Positions 1 through 64,000 of a stretch of DNA of 64,000 bases are shown here, in pieces. Both the position numbers and the translations under genes were made by a program. The DNA is from Diplonema papillatum. Its lineage: Eukaryota; Euglenozoa; Diplonemea; Diplonemida; Diplonemidae. The DNA is taken from positions 44,813-108,812 of the forward strand of contig JAPJBO010000771.1 in assembly GCA_030068145.1 (NCBI GenBank), given 5' to 3'. Positions within the stretch are counted from its first letter, which is position 1. The number at the start of each line of letters is the position of its first letter. Below the pieces are notes generated by a model, which saw nothing but the letters and a program-made list of their open reading frames with translations, ran no database searches and was not told where the DNA came from.

Positions 1-3000
1 TTCAGCTTGACTCACGAACAGGGGTGGGGATCACAAGAAAGGATACGGGGCGGAGGACTGGGAGGGTTGAGGGGATAGGGCTTTGGAGAAGGTAGCGAAG
101 AAAGGTAAAAACACAAGGTTTGTCCTGATGTGAGTACTTTTGCAGTTCTTTATGAGAGAAACATCTATGCCTCAGGGTGTGCGCGGATACACTCAACATT
201 CTTGTCATTCTCACTGCAATATCTTTGTGCAGCTGCGCATCGCTTGCGAAACGCCGCAATAAATGGTTCTGCTTTCATTCGGGCTCTTTGCTGCTTTCTG
301 ATCTTGCCAGATCACTTCGGCTTTTCAAGCGAATAGTGACTCATCATGCCCTCCTGTCGCAAATTCTGCCTTTTCTCGAGTTTGATTCCAAAGACCTTTG
401 GAGCGGCTGGTCTTTGACGTGCATCCTTTGAGGAAGGTCTCTATTCCTTCGAGGTTTCTTCATTAAGAATTATGTTTTTGCACGATGGCGATGTGGTGAA
501 AGCAGTAGTTACCAATTCAGAGAAATAAATGCGTTGTATTGAAAGTCTTTATGGACGGTCTGCATGTACTGTATCTTTCCGCAGCAAGTTTCCGTGTGTC
601 AAGGTGGAAGCTTAGCAGTGGACCACTCGCGTATGTAGGTCGGCACGATAGTGACGATCTCTTCGCGGGAAGGGAGGAGTTTTCAATCCCTTGTCCATTT
701 GGCGTCGGAGCCTAGCTTGTTCTCATACAACCAACGTGAAAAGGATCATCAGATCAGGCGCGCCCCGCGCGTCGAAAAAGGAATGCTAGGTGAGGTCGAG
801 TCTCTATGGGTGCGACTGCACAGTGTACGCAAGTTTGAAAATTTTGTCAGTCAAGCTGGTGAGGGTGAGTAGACGGGTTGTTATCGGAAGAGGGACCTTC
901 GACATTTTCTTGGGGGTCCCACCTGTTCGGCGGTCCCGTTGCCGGAAGGCTTTTGGACTGAGTCATAGCTCTTCTTCCTGCGCTGAATAGAGGGGGTGGG
1001 AAACGTGAGTCCACGCACCGGACACCTACCGCCGCAGGCACAAGGCCACCACCTCTCTTTAGTTGAGCAGATTGTTCTTTTCTTTAAGCGGTCTGTGAGA
1101 GCGTAGTGCTTCTCCCTTTCCCATCCATCACAAGGCAGCTTGTTTTCCTTGTACAGTCAGGATCGAGTTTCTTCTGAAGAATACGCCTTTTTGGAGTACG
1201 GCAGATGCCGGGCCTTTCACGAGCACAAGGACCACAAGGACTGCAATGGTCGCTTGTCCACCCGAGTTGGGGAGGCTAGGTGCTGCTTAGAAGGGATATG
1301 CGCGCGCTTGAAAAATTGAAGCCGCCCATTTCTTATTTTACAACGAACGGCAGTTTTCAGGCAATATTTGAAGACCCCCATCTTCTTGTTTTTAGAGTGA
1401 AAGTAGTAGTAGTAGTAGTAGTAGTAGTATGTGTCATCCTAATCCGGGAACAAGTCAGGCAGAAGAACGGAGCAATCTTTACAAGCAAACGAGTGACTTA
1501 AGGTGGCCGCTTGAGCGGCGCCAATCCGAGCGCACACAGCAGCAGTGACGCGTCGGCAGTATTTGCACTTCAGGATGGGGCTGCCGTCATGAGCAGCGAG
1601 TGTCGGCAGAGGGTGCAGTGGTCGGAGCAAGCTTGAACGTGGCAGGTCGGTGTCGCAAAATGAGTTGGTCGATGTACTTCAGCGCATGCGCCGCGCAGCC
1701 TGCGAGATCACGCGCTTCCGGGGGTCGTCCGGATCCGGTCACACGTGCCTTCATACCTTTCCGCGTCTTCCGCGGCGTTTTTCGCAAAAAATAATAATAG
1801 AAAAAGGGCTCGATGAGTGCCGCGCGTGGAGGGAGCGAGATATAGTGTGTTGGCGGACTCTTGTGTCAGAAGGCAGAAGAAAAAAGAAGCTCACCCAAAA
1901 CGATGCACGAGCGACCCAGACACCGTAGCAGTGGCTAGGCGGTGGGACGCATATGATCGAAGGGGCTTCTGCTCCGTGGTGTTATTATCATGCCATCGTT
2001 AAGCCGGTCCATCTCTTATTGAAATACCGCAATACACCGTGTAAGTCCGAAGTTAGACAGCAGATTACTTGTAGTGATGGCTTGTAGTCACAGGGTGACC
2101 TCTTCGATTGTACTGCGCCGCGTTTCAGGTGCTTGCACATCGTCGCGCGGTCACTGCGCGTCTTCCCTACCTTGCTGGTGTGCATATGCCCACCGTGAAC
2201 GACAGCGGCACGCAATTCTCTGCAGCTCCAGGGATAGGGGACCGGCTTATTAATGGCGGTTGCGAAAACAAATCACTCCAAGACAAGGCAGCTAAACAAG
2301 TTCGTCAAGAACAAAGCAACGAAGTCATTGGATCAAAAGTGGATTACGACGAAGTGGATTATAATCCACTTTGTCGTAATTCACTTTTACAGAATCTGTT
2401 TTGTCGTTTTCCCATTTTTTACTTGCCTCCAAAGCTGGTTCTGCTTGCCTGTCCCGATCCCGATGCACAGGTGCCGTCGAAGGTCACTACCGGGAGATGA
2501 GTGAGAGTCAAAGAAAGCGAAGGTCTGTTGGAGCAACAATACACTGGCCTAGTTGCTGGTCGGTGTCGAATTTTCACGTGGGGCTGTTCTACAGCGGGCC
2601 TAAGCATGCGCACCCCACCATGCCAAGTTTTCGCATCACGTACACCGCGCTTCAGTTCGTGATGGTTCAAAGCTAAGAACTTGTGCCTTATGTCCTCATC
2701 AATCGTCATGCGGCTTCCTCGAGCGTTTCCAACCAAACAGAAGAAAGAAACCGCGCGAACGAGTATCACGTGCCCCCGACCAAACAAGTCCAAAATTAGT
2801 AATTCATCCGGGCCCATCCTTTTAGGCTCCACGTTTCTTTTGGTTGACCTTTTGATTTTCCTTTTATTTTCTCCATTCGTTTCATACCAGGCGAGTACTC
2901 CGGGTGCTCAGGCTGATTCGCGTCGTGTCCTAAGTCCCCTTCCTCAGCCAGCACAACAGCCTGTGCTTTTGACAAAGATTGCGATACCGTGGCAACTGTC

Positions 3001-4340
3001 TGTGCTCCCGGCATAGTGCGTTCCGGCTATCTTCGCGACGGGCGCAAACACTCGTACCGCATGGTATGTATTTTTCTTTTGCGTAGGTGGTAAGAGAAGA
3101 ACAGAACGGAACAGAGGAGACTTTTGGGGTGGGTCAGTCAACAGTAAGATGGATGCCCAGTATGCTATTCGCTATGCGTTATCCACACGCACAGGCAGTG
3201 TGTAGTGAGGAAGCTATATCAGATGAGGTGGGGCTCCTCGCCAAGAAGTCAAGCTACTGACGCGACGACGACACTTACGCATCTTTCACTCGTCACCAAT
3301 TTAGCTTCTTGTTTATGTACGACGGCACTAATAGAACTGGTGGCAAGTCAACGGGAAGATGTTTCCTCTTGCCGCTAACACAAAGAATTTTGCCCCCGAA
3401 ACGGGGTGTCACTCTTCGTGGGTGTGCTGTTGATTGCGAGGCGGCTGGCCTTTCATATGGTTTCACAAAGACAAAGGGCACGATGTGGCAAAGGCTTTTC
3501 TGATGGAATCTGGCCATCTGCTGTAAACTTCGAGTGTGGGAAGGCAGTCGGAGTTGTAGCCACCATCTGTTTTTCAGAAGACATCTCTGCGTGCGGAAGG
3601 CTTTTTTCTCAGGCTAGGTTTTCCGAACCCGTTTCTCCCGAGTTTGATTTCCCTGGAGTTTTGATGGCGTTGACCTCATAACACGAATTGCACGTATTTG
3701 GTTCGAGGCTGACTCTGGGTCTGCTGAGATTTCTGCAGACTTTCTAGCGTTATTTGTGGATTAGAAGGTCGTCTTTCTTCATAAGTAACACTATGACCTT
3801 ACACTCTCAGTCTTTGCCGCGCAACGAGGTGACAGGGAGTAGAACTAGTTCGGTATGGCATTGGGGAAAAGCCGAAGAGAGAAAAAAATAGAAGGTCTTC
3901 GTTTCAATAGGTCGGTCTATTGATGATTGAAGAACGAAAGCACGTTTTCCCTTTGGTGCTCCTGTTGGCAAGGGCTGACTTTCGAACACTTAATTCAATG
4001 CTGTGATATCAGCACTCTTCGTACAAACCGAACCCAATCCTCGGTCAAAAGCTGGCGTGCAGAAGTTCTTCCCTTCGCACCGACCGGAGTCGATAGCGCT
4101 CTGTAGTTCTGCGAAAACAGGAAGCAGACAACCAGGCGATGCACCGCATGTAATTCTGAGATCGTTTCCGTTGCACTAACAATTTTCGAGCTGAGATTCA
4201 GCCAAATACCACACATTGACACTTCTCTCAGAGCTTGAGAATGGGTGCGCGTCGCCAGGCAAGCATCGCATGAATGCACTTCACCACAAACATTCCCCCG
4301 TGTGCGTGGTATGCGTCTGGGAGTTACCCGCACGCGCAGG
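1..4340. other. No supported gene; mostly unique-looking noncoding DNA
   Basis: Open frames here are short, overlap on both strands and show no domain, codon bias or splice-consistent joins. Two local structures stand out: a trinucleotide GTA run at about 1402-1429 and a long palindrome at 2335-2388, listed separately. I see no rRNA or tRNA in this stretch. Confidence 0.5.
2335..2388. repeat. 54-bp near-perfect palindrome without a loop
   Basis: The left arm (2335-2361) and the reverse complement of the right arm (2362-2388) agree at 25 of 27 positions, and the arms meet with no spacer. The arms contain the element GTGGATTACGAC and its complement. This could extrude as a cruciform or be the remnant of a small foldback element. 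No coding meaning is apparent. Confidence 0.75.
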
Positions 4341-4435
4341 TCGCGTGCTGTATCACTCATTCCACGAAAAAGTGTCACAGATTTTCCGTCTGAAAAACAG
4401 CCCGGTTTGGGTCAAAAAAAATTGGGATGGAAACC

Positions 4436-5745
4436 AGGGCCTTATATATCAGTCATTCTCCTGGCGACCGTTCAAATATGGAAGAAACCATCTGGAGGTC
4501 AACCCCTCGTCATTTTCTTTGGTCCGAGGGCGTTTTTGAACTGTTTTGAATCCGATCTTTTCATTCCGACCCTCGGTGGGCTCCGAAGCTCGATATTGAC
4601 GGGCTTAAGCCCAAAATTAGGTTTTGCAAAAAACGCGTTCTCGTGTTTTGCCATCGAGGGGGTCGCCAGTTTTTCTGTAGCACCCCGGGAACAGAGTTCC
4701 CAGGCATGCTCCGGATTAAAACCATCTTTGATTGACCAAATCCAAATTAGAGGCGATGGTGGGTGTATGGGCTGACAGCTTTCCCCTGTGTCACCGTACT
4801 ATATCACAAGGGGCACCACGAAGGCCTAGCACCCTGTGGGCTTAGGCTCTTTATCCAGGGCACCTATTCCTTAGGAAGATGAGATTCTGTCGTAATAAGC
4901 GTGGAGGGCCCGGAGAAGCAAGAGGAAGAGGAACGGGTGTTTTCATGCACAGTTTCCATCTCCGGTCGCACTATCTGCGCCAGCTCTTTTTGATGCTGAC
5001 CTTGGACGAAGAGGGGTCGGAAGCTGACGGATTTTTCTTCTTTTTTCTGGTGGCCATGTTGGAAGGATCACAAGTTCTCGAGTTGTGCCCTGGCTGGCCA
5101 CAAGTCGTGCACGTGCGCTGGGTGGGGCTGGCTGGCGGAGTTGTTGCCGCTGCAGTCGTAGTCGTATGCACTTCGTCCGAAGGTGTACGTGGCACCACAC
5201 TCCTGGAGGCACTTCAAGCAGATGAAGTCCTCTTGTGCCAGTCTCTTCTTCACTTCGAGCACACGCGACACGGGCTGAGGAAACGAAGCAACCGTTCTCC
5301 AGGTTTTCGCACCGCAGATTTTGCAGCATCCCTGTTCTTCAGTACCCGCCATCCCAGTTCTGAAGTGCGTTCATAGGGTGATGGTAATTTGCCTGGTGAA
5401 GTGGGGTGCAACGGGAGGGCCATGGGGGTCAACCTTTTGTGTGATCCGAGGTGGTATTCTGACGATTTCGTGACCGATCTTTCCATTCCGTGTCTTCTCG
5501 GGAGCAACAGGCACGTATCACACGCGCCCCCGGTATAATCTAAGTATAATTATATCGGGCCGAACTTGTCCAAGGGGGGTCGTCATTTTTTTCTAAAACC
5601 CCGGGAACAGAGAGACCAGGGACACCTGCGCTCATAGCATCAAAGATTGGTCGATTTAGTGACACCTTTGGTGACTGTATGCGCTGCAATAGGATGGTCA
5701 TTTTTGAACGGTCGCCAGGAGAATGACTGATATAAAAAGTACTCC
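4436..5745. mobile_element. Candidate decayed element with duplicated flanks around zinc-finger remnant
   Basis: A stretch of about 30 bases reading ATATCAGTCATTCTCCTGGC and onward into the GACCGTTCAAA segment lies near 4446 on the plus strand and again inverted near 5700-5740, so the locus is bounded by inverted copies. Inside those, about 250 bases are directly repeated with divergence (4490-4760 and 5425-5670), sharing the segments CCCCGGGAACAGAG, GGTCAACC and CATTCCG. Between the copies lies a minus-strand zinc-finger coding remnant. No convincing target-site duplication was found. It may be a damaged Mutator-like or other DNA element, or a segmental duplication. Confidence 0.4.
4943..5352 (-). 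pseudogene. Zinc-finger / CCHC zinc-knuckle coding remnant
   Basis: The minus strand from 5352 starts with Met and reads a C-x2-C pair (CKIC), then a second pair (CLKC), in one frame. In another frame just downstream (from about 5198) it reads a textbook CCHC knuckle, CTTCGQPGHNSRTC, followed by a basic Lys/Ser-rich tail ending near 4971. The two parts are joined only by changing frame, through an unseen intron or a frameshift. CCHC knuckles with the GHNSRTC ending are common at the C-termini of Mutator-like transposases and in retroelement nucleocapsids, so a mobile-element origin is likely. No transposase core was found nearby. Intact function is doubtful. Confidence 0.45.
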
Positions 5746-5759
5746 CCTGTAACTGTCCA

Positions 5760-6680
5760 TAAGTTGCTCGGAGTTACTCAAAATCCCAGTTGCGGCACAA
5801 CTGCACGTTTATGTACCCGACAGGGTGCACCTCTTTTGTGGTTGTCACTACTGTCCACCACGGAGACTGTCCTTCGGGAAGCAAAAGAGCCATGCGAAGA
5901 AGGCGAGTGTTGGGGTACTGTAGCAGTGTGCCGGGATCACTCAAGAACACTTGGCAGTAATCTGCAACAGCAGGGCGGACAGCCGCGGTCTTCGCTTTCT
6001 TGGCAGCACATGAAACAATACACAAGCCAGAAATACCAGCGCCGCAGGCGCGGAAATTATTTTCAAGCTATTGGGCCAGTCGCAGGTTCCAAAATTGAGG
6101 CTGTATTCAACGATATCCAAAGGTGCAGTATCCGGTGCTGTGTACTGCTAGTGTGACTGCTGTACTACTGGGCCCCTCAGCCGGGGCATCATTCTGTGCT
6201 TTTTTTTTTGGTTGCTCGGACTCGGTCCGAGCACCAGACCCATATATAAGCCACATTGGAAACAGTGCTCTGGCTTACCTCCGAAATGTCGGAGGAAGCC
6301 TAAATCAGGAAAAGCTTTTTTTTTTGGTGCTGTCGCGGTGTCGCGCTTTTTTTTAGTGCTCCCAAGGTGAGCTGGAGTTAGAGATGAGTTGCTCCGGCAC
6401 AACCAAAATGCGTGTGAATCCGCACCACACCCGCTTTTTCCTCTGTAGCTTTGACTCCAGCTTCTGAGATTGGATCCCACCGCCAACCCTCCGACGCCGG
6501 AGGAAGCAAACACCAGCAATTTCATGCTGTTCGTGCAGTGCACAAGCTGGGTAGTGGTAGATAGAAGCAGATGCCACTGCAGTGTGTCAGCCGAAAGGTG
6601 CTGAGCACTAGAAATCCTCACAAGCGAGATCTCATGCCGGGATATCACTGCACTCCTACCAGTCATCAGCACACCTTATA

Positions 6681-6713
<33 letters not shown>

Positions 6714-9700
6714 CGAGTTAGAGTGCAGGGACCATCTCTCCGAGGAGTATCCGATTTGATATGAATCCTTTGCCGGTGGACACTTTGAACAAAACGAAAA
6801 TACCTGCGCAGGCGCGGAAAAAATTGGAGGCTTTGTCAGGGGCGGTACGAAGATCCCGAAAACTGGCATGTTGTCACAGCGGTCTGCCCAAAGAGTATTT
6901 GAGAGCACAAGAACTCCTGATAAGCATGAGGATAGCACTGTCCTTCCCTCTTCACAGTTTTGTGTTGGACTCAGTCAGTTTTGAGGCCAAATGTGACAAC
7001 ATGCTCGTACCATCAGCCACATCTTGCCCCAGGCGCGGAAGTTTTTGAAGCAGTCCGTGCCGCAGGTGCCAAAGTCGAGGTAGAAAGATTCTGCAAAGAC
7101 TTCATGACAAATACTAGTCGCGAGCTACACCCACACGGGTTCACTAGGTACCATCATGGAAAGAGCTATCCCTGGCAATTATGGGCAAGCAATTACCTCG
7201 TGTGGCGACCAATATGGCATCCAGATGGACAAAAGGTCGGTTTAGGGCTGTTTCAAAAAAGGATTTTGGCGGGAATCGAACCAGACTCCCAAAACCGTGT
7301 GTAACTGAGAAAGGTCGGTCAAATATTTTATCCAACCAGATATTCGGAAAGCCCTGTCTTCAATGGATCAAATCGTGTCCTCAAACCTCTAAACCGACCA
7401 GTTTCGGACCTGCAGACGAAGAAAATCGGCAGAAGTCCGAAAAAGGCCGAAGTTCTGTGGTACTTTTTCGTGGAATGAGTGGTATATAAAAAGAATAGAC
7501 GCAGTCGCGTGCTGTGCCTGGAGATTACCTTGCACCTGGCAAAGAGGCGCCATAACCTGCATGAAAGAGCGAGCCAGCAGGAATGGACAATATTATGCAC
7601 ATCACGAAGCGTGGTGCATCATATAATGAGTATTGTGTGCTCCCGCAAAAACGAAAAGGTGTGGGACTTGGGTACAGGAGCAAGAAAACACGAGATTGCG
7701 TAACGCTCCGTTCCCAGAGAGACATCGCCTGATAGGGGCTCGTGGTGCGGAAGGTCCGACGACACGTTCGTCGGCCGGACGAAAGCCGGAGAATGTGGTG
7801 TACGATGGTGGAGGGGTAGTTGAGATAGCAGCATAACTTTTCTTTAACTGGTTGCATTTTATTTCCCCAGCCAGCATCAGACTAGCCTGAGGTTACTGGT
7901 TCCTTCAGGCAGGCTCGCTACCGGCGGTGTTGCTTGGCTTGTCTTTTCTGCCAGATATGGACAGCCGTCTTTATTCCGAGGCAGGCCTCTTACGTTGAGA
8001 GGCCACCAAAGATAACGCGAAGTTGGACAGGGTAAGAAGAGGCGCGGTGTTTGCTTTCGTGCCGCGAGAGGACTTGCCTGGTAAGTGAACATGATCGCTC
8101 GGCTAGTTTCCTCGCGGACACAGCGTCCTATCAAGTTTCCAATTCATGTCACTACAAAGAAGTAACGTTTAGTATTACCAATTTGTGATCAGCAGAGAGA
8201 TCCTGGCGTATCGATTCTTCTTTTCAATTTGACAAGTACAACTACTTGTCCCCTTCGTTCTTGACATGGCTATCGCTGCAGTTTTCCATTTTTACGCTCT
8301 CAACCCATCAACTCCCTCCGTGCAGACGCAAGGCGCCGCGGTGCTGAAGAGCTATTTTTATTACTCGTCTGTCGTAGTCTGGGGGACAGCAGGACACCAG
8401 TTTCTTGCGGGGTTGGGAAATCTTCAAGGGCCAACGCCTCGAGAGAAGTGGGAAAACAGGAAGAAAAAATTAAGCGCCTGAGTCTTACAATAGCAAAGCA
8501 ACGGGTCATTTTGCAATATGGTTTACTGTAATCTGTACAGGGCAATGAATGGACATGCTGAGACCTACAAGTGCAACAAAGCGAGGCACCGACGGTACCT
8601 GGCGTGTGTACTCTGTCAGAGTTGGCAAGCACAGGAAATTTAGGCTCGGTCGGTGATTCCCAAAAAAAAGCAAAGTCAATTTGTTTCATTTGCTTCAAAT
8701 TCGCTTAAATTCGGATAAGTGTTTGCACGGACGGGGAACATATATTTAGTGCTTATTGTCGTTTAGAGGTTCGGTGTTTTAGGGCTCCGGTTGACCATTG
8801 AGGCTGTGAGGCGGGTAGTTCTTAAGTTAAAAACCCGAGCTGGAGTTCGGACACTGGCCTTCAGAGTAAAGACACGTCAAAAGTGATCAATGTTTGCTGC
8901 TGTGAAGAGATGTCTTGCAAACCCTTTCCAAGGAGCACCAGCGAGTCGTAAAACTATCGTAATTTGAGCCAAATCCCAGCAAATTTAAGCAGAGTCGTCT
9001 TTGCTTTGCTCCCCCTCCGGCCGGAGAATAGTTCTCAACATTCTTCCAGTTCTAAATTGCTGAATTCCGATTCCGGTAGTAGGCGGTCCCTCACTACATT
9101 GCACTCCACTCTAGGGACGGCTCCACACAGGTTAGGCCAGTGATTTTGCAGGTCAAGAAAGTACACTTTCGTGTTGTTTGATTGACTCCTCTGAGCACAG
9201 GCGTAACACGCCTAAATCGGCCCTGAGGTAATCGAAATTGGTTGCCCGATTTCCCTCGATTTATTTTTACTTTTTTGATGTTTTGGACTTCTAAAGAAAG
9301 AATGAAAGGGACCGGTTTCCTTTTCGTTTCCTGTTTCGAGGATCCGGGGGTTTCTCTGGGGGGGTGAGAAGACATTGCCCAGCCTCGCCAGGGTCCAACT
9401 TCTCTTACTCGCCCCCCCAAGCCCAGCAGAAAGAAAACCTGTTTGTGCGTTGTGATCTTCGCCTCTTCCGACAAAGAAAAATAAAGCCGTACGAAAAGGA
9501 ACGTAAACTTCAAAACTTGGGGACAGCAAAAGGAAGAGTGGGTGGGGGCGGACGGTAGAGAGTTTACGGGGTGCAGCGTGTTCCCTGTGCAAGAAAACAA
9601 CTTCTTTACCGACAACGCCTACTGAGGCGAAGTTCAACCCGAGAACTACCACCGCAGATACACGGGTCATGCTCATTCTTTTATGTCATCATCATGATGT

Positions 9701-10640
9701 GCGTGAACTTCTTTTTTTGTATTGTTCGTGCAAGGGTATATTCAGCTGCACCTCCCGTAGAATACTATCCCGAATCGGCTACGTGTTGATTGAGATAGCT
9801 GTCTGTTCTGGCCACTTTTGCTGGAGAAGAAAAGCAACATTTTAAGGGTAGTAGGATACGTCGTTTTTCAACCGTTGGTTCACACACTGCTGGAATGCAC
9901 TTCACAAAAGCGTGCAAAGATCGCGTGTCCTGGTAAAACGGAAAATGAACACGTGTGTGGGTGTGTGTCTCTCGAGCGACCCAGTGCGGTCGTCAACTAG
10001 GCGACTTCGGTATTTCTGATTGGCAAAGACACGCGCGCAAACGTTCACAAGTAGGCCCGACGACCGAGAACAAAACCGAAATAGTCTTTCCATAGCCTCC
10101 AGCAAGAGGACATAGTGGAATAACCCCATGCTCAGCCACAACTGGCCAGTCGTCTTTGTACCGCGGCTCTGTTGTCCTTCGGGTAGTGGCTTGCCCACGA
10201 CACAGGTATGCTCGTGGCTACCAGCACAATGGCGATCGGCCTCGACTCTCAGCTTCCCAGACAATTGTATGGCAGCCGAAGGCACAAACCCTAATACCAA
10301 TAATCGGTATGCTCAACAATTGTGCTTCTCCCTACTTACGAAGCTTTATGCTTTCCTTCGGCGCGGTATTGCGCTCGGTTTCGATTCCTCGCGAGTAAAA
10401 TGAGACGATGTCAGGGGAGGGAGCAGAAATATTACGCAAAAGTACGTTGCGAATATGCAGCTCATGTAACCACCAGAGACCTCGCAACTGGGGTCGAGTG
10501 AATCTTTTTGGGCCCCGGTTCGGTCTCAGAATACGGCGTCTGGAGAACAAGGGTCGCACACCAAGCACACCCAAATTGTTCTGCCCAGCTCTTCCCGTTT
10601 GGCATCCTACATAAAGCTGAGACTGTGGCTCGGGCAACAA
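5760..10640. other. No supported gene; scattered dispersed repeats
   Basis: Nothing convincingly coding was found. The stretch holds several hairpin-forming segments near 6190-6360 and 6460-6510, and a GA dinucleotide run at about 6686-6712. A tract near 7440-7490 shares, inverted, the segment CACTCATTCCACGAAAAAGT with 4350-4370. A region near 7255-7300 resembles only the 3-prime half of a tRNA on the minus strand (GGTTCGATTCC). Confidence 0.45.
6686..6760 (+). repeat. GA-run repeat family, copy 1
   Basis: A GA dinucleotide run is followed by GAGACGAGTTAGAGTGCAGG and an ACCATCTCTCCGAGGAGT stretch. Closely similar copies lie at about 14993-15050 and, without the long GA run, at about 59072-59110. 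The shared non-simple part shows this is a dispersed repeat and not only a microsatellite. Confidence 0.6.
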
Positions 10641-10644
10641 AAAA

Positions 10645-10894
10645 CGATAAGAGGCGATGCCAAACCCCCCCCCCACCTCCCCTTTGCACAAATAAAATAG
10701 TTTTTGACGTCACCCCATACTGTATGCCGGCCCCGCAACCTGTCTGTGCGGCCCAAAACGGGGCTTAAAGGGTTTTTGGCGGGTTGGAGGTAAAGGGGCC
10801 TCAGAAGGCCCACAAGTGGGCACAGATGGGGTTTCGGGGCCGTCGAAGAGTATTTCATTAGTGCAAAGGGGGAGGGGGATTGGCATCTTATCAT
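10645..10894. mobile_element. MITE-like inverted-repeat element with homopolymer ends
   Basis: Roughly 60-base inverted arms lie at about 10645-10708 and 10842-10894. Each begins GATAAGA, continues through GATGCCAA and a C-rich run, and reaches CCTTTGCAC. The whole is only about 250 bp and has no ORF of its own. The GATGCCAAAA plus homopolymer motif recurs beside long C or G runs near 21225-21260 and 29930-29970, suggesting a family of short elements with this terminus. No target duplication was resolved. Confidence 0.5.
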
Positions 10895-11467
10895 ATCTTC
10901 CCAAAGCGCATGCCACATTTTCAAAGTCAGCGCAGACTAGCGAGGTAGAGGCGAATAGAGATACGTTTCTCTGAACGCAAACATGCTACAGCTTGGGAGA
11001 GTGCAGACACGTGCACGGTCGGTTCGATTGAGAAGATTGTGCCAAATAAATGAGTCAAAACAGCCATTCATTTAGCTCACTCTTCTTCGTAAGTATGCAT
11101 TGGCATGTGCTCAAGCTTGCTTGGGGAGGTGTGACCGCTCACCTGTCTCAGGAGACTCAGTTGTTGGCGTGAGGGTCACAAGGCAAAAGGATTCTGAAAA
11201 GGGGGTTTGAATGAACAGGGAGGAATCGCTAAGGAGGGGTGGTGGTGCATGCCCAGGCTCTGTCCTGCGATGATCGCGATGGTACCGAGCGCCAAAGCTA
11301 AGACAGGCCACAGGTTCTCCTCCACCCCTCGGGAGACCAACATTGTATGCATGCAACGTAAAAAAGGCAATCAAGTGGGAGCAGAGGGACGAGTTGAGCT
11401 TCTCTCGAGAACTTCACACGCCCTGCAGCACTCGCCTTGAATCGGCGTCTACGTCTTCCCTCCTTTT

Positions 11468-13585
11468 TTAACCAAAAAGGATGACTGCAACGGCAACGTC
11501 GTCTTTTTTCGCTTGTAGGGAGCAGGCTTCCTCCACTAGTGCCTCCGCGTATGCATCAGCATCACTGAGTGATTCTTCTTCGGAATTTTCGTTTTCTGCT
11601 TCGAGCTTAAACTCCGCCCTCAGCTGGTTGACTAGCAGCCTAACGTCTTGCATAGACATGACGTCCCACAGACCGTCCGTGGCAACGACGATATAATCTA
11701 GCGTCTCCGAAACTGGCACCTCGACAATGTCAGGCTCATGGCAGATGACCTTGTCCAGAACTTGAAACCCTAGGTTCCGCGTCACCTGCAAGCGCCCCTC
11801 TACCATCGGCGTTCCCATTACCTGTCGTCAAATAAGTGGTTTTGACCAGAGGTACTTTTGGCGATTGCTTGGTATGATGTCTCATTCATGTCCATATAAG
11901 GGCACTTTCAGACCCTTACCCAAAGAACCCATACAAAACGTTTCGAGACTGGAGGTCCTATGAACATGCAATGTGAATAGCCTTTCTTCGAGCCCACTTT
12001 TCTTGCAACAAATATGAAAGTGTATTGTTTTTGGACTAGATAATAGTGAGGAGCTAGCTTTTTCTTCCCCTGCCAAAATGCATAGGGGTGGCAGAGTGAG
12101 CGGGCGTCGGCCTTCAGGCCGGTAGGCCCGGGTTCGAACCCCGGGAAACGGAGTCGGGCGGCCGAACATGCCATCACGGGCCAAACTTGCTACCAGAACC
12201 CGAACTTGCTTCGCCCGAACTTTGCTTCACCAGAACTCAGCTTCGCGCGAATTCTGCTTCGTCCGAACTCAGCTGCGCCCGAACTTTACTTCACCAGAAC
12301 TAAGGGTCGCCCAAACTTAGCTTCACCAGAACTTAGCTTCGCCCGAGCGTTGCTTCGCCCGAACTTAGCTGCGCCCGAACTTTGCTTCACCCGAACTGTG
12401 CTTCACCAGAACCAGTACTTAGCTCCCGAACTTAGCTTCGCCCGAACTTAGCATCACTCGAACTTATTATCGTCCGAACTGAGCTTCAGCAGAACTTAGC
12501 CCGAACTTAGCTTCGCCCGAACGTTGGTTCACTGGAACTTAGCATCGCCCGAACTTTGCATCGCCCGAACTTAGCTTCGCCCGAACCTTACTGTTTCCCG
12601 AACTTTAACTGCTGCCTCCAGCGCCGGCCTTTAGCCGAGCGCACGTACTTATTGCAAAGGTTTGCCTCCAAAAACAGAGCTTTGTATCCTACGAAAAGAA
12701 AAAGGGCTAGGAAAAACACACATTAATAATTTCACCGCGCCTGGATTCGACAAGTCCTGCTTCTGCTTGATTCGAGACGTGGTGGTTGACGGTGAGCATT
12801 GTGTTCTTCCCGGTCGTGTCGAAAAGGGCGGCAGCGGAGTCGCCGACGTTGGCAACGGTGACGGTGGCGTCCGAGACCAACACCGTCGTGGCGGTGGTGC
12901 CGCAATCGTTGACGCGCAAGATGTCTGCGTGGCGGCGGGCGAGGTACTCATTGGCCGCCTTGTACGCCGACACCAGCGCCTTCTTCAGAGACGGTTCCGC
13001 ACCGATGGATGCAGCTAGAAAGTGGTGCAGCATCACTCTGCAGCTCTCTGCTGCATCCGATCCGTTGTGTCCGTCGAACACCGAAGCGTAGGCGAAATTT
13101 GCAGCGGTGGTGCGGGGGCCGACCTTAGCTCTTGAGTCGCTCAAATGGAACGCGGCGACGTCCATAAAATCCGGGATGACCGCGATTCTGTCCTCGCTGC
13201 ACGTAACACCCCGACTGTACGATCCAAGATCCAAACGGTTGCTTGTGGGCGAGATGCTTGAGATGACTGAGCACGACTCTCCAACCTTAACCTTGTCTGT
13301 CGAGGTCTGTTCGCAGTACGCAGCAGCGGCTCGTGCAGTGGCGTCCCTGACGAATCGAATGCTGACGACTTCATTGCTGCGTTTTGCGGCTTTGTTTGAT
13401 GGGCTTTGGGGCGTCTCAAACACCTCTTTCACCACTGTCTCCATTACGTCTTCCACCGCGCTGTTACACCAGTGCTCACCCATGGCTAGCTGGCTCCAAA
13501 CTCTCTGACGAACTTCCGAAACATGACACAAATCAGCCAGACCAGCCTCCGCCTTGCATCTTACAAGCCGTTTCGGGAAGGTCAT
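11468..13585 (-). CDS. PP2C-family protein phosphatase, two exons
   Basis: Two exons, 13585-12722 and 11821-11468, join in phase 0 across a 900-base intron (donor GTGTGT, acceptor ACAG) to give about 405 residues. PPM/PP2C enzymes are metal-dependent Ser/Thr phosphatases with aspartates coordinating Mn/Mg. Exon 1 carries the first metal-site motif VFDGHNG (about residue 171), then CGTTATTVLV and VANVGDSAA. The junction gives GEIINVMGTPMVEGRLQVTR, matching the family's conserved G-x-L-x-V-x-R region. Exon 2 adds ATDGLWDV and KKDDVAV, the remaining metal aspartates. The first 130 residues are not recognised. The ATG at 13585 was chosen because the open frame upstream starts only at a TTG. The intron contains a tRNA-headed repeat in the opposite orientation. 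Catalytic residues look intact. Confidence 0.85.
11925..12050 (-). repeat. Dispersed repeat with TTGGCTCGAA-type core, copy in PP2C intron
   Basis: On the minus strand this reads CCAAAAACAATACACTTTCA, an AAAAGTGGG stretch, GCTATTCACATTGCATGTTC and AGGACCTCCAGTCTCGAAA. Similar copies lie at about 54165-54262 on the plus strand and, split in two by some 300 bases, at 30770-30815 and 31125-31205. It lies inside the phosphatase intron, directly beside the tRNA-headed repeat. Confidence 0.65.
12082..12652 (+). mobile_element. tRNA-headed SINE-like element with minisatellite body, copy 1
   Basis: The head carries a Pol III A box (TGGCAGAGTGAGCGG, 12089-12103) and a perfect B box (GGTTCGAACCC, 12131-12141), separated by a GC-rich arm as in type II (Ser/Leu) tRNAs. 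It is followed by about 420 bases of imperfect 16-17 bp tandem units of the type CTTCGCCCGAACTTAG alternating with CTTCACCAGAACTTAG. It ends with GCTGCCTCCAGCGCCGGCC and GAGCGCACGTACTT. The element lies in the PP2C intron, antisense to the gene. The tRNA-unrelated middle seen in other copies is largely missing here. Confidence 0.75.
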
Positions 13586-13599
13586 CACCCGCAACTCAA

Positions 13600-15180
13600 C
13601 ACCCGGGCTGCCTTTTTCCCTACTTTCTCTTTTTCTATCCTTCTGTTCTCCTTTAATGTCGTTGGTCGTTGCGCTCCCTGGTATATTGAAAAGAGACTGT
13701 CGCTTGTGGCTTCGCCCGTCTGTACCACCTTCGGGTAAAAGCTGAAACTATTTTCACAAAAAGAAGTCAAGGGGAAGTTGGAGAGAGCTGGAAATACAAA
13801 AAAACGAAATGAAAATGTAGTACGAGAGAGCGAGAGAGAGCGAGAGATGCCTTGACTTGTGTTCGGCGGTTGTTGGTTTCCTTTTTGTTTTGCTTTTTGT
13901 GTTTCCGACGATCCCGTGGGACGTACAGATTTTTCTTCTACTTTTGAGGAGCTTGTAAGCCTTTTGTGTGGTGTGGTGGGTTGCGTGCTACTGTCTGACA
14001 CCCAACATTTCTTTTGTTCTGTCGGTCGTGGGCAAAAGTGTGTGGTTAAAACAAGCTGCAAGCACGGTCGTGCAAAAAAGCGGTTGCTGACACGTCACCC
14101 GTTCCAGCAGATACATCACGGCGGGTGGGATTTGTAAACACACGTCAGCTCTGGCCGGCTTCAATACGTGCCATCTCGGTCGACTCGGTTTTATGTGCAC
14201 CTCCAGGTGGATCGATACGGGTCCATTTCACACTCAGAGACTTGTGGAGTTGGACACTTCGACTTCAGACCACACCTCGTCTGCGCCCGGCCCTTCGAAC
14301 CCCACCCAAACTTCCCCGGGCTTGATTCTCGGCCTGTACGACCAGATTCTCAGCTGCAATAGCGGCCTTCAAGAGAACAAGTCTTTCGTGGCATTTCTGG
14401 AGTTGCTATGATGACTAGTTCCTTTACAGACGGACCGACGGCACAAGCCTTTCCACCGCTACAATATGAAACAAAATGCTGTCGTCCGACAGTTGGGCCC
14501 TCGCATTTGCTTCACTGGCAATATTTCCAGATTTTCATATGACCTGAACGACGTGATAGCGACGAGTGGTTGAAAGAAGGCGAACGTGGGCACTTGTGTT
14601 GTTGAGGGGCAACAAACGTCGGAAATACAGGTACAAGACAGAGAGCCAGAGAGCGCGTACAGAAGGATGGGAAGACGGTTGCATTGGTGTCTCGCACCTC
14701 TTGTTAGCAAGGCAAGAGAGGAGAACTCGCTGCCCCCAGAACAGACGTCGCTGAGAACAGAATACTAGTCGCATCCACACATGAGGCCATACAGACGAGC
14801 CTTGTGATCTCTCTAGTTCTTCCCAGGTACCTCTCAGGGCCACTGTGGTCCAGCAGCAAGCAGACCGCCTCGTAGTGTTTTCAGAGAGTTCGCTCTTTTA
14901 TAGTGTGTTGGCTTATGAACATTCGAAAAGCGGCGGCAGTCACGTTGAAAGGGCACCAGACAGCGACAGCACACTACATCCTTCTTTAATATATGAGAGA
15001 GAGAGAGGGAGAGACGAGTTGGAGTGCAGGACCCATCTCTTCGATGAGTCCGGTCGCCTCGCGTGCGGGCTCGCGGCGTCGACGCTGACACAGCCGGGGC
15101 TGTTCTGGCTGGCGGGGGAGCCCGTCGCCGTCCGGAAACGTGCAAACGAATAGCACAGTTCCGCGCAGTGACTCATTTGC
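13600..15180. other. Intergenic; GA-run repeat copy 2 near 14993-15050
   Basis: No convincing coding frame. A purine-rich AGAGCGAG run near 13825-13845 and the second GA-run repeat copy (GAGACGAGTTGGAGTGCAGG after a GA tract) are the only structured parts I can see between the phosphatase start and the next gene's stop. Confidence 0.45.
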
Positions 15181-15183
15181 TCA

Positions 15184-16545
15184 CTAAACTAGCAGCTTCT
15201 TTCTCATGGGAGGCCGGTAGCCCAGACGAGCTGATTCGATTGTGTAGCCAATAAGCTTTTCACACTCAACGCGCAGGCAACACCGACACTTGCAAATAGT
15301 CTTTCCGAAAGACGAGGGTTGCCAGTCTTTGTGGGTCGGGCTTACCGAAGAAGCAACGTGGGGAGGCCCAGTGGCTGCAACTAGGGCTTCTCCGCCTGTG
15401 TAGGCAGGCACTCGCTCGTGGACTTGCTTGTATGCTGTACCAGTGGAAGCTAGGGTCGTCGCGTCTGGGTACAGCCGAGTCTCTGCGTGGTACGGCGACC
15501 GTGGCAGACTGCTTCCGGACAAAAAGTCGGCAAAAGGAGAAGACTTCGCCTCGACCGGGCTGACATGAGCAAAGGCGCCAACCGCCCCAGTTGGGGAGCG
15601 GTACCAGTCCTGGCTCCCCACGCGGTCCCTAGTTGAAGTGCTCGTGTACCCTTGCAGCATCGCTTCTTCTGATGCGAATACTGGCGATTGGGGTAACGGT
15701 GTTCCCGGCACAGGCGATGTTCGCGACGTGCCTGGGGTTGCCACATCGTGATGTACTGGTGACCGTTGATACTGTCCGTATCCATACTGCCTCGAAGAGC
15801 GAGACCGGTAAGGCGACGTCGATATGCCCACCCTCGAGTCAGCTGCAATTGAACTTTGTCTGTCACTCATATCGTTGTCTGCTTGTCGTTTGTCCGGTGA
15901 TTCGGCCCGATAACCTCCTCTGCCGCCAAGGCCGGGCGAGTGAGCAAAGGAGTTCTCGCTAAGCACGCTTCGGGGTTCGGACAGAGCTCCTGACGGAGAA
16001 GCGGATACTTTTCGAATGCGTCCCAGGGGTCTACCCGATGGCAATCCAAACGCATCACCGTCTGTTGGCTGTTCAAGAGGCGTGCTTGGGGCAGGTGGGT
16101 ACTGCGTCGAGCGCTCAATGAATTCATCCCCCTGCATGTGCTCTACTCGAGATGAACCACCATCGTCATGGGGAACCATGCGTAGGTACTCAGATGACCG
16201 CACGCGGATGCCGAGTGACGGCACTGTCACAGCGACAACCTCTTTTCCCCTCGCAGAATCGCCTCCGGCTGAGGATGTGCGTGGTATAGAGGCAGGTTGG
16301 GCCTTCTGCCGGCTTCCTTCCTTCGACGAAGACTTTGTCGATGAAGAAGTGGAAGACGACGATGCGCTCGACTTCTTCGATGCCGCCTTGCTCGCAACCT
16401 CCTGTTGCGCAGCAGCCTCCTGCTGCGCAGCTTGCTCCTTTCGTATCCGCGCAAATTCGCCTGATGACATCCGGTTGTGGAAGAGCGGCGGCTGCGAGCT
16501 CGCAGCGCTACCCGCAACGCTCGGTCGGTGCTGGCGTTGCGCGGC
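15184..16545 (-). CDS. Ser/Pro-rich disordered protein, terminal exon
   Basis: The frame is open from a likely splice acceptor (pyrimidine-rich tract then GCGCAG, exon starting at 16545) through an internal ATG at 16470 to the stop at 15184, giving 428 residues from that ATG or about 453 with the 25 upstream codons. The protein begins with an Ala/Gln helix-prone stretch (EQAAQQEAAAQQEVASKAAS) and a poly-Ser/Lys segment. A long Ser/Pro/Tyr-rich region with many SP sites follows, and the C-terminal tail has a small Cys cluster (CKCRCCLRVEC). No known domain is recognised and the first exon or exons were not found. Length and amino-acid bias with few stops support real coding; function is unknown. 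Confidence 0.6.
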   Translation of the reverse strand, partial: AAQRQHRPSVAGSAASSQPPLFHNRMSSGEFARIRKEQAAQQEAAAQQEVASKAASKKSSASSSSTSSSTKSSSKEGSRQKAQPASIPRTSSAGGDSARGKEVVAVTVPSLGIRVRSSEYLRMVPHDDGGSSRVEHMQGDEFIERSTQYPPAPSTPLEQPTDGDAFGLPSGRPLGRIRKVSASPSGALSEPRSVLSENSFAHSPGLGGRGGYRAESPDKRQADNDMSDRQSSIAADSRVGISTSPYRSRSSRQYGYGQYQRSPVHHDVATPGTSRTSPVPGTPLPQSPVFASEEAMLQGYTSTSTRDRVGSQDWYRSPTGAVGAFAHVSPVEAKSSPFADFLSGSSLPRSPYHAETRLYPDATTLASTGTAYKQVHERVPAYTGGEALVAATGPPHVASSVSPTHKDWQPSSFGKTICKCRCCLRVECEKLIGYTIESARLGYRPPMRKKLLV

Positions 16546-17059
16546 CTGCGCAAAAAAGGTTAAAATAAATGGCGGCGTGCGGCGGTGTTGGTGATTCGTA
16601 TTTATTGAGAGATCAATGTTTCAAGAAAACCGGGACCTATCGCGAACACGGAAAGATGCTCAGAACCCAATGCTCAAGCAGAGGTCCCCCCTTACAAGGC
16701 CCCTCAAATAGCGTTTCAGGTCAGGGTGCTTACGATGCTAAAGTGGTGATGCTTAGTATTACTACATTAAAGGTTTCACACACCTCACTCGCTGATGTCT
16801 TGCGGAGAGCGTCTGTTGCGTTGTAGGTTTTCATTGCGTAACTTCCGAAGGGGTAAATATTACTTGAGTATGCGCGTGGTGCTTGCACCACTGAGGCCAG
16901 GTTTTCAAAACACGGGTTCATTGAATGATTGTTTCGGGAAGTCATGAGCAAAACTTCCGAAGGGGGTGGAAAATACTCGACGTAGCTGCGACTCCCAATG
17001 GAAGGGAGGCAATATAGAGGGGCAAATACAATACAAACACAATCTGACTTGTTCTTTGC

Positions 17060-17185
17060 TTACACCACCGTGTGTTCTTTTCTCACTCAGGACTATGACT
17101 TGTTGTGTTTGTGTGATTTGTCGTGTAGGGGTAGACCCGCATGACCACCTCACGTCCGTTCAACACGTGGTTCGGTAGTTACAGC
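17060..17185 (+). repeat. Dispersed copy of 28S-downstream sequence
   Basis: The stretch CACCACCGTGTGTTCTTTTC, then GGGGTAGACCCGCATGACC, CACGTCCGTTCAAC and GTGGTTCGGTA closely matches 34137-34265, which directly follows the 28S core. A shorter copy lies at about 46938-47016. This copy lacks the 28S core, so it is a tail fragment only. Confidence 0.65.
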
Positions 17186-19317
17186 ACTTGGGATCCCTTC
17201 GGTTCTTTGTCTGGCAGCATCGAAGATTTCCTTCCAAGCTGGCGCCTATGTAAAAAACTATTCGAGGGACTATTTCGACGAGCCTATAGGGGAGAAAGCA
17301 AGACAACTTGGTGCTTTTGAACCCCTGTTTTTGACAGTAACTGCCAGGTAATTGACAACTGGAATGTAGTCTTTGGGGAGAAGCGGCATTCGGGGGAGTC
17401 TTCCAAAGTGCTCTGGTGGTCTTCCAAGGTGATCTAAAACAAGATACGCCCACACAGAGGTGTGGAAATCCAGTGTTAGAATTTTTGCTTGGATTGGACT
17501 GGATATCCTGCAGACTGGCCGAAATGCCCATTTCTCACTACGTTCAGCACTTCTATCGTGCTTCTGGGCGTCCCCCTCATCTGACCTGGGGTCTGAAGCC
17601 CCCAAATACTGCGTGTGGGGTGAAAAACAGCCGGACATGACCCAGCGCTGATGTTGATGAGTACCACACCTTTTGATATTTCGCAACTGGCAGCCTCCTC
17701 AAGTATTTCCTACAAAGCAGGTGCTTACCGGTATACCCTAAAAGGAAAAATAATGGATGGTAAAAAGGCTGGATAGTAAATGATGGACGGTAAAAATGAT
17801 GGATAGCCAGAATTATCCATCTTTTACTATCCATCATATTTACGCTTTGTGGAAAAACACTTTGCAGAAATGGGGAATCAGAAATACTTTTCAGGAGACC
17901 TTCTTTAGGCGCGTTTTTCCTCCACTTCGAACCAACAGTGTGGCGTTGTCGGCACCCAGCAAAATGCACCAAGTGGTATGCCTGAAGACAACCTCACTAG
18001 GCAGATTTCTTCTCAGAAAACTACGCTTCTTAAGCCAGGGATTTTTGATCACACACGCATGCATGTAATGGTAGTTTTTGTTGCGAGGTCTTCACTTTTG
18101 CGAGTGCCCTTTGGCGAAGCGAAGTGGCCAAGTCTGGCAGACGTCAAAAAGAACATCAAGCCCGTGGCGTGAAGCCGACAAAGAGCGTATCGCCCGCCTT
18201 GTTGCAGTACGGGCAGTCCTCTGTCATGAAGCAGTGGAACCGCGATCCGTCTAACCGACGCGCACCGATGCAACTGTTGTGAGATTCTTCAAGCAGTCGC
18301 AGGAACCGTTCTCCAAGCCACCGAAAAAGAGGCAGACACACCATCCTCACAAACGAGGAAGAAGATCAGCCCGAAACGATGAACAAGAAAACATAGATCA
18401 TTCCGGCCATCCAATGTCGGTCAATGCCGGCAAGAGTTGACAAAAAGGTGGTACAGCTTCCGGTTGCCGTAGGAAGTGGCATGTCAAAGCGAAGCTGCTT
18501 GAGCCGCACCAGAAGTATGCTGAGTTGGGGTGGCTACATTGGGATGCTGGAAGGTCCAATTTTCCTCAAGCAGAGGGCATAATATTCAGGTGCTGACATT
18601 CACTTTTTCCCCGTAAGTGCACATACCCTCCCCACTCCCAAACAATTATGGATGGTAAAAATGATGGATAGCCAGCGCATCAGTGAAAATCTAAGACGCG
18701 ACCAAAAAATCTCGACCTTGTCCTGGGCATACACTGACGCGTGGGTCAACCATTTTGATCAACTCCGGATGCATTTGAAAGAGCGAGCGCGAAACCTTCT
18801 GTTTAAGTCATTGGAATCACAAAAGTGCGAGGAGTGTGATCCCAGCAGCCCCCCGGAAAACAGTGAAAACAGTGAAATCAGTGAGCATTCAAGGTGCGAC
18901 CAGAACTGCCAAATCTTCCCTGAAAGGTTTAAATCAATGAGTACGCCAACCTTCTTGATCAACTCCAGAGGCATTTGGGAGATTGGGCGCGAATCTTTCT
19001 GCTTTAACCATTTGAGGCACAACAAATATGAGGGGGGTGGTCTCAGACGCTCCTCAAAAAACGGGTTTGACCGTCATTTGCTTCTTTAGAAAGCGATGTG
19101 CCCAAGCCTTCTGTTTAAGCTCCTTTAGAACTTTTCCTTACCCCCTCTTCCGTTTTCTCCAGAATGTAAAATGGGACTTTTTCAGATCTGGCGACTAAAG
19201 GCGAGAGGTGCATCCTCAGGTCCAAGGAGGGAAAGATCGAGCTCAAAATAGCCCATTCCGTACCTCAGAATTGTTTTTTGTTCCCTGACCTGAGGGCCAC
19301 CTACCAGGGTACCCAGA

Positions 19318-19372
19318 AACTCCCCGAAGTTCCCCGATACTTCCCGATACTTTCGTCTGGACCAGGTGGAGA
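19318..19372 (-). repeat. TCGGGGAGTT-type short tandem repeat with conserved flank
   Basis: On the minus strand this reads a CCACCTGGTCCAGACGAAAG flank followed by TATCGGGAAGTATCGGGG-type units. The same flank plus repeat occurs at about 57685-57812, and a diverged copy at 30690-30775, so a minisatellite and its flank have moved together. Confidence 0.55.
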
Positions 19373-19411
19373 TTGGAAAACTGTGCGGTGTTAGCTTTCT
19401 CTCACCAAAAT

Positions 19412-19918
19412 TGCATAGGAATGGCAGAGACCGGACGTCGGCCTGAGGCCCGGAGACCCGGGTTCGAATGCCGAAGACACTTTTTCCGGTCGAACATTAT
19501 TTTCGCAGTTTTTGAGTCACTCGGGGAATCAAGGCAGTTGGGGAAAGCGGAGTCGGGGGGGTCCTCTCCCCGCCGGGTACTAGCGCCGCAATTGCCATCA
19601 CAGGAAGAACTTACTACTACACGCGGGAACTTAGCATCGCCGGCGCTTTGCTTCACCAGTACTTAGCATCGTTCCAAATTAGCGTCACCAGAACCTAGCA
19701 TCGCCCAAACGTTTCTTCACGAGTACTCAGCATCACCAGAACTTAGCATCCGAACTTTGCTTCAGGAACATCCGGAAGTTAGCATCGTCCGAGCTTAGCA
19801 TCACTCGAGGTAAGCACCTCCAGAACTTAGCTTCGCCCATACTTTACTGTTTCCCGAACTTTATCTGCTGCCTCTAGTCTCGCTGGGCGCCGGTCTTTAC
19901 CGTGGTCACATTGATTTG
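19412..19918 (+). mobile_element. tRNA-headed SINE-like element, copy 2
   Basis: The A box (TGGCAGAGACCGG, 19422-19434) and a B box decayed by one base (GGTTCGAATG, 19461-19470) are followed by a tRNA-unrelated body starting CACTTTTTCCGGTCGA. Next come degenerate minisatellite units near 19620-19850 and a terminal CTGCCTCTAGTCTCGCTGGG segment. It is tail-to-tail with copy 3, separated by about 40 bases. Confidence 0.7.
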
Positions 19919-19958
19919 ATGTACCCTAACGGGAAAAATGATGAATAAAAAATACGTG

Positions 19959-20510
19959 CGCTCGGCTAAAGGCCGGCGCGGGGCGAGACTGGAGGCAGTT
20001 GGTAAAGTTCGGGAAACAGTAAAGTTCGGGCGCAGCTAAGTTTGGGTGATGCAAATTTCTGGGGAACCGAAGTTCGGGCGAAGCAAAGTTCGGGCGCAGC
20101 TGAGTTCGGGCGAAGCAAAGTTCGGGTGAAGCACGGCTGAGTTCGGGCGAAGAAAAGTTCGGGCGAAGCTAAGTTCCGGTGAAGCAAAGCAAAGTTCGGG
20201 CGAAGCAAAGTTCGGGTTCTGGTGATGCTGAGTTCGGCGTGTGGTAGCCAGACGGTAAGTTCGGCGCCAGTACCCGGGGGGGAGACCCCCCCGGACCCCC
20301 CCCCGACTCCGTTTCCCGTGGTGACCCAAATACCGCGAGATACTGAGAAACTCCGCAAAAAACGCAAATTTCGGGCACATTGGACCCGGAAACGCAACAA
20401 ACCTTGAAAACAATCATCGACCGGAAAAGTGTCATGGGCGGGGTCCGAACCCGGGCCCACCGGCCTGACGGCCGACGCCCGGTCACTCTGCCACCCGCAT
20501 ACCTTTTGAA
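19959..20510 (-). mobile_element. tRNA-headed SINE-like element, copy 3 (most complete)
   Basis: Read on the minus strand, the A box is TGGCAGAGTGACCGG (20493-20479) and the B box GGTTCGGACCC (about 20456-20446). The body then reads CACTTTTCCGGTCGATGATT and continues through TGCCCGAAATTTGCGTTTTT, CGGAGTTTCTCAGTATCTCG and GAAACGGAGTCGGG. The minisatellite of CTTCGCCCGAACTTTG-type units (20245-19990) follows, then the terminal segment ending GAGCGCACGTATTTTTT. At about 550 bp, with a T-run at the 3-prime end, this is the best template for the family. Confidence 0.75.
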
Positions 20511-20769
20511 ACGTTATCGGTTATCGGTTTTCGGTTATCGGTACGGTGGATACCTGCCTCGGGTTAGTTCTTGAGAACAGGTGAGGTGGTTCCTTGTGCC
20601 TCCCCGTCGCCATCCTTGGCGCGTTGTTCGTTTTCGTGTTCGGTTTCGTTCTTTGTTTCTACGGTCTCACGTTGTTTTTATTCTTCGCTTTTTCTCACGA
20701 ACGGGGGGGTCGGTCCTGCTTTTGGCTTTGTAGGTTCTCCCGACTCCCCAATTCGTGGTTAGCACAAAC

Positions 20770-21217
20770 TCAAGTGGTCTAGTCAACTATTCCCTGCAGT
20801 ATTGGCATACTTTCAAACAGAAAAAAGCTACAGAGACGATGCTCGTGCTCGAGTCGAAGCTGGGACGAACAGGCACGCCTTCAATGATGAGACGGCACCT
20901 CCGGCAAGAAGAGGCAGAAGAGGGTAAATTTAGTGGGAGGCGGAGACCCAGCGCATGGAGGTAGGCGTGCCCAGGCCACCACACGGATGCCTGCAGCACG
21001 ATATGCCGATGTGCGGAGTCGGCGGCGAAGAGACGGAAGCGCGGGCCTTCGCCCCCGGGGACGCCCGAAGCGACACCGAAGTCGAGACGCAAGCTGCGAC
21101 CATCGGCCCAAAGCGCCACAAGGGAAGCGGCGGATGCCGGCGCCAACACCGCCATCGAGAACGCCGCAGAAGGCGACGACACTAGGACGGCCGCTGGCAA
21201 CGAAGCGGCGGCGTAAG
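20770..21217 (+). pseudogene. Broken Cys-rich element, 5-prime part
   Basis: This region is closely similar to 58050-58700 (shared ATGCTCGTGCTCGAGTCG, GAACAGGCACGCCTTCAATG and the final GGCGTAAGGACTCGCC), but lacks the part encoding the CxxH-CxxC motifs. The match stops at 21217, where a C-run begins. The sequence that should follow lies inverted at 22045 and below. It is therefore one half of a disrupted copy. Frames are interrupted and no intact product is expected. Confidence 0.6.
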
Positions 21218-21221
21218 GACT

Positions 21222-21260
21222 CGCCAAACCCCCCCCCCCCCCCCCTTTTGGCATCGTACC
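21222..21260 (+). repeat. C homopolymer with TTTTGGCATCGTAC terminus
   Basis: A run of about 18 C residues is followed by TTTTGGCATCGTACCATATG. The same arrangement, a C-run then TTTTGGCATCATCTCATAT, is at 29930-29965. It marks the breakpoint of the broken Cys-rich element. Confidence 0.55.
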
Positions 21261-21699
21261 ATATGTAAAATTGAGCGGCCGGAAAAAATCTTCTTCTTTT
21301 CACTTTCGAAAATGAAAAGACTTTTCTTTTGTAAAATTTCGCCGATTTTTTGGTGACTGCATAGCTGACACTGCCCTCGTAAAGTGCACTCGAAGGTGAC
21401 CGAAGACCAGCTGACAAACTACACGTGTCAACGTTGCTTCAGATAACTTTGCTTACTGGAAAAGACTTCGGTACGGAGCGGCCCGCAATAGAGGGAAATG
21501 CTCTGCTCTACACGGCAATGGAAGCGCGTCTTGCCGTGGCGTATGGCGCAGATCTGCTGGTACAGCTTGGCCGGTTCGCCCCAGATTGCTGTCTACCGCC
21601 GTCGGTAGGCGAGGAGCTGCGAAAGCTGGAACAGAGCCTGGATCCCCTGCTTCTTCTTTTTCTTCGTTCAAGATCTTCTTCACTGACCCTGCTGCTTGA

Positions 21700-22040
21700 T
21701 TTCATGCCGAATCAACGGTCAACCAGCCTGTCGTCCCAGGGTACGGTTTGCCAGAAGTCCAACCTCTCGCACAACCTGCTCCAGAGCCTTCTTTCCCGCA
21801 CGCTTCTTAGTTCCATGCCAAAACTCGTAAATATGCGCCTGAGCTTTTTCGGGTCGCCGGCAGGCTTGTCTTCGTCTTCGTAGTCACTTTGCGCGTCGTA
21901 GGTCCGGTCCGGGTATCGAACTCGCTCTCTTCGTCCTCTTCTGCTCTCTTTCGTGACCTCTTCGTGCTACCTCTCTTCGTCACTGGCACTTTATCTTGCA
22001 CCTCTGCCCGCCGCGGAGTGCACGTCTCTGTCTTCGATGA
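21700..22040 (-). pseudogene. Broken Cys-rich element, 3-prime part (inverted)
   Basis: Read from 22040 down, the sequence GAAGACAGAGACGTGCACTC and then CAGTGACGAAGAGAGGTAG matches 58703-58765 on the plus strand. The continuation encodes a basic-acidic stretch (Met at 22001; TKRSRKRAEEDEESEFDTRT). In another frame it reads DPKKLRRIFTSFGMELRSV and onward to a stop near 21710. Changing frame is needed to connect them. It is the inverted second half of the copy whose first half is at 20770-21217. Confidence 0.5.
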
Positions 22041-23156
22041 TGGGCAGATGTTTTATGGCATAGTAAGATACTGGGCATGTGGGGTATGGGACCCATATCC
22101 CCCCAGAAACCATTTTTTCGAGCCGGTTTTGGGGCCAAATGCCCTCGGAGAGCCTTTTTCTGAGCGCAAAACTCTGTTTCTGTGGGTTTCGAGGCCCCGC
22201 ACGGTGCACTCCAGCATCGTGTGGGGGTGTTAAATGTGCGGCCAAAGTGTCGGGCGTGGGCACACCTGCTAGATCCAGTGTGCCACACCCACGAATCCAG
22301 CGTGAAATCCACTGACACCCAAAAATCCAGTGCGGAATCCAGTGTGACACCCGCAAATCCAGTGTGAAACCCACTGTACACCAGCTAAAACAGTTCCCCA
22401 AGTTGGATCGAGTCACCTGTCGTCCAACGCAAATCAATCATCAAGGAGGCGAGGCCCCTGGTTGTTAAAAAAGCTGACCCCAGGTTCTTCTGGCAGTATT
22501 GGCAACTTTTATTGGCAGAAATCGGCTTGTCGGATCGAAAGAAGTGAGTTTGCTGCTGGTAACCTCACGAAGGCGATGGTTAATCGTGTTCCCTTCTGCA
22601 GGTGTCGCACACGTCCGGCCAGGTGTTCGAACCGGGCACCACGTAGCTGGCGGTACGTGGTGTACGACACCTTTGCCGTTAGTTGGCCTTCTTCGTCCAC
22701 CAACCTGTGCTAGAAGGATTTGTGCGACGAACGTCTTGTGCACGACAGCTTTTCCGTGACCCACGACGTCGGTGGTTGCCTCCACGAGATCGTCAAATGC
22801 CTGCTGCCTCATGGGTCACCTTTGTCGGTCGCCCTCTGTACAGAGACCCCGGGCGCAATCGGGTCAACTCCTGCAGCTTTCATCAGAAAGGCTCTCGTCG
22901 CTCTAAAGTGTCTCCGCATGGAGCCCTGTGACATATCGTACTTCATGTGCGTCTTGCCTTGCAAATTTTTGAGCCAATTCTTCGAACGAAACGCATTTAC
23001 GAGTCACGCATTCTGAGAACAGAGTTAAGTTCCGCTCAGAAAAAGGTTCTCCGAGCATTGGACCCCAAAATCGGCCCGAAAACATGGTTTCTGGGGGGGT
23101 ATGGGTCCTATACCCCACATGCCCAGTATCTGACTATACCAGAAAACATCTGCCCA
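22041..23156. mobile_element. 1.1-kb element with ~140-bp terminal inverted repeats
   Basis: The plus-strand arm from 22041 (TGGGCAGATGTTTTATGGCA and onward) is matched by the reverse complement of the right arm ending at 23156 (TGGGCAGATGTTTTCTGGTA), with roughly 85-90% identity by eye over about 140 bases. The interior has short tandem AATCCAGTGTGAAACCC-type units (22275-22380) and a minus-strand coding-like remnant. The left end interrupts the broken Cys-rich element exactly where the 58.7-kb copy continues uninterrupted. No target duplication was seen, because the right flank is a C-run beside the next transposon. Confidence 0.6.
22465..22990 (-). pseudogene. Coding-like remnant inside inverted-repeat element
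   Basis: Minus-strand frames read MSQGSMRRHFRATRAFLMKA, then MRQQAFDDLVEATTDVVGHG, then VDEEGQLTAKVSYTTYRQLR, in successive frames with stops between them. The composition looks protein-like but two frame changes are needed. No domain is recognised. It may be the decayed cargo or transposase of the surrounding inverted-repeat element. Confidence 0.35.
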
Positions 23157-23204
23157 ACCCCCCCCCCCAGTGCTGATGCTACACGGTGCAGTAGTAAAGG
23201 CTTT

Positions 23205-23335
23205 CACTAGTAAATTTACTAGTGGTTTTACAAGTGAAAATGGTTTACAAGTGCCACTAGTAAATTTTACAAGTGCACTTGTAAAATTTACAAGTGCACT
23301 AATAAATTTTACAAGTGCACTAGTAAAATTTACAA
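23205..23335. repeat. Left subterminal repeat array of the transposon
   Basis: There are about six variants of ACTAGTAAATTTACAAGTGCAC-like units in alternating orientation. Such palindromic subterminal clusters are typical binding sites for transposase DNA-binding domains. The right-end array at 27510-27660 carries the same units. Confidence 0.75.
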
Positions 23336-23651
23336 GTGATTTCAGGTGTTTTGGCAGGTGTTTTGGGATGCAAAGTAAGAAAAATGGGGCAGGAAGAGCA
23401 CGCATTCAAGTTTCAGCGTTTTTTTTAGCCACATGCAATGTGTGAGGAAACCGAACCGCCCAAGTAGGACCTTCTGATCATGATCATCTGCCAAATTTTC
23501 CACCTGAAACCAGTCCAGTATTGGGGCTCAGGGTAGTGCGGTCACTCATTGAAAAAGCTGGGCTAGGATATAGTACAGAGCGAAGTGCGGCAATAAGCAG
23601 AAGTACAAAGCTGGGAATACCATGGTGATTGCAAAGCAAAGCAGAGCTTAC

Positions 23652-25499
23652 TCATCTGTGGACCTCGCGCATGTGGGAATCTTTGAGGCGTCCGTTGCCG
23701 AACTTTTTCATGCACAGTGGACATGTGAGCTTCGTGAGCTTCTCTGCATGAGTGTAGAGCAGATGTTGACTCAACCCACTCTTGCGGGTCGTTTTGTGGC
23801 AGGCTGGACAGTTTGTTGTGCATTCACAAGTAACTTTGGGGCGGTGCTGTGAGTCGTAGTGGGCGAACAGGCCCTCGACTCGAGGGAAGCATTTTTCACA
23901 CATGATGCACTGGTGCTCGGCAGCCTCGTCCTCGCTGCTGTCTTTGGAGACGTCGTCATCATCATCGGCATCGGGCAGGTTCGCGTGCCATGGTGTCTCA
24001 CGGCAAAAGCAGATCTTCAGCAACTCACCTTCGCAATCTGGAAGGCTACGGAACTTCTGTCCCCATCCACTTTTCCGGCACACGTGGTCACTCAAACCGG
24101 CATGATGGAGGCGTGCTTCCAAGCTCTCGGCGGCTTTCTTCCAGACTGCACATTTGTTTGTGATGCACTTGCAGAGGAAGATGGTATCGTACCGATACAG
24201 ATGTGGCAAGCGCTCACGGTATGCTGGCGCGAGGTCGGGCATACTTCGTTTTTTGGAGCCTGCTTCCTTGAGATGCTTCGTCTGTAGTTCGAAGGACTGG
24301 AAATCCCGCTCCATCGTTGCTTGCGACGTGCAGGAAACCCACCTCTTGCGCTCACCGTTGCACTGTTCGAAGAGTTCATCAGACAGGATGAGCCGATGCG
24401 CGTCTTCGGCGTCAAACCAGTGCTCGAGACTATGCGCGTAGGCAGACCGCGTCACTCCAGGGTTTCCCCACTCCAAGGCAAACATGAGCACGTGGTAGCT
24501 CAAGACAGCATACAAGAAGTCCTTGCGATAGGAATCCTTGTCTTCTGAGCAGTAGAATCGGACGGGTATGTCCTGGTACCGGAAATAGATGAGTACATCC
24601 ATTGCACGACACAACACACTCTGGTTACCTTGTGTTTGGCTGAGGAGGTTGCGAAGGATATCTCGTGCTTGCGTGCCCGTCATATTTCCGTTCGTGGTCC
24701 CAAGGACCTCCTCTTCGGCCCGAGTAGCATTCGGCAGCGTTCGGAGAATGAGCCGGATGATTCCCTTCACATCGTGCAGGACAGGCGTCACAGTGTACGC
24801 TGGTTGCATTAAACGCGAAGCAATGTTGCAATGGAAGCCTCTCGCATCCATTTCTTGGAGACTGAGCCGTGGACAAGAGTGCAGATGTTCGAGTCGTTCG
24901 TCGATGGGTGTGGCACAGAACGCGCTTCTGTGACCGCTTCCGCCAACACCTCGAAATAATGACCATAATTCGGCGTGGTCACCACCAAAAAGGAATTTTC
25001 GCAGTGGGATGCAAAATTCCTTCTTGACGAAGGTACTTTCCTGTATGGCAGTCAACTGTGGCAGGCAGTGGAAGATCCACCATCCGTGGAAGTCAGGCTT
25101 CGGCCTGTCGCACACAGTGAGAAACCGCGTTGCCTTGATACCCCCTGTCAGCCCAATGGCAAGTCGCTGCCTTGCTGCTCCACGGAATGCGTTTCCCGGC
25201 TTGTACCCGTCTGCCGTTATCAGCACTGCAGGCGGGCACTCGTGCAACGCAAAAGGAAACTTGGAGAGTAGGAACTCCATGGACTTCCACATGTTGCCCA
25301 AATGATCCTCGGCCATGGCCTTGAACCTCGCTTCCTTCCCAGTGAGGGTTTTTTGCGACAGGCCCATTGAAAGACCTAGCGCTTCCTTGACGAGCGAACC
25401 AAGAACAGCACATTGTCGCATAGACATGCCAAGGTCCATCCTATTTGCTGCGATTACGTCGCCGATGGCCCGCGCCGTCGATGCATGATATTGATTCAT
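23652..25499 (-). CDS. Candidate transposase with C-terminal C2H2 fingers
   Basis: From the ATG at 25499 this gives 615 residues; the frame is open to 25607 without an ATG, so an upstream exon is possible. Two acidic motifs typical of DDE-like cores are visible. ITADGYKPGNAF has Asp at about residue 97, and KFLFGGDHAELWSLFRG has Asp at about residue 174, followed by a Cys in AFC; a third acidic residue could not be assigned. The C-terminal 90 residues hold three C2H2-like fingers (CIMCEKCF through HYDSQH; CPACHKT through HLLYTH; CPLCMKKF through HMREVH), preceded by an Asp-rich linker. It lies inside matched terminal inverted repeats together with a second ORF. The catalytic assignment is inference; the zinc fingers are seen directly. 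Confidence 0.65.
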   Translation of the reverse strand: MNQYHASTARAIGDVIAANRMDLGMSMRQCAVLGSLVKEALGLSMGLSQKTLTGKEARFKAMAEDHLGNMWKSMEFLLSKFPFALHECPPAVLITADGYKPGNAFRGAARQRLAIGLTGGIKATRFLTVCDRPKPDFHGWWIFHCLPQLTAIQESTFVKKEFCIPLRKFLFGGDHAELWSLFRGVGGSGHRSAFCATPIDERLEHLHSCPRLSLQEMDARGFHCNIASRLMQPAYTVTPVLHDVKGIIRLILRTLPNATRAEEEVLGTTNGNMTGTQARDILRNLLSQTQGNQSVLCRAMDVLIYFRYQDIPVRFYCSEDKDSYRKDFLYAVLSYHVLMFALEWGNPGVTRSAYAHSLEHWFDAEDAHRLILSDELFEQCNGERKRWVSCTSQATMERDFQSFELQTKHLKEAGSKKRSMPDLAPAYRERLPHLYRYDTIFLCKCITNKCAVWKKAAESLEARLHHAGLSDHVCRKSGWGQKFRSLPDCEGELLKICFCRETPWHANLPDADDDDDVSKDSSEDEAAEHQCIMCEKCFPRVEGLFAHYDSQHRPKVTCECTTNCPACHKTTRKSGLSQHLLYTHAEKLTKLTCPLCMKKFGNGRLKDSHMREVHR

Positions 25500-26162
25500 T
25501 CTATGATTTTCCTGAGGCAATTGTCCTTCTTGTTCAATCCCAGAGTAGTGCGAGCCTGTCGTCAGGAGTAGTGCGCCGAGAGGGAGACATGTGGCAGCAA
25601 AGGCCAACCCCAGAGACGCGATGCGTTATGAGCTGGTACAAATGGACGATTGGTGTAGCCGATTCCCGGCTCCTTGCTGTCGTGCTGCGGACTACCTAAC
25701 AGGTATAACTGTAAGAGTGACGAAAGATGGAAACCAACTTTGTTGTTCATGATTCAGGGAGGTTGACAAAAAAAAAAAACGGGGTGCCCCTATGGGCTCA
25801 AGAAACAGAGACTCGAGCCTACCGGTTCTACGATTTGACGAACCGGAATTTGTGTGGGCTTTTGAGAACATTGCAAATAACTCATAATGACCGGTTCCAG
25901 AAATTGAGAGCACCTGCAAAATCTAAGTACCACTTGTTGGAAGTGCATTATGCGACACATCCCCGTTCTCCTCCATTTGTGGATCGGAAACAAAACGTGC
26001 TTAGGGCAAAACCTTGCTCGAAGTGCAGAAAGCTTGCCAGAACTGCATGCATGTGAGATGCATCGGACTGCACAAACTAAAACTCAACCTTTTAAAGTCC
26101 CTGGCGGGAAGAGAGAAACTGAGGGAATAAAAGAGACGCCAGTGCTACGGAAGGTGGAAAGG

Positions 26163-27161
26163 CTAGATCTCACCCCGGAATACTACAGAGTCATCGTCAG
26201 ATTCACTTTGCTGCACATCCGCCTCGGAATCACCGTCTTCGACAACCGGGATCCTCTCAGGGTCAGCTGCTTCCCCTTTGATGGACGTCTTCCACGACCT
26301 TTGCACAACCCTGGCACCAGCGTGAACTTTTGGATTGGCCAGGGGTATGTTTACTTGAGTAACACCGCCGCTCGCCTCAACCAAAATCTCCTGACCATGC
26401 TGGATCGCTTGGGCGGGGGGAACTTCGTACGTACCACAGTATTCTCCAACTGCGAAGTTGCGTGAGACCATTTCACGAAGGAACGTGAACTCCAGCGTGT
26501 TACCGCACAGCTTTGGTTCCTTGCCATCTGGAATGATGGTGCATCCGTTTTCTATAACGATACACCAATATCGTCCAGGACGTTCTTCTTTTTCCGAGAA
26601 AACTCGCTCACCCAGCACCGTTATCTCCGGCCACCTTTGAGTATGTGCAGCCCTGCCCCGCGATGAAGGTGACTTGGTCACCATGCTGTCGTTCGCGCAA
26701 GCCTTGTACAGCTGCGTCATATCACATTCTTCGAGGTTTATCTGGCTTGCCTGCGTGAGCCTCTTGAAAGCTTCGGTGGCCCTCGCGCCCGGTGTGGGGA
26801 GAGACCTCAACGCAATGCCACAAAACGCAAGCTCCGTGTTTGCGTTTCTTCTGATTGCGTAGAGGTCCCTGTCACCGACCTCCGCCAGGTTCTTAGGCGT
26901 AGCCATGCCTTTGAACTTCGTCGAGATGCTCTTGCTGATCATCCCATTTCGGGTGCCGAACGAAATGCCCAGAATCTTTCCGACCAGGACCTTCAGCGGT
27001 CCGTGAAGAACCTCCTTGTCCGCCTTCTTCACGCAGTACAACTCGACGAAGTCAGCAATACACTGACCCACCTGCTTCGACTCTTCTGCTGCCAGTTGTG
27101 CAGATTCTGTCCTGCGCTTCTTGGAAGAAGGCGTTGTCGGCGACGGGGCGGCTTTGCTCAT
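26163..27161 (-). CDS. Second transposon ORF, possible DNA-binding accessory protein
   Basis: 332 residues from an ATG. The N-terminus is Ser/Pro-rich with a nuclear-localisation-like SSKKRRTE. The central part is helical and basic (GTRNGMISKSISTKFKGM), and the last 40 residues are strongly acidic (DGDSEADVQQSESDDDS). No family is recognised. It is upstream of the candidate transposase on the same strand, about 660 bases away, within the same inverted repeats. That arrangement is consistent with an accessory protein of a two-gene transposon, but function is not shown by the sequence. Confidence 0.6.
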   Translation of the reverse strand: MSKAAPSPTTPSSKKRRTESAQLAAEESKQVGQCIADFVELYCVKKADKEVLHGPLKVLVGKILGISFGTRNGMISKSISTKFKGMATPKNLAEVGDRDLYAIRRNANTELAFCGIALRSLPTPGARATEAFKRLTQASQINLEECDMTQLYKACANDSMVTKSPSSRGRAAHTQRWPEITVLGERVFSEKEERPGRYWCIVIENGCTIIPDGKEPKLCGNTLEFTFLREMVSRNFAVGEYCGTYEVPPAQAIQHGQEILVEASGGVTQVNIPLANPKVHAGARVVQRSWKTSIKGEAADPERIPVVEDGDSEADVQQSESDDDSVVFRGEI

Positions 27162-27509
27162 TTGTGGATTTCTTTTTGGATTTGGATCAGGGAATTCAAT
27201 GGGAAATCAGGGTGCTGGGTATTTCACAAATGCGTGGGGTTGATCAATTTTTACTGAGATCGTGCTTTCCCAGTCTGGAATGGAGCAGTGGGCCGGCGTC
27301 CCATACCAAACCTTGGGTGCATGCAGGACAACAACTAAGTGTCGTGAATTCGATATGAACACAACCGCTACTTGTGGCATGGCACAGGCACAACGAGCGC
27401 TGCGCACAATAAGCAGGTCACCCCACCTGCCTCCAGTGGGTGACCCTTGCGCGAGCCCCCTTAAAAATTACTGTTCTTCCCAAAAACACCTCGAAATCTC
27501 AACAGTTCC

Positions 27510-27660
27510 CTAGTAAAATTTACAAGTGCACTTGTAAAATTTACAAGTGCACTTGTAAATTTTACTAGTGCACTTGTAAATTTTACTAGTGCACTTGTAA
27601 ATTTTACTAGTAAAAGTGTAAATTTTACTAGTAAAATTTTTTACTAGTAAATTTACTAGT
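27510..27660. repeat. Right subterminal repeat array of the transposon
   Basis: Alternating TTTACAAGTGCACTTGTAAA and TTTTACTAGTGCACTTGTAA units form a denser array than at the left end, with extra ACTAGTAAA copies near the terminus. Confidence 0.75.
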
Positions 27661-27744
27661 AAAAGGGTCATTTTACAAGTTTACTACTGCACCGTGTAAG
27701 GCCCCTAAACTCGGCATCGTTGTCAGCCGGACGGCAACGGGGGG

Positions 27745-27774
27745 TGGGTCCCCCCCCCCCCCCCCCCCCCCCCC
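27745..27774 (+). repeat. C homopolymer of about 30 bases
   Basis: An uninterrupted C run follows GGGGGGTGGGT. It is one of several long C or G runs in the window (also near 21222, 23158 and 29930). Confidence 0.8.
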
Positions 27775-28254
27775 AGGGCCTGTGTGCAGCAGGGTGGTGA
27801 CCGCTCCAAGGTGGTTTCCTCAGCAGCGACCAAGAAAAAAAAATTTTTTTTTGGCCCAAATCCTCCCAAAAAACATGGATTGACAAACTCCTTTTCAGAA
27901 GTTGTATTTGCCCATTTTTTTCACATCTTGAAGAAAAAAAAAAGATCTTGAAAATTTGTAAAAAACCTGGTAGGGGGAAGGTAGTAGTGCAGTTTCGGTG
28001 CTTTAATGGTTGCTCACACGGCCAACAAAGCTGGGTGAGGGCTCCGCAAACGCAGTGAGAAGAAGCGGCGGACACCCGCCGACATGGCACGACCGGACAA
28101 CAACGTTCACCCGTGAGCCGCCCCCGCAGCTCGACCCATCTGCTGTTACGTAGACACCGACTATGTGCACAGTGCGTTGCTCAGGGTAGTAATGAACAGA
28201 CGGAACGCTCGGATGGAATGATGCAAGTGCGTAAACACCACAGGAGAAAAAGTA

Positions 28255-28480
28255 CATGTGCGCCGGTAAGGCGAGACTAAAGGCATCAGTTAAAGTTCGG
28301 GAAACCGTAAAGTTCGGGCGAAGCAAAGTTCGGGCGATGCTAAGTTCTGGACCAGAATCTGGTAGACTGACTCAAATTACCCAAGGGGACCCAAGAGCCA
28401 CGATATTGAGAAACTGGGCAAAAAAACGCAAATGTCGGGCACATTAGACCCCGAAACCCAAACTGCTGCCTCTACGCGCA
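28255..28480 (-). mobile_element. tRNA-headed SINE-like element, 5-prime-truncated copy
   Basis: Read on the minus strand, the body segments (TGCCCGACATTTGCGTTTTT, CAGTTTCTCAATATCG) lead into a short minisatellite of GAACTTTGCTTCGCCC-type units and the terminal segment near 28260. The head is missing. Confidence 0.55.
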
Positions 28481-28584
28481 AAGCGCAGCACATTTTAGAG
28501 TGAAAGTTCGCTTGAAACTCCGGGGCACTTTTTATAGCGTCATTTCAACGGTCTCCATAACAGGAAGTTTTCTCCCTGGAAATG

Positions 28585-28690
28585 ACACCGTGATGGCAGA
28601 GTGAACAGCGCAAGCCTTCACGGCTGGAGGTCCCGGGTTCGAACCCGGGCGAGGCACTTTTCCGGTCGACAATGATTTACGGAGTTTGTA
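28585..28690 (+). mobile_element. tRNA-headed SINE-like element, copy 4 (head only)
   Basis: The A box is TGGCAGAGTGAACAG near 28594 and the B box GGTTCGAACCC at 28636-28646. It is followed by GCACTTTTCCGGTCGACAAT, the start of the family body, after which it merges into the minisatellite of the opposing copy 5. Confidence 0.65.
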
Positions 28691-29010
28691 AAGTTCGGAA
28701 AGCAGCAAAGTTCGGGCGAAACCAAGTTGCTAAGTTGTGGTGATGCAAAAGCAAAGTTCGGGCGAAGCTAACTTCTGGTGAAGCAAAGTTCGGGCGATGC
28801 TCAGTTCTGGTAGACTGACTCACGTTACCCAAAGGGACCCAACTACCGCGAGTTATTGAGAAACTCTGCAAAAAACGCAAATTTCGGGCATGATAGACCC
28901 CGAAAACCAACAACCCCCGAAAATCATTTTCGACCGGAAAAGTGCGTCCTCGGCCGGGTTCGAACCCGGGCCTTCAGGCCTGAATTGTGCGGCAGAGCTA
29001 TTAGCATATC
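28691..29010 (-). mobile_element. tRNA-headed SINE-like element, copy 5
   Basis: On the minus strand, a decayed A-box region near 29003-28990 and a perfect GGTTCGAACCC B box at about 28967-28957 are followed by GCACTTTTCCGGTCGAAAAT. The body continues through TGCCCGAAATTTGCGTTTTT and AGAGTTTCTCAATAACTCG, then minisatellite units down to about 28691. It is tail-to-tail with copy 4. Confidence 0.65.
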
Positions 29011-29137
29011 CTCGTCTCGGAATGTCCGATTCCACTGATTCCGACTCACTGATTCGAAATCCGCTGGCTCCGTGGCAACAACAGATTTCGTCGCGGACCC
29101 GGAGCCCGATCACGAGCCTGAGGCTCGTGCAAGCCCG

Positions 29138-29539
29138 ATGAATCTTGAGGACCGTAACCTCGATGAGATGCCGGAGGCCGCAAAGCTCTTTTATGGCAAA
29201 ACCCATCGCATGTATATGCGAAGGGGTAAGAAGCAGTGTCTGCAGGATGCTCTGACACGTGCTTTAGTCACAAAGAAGTGGAGTGACACTGCATCGGAGG
29301 TAGCAGACAAACTTGCCCGTTTCGAAATGAAGCGGAAACGCGAGCAGGGTGGAGAGAGCAGCGTGTGTGTCGAATCAACCCAAGCTGAGAAGCGTTGTCG
29401 GCTTGTTCAGTCTGTTGCCTTACCTACATGTGAAACTGGACTAGGTTATAGTCTACCAGAGCCGAAAAAGGATTCCGGGTGCTACGGTGGCCGTGCACGT
29501 TCTTGGGCGCGTGCCTCGTGTTGGGCGGGTGTTTTGTAA
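29138..29539 (+). CDS. Hypothetical small protein
   Basis: 133 residues from the ATG at 29138; the frame is open from 29072 at a GTG. The first two thirds have a natural protein composition with a basic helical segment (THRMYMRRGKKQCLQDALTR) and an amphipathic helix (TASEVADKLARFEMKRKREQ). The last 30 residues look less convincing and may run past a splice site. No domain is recognised. It lies immediately downstream of a tRNA-headed repeat on the opposite strand. It could be a real small gene, an exon of a larger one, or chance. Confidence 0.35.
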   Translation: MNLEDRNLDEMPEAAKLFYGKTHRMYMRRGKKQCLQDALTRALVTKKWSDTASEVADKLARFEMKRKREQGGESSVCVESTQAEKRCRLVQSVALPTCETGLGYSLPEPKKDSGCYGGRARSWARASCWAGVL

Positions 29540-29924
29540 CCCGTGAAGTTCTTTTCTGGTGCAATCTGACGAGACTGGCGCAATTCACCTCAAAAAGGAC
29601 CACACACCCCCACTCACAAGGACAACGCACAGTCACTATTTTTTACAAAAAATCAAGATCTTTCTTTTTTCTTTTTTACACAAAGATGTAAAAAAGAAGT
29701 AGTTAATTTTGAAAAACATGTGGAAAAGTGCAAAGATCTTTGTAAATCCATGAAAAAAGCACTCGAAAAAAAAGATTTTTGACCCACTTTTTCCACCACT
29801 TCACCTCCACCACCAAGGTGGGTCCACAGTAGGTCCACAGTGGGTTGCACCAGGAGGGGGGGGGGGTAACCACCCCCACCCAGGGTTAGCAACTTCGTTT
29901 TGGGTCTCAGGCTTAGTATCAGCA

Positions 29925-30092
29925 CTGCCCCCCCCCCCCCCCCCCCTTTTGGCATCATCTCATATCTTGAAGAATCTTTCGTAACTATGCTCTACAACTT
30001 TTCACATAAGTGAAAAGTTGCAACCAGTGCTCGTCGTTCGGGACCAGATGGGGGACGACTGGGTCTGCCCGGTTTACACGTGACTGCTGCAG
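29925..30092 (-). repeat. Dispersed repeat with homopolymer; related to 59.1-59.33 kb
   Basis: A C-run and TTTTGGCATCATCTCATATC are followed by a TCTACAACTTTTCACATAAG stretch. GTGCTCGTCGTTCGGGACCA and onward to GGTTTACACGTGA (30026-30083) is nearly identical to 59274-59332, where the sequence is interrupted by the recombinase retroelement. This copy is therefore an uninterrupted counterpart of that insertion site. Confidence 0.65.
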
Positions 30093-30838
30093 CGTGGTCA
30101 GAAGTGGGAAGGTCATCGGGAGATGGCGGGCGCGAATACTGCTTGGAATTGAAGAGTTTGGCATAAGGATGGCAAACTCGTGGTACCGAAGGTTGCAACC
30201 GCAAACAGGAGTCAGATGATGGTTGAATCTGCACTCATGCACAAGACGCGTCCTGTTCCAGACTCCTCCCTGTGCCCAAGGACTCAAAGGCAGGTTTTCC
30301 AGCAACTGCTGGTTCGCCTTGAGCCCCTCCGAATCCGCAGGCTGCAGGGTATGCCTCAACAACTGCCTAGGAGTCCAAGCTACAGTTGGTAGATGCATCC
30401 GAGTTCTCTCGCACGGTGTTAAGAAACGCCCTGCGAGCTGTCGAGGTGGCCAAGGAAGAGGATCGGAGGAGGAGGAACACGGACGGCTCAAGAGAGCCGC
30501 GTCCGAAGCACACTAGCAAACCTACCTGCACACCTCACCCACTTGCCCGCCCATCCACCCACCCGTCTACCCAACTACCCACCTGTTCATCCATCCACCG
30601 ACCTGCCCACCCCCATCCACCTGTCCACTCAACTACCAACCTGTACACCTGCCCACCCACCGGCAGCCCCACTTTTCCCCACAATAATCGGGCTGAGTAT
30701 CGGAGAGTTTCGGGGAAGTGTCGGGGAGTTTCGGGGAATTTACCAGGAGCCCGGACCAGGTGGAATCTCCAAAAACAATACACTTTTTTCATACAGAAAA
30801 GTTCCAGGTACTTTTTTTCTCGTGCAAAGGGTACCAGG

Positions 30839-31105
30839 GAAAGCCTGCTACACGGGAGCCAAGCTTCACGTGTTCGGCGGTACTGCAGAGCCACGGGCCT
30901 ACGGGTCAAGTGGCGACCGATTTCCCAAACTAAAGCATCAAGGCTTGGCGCACCTTGGGGCTTGGCGCTCGTGCTGAACACAAGCTCGTCGAGACGGCTA
31001 GCCACAGGGCAGAGCGGACGGTTGTGGCACTGTGCTGCCTCCGACTCAAGCTTTGCAAGCTGTGGTTGACCGTCACGTTCCTGGACCCGGAGCGGCCTTT
31101 TTCTT
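30839..31105 (+). repeat. Dispersed repeat, pair with 42443-42685
   Basis: Shared segments include AAGCTTCACGTGT, CAGAGCCACGG, CTTGGCGCTCGTGCTGAACA with its counterpart CTTGGCACTTGCGCTGAACA, ACTGTGCTGCCTC with ACTGTGCTACCTC, and CCCGGAGCG before a T-rich end. Divergence is considerable, suggesting an old copy pair. No coding frame is conserved. Confidence 0.6.
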
Positions 31106-31358
31106 TTTCTTTTTCTTTTCTTCTTCTTCATACAGAAAAGTGGGGTTGGCTCGAACAGTGGATATTCAGATTGCACATTCATCGACCTCTAGTCTCGAAA
31201 CATGTGTATTTCGAGTTTCAAGCGCTTTTAAAGTTTACATTCGCTTGAAGTTTCGGCATTTCAGGAAGTCGCCGCGGGGTGACCTGGGTTATTTTTCGAA
31301 GATCGTGGGAGCTCGTGAACTACAAAGACAGGTGGAGCAGTTTAGTGCATTCGGATGA

Positions 31359-32082
31359 CTACACACCTGATACGTTTGAGGTTGTCCCTGTGCTTCGTAT
31401 TGATTGGACGGGTTCATCCTGCTTCTGCACGTCGTCTCTTCGGACAGTAGACGCCTGACTGGCTGGGCCCCTAGCTGCTCCACCAGCATGCCGTTCCTCG
31501 CTTTCTTCGTATTCCTCATACTCTTCATCTTCCTCTTCGTATTCAGCGACCGGGTTGCCGGGCGGGGCCGCGAAGTCAGAAGGCTTCACTTCTGATTGGG
31601 TTAAACCCCCTAGCGGCGTCTCCACCTGCACGGCCTGCAAGGTCCCCGAAAGCTGCTGTTTGTCTGCGGGTGCGGGTTTGTTGTATCATGTTGTTTGTTT
31701 GCAAGGTTCAGCTGTGTACGTGTTATGTAGTCGGGCTGGGGGTGGTGGCGCCCCTGCAGGTCCAAGTCCCGATCCCGAAATCTTCTCAGCTTGAGGCAGG
31801 ATGCCCACTCCGTTGCTTTCCGCTGGGCACTTGGTTCACAACGTTTGCGTGCCACGCAATGCCGTTGCGGAACACCGTGAGAAAGTTGGAGAAACAGTCT
31901 TAAAAACAAAAAAGAAGCAGCCTACAAACGGATTGGCTCACACCTACAGCAGCCACCCTCTTATCAGCGGCCCGAGCATCGCTTGCTGCGGAGGAGGCAG
32001 TTTCCGGCGCTTCTTCAGAGTACGAACTCCCTTCGGAGGTTGCCTGCGGGGCAGCTGGCTGGACCCCGGGCTTCTTGCTCAT
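31359..32082 (-). CDS. Small acidic two-exon protein
   Basis: Exon 1 is 32082-31944 and exon 2 is 31663-31359; the donor is AG|GTGTGA, the acceptor CCGCAG, and the phase-1 join is consistent, giving 147 residues. The N-terminus (MSKKPGVQPAAPQATSEGSS) is Ala/Ser-rich. The centre has an extremely acidic Glu/Tyr run (EEEDEEYEEYEESEERH), and the C-terminus is Ser/Thr-rich. No domain is recognised; such proteins are typically disordered. The intron of 280 bases has a weak pyrimidine tract, so the exact acceptor is less certain than the coding nature of the two pieces. Confidence 0.5.
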
Positions 32083-32584
32083 TTGAGAGTTTGCGTCACG
32101 CGTTTTTTCATTCCTATGTCAACGTTGCTGGAACTTGCTCAATACAAGGCATTGATCTCATCATCAAAGACCAGTCACATTCAGCACCACTGGCGCGGGC
32201 TATAATTGAGTCAAACAATGATTGCAGCGACCTTGAAGCGCCCAGAGGGTTCCCGCGACATTGAGGCGAAACAACCAGGAAACAGAACGCATTGCTTTTG
32301 AGCTGGCTTCGTCTACAGAGCGCTCTTTTCTACCATATTGTTCTGTGCCCGTTTGTCAACGTCCTCCTTGTTCTCTTTCTCTTTTCGCTCTCGTTCGACT
32401 CGTCTTCACTACAAGGATGTTTTTGTCCTGTGCACTAGTTGATATGAATCCGACTGAAGCCCAAAAACCCTCCATCCACTTGCAGAGTGGCTAGAAAATA
32501 TGCCCACACACAAAAAGCGGTGTGTGTGCTTGCTTAAGTGCAGGGCTTCAAGTCGGTAGTGGCGAAGTATAGCCCACTTGTCAT

Positions 32585-32770
32585 TTTTACCAATCGGCTT
32601 TGATTTTCCGACATGTTGCTTTTGGGTCCCTCCTCTCCGAAGGGTGGGTGGGACGGATGGAGCAGAGGAGGTTGTCAGCTTCTCCATTCGGCACTCAACT
32701 CAAGACTCCTGTTCATCTTGCGGTGTTAGCTGCACGGGTTGTTCGATATCGGCGCCGGCTGTCGGGGCAC
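32585..32770 (+). repeat. Dispersed repeat, inverted pair with 52380-52590
   Basis: Shared segments include CTCCTCTCCGAA, GAGGTTGTCAGCTTCTCCAT, ACTCAAGACT with CTCAAGACT, and GCGGTGTTAGCTGCACGGG with GCGGTGTTGGCTGCACGGG. The 52-kb copy is on the minus strand. I see no conserved reading frame. Confidence 0.65.
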
Positions 32771-33361
32771 GCCAGCTTTCAGCTTTGCAAGGCCTCTTTG
32801 GGCCATCGTGATCCGATAATCGTTGAGGACGCCTTCCATGCGCAGCGTCGCGCGGATGTTGGGGATCGAAGTTGGCTTTAGCTCCTCGGCGCGGCACCAC
32901 CCGATGAACGCCAGCAACTGATCTGCCGGCGGTTGACTCTGAGTTGGGCTTGAATCACAAAATCTACCCCATGTTTCGGGCGGGCCTCACACATGTCTGA
33001 ACTACACCTTGTCCGACAAGGTGCCGGACAAGGTAGTTGACACCTGGCTATTTTGGATTGGCCCCGTGCAACAGCTGAGTCTTTACACAAGCGACACATC
33101 TCACCCAAGGATGTGGCAAGCTCCGTGACACGCCGCACGGTCAGACGGTGCAGCCAGGCACCTGGCTCTGATGTGGTTCTCTTGAGTACTTGCTTGAGGC
33201 ACCCGATCGGGGATCGAGTGTGGCTGCGGTGGCCAGCTTGAAGTTGTGAAACGGTGCAACCAGTCGCTCTGAGGCACCCAGAACGTCTTGAGACGTCTCG
33301 GGTGGGGCATTGAAGCCAGCTATATGCCTACGGACAAGGAAACACCAAAAACGGCTGGGTC

Positions 33362-33615
33362 AAAAATTTGGGTCAAAATTTTTGGTCGAATTTTTTGGGG
33401 TCCATTTTTGGGTCGAAAATTTTGGTCGAAATTTTGGGTCCAATTTTTTGGGGTCGAAATTTTGGGTCCAATTTTTTGGTCCAAATTTTTGGTCGAAAGT
33501 TTTGAGGTCCGATTTTTTGGCATCGAAATTTTGGGTCTAATTTTTTGGTCCAAATTTTTTGGTCCAATTTTTTGGTCGAAATTTTGGGTCCAATTTTTTG
33601 GTGTCGACATTTTTG
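33362..33615 (+). repeat. AT-rich minisatellite of TTTTTTGGTCGAAATTTTGG units
   Basis: About fourteen imperfect units of 15-26 bases are built from TTTGGGTCCAATTTTTTGG and TTTTGGTCGAAA. Several frames stay open across it, which explains misleading Phe/Trp/Lys-rich ORFs on both strands. Not considered coding. Confidence 0.8.
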
Positions 33616-33774
33616 GTCAAAATCTCGTTGGGCAAAAATTTGTGGGCAAAATGTTGGAGCAAATTTTGGTCGAAAATTTTGCCCTGGAATTTTTGGATGT
33701 TTCGGCCGAGTCAAAGCATGCACGCCACCGGCACCACAGGTGGCCGGTCCTCAAAAGACTTTCTACACGACCAA

Positions 33775-33842
33775 ACAAACTTTGTGCCCTTATATCCCGC
33801 TTCAAACAAATTTTGTGCCCTTATATCCCAATCTGGGATATA
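33775..33842 (+). repeat. 29-bp repeat, left of 28S fragment
   Basis: Two units of CTTCAAACAAATTTTGTGCC plus CTTATATCCC. Three more units lie to the right of the 28S fragment at 34359-34455. Confidence 0.8.
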
Positions 33843-33850
33843 GGTGTCTC

Positions 33851-33870
33851 GATGGTGGGTGTCCACTAAC

Positions 33871-33914
<44 letters not shown>

Positions 33915-34105
33915 TTACCCTACTGATGGAGAGAGAGCCCATCGGGCCAGCGCATTCCGACAGCAATACGGGGTAGTACGAGAGGAACTCCCGTTTCTAG
34001 TCCCTGGTATCTACGGTTGTTCGATCGGACAGTGCCGTGATGCTACCACTGGATGGATTATGGCTGAACGCCTCTAAGCCAGAACCCAGTCTAGAGGAAT
34101 GCGTG
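33851..34105 (+). rRNA. Large-subunit (28S) rRNA, 3-prime domain fragment
   Basis: This matches the conserved 3-prime domain of eukaryotic 28S rRNA: AACGTGAGCTGGGTTTAGAC, CGTCGTGAGACAGGTT, TTTTACCCTACTGATG, the sarcin-ricin loop AGTACGAGAGGA (33975-33986), and GGATTATGGCTGAACGCCTC with CTAAGCCAGAA. About 255 bases of recognisable core are followed by a variable tail to about 34330 that ends GTTGTATTGT, resembling the normal 3-prime end. The rest of the rDNA is absent, and unrelated sequence with a 29-bp repeat borders both sides. It is therefore a partial, probably non-functional, rDNA fragment; an unusual expressed fragment cannot be excluded. Confidence 0.85.
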
Positions 34106-34330
34106 AGTTACTCAGGGCATGGGGGGGTTCGCTTGCACCACCGTGTGTTGTTTTCTCACTCACGACTCTTTTCCCCCCTGTTGTGTTTGGGTGTTTTGTC
34201 GCGAAGGGGTAGACCCGCATGACCTCACATCCGTTCAACGCGTGGTTCGGTACTTACAGCACTTGAGACGACCCACGTTGTATTGTTTCCCCCCCTCTAG
34301 AGCCTCCTTCGAAGGCAGCAAGGCAGCCCC
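34106..34330 (+). rRNA. Variable 3-prime tail of the 28S fragment
   Basis: Continuous with the conserved core and ending near a GTTGTATTGTTTCC and CAGCAAGGCAGCC segment that resembles the terminal helix region of 28S rRNA. The middle (34137-34265) recurs alone at 17060-17185 and, shortened, at 46938-47016. Part of it may be downstream spacer and not mature rRNA. Confidence 0.5.
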
Positions 34331-34358
34331 CCTGGAGTATTTTTATGGTAAATTTCCC

Positions 34359-34455
34359 TTATATCCCACCCCAAACAAATTTGTGCCCTTATATCCCACT
34401 TCAAACAAATTTGTGCCCTTATATCCCACTTCAAACAAACTTTGTGCCCTAGTCA
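34359..34455 (+). repeat. 29-bp repeat, right of 28S fragment
   Basis: Three units of CTTCAAACAAATTTGTGCCC plus TTATATCCCA, the same unit as at 33775-33842, so the 28S fragment is boxed between copies in the same orientation. Confidence 0.8.
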
Positions 34456-34516
34456 CGAAAACCTATCCATTCAAAACAGGCGAAGAAGATGTGGCCCGCG
34501 ATTCGAGCAGCAGGAA

Positions 34517-35357
34517 ATGAGAGACCGAGACGACCTCATCCGGGCGCTCCGCAAGGCGCTGCACGAGGTGAAGCGGTTCTCGCGGAAGATATCGACACTG
34601 AACCAAGCCCAGCTCAAGGCGGCGTTCGACGCGGACCCGGCCGCGACGCCCGTCATCGGACTCGGCTACCAGCTAACGCCCGAAATGCGGAAGGTCAAGG
34701 CGGAGGAAGCCCGGCAGAAGCAGCTCGCGAAGCTGCACAAACTCAAAGAAAAAGAGCTCCTCCGCGCCTGGAAGGAGGCGCAACGCAGGGCCGCCAGCAG
34801 ACCCGACCTTCCCCCGCACCTGCGACCCCCCCCTTCTTCCACGGCAGTCGAACCCCCCATGCCGAACCCCCTCCAGCACGAAGTCGAGGTAGCCCGCGCG
34901 CAAGGCATTAACACCGCCACGAGAGAACTGCGGTCAAGATACAAGTCGGCTGCGCCGCCATTCGCGACTTCTCTTGGTGAGCTGTACCAGAGAGACGTAA
35001 TCGGACCCAGGGTCACGCCGCCTCGATCGAAGAAGGGCGAGTCGGAGGAGAGAGAGAAGAAAAAGCGGCGAAGAAGGCGAAGGAGGCCCAGCCGCTTTTT
35101 TTCCAGACGTGCCGTACCACGCGTTCAGCGCGGCCATGCGGAGGGCGTACTGGCAGCAGAGGGTCGACAGGGAGGAGCGGGTCCGCGAAAGGCAGTTCCG
35201 GGCCGAGCTGGAGACCCCCGCAGTCCCGCGTGCGCCGTTCGTGGCGCCTGTGGACCCCGGCTGGCTGCCCGGCGAAGGGCCGGCTGACGCATGGCTTCGT
35301 ACCCTGCCACTGTCGAGCGCCTCAAACAAGAGCTCGTCTTCGGGCCGCTCTAAATGA
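34517..35357 (+). CDS. Hypothetical basic protein, frame change near 35030
   Basis: From the ATG at 34517 the frame reads a charged helical protein (MRDRDDLIRALRKALHEVKR; later KAEEARQKQLAKLHKLKEKE, LLRAWKEAQRRA). Its composition turns implausibly Arg-rich after about 35030. A different frame then reads a better continuation, FFPDVPYHAFSAAMRRAYWQ and onward through ERQFRAELETPAVPRAPF to a stop at 35357. A one-base indel, a tiny intron or programmed shifting would connect them; I saw no convincing intron. GC content is clearly higher than in the flanks. No family is recognised. The first part is fairly convincing as coding. Confidence 0.5.
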
Positions 35358-35359
35358 AC

Positions 35360-38140
35360 GTGGCCTGACTAGCTGTGTTCCAAACTCCTGGTGCAAGCAC
35401 CCGTCATGGTAGTCGCCACCTGGGTCATAGTTTTGAGTCCTGTCCGAGACTCGCTCGCACGAGGAAGTGGCGCGAATCACTTGTCGCAGGAATGGCTATC
35501 TTGGGCTCGATGTTTCCGTTGCCGCCGTTCTTTGAACCTTGCATCGGGTCGCCATATCTGAGAACTTCCCGCTTTTCTATTCTGGAAAAAAAACGGAAGG
35601 GGATAAGGGAATGGCTTAAAGGATCGGGCACAGCGCGCTTGAAAGAAGCAAACGACGGTCAAAAAGACTGAAGCATCCACGTATGCCAGGACAAGCATAC
35701 AAGAACTTGTACTAAGCACTCAGCAAACCTACTGTCTTGCACGTTTCTTTGAGTGAGCTAACCTCCTCCGATTCCGTTGTACCTTCCGATTCATGGGTGC
35801 TGCTTTCAGTCGAACGCCTCCCTCATTATCTTTCGAATTCGGTGGGGCACCTCTTGAAGTCTTCGTTCCGACATAGCGAACAGTAGCAAAAAAGGCTCCG
35901 GTATCCGACTGTATTGTGCGCAATGTTGTCCGAACTCTGGCACAGAGGAGAAGCAGAAGATGCTTGCGAATTCCCGGGAGTTCAATCGTTGCGGATTCGG
36001 GTAAAACGATCAGGACCTCTGGAAGGAAGTGAAAACACCTCGGAGAACTTCCCGCACTCATACAGCGAACAGGACGGCTGTATACAATCTTGGGGGAGGC
36101 GGGACGGGGCGCGGTTGACTCTCCAGCATACACTTCCTGTTCTGCAATGCATATCATCGCCACAGATTCTTTGCACGCTATTCAACAACGGCGAGGGGGT
36201 GACCTGGCTTATATAAGGGCTCAAAACGGGAAACCAGTAGGTAGGGCTTGTGGTTGCTTGGAGGGATGTCTCATGCTTTTTCGGGGCTTTGCCAGGACCT
36301 GAAAAGCTTCCTTTTTTCCAGAAAGTCGTTTCAATGCCACCTTCGTGGAGAAACGGCTTGGCTCAAGAACTTTTGCGCATTTGGTTTCTGCTGCTCGGAA
36401 ACGAAATAAGTGGACTTGCTCGGAACTTGCCTACCGCTTGTCGATGATATCCAGTCGCTCTCTCCGACACCTATTTTGTTTTCCCTTGTTTCTTACCCCT
36501 ATTTTCGTTCAACATTATTCCGCGTGCGCTATTTCTCTGCGACACCTTCGGCCTAGCTGCATGTGCGCGGGCCTGTCCGTCGACCGACACAAAGGACCCA
36601 CTTTCCAGACTTTTGCGACGAGTTGTGCGGCTAAACCATCACTGTACACTAGTCCAGGGTTCGGAGCTTTGCCAGTGAAGACAACTGAGCATAGACAGAA
36701 AAAGAAATACTCGAGGACTGCCTTGTGTACGCGTGATCGTCATTTGAAAGTGAAAGGGGAGAAGCGCAAAAGGTTAGATTTCCACATCATTTCTGTAGGC
36801 TTCCCTAGATTTGGGCGACGGTGACGACAAAAAAATTAGCATGGGGCGTTCTTGTGTTTGTGCGCACTAGCAGCTCCACTTCACCCAGGCATTTTGCGTT
36901 TTCCTCTTTTTTGTTTGTGCTGCTTGGGTAATTTCACGTAAAACTAATTTTTAGTACCAACAATGAAACGCAAAAATACTAGAGGGGCTGCGTTGTGCTC
37001 ATTTCGAAGGGGGCTAGAGGGGGAGAAAACAATACAACTACAAAGTGAGTCTTTTTTGTTTACGCCGGGCTACAGCACTTTTACCTCCTTTGATCTTTCG
37101 CAACTGGCAGTCCTCAAGCATTTCCTACAAGCAGGTACTTATACAAAAAGAAAACCTTGACGATTGTAGCGTCAGTTTTAGCCAGTGAAGTGACCCGACT
37201 GTGATGGAATAGAAATTGCACAGCAGCCGGGGAGCAACTGTAAAAACGAAGTAGGGACCACGTCTCATTCGGACGCTTGCAACTGGTGCACCAGTGCAAC
37301 AAAGTATCGTCAGCCAGCAACAGAATACCAGAACAGAAATGAATGCAAAGGGGTCATTCTCAGCATAGCTTTTTCAGTGGAACTTTTTTCCCCTTGTTTT
37401 AGATGATCGGTTCTGTCATCCGTGACCAACCGCGAACGTTCCAACAGTGTGCGTTTCCGCACAGATGAAGCAGAAAAGACAGTTTGTACGCCATGACCAT
37501 CCTAACCAACTGCCCAAGTTTTCTGAACGGACCAAACGCCAAACATAGGCGGGCGGGTTTTCCAGGGTACGAAACCCTTCTGCGGAAAGACCAGAGTAAA
37601 GGACATGACTCCACTACGGAGAATCTGAGGCTTCCGAAAAAGGGGTTTCATTGATCCCCCAGCTCGGTCCGATTTTAGACCTGTTGCTCGCATTAAACAG
37701 GCCTGGGTAGGCTTGTTCATCTTTCTGTTTTCGGACGCTTTTTGGGCTGAATCGATGAACACGTACGACAGAACGCGAATGACTATTACACGGTGTCGGT
37801 GAGCTTGCCATTGACCTTAATTGCGAAGCAGGGCCTCCTCACAGAGCTAATACGGGCTAGATAAGAAACCGGGAAAGAGACACAGCCTAATTTTAAGCAA
37901 ACCTACTTTATCCCAGCGTACATGGAGAAGTGGTGGATCGTGAAAGACCGAATGCTCGTTCTTTCACTTAAAAAGTAGCTCTTGCACCGTGCCGTAACCC
38001 ACAGCCGCCCCAGATAACACGCTGGTGTCAGTTGTAAAGGATTTTTAGTAAGCAGCGGACTAGCTTTTCTCAATGTCAGAGACTGCAATTTTCACCAGAC
38101 ATTGCGGTTCCGTTGAAGCGGCGGGAGGTAGATAAGATGC
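35360..38140. other. No supported gene between the basic ORF and the kinase
   Basis: Short overlapping frames only. A segment near 36985-37035 resembles, inverted, the end of the 28S tail region (GGGCTAGAGGGGGA and AACAATACAAC). GCATATCATCGCCACAGATT at 36147 is similar to 58788-58830 (GCAGATTATCGCCACAGGCT), both encoding M-x-IIAT-x-SLHAI, a short shared coding-like start. Nothing else was identified. Confidence 0.4.
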
Positions 38141-38144
38141 AAGT

Positions 38145-41100
38145 TCACAGTGCGAGAAGCTGGGACAAGGTCAGGAAGTCGCTGAAGCGCAGGCTCGTTT
38201 TGGACGACACCGTGCTAGTGCTAGTGGTGGTGGTAGTGGGCGACCGCTCGTCGAAGCTGCTCTTGGTGGCCCCGGCGGTGGTGTTGCCGGCGGGGTTGGC
38301 GCCGCTGGTGTTGCTGCTGCTGCGGCTCTCTCCGCTGCTGCCGGTGTCCGGTGTGCTGCTCTCGCTCTCGGACGCGGGGTTTGCGTCGAAGTACGGATCG
38401 CGCTGTAACTGAACCGCTGTAGGCCGCTCCGACGGGCGCATGGTGAAGCAACGCTTGAGGACTCTCCCAAAGTCACCTTGGTCTCCAATCACCGGGACCT
38501 CGCTGCTCGCCGCGAGCAGGCTCAAGCGGTAGATCGCCTGGTACGCCGTCTCGTTTTTGTCCACGTTTGGAGGCAACCCTTTGGCCATTTCATGCAGCGT
38601 GCATCCGAAGGACCAGATGTCAGACGGCGTACCATGCACACACCCAGCCAGCACCTCCGGCGCCATCCAATACGGCGTCCCGTGCAGAGCACGCGCGGGG
38701 TAACGCAACGGCGTGTATTGGTCGTCTTCGAAGCACGACTCTCCGAAATCAGCCAACTTCACAATCCCGCACGCAAACAACAGCACGTTTTCCGCTTTAA
38801 TGTCACGGTGGACGATGTGCTTCTTGTGCGTGTGGACGAGAGCGGAGAGAATCTGCTTCCCGAAGTACTGGACAGCCCACGGTGGGAGGGTGCCGAGGAT
38901 GTTGATGAGGTTGCGCAGCGTGCCCTGATCGCCGAGTTCCTCGTACAGTTCGACTTTGCCCGGTTGGAAGTGCATGCTCACGATCGAGACGATGTTCGGG
39001 TGGTGCAGCTTCTTCAAGATCGCCGCCTCCCTTTTCAACTGGGACACTGCTGCCAGTGACCCGTGGTCGAGAAACTTCCCGGCCAAGAGTCTGCCGTCGC
39101 GCGTCAACACAGCGTGCACAGTAACGCCGGGCATCGAAGATGTGCCGAGCCTCTTGCATTTGATGTACGGCACTCGGCGTGTACGTGTACGTGTCTGAGA
39201 GCGCATGCGACGGATGCTAGGGAGGGAGCCGTCTGATAAAAGGGTGTTCTGTGTCAGGGCGCGGCCAGACGCTGATGACAAAGGGAACAGAGCAGGTTGC
39301 GCCTGACGCACCGCAGTCAGCAAGCCTTGGCGGTCGACTGAAAAAGCGGACGAGGCCCCCGTCGCGTTGCAGGATCCGGGCGTGCCGCTGGAGGTGGCAC
39401 CGTTCGAGTCGGCACCCGAGCCCGAGTTGCCGTTTTCCCCACCCGACGACGACACCGCCTCGTCGGGCCATCTCAATCTCGAGCCGCTTGGCTGCTGCTG
39501 GTACCTCCCACTGTGCGCGGCTGGGATTCCTGTCGTCGTGTCGCCCGAGGACTCGTCGTGCGCGGCGCCTTCCTCATCCAACGCCGGGTTCGTCAGCGTG
39601 CAGGCTCCGGGGGAACCCCGCGGGCTCGTGCAATTGCCGGCTACGCTTGCGCCATCTTTTTTCTCGTCCACCGTGCTTTGAAGGGCTGACGAGCCCCCCG
39701 GGGAGGCACCGTCGTACCCGAGCGAATCATCGCGTGAGTAGCGGGTCTGTCCAGTGGGCTGCTCTCCGACGACTTCGGTTGGATCGCTCGCCGAGTCGTC
39801 GCCGGAGGACGCGCGGCTCTCTGCGTCGCGGTGGCCGTCGGTTTGCGGGCACATCCCCCCGAACCCGTCGGCGGTCCGGTCAAACTCCTGCGCGAGGCTT
39901 CCCTCGGCGCTTAGGTCCTCGGACGCGCCGTTTTTGAACGACGACTTCCGCTTGTGTGTGTGGTGCTTTTTGGCTTTTCCGCCCGTCTGCGTGTCGCCGT
40001 TGGACGAAGCGCCCCCCTCGCTGGTCCTCACGGTGCCCCCGCTTTGGGCGCTCTTGTGGTGGTAGCACGGTGCGGAGGAGGACGAGTACCCGTTTGCGTG
40101 GCGGGTGTAGCTTCCGGCGCCCAGGTACGGCGTGCAGGGCGACGAAGCGGCGGCGAGGGATCCGTCCGCGCGGGGCGGCAGGCCCGACGTGGCTTCTGAT
40201 AGGGCTGCGTTGTGCTCGCACGACTCCCGGTCGGCTGACGGGGCTGTCGGGGTCGCGGTGGCGACGCTGTGCGGCGGACCTGCGCCGTGGCCGACGGGTG
40301 ATACCGAGCTTTTTAGGCTGCGCCCGTAAAACGGCGTCAGGCCTTCGATGCGAGCGCCGAGCCTCGGGTCATTGCCGGCCGTCGGATTCTGCGCGGCTGG
40401 AGTCAACGCCCCAGCCGTGTCGCCCCAGCCGCCGTTCGACGTGTCCGCGGCGCGTTCATTGTCCGGCGAAGCGGGATTCTCGTCTGTCTCGGACCCCGTC
40501 TTGCTGCTTCTGCTGCCGCTGCTGCTGTCTGGGCTCGGGCTGACGATCTCGACCGGTGTTTTCTTCCGCTCGTCGCACGTTTTGACCCTCGGCTTCTGCG
40601 CCCCCGCTTCCGCTTCCTTCGCCAGGCACGAAGGCACGCACACGCCGGGTTCCCGGAGTAGATCAAAGTCGTCGCCGGGGGTGCTGGAGGCGTCGCCGAC
40701 CAACTCGGGCGCGGCCGCCTGCTCTTGCCGGCCGGCGCGCGCCCATGCGGGAAGGGGTTGGAACTGGCTCGTTTCGCCAGGCAGATTCCGGGTCGGCGGG
40801 AACAGGCCGTGGTTGACGTGGGTGCCGCGGTCTGCGGGGCTCGTCGTCGAGCTGCGGGACACCGCCGTGTCGAACCCGGGGTCCCCTGCAGACGAACCCG
40901 ACGCGTCTGCCGCTTCCGCGTGATCTGCGGTGCCCGCGCGCCGGCTTCTGGGGGGCGGACCGGACTCTGGAGCGTCGCTGGCTTTTACCCGCAGCAGGCT
41001 TCGGGCCACTGCGGGTGTGGGGTCGGCCTGCACCCTGCGCGGCATGTGGCCGGTGCTGCCTGCCTTCCCGGGGGTGGGGTGGTGGTGGTGGTGGAAGTGC

Positions 41101-41570
41101 TTGCGGTGGTGGGAGAGGCTGACGCTGTGGGCGCGCGGAGGGTCTTCTGGGTAATCTTTTTTGCGCTGTCGGAGGCCGAAGGACAGCACACCAGGCCCTC
41201 GAACCAAGGGGCTGGAAGGCGTATCGTAGATAGGCTCGCCCCAGCCGTTGGAGAACGCCACTGGTGCTGCAGATTTGGCTTGATTGGCGGTGCACGACAG
41301 GTTGACGGCCTTCAGCAGGAAAGACACGATGTTCTTCTCACGAAACCAGGCCCCCGCCGCTACGCACGCAAAAGCCACCAGCATCGTGTGCCACGCCAAA
41401 CTAAACATCGCTTCCCTCGCGTGATACGTCAACACACTCACCATCATCGCAGCCGATACCCCAACCAACAACACCACGAGCTCCTTCATCGTAAACCTGT
41501 CTTCTCTGAAAAAATACATGTCCACTTCGACAGCCGGGACCTCGTCCCACCCGAAGTCACGCGACCGCAT
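38145..41570 (-). CDS. Membrane-anchored STE/MAPKKK-like protein kinase
   Basis: A single exon of 1141 residues from the first ATG (41570); the frame is open back to a GTG at 41618. Two hydrophobic segments near residues 30-49 (ELVVLLVGVSAAMMVSVLTY) and 57-76 suggest a membrane anchor or hairpin. Residues 100-790 are Ser/Gly/Pro-rich and disordered, with His runs. The kinase domain spans about 799-1058. It has the invariant Lys in LLAGKFLD (about 829), HRDIKAENVLL (about 921), DFGES (about 940), the STE-type GTPYWMAPEVL, and SDIWSFGCTLHEMA. The glycine loop is degenerate (LGTSSMPGVTVHAVL). The catalytic residues are present, so activity is plausible. Substrates and cell location are not evident. 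A Ser-rich C-terminal tail of about 80 residues follows the domain. Confidence 0.85.
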   Translation of the reverse strand: MRSRDFGWDEVPAVEVDMYFFREDRFTMKELVVLLVGVSAAMMVSVLTYHAREAMFSLAWHTMLVAFACVAAGAWFREKNIVSFLLKAVNLSCTANQAKSAAPVAFSNGWGEPIYDTPSSPLVRGPGVLSFGLRQRKKDYPEDPPRAHSVSLSHHRKHFHHHHHPTPGKAGSTGHMPRRVQADPTPAVARSLLRVKASDAPESGPPPRSRRAGTADHAEAADASGSSAGDPGFDTAVSRSSTTSPADRGTHVNHGLFPPTRNLPGETSQFQPLPAWARAGRQEQAAAPELVGDASSTPGDDFDLLREPGVCVPSCLAKEAEAGAQKPRVKTCDERKKTPVEIVSPSPDSSSGSRSSKTGSETDENPASPDNERAADTSNGGWGDTAGALTPAAQNPTAGNDPRLGARIEGLTPFYGRSLKSSVSPVGHGAGPPHSVATATPTAPSADRESCEHNAALSEATSGLPPRADGSLAAASSPCTPYLGAGSYTRHANGYSSSSAPCYHHKSAQSGGTVRTSEGGASSNGDTQTGGKAKKHHTHKRKSSFKNGASEDLSAEGSLAQEFDRTADGFGGMCPQTDGHRDAESRASSGDDSASDPTEVVGEQPTGQTRYSRDDSLGYDGASPGGSSALQSTVDEKKDGASVAGNCTSPRGSPGACTLTNPALDEEGAAHDESSGDTTTGIPAAHSGRYQQQPSGSRLRWPDEAVSSSGGENGNSGSGADSNGATSSGTPGSCNATGASSAFSVDRQGLLTAVRQAQPALFPLSSASGRALTQNTLLSDGSLPSIRRMRSQTRTRTRRVPYIKCKRLGTSSMPGVTVHAVLTRDGRLLAGKFLDHGSLAAVSQLKREAAILKKLHHPNIVSIVSMHFQPGKVELYEELGDQGTLRNLINILGTLPPWAVQYFGKQILSALVHTHKKHIVHRDIKAENVLLFACGIVKLADFGESCFEDDQYTPLRYPARALHGTPYWMAPEVLAGCVHGTPSDIWSFGCTLHEMAKGLPPNVDKNETAYQAIYRLSLLAASSEVPVIGDQGDFGRVLKRCFTMRPSERPTAVQLQRDPYFDANPASESESSTPDTGSSGESRSSSNTSGANPAGNTTAGATKSSFDERSPTTTTTSTSTVSSKTSLRFSDFLTLSQLLAL

Positions 41571-43066
41571 CGCCTGCGTGAGCGAAGAATGCCTCCGCTC
41601 CCTCCCCAATAGATTCACTCTTCAAACCCCGAACTCAGCATGCAGTTTTTTTCTTTTCTTCCTTCTGGGAAAAATCTTAGTTTACTCAACAGTTAAAACA
41701 GCCCCTGCCTCTCATGTCTTCTGCGAACAAGATGTTGCAGGTTCTGGCGCGGTGTCTGCTGTGCCTGTGCTTTTCGGGCAGCAACGCAACACAAGAAAGC
41801 GGCGGTAGGTGATCGGCGGGCGACGTGGGTGCGACTTCTGATACTGTTCGGAGGAGAGACGTGCAATGTCCTTCCAATCCACCCTGAAACAGACGATCCG
41901 CCATTCACGTGACTTGACTATGACCAACTGTGCCCCCGAGTCTATACGACGGAGTATCCAGAACCGTTCGAGCACGCTCTGCCGGCTCTAGCTAGACTTC
42001 TGTGGCCGGCCTTGAAACAAAACAACAACTGTCTTAAAACACGAACCTTTTGTCTCGTGACCGTTTGATGACTAGACTAGACTGGTATGCGTGCCCACGT
42101 GAAGAGCTTGACAAATTCGAGGAAAATGCACGTTCGAACAAAACATGACAGGGCACCATGCATCACGGCGGATAGAAGCGAGCTTCCGGGAAAGAAACGA
42201 CGACAATTTTATTTTCCCCCGACAACAGCAAGTGTCAGACTAGTCCACCCAAGGGTGGTTCTAAACTACTAGAGTAGGTAGGATCTCAACCGTTCGGGTG
42301 TTGCATGGGTTTAAAACTTGCTAATGCTTCCCTTTCACTAATGGGGAGTCCTTTATCTTGTGTCTTGGGCGATGAACGTCGGCCCAGGCCTTCTTCTTTT
42401 TTTCGATGTGTTGGTTGTAAGTTGTCGATGAGAATATCGGAGAAAGCCTGCTACAAGAATCAAGCTTCACGTGTGCAGTGATACTTCAGAGCCACGGACC
42501 GAAAACATAATCGTCAAGACGCGGCGTACCTTAGGGCTTGGCACTTGCGCTGAACAACGAGCCCGTATAGACGGACACCCACAGCCTTGTGGACGGGGTC
42601 GTGGGGACTGTGCTACCTCAACTTTGCATGCTGCGGTAGCGGTGTCATTACACTTGCCCCGGAGCGAACCTCGTCTTTTTCTCTCTCTTTTCTTAATGTG
42701 TCGAATTCTTGTCATGGTAGCTTCTTGCTCTGTCTCTAGCGTCAGGAGAAGACCCCTTAGCTAGAGGGGAAGGCGAGAGATCCAGGCTGCTTGTGTAATG
42801 GGCTGATTGAGGCGAAGTACTGGGCCGCCGACGACGCTGGCTCTCTAAGACAAGGAAACGAGGCGAACACACAGCAACGCTACGTAACGTCGCCTGCTGC
42901 GTGAATGCGAGACTATGCCAAGGAGGAAGGGGTATGTGAGCAACAGAGACCTCGAAACCCAGTGATCCGGAATTCTAGGCTCAGAAGAAGGGTTCTTGGA
43001 CCCCCATTCGGTTTAAAAGAAATACGGACCCTGGAAAGTATATTGCGTAGACCCCATTTTCATAGG
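41571..43066. other. Intergenic, with repeat copy at 42443-42685
   Basis: The kinase promoter side and the 3-prime side of the MMPL gene meet here; both genes are on the minus strand. The only recognisable feature is the diverged partner of the 30839-31105 repeat. No coding frame is convincing. Confidence 0.45.
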
Positions 43067-46000
43067 TCAGGTCTGCGCGTTTTTGGCGGGTAGAGGGACG
43101 ACAGCAAACCTGCGTGGCCACCAGTTCGCGCCACGCGCGATGAACATCGTCGCGGGCACGAAGAGGGAGCGCACGACAAAAGTGTCCAGCAGCACCGAGA
43201 CGCACAGGATCATGCCGAATTGATTGAGGGCCAGCACGCTCGACATGAGCAGCCCGGCGAACGCGGTCGTCATGATCACGCCGGCCCCCGTGATAATGGA
43301 CCCCGTCATCGCCAAACCAGCGACGACACTCTCACTTCCTCCTCGCATCTCCCGGTACTCGTATATCCTCGTGAGCAAGAACACGTCGTAGTCCAGTCCG
43401 AGGGCAACCGTGACGCCAACTGCCATCGGGGGGACGATCCACATAAGCGAATCCCCGGTGTAATCCGACAAGTAAGGGAACATCCACGAGCAGTAATTCT
43501 CCTGGAAGCAGTAGTACGCCGCCCCGAAAGTGCACAACACGGTGTACCCGATCGTCAGAAGCATGCGCAAGGGGAGGAAGACGCTGCGGAAGGCGGCGAA
43601 AATGACGCAGACGACAATGGCGACGACGATGCCCATAACTAGGGGAATGTGATCCATCACGATGTCCCTGTAGTCTCTCGACACGGTGTTCCCGCCACTC
43701 AGCAAAATCTCGAATCCAGGGTGCCGAGCAGCCAAGGAGCCAACTTGCTCGAAGAATCGGTCCATGAACACCGATGCCTGATGCTGCGTCGGCTGGAACG
43801 GGGTTAACAACGTCGCAAAAGTAGCGACGCTGGCACCGCTGGAGACTTGTGCGGCTCGGTATTTTAGGTAGGCCTCCTCGCACACGGCCTTGTGCAAAAA
43901 CGGGAAGTCGGATCCCTTCGTGAAAAGTCCATGTTGCGGGTCGTGCAGGTATGCCCACGTGACGTTCCCGTCCCACCAAGTGTCGAGGTGAGGCGGCTTG
44001 CAGAACTGCACGTCGACCGCGGTCGTGTTGGGGAACTGGGCGATGCTGTTCAGGTAAGCTTGAGGGTTCGGGTAGTCGGCCATGTTGGTTTGCGTGTAAA
44101 TCGTGGTCGCCAGGTCGCCGAGGAGGGAGTAGCCCTCCGGGCTGAGCATCGTCTGTGCCGGGCTTGTGCTTTTGACGAGGATGAAGTAGGGCAGGAAGAA
44201 GCCTGCGGGGAACTTTTTGGCCATGGCCCACCAGGCTTGGACCGACTCTGCGTTGTGCGGCACGAATAGGAAAGGATCAAGCGACGTCTTCACGCGCGGT
44301 GCTTCGATGTACAGAGGCGCTCCTACAATGAGCACCAGGACCAGCACGCCGACGGACCTGATAGTTGCGTGGAAAGTGCCTTGTCGGTGGAGTTAATAAC
44401 TCGCGACTTTCGGAGGTGTGGGTGAAGAGAATGTGCCCGACTGTTGAGGCTGGATTCCGCCGCGCATGTTTTTGTTGGTAAAGCATCAGTCTTCTTCGAA
44501 GAAAGCAAAGAGTGCAAGAAGAGAGTGCAAGACGCTCCCCCGACCGGAGCAGAGAGCTCAGAACTACACAGACTGGCTTCGGGTTGTTCAGACTTTGCAG
44601 GAAACTGTGTCCACCTTGTTGACAGGGTGAACGCGCACACGCCTCATAAGCCCATCTGCAACCCCTGGGCCGCCTAGTTGCCAAGCAACAAAAAGAGCGA
44701 TACCACTTCTCTGTCCAGCGCGCGATCTTGTACCAGGCCTGCTTCGTATGCTGGAGCTGCGCTTCGGCTTCAACTGGCAAGTCGCAATCATCTTCCGCTT
44801 CTTCAACTGCCTCCAGCACCGTCTCATCAGCGACTGCCTCGTTGTTCACACGCGCGTACGTTGCACCATCGATGTCCTTGGTTTCTCGCCGCGTGCAGCA
44901 CCTTTTCAGGGGTGCGAGGATGGAAAAGTCCTTCTTAAAGAACGAGCTGAACGTGCCGAGCAGAGATACGGTCAGTGTCACGTTCACCAGCATGACGACG
45001 ACCACGGAAATTGCTCCTCCGATACCCTGGGCGCCGGGGGGTTGCAAAAAGGTGCTTGAAATGGTTATATGCTCAACATCACTGGTCGCCACGGACACGT
45101 AAGGCGAACAATCATCAGTGCGGAACCACAGTGTTTCCAGACACGACAGCAAACGGCACAAGCAAACCCGTATCGGGAAGAAGGCAATCAGTTAAGAACC
45201 TCTGGGCGTCTGCCCTACTTTGTGACTGCGACTCGCTAGAATGCACTGACTTGTCTTCTTTTCACAGTGGCAACCTGGTGGGTTGCCGTTCGCAGTACCA
45301 ATAATCGATGTGGAAAACACAGAGGAGCGTGGTAGTTGGTGCCTCACCTTTCGCCGGACTACTGGAAACTAAACCCATCGCCATCGGTGCTTCTGACGGA
45401 CTCAAATTACGGGGGAAAAGCATACGTGTGTAGCCAGCGGAGCGACCGGTAGTAATGCCAATCCTAGCCATGCGACTGTAATCAACGAACCAGATACCAA
45501 AATGGTATGCTTGCACGTGTTGTTGAGTATGTTGAGCAGCGTTTGGTGCACGGTTAGCTTCTCCTGGTGGATGCCCTGCCTCCACCGCAGTATGATGAAG
45601 AGGTTGTAGTCGAGGCCGACAGCCACGCAGCACGACATCATTACGGACGGCACCGTCGACAAGAACTCCATTCGGTTGTTGTCCAGGATAATGAACAGAT
45701 ACGCAAGACTGAACGAGATCGCCAGGCTGAGCATGAGGCTGATTAGCGGCAGCAGCAGAAAGTGGACGGACCTGATGTACCAAAGAACAATTCCGAACGC
45801 GATAGGCATGACAAACATCTCGGCGCGCTCCATATCGTGAATCGCCCCCTGCGCTCCGTCGACCGTCAGCATCATCACGCCTGTACCTGTAGTTCAATAG
45901 CGTACGATACGAACGCTGCAACAGTGGGTAAAACGAGCAGCACACGTTGTGCTCATCCCTTAAAACTGTCCACCCGTATCCCCCGTGGAGCTGCATCGCA

Positions 46001-47603
46001 TTGCCTGCTGCTGTGTGTGCTGTGGGATGGGAGCAGGAGATGAGCCGGCAAAAGATCAGAAGAATCCTGTGATCGAGTCGTCCACGTGTCACTAGCAGGA
46101 ATGGAAAAATGTACTCCCCCCGAATTCATTTGGTCCCCCGGGGCACTCGGCCCCAGCCAGCAACCGGAAAAAATGGTCGCCTTGCTGCTTTTGTCGCATA
46201 CCTCTGCAGGTGTATCCGCTGGATCCGGGGTAATCCGAGAATCGTGGAAGAACATCGAAGCGGAGATGCTCTGCGAAGTTCTTGAGGAACGGACCGCTAA
46301 TCATACTCAGACCGTGCGCGCCAGATGGGTCTATGAACGCGATAACGAGGAGAGTCATCGTCCCATCCTCGGATACGAGTGCGCGACCTCGTATTGACGA
46401 AGGCACGAAGCCCATTTCGCGGCACTTCTTAAAGCCGGTCGTTCCTGTGGGCCACGGATGCATATCTCCTTCAATTCAATCGAGGGGGGAACCCCAAAAC
46501 ACTGTCTCTCGTGCATGCTTTGTGCTGGTATTACCGGTAAGTCTTCTTCGAAGAAGATGTCAATAGAACAGAAATGCAAACTGGAAAAAGGGAGTGTAAG
46601 ACTCCGTAAATAGGGTTCGAAACCTTCAGAGGCTGACTCAGTATTCTGTTTGCCACGGTGTTGTGCGCTGGGAAGGGGAGAGAAAAAAAGAAGACAGGCG
46701 TTTCGTTTTCTTTGTGCGTGTCGGTTGATCGTTTTCCCACTGTATTTACCCTGTGTATATTCAGGAAGGAATTCTGACCAACCACCAAAACACGCTGCTA
46801 CGTCTTTTTAGCCTACACAATACATTGAAGGGCAACCCGCAAGATTGTTAGTACTAAAAAGACGTGAGCCGCGAAACTTGTCTCATGCCACGGGAGCACA
46901 TTGCGAATCTTTGATGATTGTTTTCCTGTGGCTCGCTGGTTTGTGCTTCGCTTACACCATGTGTGTCTTGTCGTGTGCATGACCTCACGTCCTCAACACG
47001 TGGTTCGGTAGTTGTCACGTAAGTCACGTGGCGAAAAGCTGGCATCACTATAGTGTGGTACTCTATTTGCATGCAAATGACTCCCCACTAACGCAACAAA
47101 AAGTGTTTTGTTGTCAATCAGGTTTCGAGCGTGGTTGCTGTTTTGCTGCAGGCTCGAAAACAAGTCCATAGACTCAATGCCTCCCCAGTCGTGCGTGGAA
47201 GAAATACGGCACCTGACACGTTGTAAACGCCGACGATGCAGACAATGACGTCTTCCGGCCATTCCTCCGGGTGCCGGACTCGGTAGGCTTCGACTTCGCT
47301 GACGATCCGCGCGCTGAACATGTGAACAGCGTCGTTGTGCGGGTACGTTTGGGGCCCTTCGAAGACGACTGCGATCTCGTTGCTACTCTGGAGAGGCGTG
47401 AAGTACGTATTCATGGCGTCGGCGGCCCGCGCGCTTTGCGACCCCGCCGGCGGGGTAAAGTCCATCGACGTCTTGCCGACGAGCTTCGGAGCAAAATACG
47501 CGCTCGGCAACCCGGCGAAGGCCCACGCGACGATGATGGCAATCATCCTGGGGCGCCAGTGCTGCGGAATCGACTCATCGAAGAGGGAGTCCATGAGCTT
47601 CAT
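43067..47603 (-). CDS. MMPL/RND-superfamily membrane transporter, five exons
   Basis: Exons 47603-47213, 46444-46202, 45880-45426, 45026-44704 and 44357-43067 join with GT-AG borders and consistent phases (1, 1, 0, 2). They give exactly 901 codons, 900 residues, the usual size for MMPL transporters. The protein has the expected two-halved plan. The first TM is at about residues 20-40, followed by a lumenal or external loop (SMDFTPPAGSQSARAADAMN). A TM block contains the signature AVGLDYNLFIILRWRQG (about 300). A second TM and external loop follow, and then a second block with ALGLDYDVFLLTRIYEYREM (about 790) and C-terminal TMs. These Asp residues in TM4/TM10-like helices fit proton-driven RND transport; family members export lipids or other hydrophobic substrates. 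The substrate here is unknown. Introns are 321-768 bases. Confidence 0.9.
46938..47016 (+). repeat. Short copy of 28S-downstream sequence in MMPL intron 1
   Basis: GCTTACACCATGTGTGTCTT, GCATGACCTCACGTCC and TCAACACGTGGTTCGGTAG match the 28S tail copies at 17060-17185 and 34137-34265. It lies within the first intron of the transporter, antisense to the gene. Confidence 0.6.
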
Positions 47604-48495
47604 TCTTGTGAAGCTGCTGAGACTGTTGCCGGCGGCTGCCGCCGATCTTCCGGGGTGACCTGCGGTGGTTTCGTTTCGTCAATTTAGCTATTCGGCGTGG
47701 ACGCAAGTGCCACACGGACCACCTCCTTCAATCACCCGCTTCTGCGTGTCAGAGACACAGCGCGAACAAAGCCCCGGAAAAAGTGCACGTTCGCCAGCAG
47801 TTCTGGCCAGACCCACGGGGGCAGGTTTTCGACACACGGCCGAATGCAGCGGGTCGGGCAAGGTCGGTGGTCTTGCCCAAGGCGTCCCCTCAGTAGCCAA
47901 AACCGTCTTCGCAAAGTCAAAGCTAGCATCTGGGCCTGCGTGCTTGGGGGCGCTGCAACGAAGCCTAGCCTTGTGTGGCGTACGAGTCTAGATTTGCCCA
48001 GAACAAGTCTTGACCCCAGACTTGAACAGGCTTTGAAGAGTGCCTAGTCTTTGTATCTCCGGTGCACAGCTCGGCGCTCGCACCTGGTGCAAAACCTTTA
48101 CCAGCCCTCACTTGCATTGTTCCCACTGCAGGTACCGCGGATACTGTGCGATAATAAAAAATCGACTGGAAGAAAGACTGGGGAAGGTGCAGCCCTCTCT
48201 AGGAACACGAAGATCGGAAACAGAGCTGCAAGCGAGTCTCGACTCAAACTTGTGCTGTCGCACGAACGCGGGAAAGAATACGAAAGAAGCAGAAGCCATT
48301 CATCCTTTTTTGCTGACCGGTTGTCGTCTGCTGACTCCCTGAAAAGAAAGTACTCGGACGTCCCACCGCGCACTCATTTCGAAGAAAGAGGCGCTGTCTT
48401 AAGAAAAAGGCGACAGGGGGGCTCGCGTGAAACCGGATACCGCGAGGGCAACTGAGGCCTGTTGAGAAGCATTCAAAAATATCTAGACTAGGCAT
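47604..48495. other. No supported gene; upstream region of the MMPL gene
   Basis: Only short frames on both strands. The transporter promoter should lie near the left part. I saw no strong TATA or other element. Confidence 0.4.
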
Positions 48496-48877
48496 ACTTG
48501 TACCCCGCCTTAAAAAAAGCGGGGGAAGCGGGGGAAAAGCGGGGATTTCCCCGCTTTTTCCCCGCTTTTTTCAAAGTCGGGGAAAAAACGGGGATCCGAC
48601 AACACAATTCTGGACGAATATGGGCGAACAGGTCGTCCACACCTGTCGGGGCATGCGTCGACGAGGCTCGGAGGTCCTCGGGACGTAGATCAGGCATGCT
48701 TCCGAAAAAGAGATGCCCGCACAGACCAAGCGACATTGGTTCGAACGGGCCCGGACCCGAGTATTGAATTACCCGCTTTGCCCGCTTTTTCCCGCTTTCT
48801 GCCCGCTTTTTCCAAATTTGGGAAAAAGAAAAAAAAAAGCGGGGATGCCGCTTTTTTTTTTAAGGCGGGGTACAAGT
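48496..48877. mobile_element. 382-bp MITE-like foldback element
   Basis: The ends are inverted copies beginning ACTTGTACCCCGCCTTAAAA (48496 onward and, inverted, ending 48877). Inside each end lie repeated CCCCGCTTTTT units in opposite orientations, able to form a long hairpin. The centre of about 200 bases is unique. No ORF and no clear target duplication; both flanks contain GACTAG but not immediately adjacent to the ends. Confidence 0.65.
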
Positions 48878-49998
48878 TTGACTAGCGTGGACCATTTATT
48901 AGTCGATCCGGACCAATGCCTTTTCGCAAACACCGGTGTCGACAAATGAAGTTAATTGTGAATGCCGCGACGCCTCACGATAGAACCGGGTACTAGCGCC
49001 CGGCAAGAGCAAGCATGGCACAACCGTACCCAAGACGAGATGAGGGCGTCGGTACAATGTTCTGTCAAACGACAAAGAGTCCCGCACTTTGACAGTTCCT
49101 TTCGTACTTCGCAATGGCGGCGGCTGCCTCGAGTACTTCCCACAGAATGTGCACATTCAAAACGTGCAAGCGGGCAGAAATGGCACCGCGAGAAGGGGGG
49201 GTTATTTTGACGTGGTTGAAAAGGTGATGTGTTTCACATCCGGATGATGAGAAGTGGAAAAACAGCCGTGGAAGAAATGCACAAAAAGCGCGAGATGAGT
49301 GGCTGTCAAGGGGGGAAATGCAAGAAGGAGCTGGGAATGGTTGTGTGCTCAACACCGATCCGGTCCTATCTGCACCGCGTTGAGGTCTTCAAACCCACAG
49401 ACACCGAGATAGGGCCACCATCAGCGCGTAACCTGACTGTCTGCAGGTGTGCGAGTCTGGTTTGGCAGACGTCTACATGCGAGCGGACGCAAACCCGTCT
49501 CGGGAGATATAAAACCGTGTCTGAGATTTAAAACGCCCGCCCAGGCGAGAACAGAGTGCACGCGGGAGCAAGAAAGTGCGGGAGTGCCACCCCCGTATGA
49601 GGGAATGACCGCACGAACGACCGCAAGCGTATTCACGATCGTGGGAGTCCGGGGGATACTCGTGACATGAGGGGGGGGAGTGCTGCCGCGACAGTGATAT
49701 GTCGTGTTTGACCGCAAATTCGCGGGTTGGCGGAAGTAAGCCTCTAGATAACAACCAAGCAGTGGTGCTGATGCACTCTCTGCTTTGAGAGATTGGCCGT
49801 CGGGGAAACAACAAAATACCGCGCCGCCTGTGCCTCAGACGGCGCGTCGACCACGTCTCGTTGGCACTTTTGAAAGCATCTGGTCCATATTAGGGACGGG
49901 AAGTTCAAGGGACCTTTTCAAAGTCAGGTGTCCATACGGACCCGACGGCTGCAGATCTAAGAGTCAAAAATGGGCAGCCCTCGTCATTCGTGTACAAA
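48878..49998. other. No supported gene
   Basis: Short overlapping frames only; no repeat family of this window was recognised here. Confidence 0.4.
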
Positions 49999-50690
49999 TC
50001 AAGTGTCCTCCTGCGGAGGCTGCCCGTTAGTTGCCAGCAACCTCAACGACGCGATGAGCTCTTTTAGCTCAAAGTTGACCTTCGCCCTGCGGCGGAAGGC
50101 GCACGGCTGCCGGCACTTCGGGCAACGGAAAAAGCGGTCAGTCCTGCTCGCGCGCGACAGAGGCTCCACGTCCTTTTCGCAGATGTTGTGCCCGCAAGGC
50201 AGCGTCACCGGGTCTTCGTACACTTCTAAGCACACCGGACACGTCAGGTCATCCAGCAGCTGCTCCGCGCCTGCGTGCGTATTGCAATTTACACACTGGT
50301 GCAGAAAAATACAAGTTCGTAATTTTGCAGAGAAAAGGTTCTTGTTGCGGGACAAACCGTATTTGGTTCTCTTCGTCTCACGAAATTGTCTCTTCTGTCT
50401 TTGGATGCGCACGTTCACGGACTGGCTGTTGTTCCTCCCTGTGGAGCCGCTGTTTGCAGCAGTCACATGTTCTTGCTCCTTTTATAACTGGAAGACAAAC
50501 CTTGGAGCTGAGCTTGTTCAGTGCTGCTGCTGGCTTCACCACGCTGTGCCGCGGCCACCTCTCGCTTGAGAGTATCGACTAATTGCTTCAGCGATGTAAT
50601 CTCATCGTCATGGACGGTTCGGCCTGAAGTAAGTTGCTTTTTTGTTTTACATAACACGGGGTCTTCTGCTGCGGGATTGTCAGCCGACAT
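49999..50690 (-). CDS. Small RING-finger protein, two exons
   Basis: Exon 1 (50690-50501) and exon 2 (50270-49999) join in phase 1 (donor AG|GTTTGT, acceptor CGCAG, intron 230 bases) to give 153 residues. Exon 1 encodes an acidic-to-helical stretch with coiled-coil character (DDEITSLKQLVDTLKREVAA). Exon 2 opens directly into a RING: CPVC, then PCGHNIC, then CPKC. The position that normally holds the sixth zinc ligand appears to be Asp (CEKD), a C3HC3D-like variant. RING domains usually recruit E2 enzymes for ubiquitin transfer; a coiled coil beside it suggests dimerisation. Start: ATG in a clean context; the stop is at 49999. Substrate unknown. The upstream neighbour is the CA tract and RNase H remnant. 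Confidence 0.75.
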
Positions 50691-50714
50691 TTAATGCTTA
50701 TTGCATCGAGAACG

Positions 50715-51480
<766 letters not shown>

Positions 51481-52379
51481 TGCTGGCAAACTTCCGCCGG
51501 TCCGGTCTAGGAAAAGCGCTCAGCCTCATCGAAATGGGGAAGGCGTATGGGAAGGTGGTTGCACAGCCGTGGTTCTGCGGCCATGAATACTCCACCACCG
51601 TTTTGACATCTGTGGGAGGAACGGTTGTGCGGGGTGTTTCGAGGCGTGCACAGTTATTGACCGCGACCGAGGATGTGATCATGAAGATACGCGAACACAC
51701 ACGAGAAAATCGGCCAGACCAACAAGAAAACAGCCCGTTCCCTCCGCACCTGGGATGGGCCGCAACTTTTTTGCCAGAGGAGGCCTATCCGGCAGGGTGG
51801 ACGCAGGGAAAGCCGGATTGGAAGACGAAGGCTGAAGCGGCAGGAAGAAGCTCAAGCACGGAACCGTGCGAAGGAGCCCCCCCGTTCGAGGCCCCAGAAG
51901 GCGCGGTGAATACCTCCCGCCCCGGAGTGGTTTGCTCGCATCACAGGAAGCCGCGATGCAGGGAGTGCGTCAAAAAGCGCCTACCGGCGGAGACCTGCTG
52001 TCGCCTCAAGCAGCATCATCACGGATCGGATGGTCTAAGGCCGCGGATGCACTTGTGCACAGCTTACAGACTAGGACGCTGCGGCGACTGCGTAGTAGCA
52101 AACGAAGCATTAGCCAGCTGCTGCCCGAAGCACCATGCAAACAGAAGAGCGAACAGAGACCCCCACTCCCAGCCCGAGGGTGCATCGGCCGTTACCTAGC
52201 CATAAATGAGCGTGGTCGTACTTTCGTAAAGGGAGGCACCACGTTAAAACGGGTCCGCAACACACACACACACACACACACAGGCGGCGACTGCCGACCG
52301 TGACGGGTTGCACCAGGCCAAGCTTATTGCACAAAGAGAGCTTGCCACATCCTCGAGGAGAGATGCCGTCTGTGTTAAG

Positions 52380-52590
52380 ACTTCTGCTGTTGCGACGGGG
52401 CCGAAGACCCCGTGCAGCCAACACCGCAGATAAACACAGAAAGTCTTGAGCCGAAGTGCCAGATGGAGAAGCTGACAACCTCCCACGCTCTTTCCGTCCC
52501 CCTAAGGAGCCCACCCCATCCGCCTTTCGGAGAGGAGTCACTGAACCCAAAGGCAACGTCGGAATTTCAAAGCCAACTGGTAAAAGACGT
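52380..52590 (-). repeat. Dispersed repeat, inverted partner of 32585-32770
   Basis: See the partner entry for shared segments. This copy starts about 180 bases downstream of the Cys/His ORF and may be part of the same decayed element's 3-prime region, as far as the sequence shows. Confidence 0.6.
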
Positions 52591-52599
52591 TTCAACGTG

Positions 52600-53835
52600 C
52601 TCGCCGCAAATAAAGAGCGGCCAGGACAACAGTGTCAAAGAAAGTGTGTGTCGCAGGGCGGCGGGTGGAAGACTGGGCCAGCTTCGGACACACCTTGCAG
52701 GAGCTCTCGGTACCTATCCGCGTGTTCCAGCTGCAGCTCGCGGTTCTGCCGCTGCAGAACCTCAACCTCTCGTCTGTGTCTCATGCGGGTATCTGATGGT
52801 GTTGAGGGAAGAACTGGGGTTCAAAGTTACGGTACTGATGGAGTGGAGACCTTCAAAAATAAGAGAGTACCGACTGAGGTAACCGAGGTCCAGTAGAAGT
52901 TGGCAATTTACCGCCTGTCACTTTTCTGCATCCTTGAAAGCTACTTTTCTTGCCCGCCCCACGCATAGCTACTTTTCTACCTGGCACGCGACTTTTTCTG
53001 CACGCTAGGGGCGCTACTTTTCTACACTTCGGGTCGATGCTGTTTTCCAGTTCAATGCAGCACAAGAACACGGGATTCCAATGGAACACAGGAGCAAAGG
53101 AGGGATTGTTTGCTGGCTGGGCATGGTCGTGGTATGGCTTGGTTTTGGGAGAGCATGTCATGAAACAGTCACCTGCAAAATGATGCAAAGAGGCAAGAAC
53201 AAGTCTTGGTGCTCACTGCAGGTGTGGCACGGGTCGGTTTAAGAGTGTAGCAGGAAACCGTGCCACTGATGTTGACACAACCGCTGGGTGCAACCCCTTT
53301 TTGGACCCACACGAACATCACCTGCCCCACTGTAGGCTTTCCTGCCAATGTCGGGCAATTTTGGAAGCGAACCCTTCGGGCTTGGCCAAAAGAACTCTGT
53401 AGTTCTGCTACAGACCGGCCTGAATCGTTGTCGACGGCCACTCGTGGCACACCGAAAAACTACTCGGGCCGCACACATGAATACTTTCCTTGCATGCACA
53501 GCAGCTTTGGTTTTCTTTCGTGGACAATTCAGGTGCATTCGCACGAAGATTACAGCGCCAAGATTGGAGATGCCTGAAGAACCGACAGATGTCGTCTTCG
53601 TGGATTATTGGCTCGCACCCGCTTCTTCGTCCGTGTTAAGTCAACAAACTCGTTGTATTTTTCTTCACATTGTCTCGGCTAGGGTATCCTTACGAGCCAG
53701 TCGGGGTTCTCGTGGCAATTTGGAAAACCTTGTGCGAAAAAACGACTTTTCACTGGATGACTAAATAGCTATTATTCCCGGATGCGATTCTCTACTTCCT
53801 GGCTGCCACAGTAAAGTCCACATTTTGCGGGAAGT
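52600..53835. other. No supported gene
   Basis: Short frames on both strands. Three spaced GCTACTTTTCT motifs at about 52940-53020 form a weak tandem repeat. Nothing else recognised. Confidence 0.4.
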
Positions 53836-53837
53836 AA

Positions 53838-54135
53838 GTACGTGCGCTCGGCTAAGGCCGGCGCGTGGCGACACTGGAGGCAGCAGCTAAAGTTCGGGGA
53901 ACAGTAGAGCTCGGGCGAAGCTAAGTTCGGGCAATGCTAGTGAAGCTAAGCTCGGGCGTTGCTAAGCGCTCAGGCTGCGCTGGTACTAGAGAACAGTTCG
54001 GGCACGAAGCGAAGTTCGGCCAGGGTGGTAAAGTCCGGGTGAAGCCAAGGGCGGTGCTCGTGGACACCCCTCCCGGACCCCCCCCGACCCACCGAGTGCC
54101 GCCCGACTCCGTTTCCCGGGGTGACCCAAATAAAA
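53838..54135 (-). mobile_element. tRNA-headed SINE-like element, 5-prime-truncated copy
   Basis: Read on the minus strand, body end (GGGTCACCCCGGGAAACGG AGTCGGGCGG-like) is followed by degenerate minisatellite units and the terminal segment GCTGCCTCCAGTGTCGCCAC with CCGAGCGCACGTA at 53840. The tRNA head is absent; the 5-prime side continues instead into the TTGGCTCGAA-type repeat at 54165. Confidence 0.6.
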
Positions 54136-54164
54136 AGAAAAAGCTAGCTTTGCACATCCCCCAG

Positions 54165-54262
54165 CTCCAAAAAAACAATACACTTTTGAGTGTAGAGAAA
54201 AGTGGGGTTGGCTCGAATAGAGGCTATTCACATTGCATGTTCATAGGACCTCCAGTCTCGAA
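54165..54262 (+). repeat. Dispersed TTGGCTCGAA-type repeat, plus copy
   Basis: CCAAAAAAACAATACACTTT, GAAAAGTGGGGTTGGCTCGA, GCTATTCACATTGCATGTTC and AGGACCTCCAGTCTCGAAAA match the minus-strand copy in the PP2C intron and the split copy at 30770-31205. Confidence 0.65.
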
Positions 54263-54361
54263 AAAAGCCTTTACTTCCCGCAAAATTTCTTTACTTCCCG
54301 CAAAATCCCGCTCGCACTAAGTACTCATGCCAGGTTCCTGCTGACAAAACCACGCAAAAAA

Positions 54362-54756
54362 ATGTCCAAGAGAAAGCGCGACCCCTCAGAGAAGAGCTCA
54401 GAGGACACCAGCAGCGACGAGAGCACAGCTAGTAGCGGTTCGCTGCTCCCGAAGAAGTACAAGAAGACCTGGGATGACTTCTTGGCGTACATCCGCAAGC
54501 ATTGCTCGTATCCGAAGTCGGAGACGACGACGAGGAAGCCTTCCGAAACTCTATACACGTCGTACATCAAGGAGCTGAAAGAGATACGTACAGCAAGGAT
54601 CACGTTTCGAAGAAGGCCACGCCGTTCACTGCTGAGCAAGTTGGCGAGTACATGAAGCAGCCTGGCGAGACGGTGGAGCTGACGCCCTCGGGCGAGTCTC
54701 GAGAAAAAATTGATTTCGCGGGAAGTAATGGCTGTTTTAATTCCGGTAATAAATAG
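54362..54756 (+). pseudogene. Possible recombinase-like ORF remnant with frame change
   Basis: From the ATG at 54362 the frame reads an acidic-basic start (MSKRKRDPSEKSSEDTSSDE) and KKTWDDFLAYIRKHCSYPKS, up to about 54590. Another frame then continues TYSKDHVSKKATPFTAEQVG, EYMKQPGETVELTPSGES, to a stop at 54756. One base shift links the two. The KKATPFTAEQVGEYM segment resembles the linker that precedes the catalytic domain in Crypton-type tyrosine recombinases, but no catalytic Arg/His/Tyr region follows. Alternatively an unknown small host gene with an intron. Low certainty. Confidence 0.3.
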
Positions 54757-54984
54757 CTCATTTCGCTCGGTAAATGAATAGCTGTGTTCAGCTTCTAGCA
54801 AGAATGAAAGCAATGCATACTAGCGGAGATGACCAAGGCTCGCACGGTCGTTGCTAGTTCCTGCATGCACGATACGACGTAGGCTAAGCAGCGCCACAGA
54901 GCGTTGGGCAGAGCGAAAGCCCCTGCGACAAAGATTGTTAGACTGAAAGTTTTGCACGCAACTCTAACTTTTTAGAGTGCAAGT

Positions 54985-55845
54985 TCACTTCACACACACA
55001 CACAGATCCGGTGTTTTTGTGTGCGTGTCTAGTCTGAAAAACGCGGGCCTCAGTTCGGCCGTCCTTACACTTCCGAAGATCTGCTTGTCTCGGACGGGTC
55101 GAAAAAGAATCGTGCAAGCACACCGGTAACTAGAACTATGCGAGTTCGTTTGGCAATGGAAGCTGCCCGATTGGTGAGTCCACTGCTGACGCTTCGGCTC
55201 CATGCGCGGATCGATGGCATCGTACTCCAGCTGCAACCTGTCCGAGGTGGTCCTTCCTAGAGGGGTAGCAGTGTGCGCGCGATCGGCCGGCTTGTCGGCC
55301 GATTGTTCTTGAAAGGCTTTATTCCCCCCCGGTTTATTCGCAGTAAATCTTGATTGAGTCACCCCTAGCGGTGTAACGAAGTCCGGCGGGTTTGCGGGTT
55401 GCCTTTTCGATTGCATTTGCACCGGCTTCCTTGTTAACTTCCCTCAGAGGGTTAGGAAGGTGGAACGATTGCGGTGGGGGAAGGTTGAACTTTGTGTTGA
55501 GCCTTGCGAGGGGAACACTGCTTACACTTCCTTTCGACAGCCTCTAGAAGAGATGCTAGAAAGAGGTCGTCATAAACGCTTCACGACAAGTGGTCCGTCC
55601 GCCACTGTGCCTGCAACTTCTCTAGCTGCGGCTTCTTATGCTTTCGTTACACAATTTCCTCTGTCACAGCTCGGTTCGTGAGCTGGCAGCACGTTCAGTT
55701 GCCGCTGACTAAGGAGGATCCGGCCATTTGCCTCGGGCCGCCTTTGTAGGTGCATGATTAGGGATCGTTGCAGTTTCTTGTGAAATTTCTCAAAGCTCGC
55801 TGTTTTTGAGTCACCATACACCGGTACTGGTGCCGAACTTGCCAT
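54985..55845 (-). CDS. Tentative two-exon hypothetical gene
   Basis: The minus strand has an ATG at 55845 with a coding-like stretch (DSKTASFEKFHKKLQRSLIM and HLQRRPEANGRILLSQRQLN). A second coding-like stretch follows at 55422 and below (SKRQPANPPDFVTPLGVTQS; NKAFQEQSADKPADRAHTAT). A splice between them is imagined, not demonstrated: no strong donor or acceptor fixes the join. The first residues overlap the terminal segment of the tRNA-headed repeat at 55820. No domain recognised. Confidence 0.25.
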
Positions 55846-56090
55846 CACAGGCCGAACTTAACATCGCCCGAGCTGAACCTCACTAGAACATAGCATCGCC
55901 CGAACTTTGATTTACCGGAACTTAGCATCACTCGAACTTAGCTTCACCAAAACGTAGCAACGCCCGAACTTAGCATCACTCGAACTTTGTTTTACCAGAA
56001 CTTAGCAACGCCCGAACTTAGCTGCTTATCGGGTGTGGGTACGTACCCGAACTTTAACTGCTGCCTCTACAGTCTTTACCGTGCGCACAT
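55820..56090 (+). mobile_element. tRNA-headed SINE-like element, minisatellite and tail only
   Basis: GGTACTGGTGCCGAACTTGC and CCATCACAGG lead into degenerate CATCGCCCGAACTTAG units (55855-56030). The terminal GAACTTTAACTGCTGCCTCT and GTGCGCACATTGA follow. Head and body are missing. Confidence 0.6.
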
Positions 56091-56094
56091 TGAT

Positions 56095-57540
56095 TTCTCG
56101 GCCGAAATCGGCCACTTTATACCTTCGCGCAACACTTACTAGGTTGGTACCTCGTACGCGGTGGAAATCTTTGTCCGATGTTTTGCATGAAGGTGGGACT
56201 CTGGCAGGAACAGAACCTGGAGGAACTAAGGCTTTCTGTTCTCTTTCTTCACCCGCGGTGATCTAGCCTCCTTCAAAATGAGCACTACAAAAAAACAACG
56301 GGTGCCACATCCACTTTCCGACGGCGTGGCACGGGCACAACTTCCGAGGCTGGACTTTACCGTGTAAGAAGATGCAGATACAGGAAATACGGGTACCGCT
56401 ACCATGGTACTTCTGACGACCTTCTGCCTTCGCAAAAGAACTGCTGTTCCTAATGAGGGGAGGGGGGAACCCGGGGGGAGGTCAAAGAGAATGATTGGGA
56501 GGGGAATTAATTTGGTTCGCAGTGTTCGATTCGGTCGTCGATCGGTAATTGTTTGAGAGAAAGGGCAATCGTTCTTCACAACATGATCGTTCTGTGCAGG
56601 TCTTGTGGACCCCGATGTAAACAAAACCTGCAATCTACGGACTGCAATCTACGCTTTTGGGACAGGCAAAGCATACCCCTTGTCAGACGATGCCGCGGAC
56701 CCACTCTGAACACGATCATGAGCCCCACAGCTACGGCAAGTACTTGGATCCCGTAATCCGACACGGCTTCTGTGTTTGGTTGCCGGGCTCTAAATGTACA
56801 GATTTTATACGCACAATTTTTTCTTGGACAAGAAGAAACACGTCTGTCCCATGTTTTTATTGGCCAGTGCTTAAAAATGCACGACATCCGACCTGCCGGC
56901 TATACAAGTTATCCATACTGTGTGCGCCCAAGTGTCCTCCGAACGAGGCTGACCACCGAAGGGACGACGACCCCGAATCGGACAACTCTTCTTTTTTGGA
57001 GAAACTGGTCCCGGTTTGAACCAAAAGGCCGGTTTGGTGACGGTGCACCACACTGTGGTTCTGCACCACAACAGGACTACTTTTCTGTACTGCAGGCGGA
57101 TTTCTTCGCACTTTTCGGCCACTAAAGAAGACGGAAGCAAAGAGAGGCAAACTCTACGAGGCGCCTTACGCTACGGTTCGCGGCGACGAGCATCTATGTC
57201 ATATTTCCTCAAGTAGGCTGATGTATGGGCTGGCTTACCGACCCGAGAAAACCGGTTTAAAGCGGGTCGGCCAGGCTGGTTTACCGCCCTCGCTACACCC
57301 CTGCTGGAAAACTCAAACCGGGTGTGTTCAAACCGAAACCGTACACCACGAGAGTAGGAGAAAGTAGAAAGGGAAACTAGAGTTTTCGTTGACCGCACTT
57401 GCACATGGCTTCGAGTGTGCTGGGTGCGGAAGAAAGTAATCGAAAGCGTTAGAACGGTATCAGATCAGCTAACTCGAAGACACTGCATGCCATGATGGGC
57501 TCAAAAACATTCGTACGTCATATCCCAAGAAAAAGAAGAA
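56095..57540. other. No supported gene
   Basis: Only short frames on both strands. No domain, RNA or repeat of the window's families was recognised. Confidence 0.4.
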
Positions 57541-57559
57541 GCTGTGTGTGAATATATGG

Positions 57560-57812
57560 CCAAGACCTGGAAAAATCGGCAAAAATGGCCCAAAATGGCC
57601 AAAAACTGGAAAAATCGGCAAAAATGGCCCAAAATGGCCAAAAACTGGAAAAATCGGCAAAAACGGCCCAAAATGGCCAAACCCACCTGGTCCAGACGAA
57701 AATATCGGGGAGTATCGGGGAGTTTCGGGGAGTTTCGGGGAGTTTCGGGGAATTTCGGGGAGTTTCGGGGAGTTTCGGGGAGTTTCGGGGAAATTCGGGG
57801 AGTTTCGGGGTA
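57560..57812 (+). repeat. Two adjacent minisatellites, 39-bp and 10-bp units
   Basis: About three copies of a 39-base unit (CTGGAAAAATCGGCAAAAAT then GGCCCAAAATGGCCAAAAA) span about 57560-57680. About ten copies of TCGGGGAGTT/TCGGGGAATT follow at 57705-57812. Between them is the CCACCTGGTCCAGACGAAAA flank shared with 19318-19372. Because 39 is a multiple of three, all frames stay open across the first part. Confidence 0.8.
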
Positions 57813-57879
57813 TTTCCTTTGTGGCGACCACTTTCCCTGCAGCCGGCCTTGGCGAAGGCGGGGAGGGGGCTACGCTATT

Positions 57880-58830
57880 ATGGCCCTACCTTGCGCAGAG
57901 CGGTCCCGTGTTTGGCTATGCCCCGAAGACGAAGATAGAGGCTGAGAAGGAAGGACAGACTGGGAGGTACAGGTTGGCACGGTTTGACACAGGTAGCGAC
58001 AGGATCCGCTGCGGCAAGGAGAGCAGGAACTGTTCCACCAGAGGTCGTGCGGGTACAGAGACAATGCTCGTGCTCGAGTCGCAGCTGGGGACGAACAGGC
58101 ACGCCTTCAATGATGAGGTCTGGGGGATGGACGTATTTTCCACGTATGGGCGGACGTGCTGGTGGGACGCCTTCGAAGACGGCACCTCCGGCAAGAAGGG
58201 GCAGAAGAGGGTAAATTTAGTGGGCGGCGGAGACCCAGTGCATGTGCCCAGGCCACCACCAAGGACGAGAGAGTGTGCACGAGACATCACAAAGCGAAAT
58301 GCGAAGAGTGCAAGCATCGGCAAGCGTCGGTAGCGCGCTGCTGCCGAGGCACACCACGCGACAGGGGACGGCCTCGCCGTGAAGTATTGCGAGAAGCACA
58401 GGATGACGCAGTGCGGGACGTGCAAGACGATCGCGGAATGCTGCACACCGCGGATGCCTGCCTGCAGCACGATATGCCGATGTGCGGAGTCGGCGGCAAA
58501 GAGACGGAAGCGCGGGCCTTCGCCCCTGGGGACGCCCGAAGCGACACCGAAGTCGAGACGCAGGCTGCGACCATCGGCCCAAAGCGCCACAAGGGAAGCG
58601 GCGGATGCCGGCGCCAACACCGCCATCGAGAACGCCGAAGACAAGGCGACGACACTAGGACGGCCGCTGCAACGAAGCGGCGGCGTAAGGACTCGCCATC
58701 ATCGAAGACAGAGACGTGCACTCCGCGGCGGGCAGAGGTCAAGATAAGGTACCAGTGACGAAGAGAGGTAGTCACGAAAGAGAGCAGATGCAGATTATCG
58801 CCACAGGCTCTTTGCATGCTATCCCTAACG
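57880..58830 (+). pseudogene. Cys-rich dispersed element, longest copy
   Basis: Related to 20770-21217 and 21950-22040. Successive frames read VCTRHHKAKCEECKHRQASV with CC (58275-58343) and YCEKHRMTQCGTCKTIAECC (58380-58440). A basic region follows (SAAKRRKRGPSPLGTPEATP), and at 58788 a start reading MQIIATGSLHAIPNDQGQL. The first Cys/His unit has the same C-x2-H-x4-C-x2-C-x9-CC spacing as the two units at 51930-52125. Frame changes suggest a decayed element, though introns cannot be excluded. The motif may bind zinc. Confidence 0.5.
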
Positions 58831-59071
58831 ACCAGGGGCAGCTACGGTCGAAGACGGCAATTCGAGCGAGGAGTAAGGTTGATAACCAATGAGAGGCACG
58901 ATGGTCATCCGAAAGCAGGGTTGCAGGATGATGCTTGGCCAAGGATACGGTTGCTATGGCGACTGGGACAGAGAGATAGCGCAAGATTGAGAGTCCTCCT
59001 TATGGGGTGGTCACACCTTCGCAGTCCCAGGGCCTCCACCCACCTGCATACGGTCGTCGACTGACCATTCC

Positions 59072-59110
59072 CGAGACGAGTTGGAATGCGGGTACCATCT
59101 TTCCGGAGAT
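59072..59110 (+). repeat. GA-run repeat family, copy 3 (GA run absent)
   Basis: GAGACGAGTTGGAATGCGGG and ACCATCTTTCCGGAGAT align with the non-simple part of the copies at 6710 and 15013. Confidence 0.45.
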
Positions 59111-59330
59111 TTCCGGTTCCTCCCGTACTCTACAACTCCCCACATAAGTGAACGTGGACTCCGAAGTGGACACTCCTTTCAACCGGGTGCACGAACTCAG
59201 AACTCCGGGATGGGTTGACCCACTGTTTCCGATGCGGCTTCCAATCATCGAAGGCTAAACTCGGGTGCAGGAGCGGTGCTCGTCGTTCGGGACCAGATGG
59301 GGGACGACTGGGTCTGCCCGGTTTACACGT

Positions 59331-59545
59331 GAATGCCTTGACGCTTCACTTGCTGAGTTCATCATGAACTGCGCTACTGCGCTTCGCGTGCGCTTCACTT
59401 GATCGTTGCATTTCTCAGAATGCTTCTGAAATCCACTCATTGCAACAAAGAAAGGGGAAGAAGAAACAGGGTTTCACGTACGATGGGGTAACCCCCTGAG
59501 GTAGCCACTGATTTTGTGAGTGAACAGGCTAGCCCAGGAAGTCAC
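59331..59545 (-). repeat. Split direct repeat, outer copy (B2)
   Basis: 215 bases, matching 59724-59938 with a single difference (CCTTGACGC against CCTTGGCGC). It forms the 3-prime terminus of the recombinase retroelement. Confidence 0.9.
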
Positions 59546-59723
59546 GGGGGACGAAGGGTGGGAACCCAGCTCCCCTGGACCTCGCGGATACCGCGGACTG
59601 ATAGGATAGCAAGCAGCGAATACCAGGATGTGGGTGGGTGGGAATTTTAGACTTTGTGTTGCTAAAACCCCAATGACCTGCTGTTTGGTCGTTACGCTGA
59701 AACATTCCCACGATGAATCGTAA

Positions 59724-59938
59724 GAATGCCTTGGCGCTTCACTTGCTGAGTTCATCATGAACTGCGCTACTGCGCTTCGCGTGCGCTTCACTTGATCGTT
59801 GCATTTCTCAGAATGCTTCTGAAATCCACTCATTGCAACAAAGAAAGGGGAAGAAGAAACAGGGTTTCACGTACGATGGGGTAACCCCCTGAGGTAGCCA
59901 CTGATTTTGTGAGTGAACAGGCTAGCCCAGGAAGTCAC
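59724..59938 (-). repeat. Split direct repeat, inner copy (B1)
   Basis: 215 bases starting exactly at the RT-RNase H stop codon, so the stop lies inside the repeat. The 178 bases between this copy and the outer copy (59546-59723) are expected to match the unseen 5-prime terminus. Confidence 0.9.
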
Positions 59939-61476
59939 ACCACCAGACCCATATCGCCAGTAAGAAAACTCCTTACCGCAAGTGCCATGTCGGCCAAATT
60001 CGCATCGGTCAAAGCCGACACCGGGACCCGCGACGGCAGGTCGGCGGGATTCCCCGCACTCTTTACCCAGCGAACAGAGACTGAGATGTTCAGCCCGCGC
60101 AGATGCGCGAGCCCCTTCACGACTGCGTCATTTAAGACTTGCGACCGCAGACATGAACCCTTACGGGCAACACCTTGTACCGTCGTGTTGTCCACGACCA
60201 CCGTCACTGCACCGCCCTCGTGCGCCGACGTCACCGACGCCACGCAACGCTCGAACGCCAGGGCCTCCAACTCGTTGATATGGAGCCTCTTTTCCTTCCG
60301 CGACCATCTCGAACCCAACACTTCGATCGCGTTCGTAGCGACGTTTACGACGACGCCGCCCCATCCATCTAGACTCGCGTCAACGAAAACGGTCAACGCT
60401 GGCACTCTAGCCTCCACCGGCATGCTACGGCTCCCGAGAACGGCTCGAATCCACATTTCAAGCAACCGCTGCACACCGCCGGAAAGACGAATCGTCTGAT
60501 CGACCGCCTTCTCCCCTCGATTGAGGGCGTTCGTCAAGCGCCGAAGGAACTTCAGAGCGAAGTAATACTCGCCCACAAAAACGCCGACGATCGCTGACGC
60601 ATGCAGCAACCGCCCTCCGAGCGTCTCCAATCCCGAAGCAGACATCGCGCCCGTGCGCACTTCTTCCACGTCCCGTGCGAGCTTCTTGGCCAGCTTCGCC
60701 GATATGCCCACCTTGTTCTTCGAGTGGTCCCAGTCCACCCCGATGAACTCGTATCTCGAGCTCGCTGTCCGGGTGTCCGCTTGCTTCCACGTCACCTTCG
60801 CCTGTGCCGCCAAATCGTCGACAATCCGAGTCGCTTCGAGAACCTCCTTGCGCGATCCGGCGTACCGAATGTTGTCGACCCAAGTGTGCACTGTGAGCGT
60901 CGACGGCACTGCGTGTTCCTGCTTGACGAAATCGGGGTGCCCGGCAACGGTCGACGTCAACGTGTGCATTAACTCGGGTGCACAGGTGTGGCCCATCGGC
61001 AACCGAGTGAGCTCCCACCATTCATCGGCGTCATCTCTGAACCGAAACGAGCCACGCGCGCTGTGCGGAATCGCAACACCGTAGAACCCGCAGCGAAAGT
61101 CACGCGTGGATCCGCATTCCGCGTGCACCGCTGACAGGTATTTGCTGACGTGCTCCAGCGGTACCGACGCCTTGTATCCGTCGGCCTCAATCGCGTTGTT
61201 CGCTTCGAACGTCCACAGAATGAACCGCTGTCGCAATGCACCCTCCTTCTCTTCGATGACCGTGAATGGCACGTTCACTGAACTTCCAGGCCCACGCGCC
61301 CTCCGAGCTATGCCGTGAGCTTCCAGCTCATGCGCATGACGTGCTTGCAACCGCGAATCCCGACGAGCCGTTGACGCAGCAGTATCCGTCGTCGCGCCAA
61401 ATGTCCGCCGCCACGTCTCATCGAACCGAATCCTCGTCACATCATTCATCCGCTCTCGTAGGAGCGGTACGTCCAT
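59935..61476 (-). CDS. Reverse transcriptase-RNase H of recombinase retroelement
   Basis: 513 residues from the ATG at 61476. The frame is open far upstream through the recombinase ORF, so translation may begin by frameshift or reinitiation near 61610. RT motifs: TRDFRCGFYGVAIP (motif A Asp), WELTRLPMGHTCAPELMHTL (motif B), and TWVDNIRYAGS in the position of the YxDD box, where the second Asp is Asn. RNase H motifs: LTVFVDASLDGWGGVV, HINELEALAFERCV, VVVDNTTVQG and GNPADLPSR, a complete acidic set. This order and the RNase H style fit DIRS/VIPER-type elements, which copy RNA into a circular DNA and integrate with a recombinase. The Asn may be a lineage feature or an inactivating change. Confidence 0.8.
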   Translation of the reverse strand: MDVPLLRERMNDVTRIRFDETWRRTFGATTDTAASTARRDSRLQARHAHELEAHGIARRARGPGSSVNVPFTVIEEKEGALRQRFILWTFEANNAIEADGYKASVPLEHVSKYLSAVHAECGSTRDFRCGFYGVAIPHSARGSFRFRDDADEWWELTRLPMGHTCAPELMHTLTSTVAGHPDFVKQEHAVPSTLTVHTWVDNIRYAGSRKEVLEATRIVDDLAAQAKVTWKQADTRTASSRYEFIGVDWDHSKNKVGISAKLAKKLARDVEEVRTGAMSASGLETLGGRLLHASAIVGVFVGEYYFALKFLRRLTNALNRGEKAVDQTIRLSGGVQRLLEMWIRAVLGSRSMPVEARVPALTVFVDASLDGWGGVVVNVATNAIEVLGSRWSRKEKRLHINELEALAFERCVASVTSAHEGGAVTVVVDNTTVQGVARKGSCLRSQVLNDAVVKGLAHLRGLNISVSVRWVKSAGNPADLPSRVPVSALTDANLADMALAVRSFLTGDMGLVV

Positions 61477-61610
61477 CGGTGGCACACTATCAACATGCAG
61501 CGGCGCGGCCTTCTCCTCGTCCGTCTTGGGCAAGCGCGTCTTTTTCCCCCGCTTGAACAGCGAGTGCTGCTGCCGGACAAACCGACCCAGGTCCAACGGG
61601 TCCCTGTTCC

Positions 61611-62705
61611 TCACAGAAACACAGTGACCTCCGCCGTTCTTAGCACGCGCGCCAGCGCCACCACGTTGTTTGCGTACCGCACCGTCATCTGCGCCACGGT
61701 CGGGTCCACCTCGTTCTTGTGCTTGGCCACCCTGGATATCAGGTGCTCTGGGAACGGAGCTCCTAGGGACTTGGCCTCCAGCAGGTGGTCGACTGCCCCC
61801 CTCTTGATGCTGTGTGCCGAGTATCGGCACATCCGAAGCTCGCCCGCCCACATTCTCGCGAGCTGCGCTGTCGACACCGACGTCAATTGGCGGAAGTCCC
61901 CCGCGCCTCGTACGAGCATCGCGATCACGTTCGTCAACGGCCCGCAGATAACCACCAACTTGCTCACACAAAACGGGTTCCTGGTACGACCCTTCGGCCG
62001 CACTCCCCAGTCGACTATGACTTCGTCGTCCGTCACCAGAACAAAGTCTCTCCGCGTCAGCATGCACACATCGGCCCAACGCGACGCCGTCTTCCACGCG
62101 ACGAGTGTCGCCAAACGAACGTGCGACACCTGGTCCATCGCCCATGAAAGGAGCGTGTCGCGCGGAATCGACTCCGCCTGCGACAGCGGGATAGCTGCAC
62201 CAGCACCACGGAGAGCAGACGCCAACGTTTTCAACGGCTGGCTGTTGACCCCCAAATGGCCAAAAACCGCCGCCAGCAACCGGGAGTACGCCAGCATACC
62301 CTGGGGTTCCACCGAAGTAGCCATCACGAACAGGACAGCCGTATCCGGGTTGAGGCCCATACCTTGCGCACTGGTCCACGCCTGGAATCGTCTCCACAAA
62401 TTGCGTCGATCGTCCACCGTCGATTCCGCCCAAGCACGACCCACCACCTGGTGCAATCGGTCGCGTGCTTCCGACACCGTCACGTCTCTCTCTCTGTGCC
62501 TCGAAGCAAGAGTCCGCGTGACCGCCACGCCCGTCTTCGATGCCACTAAATCGAGAACCGCTTGGCCGACGATCGACGCCGCGCGCGACTGCTGTGTGAG
62601 AAGCCCTGCCTCCCCGGCTGAGAATCCGCGAAATGGCGAAGAGTTGGTTCTCGCGCTCCTTGGTGAAGGGGCGAGAGCCTGAATTGATTGTGCGCCGGGG
62701 ATCAC
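61611..62705 (-). CDS. Tyrosine recombinase of retroelement
   Basis: 364 residues, with a GTG as first possible start, so the N-terminus probably comes from frameshifting or an upstream start. The catalytic set is visible: Arg in WKTASRWADV (about 209), YSAHSIKRGAVDHLL (His about 298, Lys/Arg 301-302), His in SRVAKHKNE (about 329) and the nucleophile Tyr in MTVRYANNV (about 344). The N-terminal region resembles SAM-like core-binding domains (YSRLLAAVFGHLGV). The enzyme would integrate a circular DNA intermediate without target duplication. It sits between GAG and RT, unlike DIRS and Ngaro elements, where the recombinase is last. Stop at 61611 lies directly before the RT region in another frame. 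Confidence 0.8.
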   Translation of the reverse strand: MIPGAQSIQALAPSPRSARTNSSPFRGFSAGEAGLLTQQSRAASIVGQAVLDLVASKTGVAVTRTLASRHRERDVTVSEARDRLHQVVGRAWAESTVDDRRNLWRRFQAWTSAQGMGLNPDTAVLFVMATSVEPQGMLAYSRLLAAVFGHLGVNSQPLKTLASALRGAGAAIPLSQAESIPRDTLLSWAMDQVSHVRLATLVAWKTASRWADVCMLTRRDFVLVTDDEVIVDWGVRPKGRTRNPFCVSKLVVICGPLTNVIAMLVRGAGDFRQLTSVSTAQLARMWAGELRMCRYSAHSIKRGAVDHLLEAKSLGAPFPEHLISRVAKHKNEVDPTVAQMTVRYANNVVALARVLRTAEVTVFL

Positions 62706-62939
62706 GCTCCTGACGGCTGCTAGGACTGACTCGGTCTCCTCCTCGAGAGAGACCCTTCGAAACCCGGGAAGAGGGAGGATGCCGGACGCGAGGATCGACC
62801 GACGGAGAACTGGCTGCGCGTCCGGAAACGCGCGATGGGAAGATGTCGCGGTTGGGGTTTGAAAATTGATCGGGGAGGGAATGGGATGGATAACTGGCCC
62901 CGCGGGTAACGCCCCGTCTGTCTGCCGGAAGGACGCCAG

Positions 62940-63944
62940 TCACTTTCCCCCGGGCATACCGTTTCCCCGTGCATAAGACCAGTTCTTGCCACCCTTTCCA
63001 CCCTTGTACCTCCTCGGGGCGGCGTCCCACTTTGCCGTGCGGCTCCGCTCCTTCTCCATGTCACCCTTGACCTTCGCCATCGTCCGATCAAGAACGTCCT
63101 CGGCCGCGGTCTCCATCTCCCGCAGCATCCTGCCGCGGGGCACCTTCTCGACGCACCACCCGTGGTGCAGGCGGACTTCCAACAAAAGCTCGTTCCCGAG
63201 CCGCACCAACTCCTCGTTCGCCGTCCAACCCGCTGAACCGGCGGCTACGCCCAAGATCCACGTCCTGAGCCTCTCGAAGGCACCTTTCAGCGCTGCCCCT
63301 CCCGGCGCTGAGACGTTGCCCGCCACGTACTCTGACTGCAAGTCACGGACCAGGCCGTGCGGATCGGCCGCCGCAATCTCCGACCATTCGCGAACGTCTT
63401 TGAGGCTGTACCGAGCCGGGTACCCGACCTGCGGCCCCGGTCCGTCAACCCCCGCCGGAATCCCAAGCTGGGCCTGCAGCGTCGCGATCGCCACCTTCTG
63501 CTGTTCCACGACGCTACACACCTGCTGTAGCATGGCAGAGAGACTGGCTACCCGCGGGTCCTCAGCCTGCGGCTGCGGCTGCGACGTCGATTGCTGTTCC
63601 TGTGGGCGCGGCTGCTGCTGCTGCGACGACCCTTCCAGCTGCGGCGGTGGAACGCCCTTCGCCGCCGCTCCAAGCACCTTCTCCCGAGCAAGTTGCAGGC
63701 GCTTCTCGTCTTCATCTTCGACCATCATCAAAATGGCAAGACCTCTCTGCAGGTCCAAGCCGACAACTTCGGCCGCAGTCGCCCCCAGCGACTCCCTCAA
63801 CACTGCAATCACCGACTCTGTCACGCCGACGTCGCAAGACCCGAAGATCGAGGCGCAGAACGCCTCCATCTGGCGCACCCGGAAGGTGCGCTTCGTTGGT
63901 GCCTCGTCCAAGAAACACCTCGACCACGCCTCTTTCAGGGCCAT
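62940..63944 (-). CDS. GAG-like protein of recombinase retroelement
   Basis: 334 residues from an ATG. A helical N-terminal half (QMEAFCASIFGSCDVGVTES; RGLAILMMVEDEDEKRLQLA) is followed by a Gln/Pro-rich linker (QQQQPRPQEQQSTSQPQPQ), then a coiled-coil-like stretch (LSAMLQQVCSVVEQQKVAIA). Next comes a helical domain, and the tail is basic and Gly-rich (RRYKGGKGGKNWSYARGNGM). No zinc knuckle is present. Position upstream of the recombinase and the basic tail suggest a nucleocapsid-like role. No sequence family is recognised, so the call rests on context. Confidence 0.6.
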   Translation of the reverse strand: MALKEAWSRCFLDEAPTKRTFRVRQMEAFCASIFGSCDVGVTESVIAVLRESLGATAAEVVGLDLQRGLAILMMVEDEDEKRLQLAREKVLGAAAKGVPPPQLEGSSQQQQPRPQEQQSTSQPQPQAEDPRVASLSAMLQQVCSVVEQQKVAIATLQAQLGIPAGVDGPGPQVGYPARYSLKDVREWSEIAAADPHGLVRDLQSEYVAGNVSAPGGAALKGAFERLRTWILGVAAGSAGWTANEELVRLGNELLLEVRLHHGWCVEKVPRGRMLREMETAAEDVLDRTMAKVKGDMEKERSRTAKWDAAPRRYKGGKGGKNWSYARGNGMPGGK

Positions 63945-64000
63945 CGGAAACCGATACTGCCACCTTTCAACATTCGGCAGTGGGGAACGGCTTTGTGCCA

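Follow-up and report, generated by a model that had tools for sequence, protein, structure and literature searches.

The minus strand from 64000 to 59331 of the window, the whole 64,000-nucleotide stretch of Diplonema papillatum DNA that was analyzed, raises the question of whether a tyrosine recombinase (YR) retroelement with the anatomy of VIPER is at home in a host that is not a kinetoplastid. This strand encodes GAG, YR, and RT/RNase H in that order, and 215-bp repeats lie downstream of them. The VIPER-like order had been proposed in an earlier note, and the reading of the open reading frames (ORFs) on a single strand, a Pfam match for RNase H, a profile match for YR, and the motif-based call of the RT all agree with it. 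A chance composite was considered and rejected because the same arrangement was found in three sequence families. The element is a young mobile-DNA family in a free-living marine flagellate and is VIPER-like, with membership assigned by anatomy. Within the genome, 18 of the 78 scored RT matches, the window copy counted, are identical over all 556 RT residues. The element is probably a recently active VIPER-like YR retrotransposon, with the structure A1 - GAG - YR - RT/RNase H - B1 - A2 - spacer - B2 and the cycle proposed below.

Kinetoplastids and diplonemids are sister classes that share the phylum Euglenozoa. The earlier note was right that the host does not look like a kinetoplastid; D. 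papillatum is a diplonemid, and a kinetoplastid host or contaminant was rejected by the spliced leader. The suggestion of a new VIPER-type lineage outside the expected hosts holds for the VIPER-type anatomy and the non-kinetoplastid host, but because the host lies in Euglenozoa alongside kinetoplastids, the host range grows by one sister class and does not extend to a remote host. Searches of bacterial, archaeal, and viral collections returned no relatives. VIPER and TATE elements were first known from trypanosomatids and Bodo saltans, all of them kinetoplastids. The presence in a diplonemid of intact relatives that were copied recently would move the group back towards the ancestor of both classes, and in a species in which gene replacement has been reported. 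The supposed absence of polycistrons conflicts with the published D. papillatum genome, which has unidirectional gene clusters that are likely co-transcribed, together with spliced-leader trans-splicing (PMC10161547). The genome paper also mentioned TATE-like ORFs, which it filed under DNA transposons.

The YR ORF (61611 to 62939, minus strand) comprises 442 codons and a stop and is in phase with GAG. It had no match in Pfam or PDB searches, and comparisons with single sequences gave hhalign probabilities of only 0.15% for Cre and 1.3% for lambda Int. However, when a YR profile built from the three families was compared with one built from eight Cre-like recombinases, the hhalign probability was 80.3% (E 1.4e-5, 258 columns), versus 0.4% for the RT profile as a control. 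Alignment to Cre placed R287, H376, K379 (at the place of Cre R292), R380, H407, and Y422. Of the catalytic set of tyrosine recombinases (Arg, His-x-x-Arg, His/Trp, Tyr), R287, H376, H407, and Y422 fall in place, but all three families have Lys at the second Arg place, with R380 adjoining.

The RT/RNase H region (59935 to 61605, minus strand) has 556 residues counted from 61605. The RT box at the WVDN place is normally YxDD; here it is WVDN in all three families. Of the three catalytic acids of an RT, D169 and D244 were placed in a motif context. Searches of Pfam and PDB did not recover an RT, and its identity is a motif-based call resting on RDFRCGFYG (D169), LPMGHTCAPELM, WVDN (D244 N245), and FIGVDW, which we take to be the corresponding RT/RNase H motifs. 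The RNase H residues are D409, E445/E447, D472, and D522. Residues 404 to 482 (60160 to 60396, minus strand) matched Pfam PF17917 and PF17919. RNase H matched PF17917 in all three families, with a best E of 1.1e-6; the match of the window's RNase H (E 5.2e-5) is just under the curated cut-off.

The GAG-like ORF (62940 to 64000, minus strand) enters at the edge of the window and runs to a TGA at 62942 to 62940, with 352 residues within the window. Sister copies (L067, L069, and L096) extend the sequence as ATGGCACAAAGCC, so the GAG start codon would begin one base past 64000. Two gag homologues are 81% (L013) and 33 to 34% (L024) identical. A CH-box was not found in the two GAGs checked; it is not a defining feature, because it is likewise missing from several VIPERs (PMC6681497). 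In three of the gag-end variants a stem, GUGACUGGC/GCCAGU, can be made out by eye over the GAG stop, but it is not claimed here.

How YR and RT might be expressed is suggested by the reading frames. The RT frame (59935 to 63060, minus strand), which is -1 relative to GAG and YR, opens within GAG and meets no stop, the entire YR ORF included, until that of RT itself. Over the YR ORF it has no stops in any of the three families, against shuffle means of 10.6 (window), 10.3, and 9.5, and zero was reached in 0 of 500 shuffles for each family. The +1 frame over YR has 17 to 19 stops, as expected. A slippery heptamer in the GAG frame, G_GGA_AAC (62961 to 62967, minus strand), is in phase in all five gag-end variants, one of which is just 33 to 36% identical in GAG. 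Two of the three gags scanned have no other in-frame slippery heptamer of its kind; with the residues given, its codon choice has a chance probability of 0.06 to 0.08 per gag (three gags tested). The GAG stop (62940 to 62942, minus strand; context AAG TGA CTG GC) keeps TGA CTG GC in all five variants, preceded by AAG in four of them and by AAA in L024. The kept heptamer and stop context, together with the open RT frame, point to a -1 frameshift as the source of GAG-RT and to UGA readthrough as that of GAG-YR. A single mRNA would give three products: GAG; GAG-RT/RNase H, via a -1 frameshift at G_GGA_AAC into a frame that is open beneath the whole of YR; and GAG-YR, via readthrough of the GAG stop UGA-CUG. 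Since neither the stop nor the frame change has been lost, one continuous GAG-YR-RT polyprotein was rejected.

It is unlikely that the element, while VIPER-like, has a heptamer and an open frame that are by-products of composition, with RT and YR translated from separate or reinitiated starts. Such an explanation would suit the unremarkable RNA folds 3' of the heptamer, which do not improve on those of shuffled sequences (z 1.56, -0.68, and -0.31) and leave a conserved RNA structure unsupported as a stimulator of recoding. It would also suit the RT region's own -1 frame, which has 15 stops versus 21.3 in shuffles (P 0.044), indicating that part of the stop avoidance is general; the L075 RT row, read out of phase, is excluded from these counts. 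Furthermore, the 99 codons compared just 3' of the GAG stop have weak codon periodicity (differences of 33, 37, and 46), and thus protein selection on the YR residues right after the stop is weak. However, the complete lack of stops over YR in three families, where about 10 were expected in each, and the constancy of the heptamer argue against separate starts, as does the YR frame of the window, in which the first Met is residue 194, within the core-binding region. Recoding of a single mRNA is the reading adopted here.

The 3' end of the element, all on the minus strand, begins with repeat B1 (59724 to 59938; 215 bp), which overlaps the RT stop codon and terminates in GGCATTC. Repeat A2 (59642 to 59723; 82 bp, TTACGATT...GTCTAAAATTC), which contains the acceptor CAGCAG/GTCATTGGGG, is separated by a spacer (59546 to 59641; 96 bp) from repeat B2 (59331 to 59545; 215 bp), the 3' end of the element, with ACGTGTAAACC as right flank. 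B1 and B2 are 99.5% identical by BLAST, a single mismatch. Apart from them, the direct repeats found in 56000 to 64000 comprise two low-complexity arrays and some short pairs with 70 to 78% identity, so the 215-bp pair is not due to chance, and the B1-A2-B2 terminus that had been read from it stands. The contig stops at 64000, which leaves A1 outside the window. In sister copies sharing gag, an A1 that is the same as A2 was read, which gives the split direct repeats A1 - B1 - A2 - B2 of VIPER. The earlier expectation of a copy of 59546 to 59723 upstream of GAG was borne out in these sister copies: of the 178 bp between the 215-bp repeats, the 82 bp of A2 recur as A1, and the other 96 bp are spacer.

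Ngaro and PAT elements have the YR after RT/RNase H, whereas here it comes before RT/RNase H, neither after nor inverted to it. Both groups do have split direct repeats, A1 - B1-A2-B2 (PMC6681497). DIRS1-like elements also have YR, RT, and RNase H and are reported to have no target duplication and, in half of 28 elements, a long YR/pol ORF overlap, a likeness to the nested frame here (PMC3266345). However, their terminal repeats are inverted, and they carry internal complementary regions as well as a methyltransferase, whereas the element here has direct repeats and lacks a methyltransferase region. Its inverted repeats, as far as any were found, were limited to 20 to 30 nt at 70 to 81%, away from the ends, and no methyltransferase was found after RNase H, where Pfam shows no domain of this type and the frame ends 34 residues past D522.

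VIPER of Trypanosoma cruzi and other kinetoplastids has the same gene order, with A1 5' and B1-A2-B2 3', and the same kind of short form, SIRE, with A2, B2, and its own internal stretch (PMC6681497). B is 219 bp in T. cruzi versus 215 bp here, A is 173 bp versus 82 bp, and the SIRE spacer is about 30 bp versus 96 bp (PMC6681497). VIPER is also reported to insert without target duplication (PMC12278014). VIPER RNase H is reported to be close to that of hepadnaviruses (PMC6681497). The diplonemid host and the RT frame open beneath the entire YR ORF set the element here apart from VIPER. TATE matches VIPER in gene order and likewise has split direct repeats (PMC6681497), and anatomy is thus unable to separate VIPER from TATE. 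It is an even call whether the element is closer to TATE, or forms a lineage of its own next to both, rather than being VIPER narrowly; the order and repeats common to both, the naming of TATE in the genome paper, and a spacer and nested frame peculiar to the Diplonema element all favor this.

Many near-identical copies, some truncated or with spliced-leader ends, together with solo A-B units and empty sites, form a record of YR-retroelement copying and insertion, a cycle otherwise known mainly from models. New here are the recoding signals, the precise insertion, the fixed A end, and the spliced-leader-started A units. An exact 20-nt empty site with zero duplication was found for 13 of 27 flank pairs, representing 10 different joins; the other 14, among them that of the second spliced-leader copy, had no empty site. 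All 13 testable pairs fit zero target duplication, and two of these also fit a 5- or 3-bp duplication. Insertion is precise and without target duplication wherever it is testable. Targets show a preference for T at -2 (40 of 46 left flanks) and a purine at -5 (also 40 of 46), and a pyrimidine stands at +1 in 29 of 31 right flanks. The YR would recombine the B/A junction with a target that has T 2 bases and mostly a purine 5 bases before the cut. The outcome, as the empty sites show, is A on the left, B on the right, and no target duplication.

Truncated copies suggest how the junction might be made. Among 14 copies in which repeat A is joined to truncated element sequence, 13 share a single end point of A, counting C136, which has AAAGTT; the exception, C263, joins upstream of AAAATT. 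The 12 units joined at AAAATT have 11 BLAST start points, and right breaks range from position 718 to 4277. Six further A cores continue into unplaced sequence. The survey was anchored on A, and left breaks inside GAG would appear in it merely as A1-gag starts. Because A ends are fixed beside variable truncation points, we infer that reverse transcription uses an RNA with its 3' end at the end of A2 (AAAATT) and that full or 5'-truncated cDNA joins that A end, which would produce a molecule with an intact B/A junction. Solo A-spacer units accounted for 19 of the 69 A cores read, and one of them (L066), with both ends, is a SIRE-like short form; such A-spacer-B copies, like SIRE in T. cruzi, may move through the same ends.

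There is a low probability that the A-truncated-B copies arose from older elements by simple internal deletion and were kept because movement needs both ends, and so are uninformative on cDNA synthesis. Several joins cluster (about 4103 to 4108 of the body) and some have short filler bases, as deletions might. However, if the survival of A were the sole need, left breaks would be expected anywhere downstream of A, rather than at one base of A in all but one unit.

Among the matches listed, 2 of 100 A cores start with the host spliced leader, and both, when read, have the junction at the acceptor inside A1. For a second leader type the count is 1 of 74, and one gag homologue, L024, adds to the spliced-leader evidence. 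These copies suggest that the transcript can be trans-spliced at an AG within A1, the spliced leader replacing the first 46 nt of A1, and an unspliced A2 would restore the part of A1 so removed. An intact A1 could also reflect copying of an RNA that simply escapes trans-splicing. A tentative reading, plausible but short of probable, is that of a diplonemid VIPER-like lineage built on trans-splicing, in which A2, beyond the reach of trans-splicing, is the master that restores the lost 46 nt of A1, two recoding events lie eight codons apart, and YR is nested in the RT frame. If true, this would give a reason for split direct repeats in trans-splicing hosts.

It is conceivable, though we doubt it, that a LINE-type element, rather than the machinery of the YR element itself, produced the spliced-leader copies as ordinary processed retrocopies. 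The genome has 530 exact leader matches versus 110 SL RNA genes (PMC10161547), and many other sequences have also been inserted with a spliced leader (30 loci looked at). However, both spliced-leader copies stop precisely where B does and lack poly(A), and for one of them the flanks rejoin into an exact empty site that leaves no room for a target duplication, which argues against a LINE-type origin. Spliced-leader-tagged retrogenes of dinoflagellates are likewise genomic copies with a spliced-leader relict, but they are reported as copies of host genes (PMC6050394, PMC12014239), whereas the copies here are of a YR retroelement with precise ends.

On the minus strand of the window, the element carries GAG, the tyrosine recombinase (YR), and RT/RNase H in that order, as the earlier note had claimed. 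The terminus proposed there was also located: after RT/RNase H come B1 (59938-59724), A2 (59723-59642), a 96-bp spacer, and B2 (59545-59331). Window position 64000 corresponds to base 108,812 of contig C771, the last base of that contig, so that window and contig end together; the A1 repeat that the note had suggested looking for upstream of GAG was found in other copies. The C947 copy (locus L013) has a complete 5′ end whose first 82 bp are identical to A2, and is without A2 and B2. Four further copies, on contigs C588, C107, C251, and C194, have gags that match the window at 99-100% over 300 bp, and there A1 is followed by AAGTTACT and ATGGCACAAAGCC. By its anatomy, the element belongs to a familiar class, the YR retrotransposons of the VIPER/TATE type. 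The new points concern host detail and structure: nested reading frames accompanied by conserved proposed recoding signals, A joins at a fixed position, and ends that carry the spliced leader. In open-licence literature on DIRS, TATE, or tyrosine recombinases in Diplonema, no title among the matches listed pointed to an element of this sort in a diplonemid, and the one paper matching VIPER, diplonemid, and retrotransposon concerns Endotrypanum and Porcisia. These results, confined to open-licence papers, do not prove that the element is unpublished.

RNase H had Pfam support in all three families (the window copy, L074, and L075). YR was supported by profile comparison with a negative control and found no support from single-sequence comparison, Pfam, or PDB. 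The putative RT is recognized by motifs in the three-family alignment (RDFRCGFYG, LPMGHTCAPELM, WVDN, and FIGVDW), and all three families have Asn where the usual YxDD box has its second Asp. In all three YRs (window 61611-62939, L074, and L075), the position of the second catalytic Arg is occupied by Lys (HS[IV]KRG).

GAG ends in the context AAG TGA CTG GC, with AAA instead of AAG in L024 (C19:1-1570). L024 is a gag homologue of greater divergence (33-36% identical); its ORF is intact, the spliced leader stands at its 5′ end, and it represents another such family. The YR frame is open in the GAG phase from the codon directly after the GAG stop, and its first Met lies at residue 194 (window), 171 (L074), or 64 (L075). 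The heptamer G_GGA_AAC stands in the GAG frame 6-7 codons upstream of the stop in all five gag-end variants, and a -1 shift there leads into the RT frame. No other in-frame heptamer of the form XXXYYYZ (where Y is A or T and Z is any base but G) occurs in the gags of the window and L054; the L024 gag has two more. Over the YR ORF, the RT frame had no stops in the window, L074, or L075 (442, 433, and 413 codons), whereas 500 synonymous shuffles each gave expected means of 10.6, 10.3, and 9.5. Within the 374 nt of L024 read past the GAG stop, there were no stops in the YR frame or the -1 frame and seven in the third. We infer from these frames that the GAG end may be recoded, with a -1 shift into the RT frame and YR read in phase past the GAG stop. 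Counting against recoding, the RNA folds were unremarkable and codon periodicity was weak across the 99 codons that were compared beyond the GAG stop.

Among the best 78 of 3101 candidate RT matches, 18 were identical over all 556 residues, 4 were partial with 99-100% identity, 41 had 77-80% identity, and 15 had 65-66% identity; for the genome, these counts are lower bounds. Because identical copies exist, the element has moved recently. Contigs C771 and C28 both end inside an element copy; thus, the assembly breaks in the element.

The 29-nt A-core pattern occurred in 105 places, 100 of which were listed, and 69 cores were read. These comprised 19 solo A-spacer units, 13 B1|A2-spacer joins, 13 A1-gag joins, 2 leader-A1-gag joins, 12 joins of A to a truncated element, 8 cores without the exact AAAATT end, and 2 unplaced. 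In BLAST, the 12 truncated joins started at 11 different points spread over positions 718-4277 of the element body, two of which, 4103 and 4104, may represent a single point plus filler bases. When C136 (AAAGTT) and C263 (which joins earlier) are counted, 13 of 14 truncated-join units have the same A end. In the remainder, the spacer units on C363 and C557 show a changed end, and six cores run into sequence without placement. Locus L066 (C13:147968-148049 and on) is a solo A-spacer-B unit with unrelated flanks that resembles SIRE.

Of the 46 unique left flanks, 40 had T at -2, 40 had a purine at -5, and just 1 had G at -1; a pyrimidine stood at +1 in 29 of 31 right flanks. Within the sequence compared, 13 of 27 flank pairs had a matching empty site, exact over 20 nt and with zero duplication, representing 10 different joins; the remaining 14 were without comparison sequence. 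Some empty sites lie in other loci (that of L081 in L034 and that of L090 in L048), and some lie in tandem repeats surrounding the copy. Two joins are ambiguous: a duplication of 5 bp would also fit at L116, and one of 3 bp at the C20 copy. Various kinds of tandem satellite surround the copies at L047, L049, L051, L052, L071, and L112; some of these copies share the same phase, and thus the recombinase may favor certain satellite units. The satellite phase of the C20 copy is AAAATG|CGGTGG, and C2 and C330 share its right flank.

The host, Diplonema papillatum, belongs to the class Diplonemea of the Euglenozoa, bearing out the earlier reading that it is not a kinetoplastid. The 36-nt leader read in L010 had 530 exact genome matches (reversed control, 0), and one of five leader loci scanned had U2 and 5S genes beside it. 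PMC10161547 describes an SL RNA-5S-U2 unit in the D. papillatum genome, to which this locus corresponds.

The leader end was found in 2 A cores among the 100 listed of 105 places. At the left end of the C20 copy (L010), CCAACGATTT...TTTATTG is fused to GTCATTGGGG, directly after A1 CAGCAG, and the C330 copy (L051) has the same fusion. Both copies retain B1-A2-spacer-B2 and end GGCATTC ahead of the same satellite phase. A second leader type gave 1 leader-A1 fusion in 74 places (L055), with the leader shortened. According to PMC10161547, nearly all D. papillatum mRNAs carry the leader. If so, because A1 is intact in 13 of the 15 five-prime ends that were read, either A1 is restored or the template was unspliced. 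Unspliced RNA as the template would give an intact A1 directly, and we consider it the less favored explanation; restoration of A1, most simply from A2, is tentatively favored. The 530 exact leader matches compare with 110 SL RNA genes in the genome according to PMC10161547, and the 30 leader loci read (L014-L043) had many different sequences after the leader, several of them recurring (e.g., GCTGCTCACGCGGCCGGTAAAG). Therefore, retrocopies that carry the leader and derive from other elements appear to be common.

Elsewhere in the window, Pfam identified host-type ORFs on the minus strand for a protein kinase (38145-41618), an MMPL family protein (43067-44347), and a PP2C phosphatase (12707-13594). 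At positions 50716-51077, the dinucleotide AC is repeated 181 times without interruption, and arrays of 16-bp units like GAACTTAGCATCACC are scattered in both orientations (12199-12586, 19627-19750, 20004-20216, and 55852-56022).
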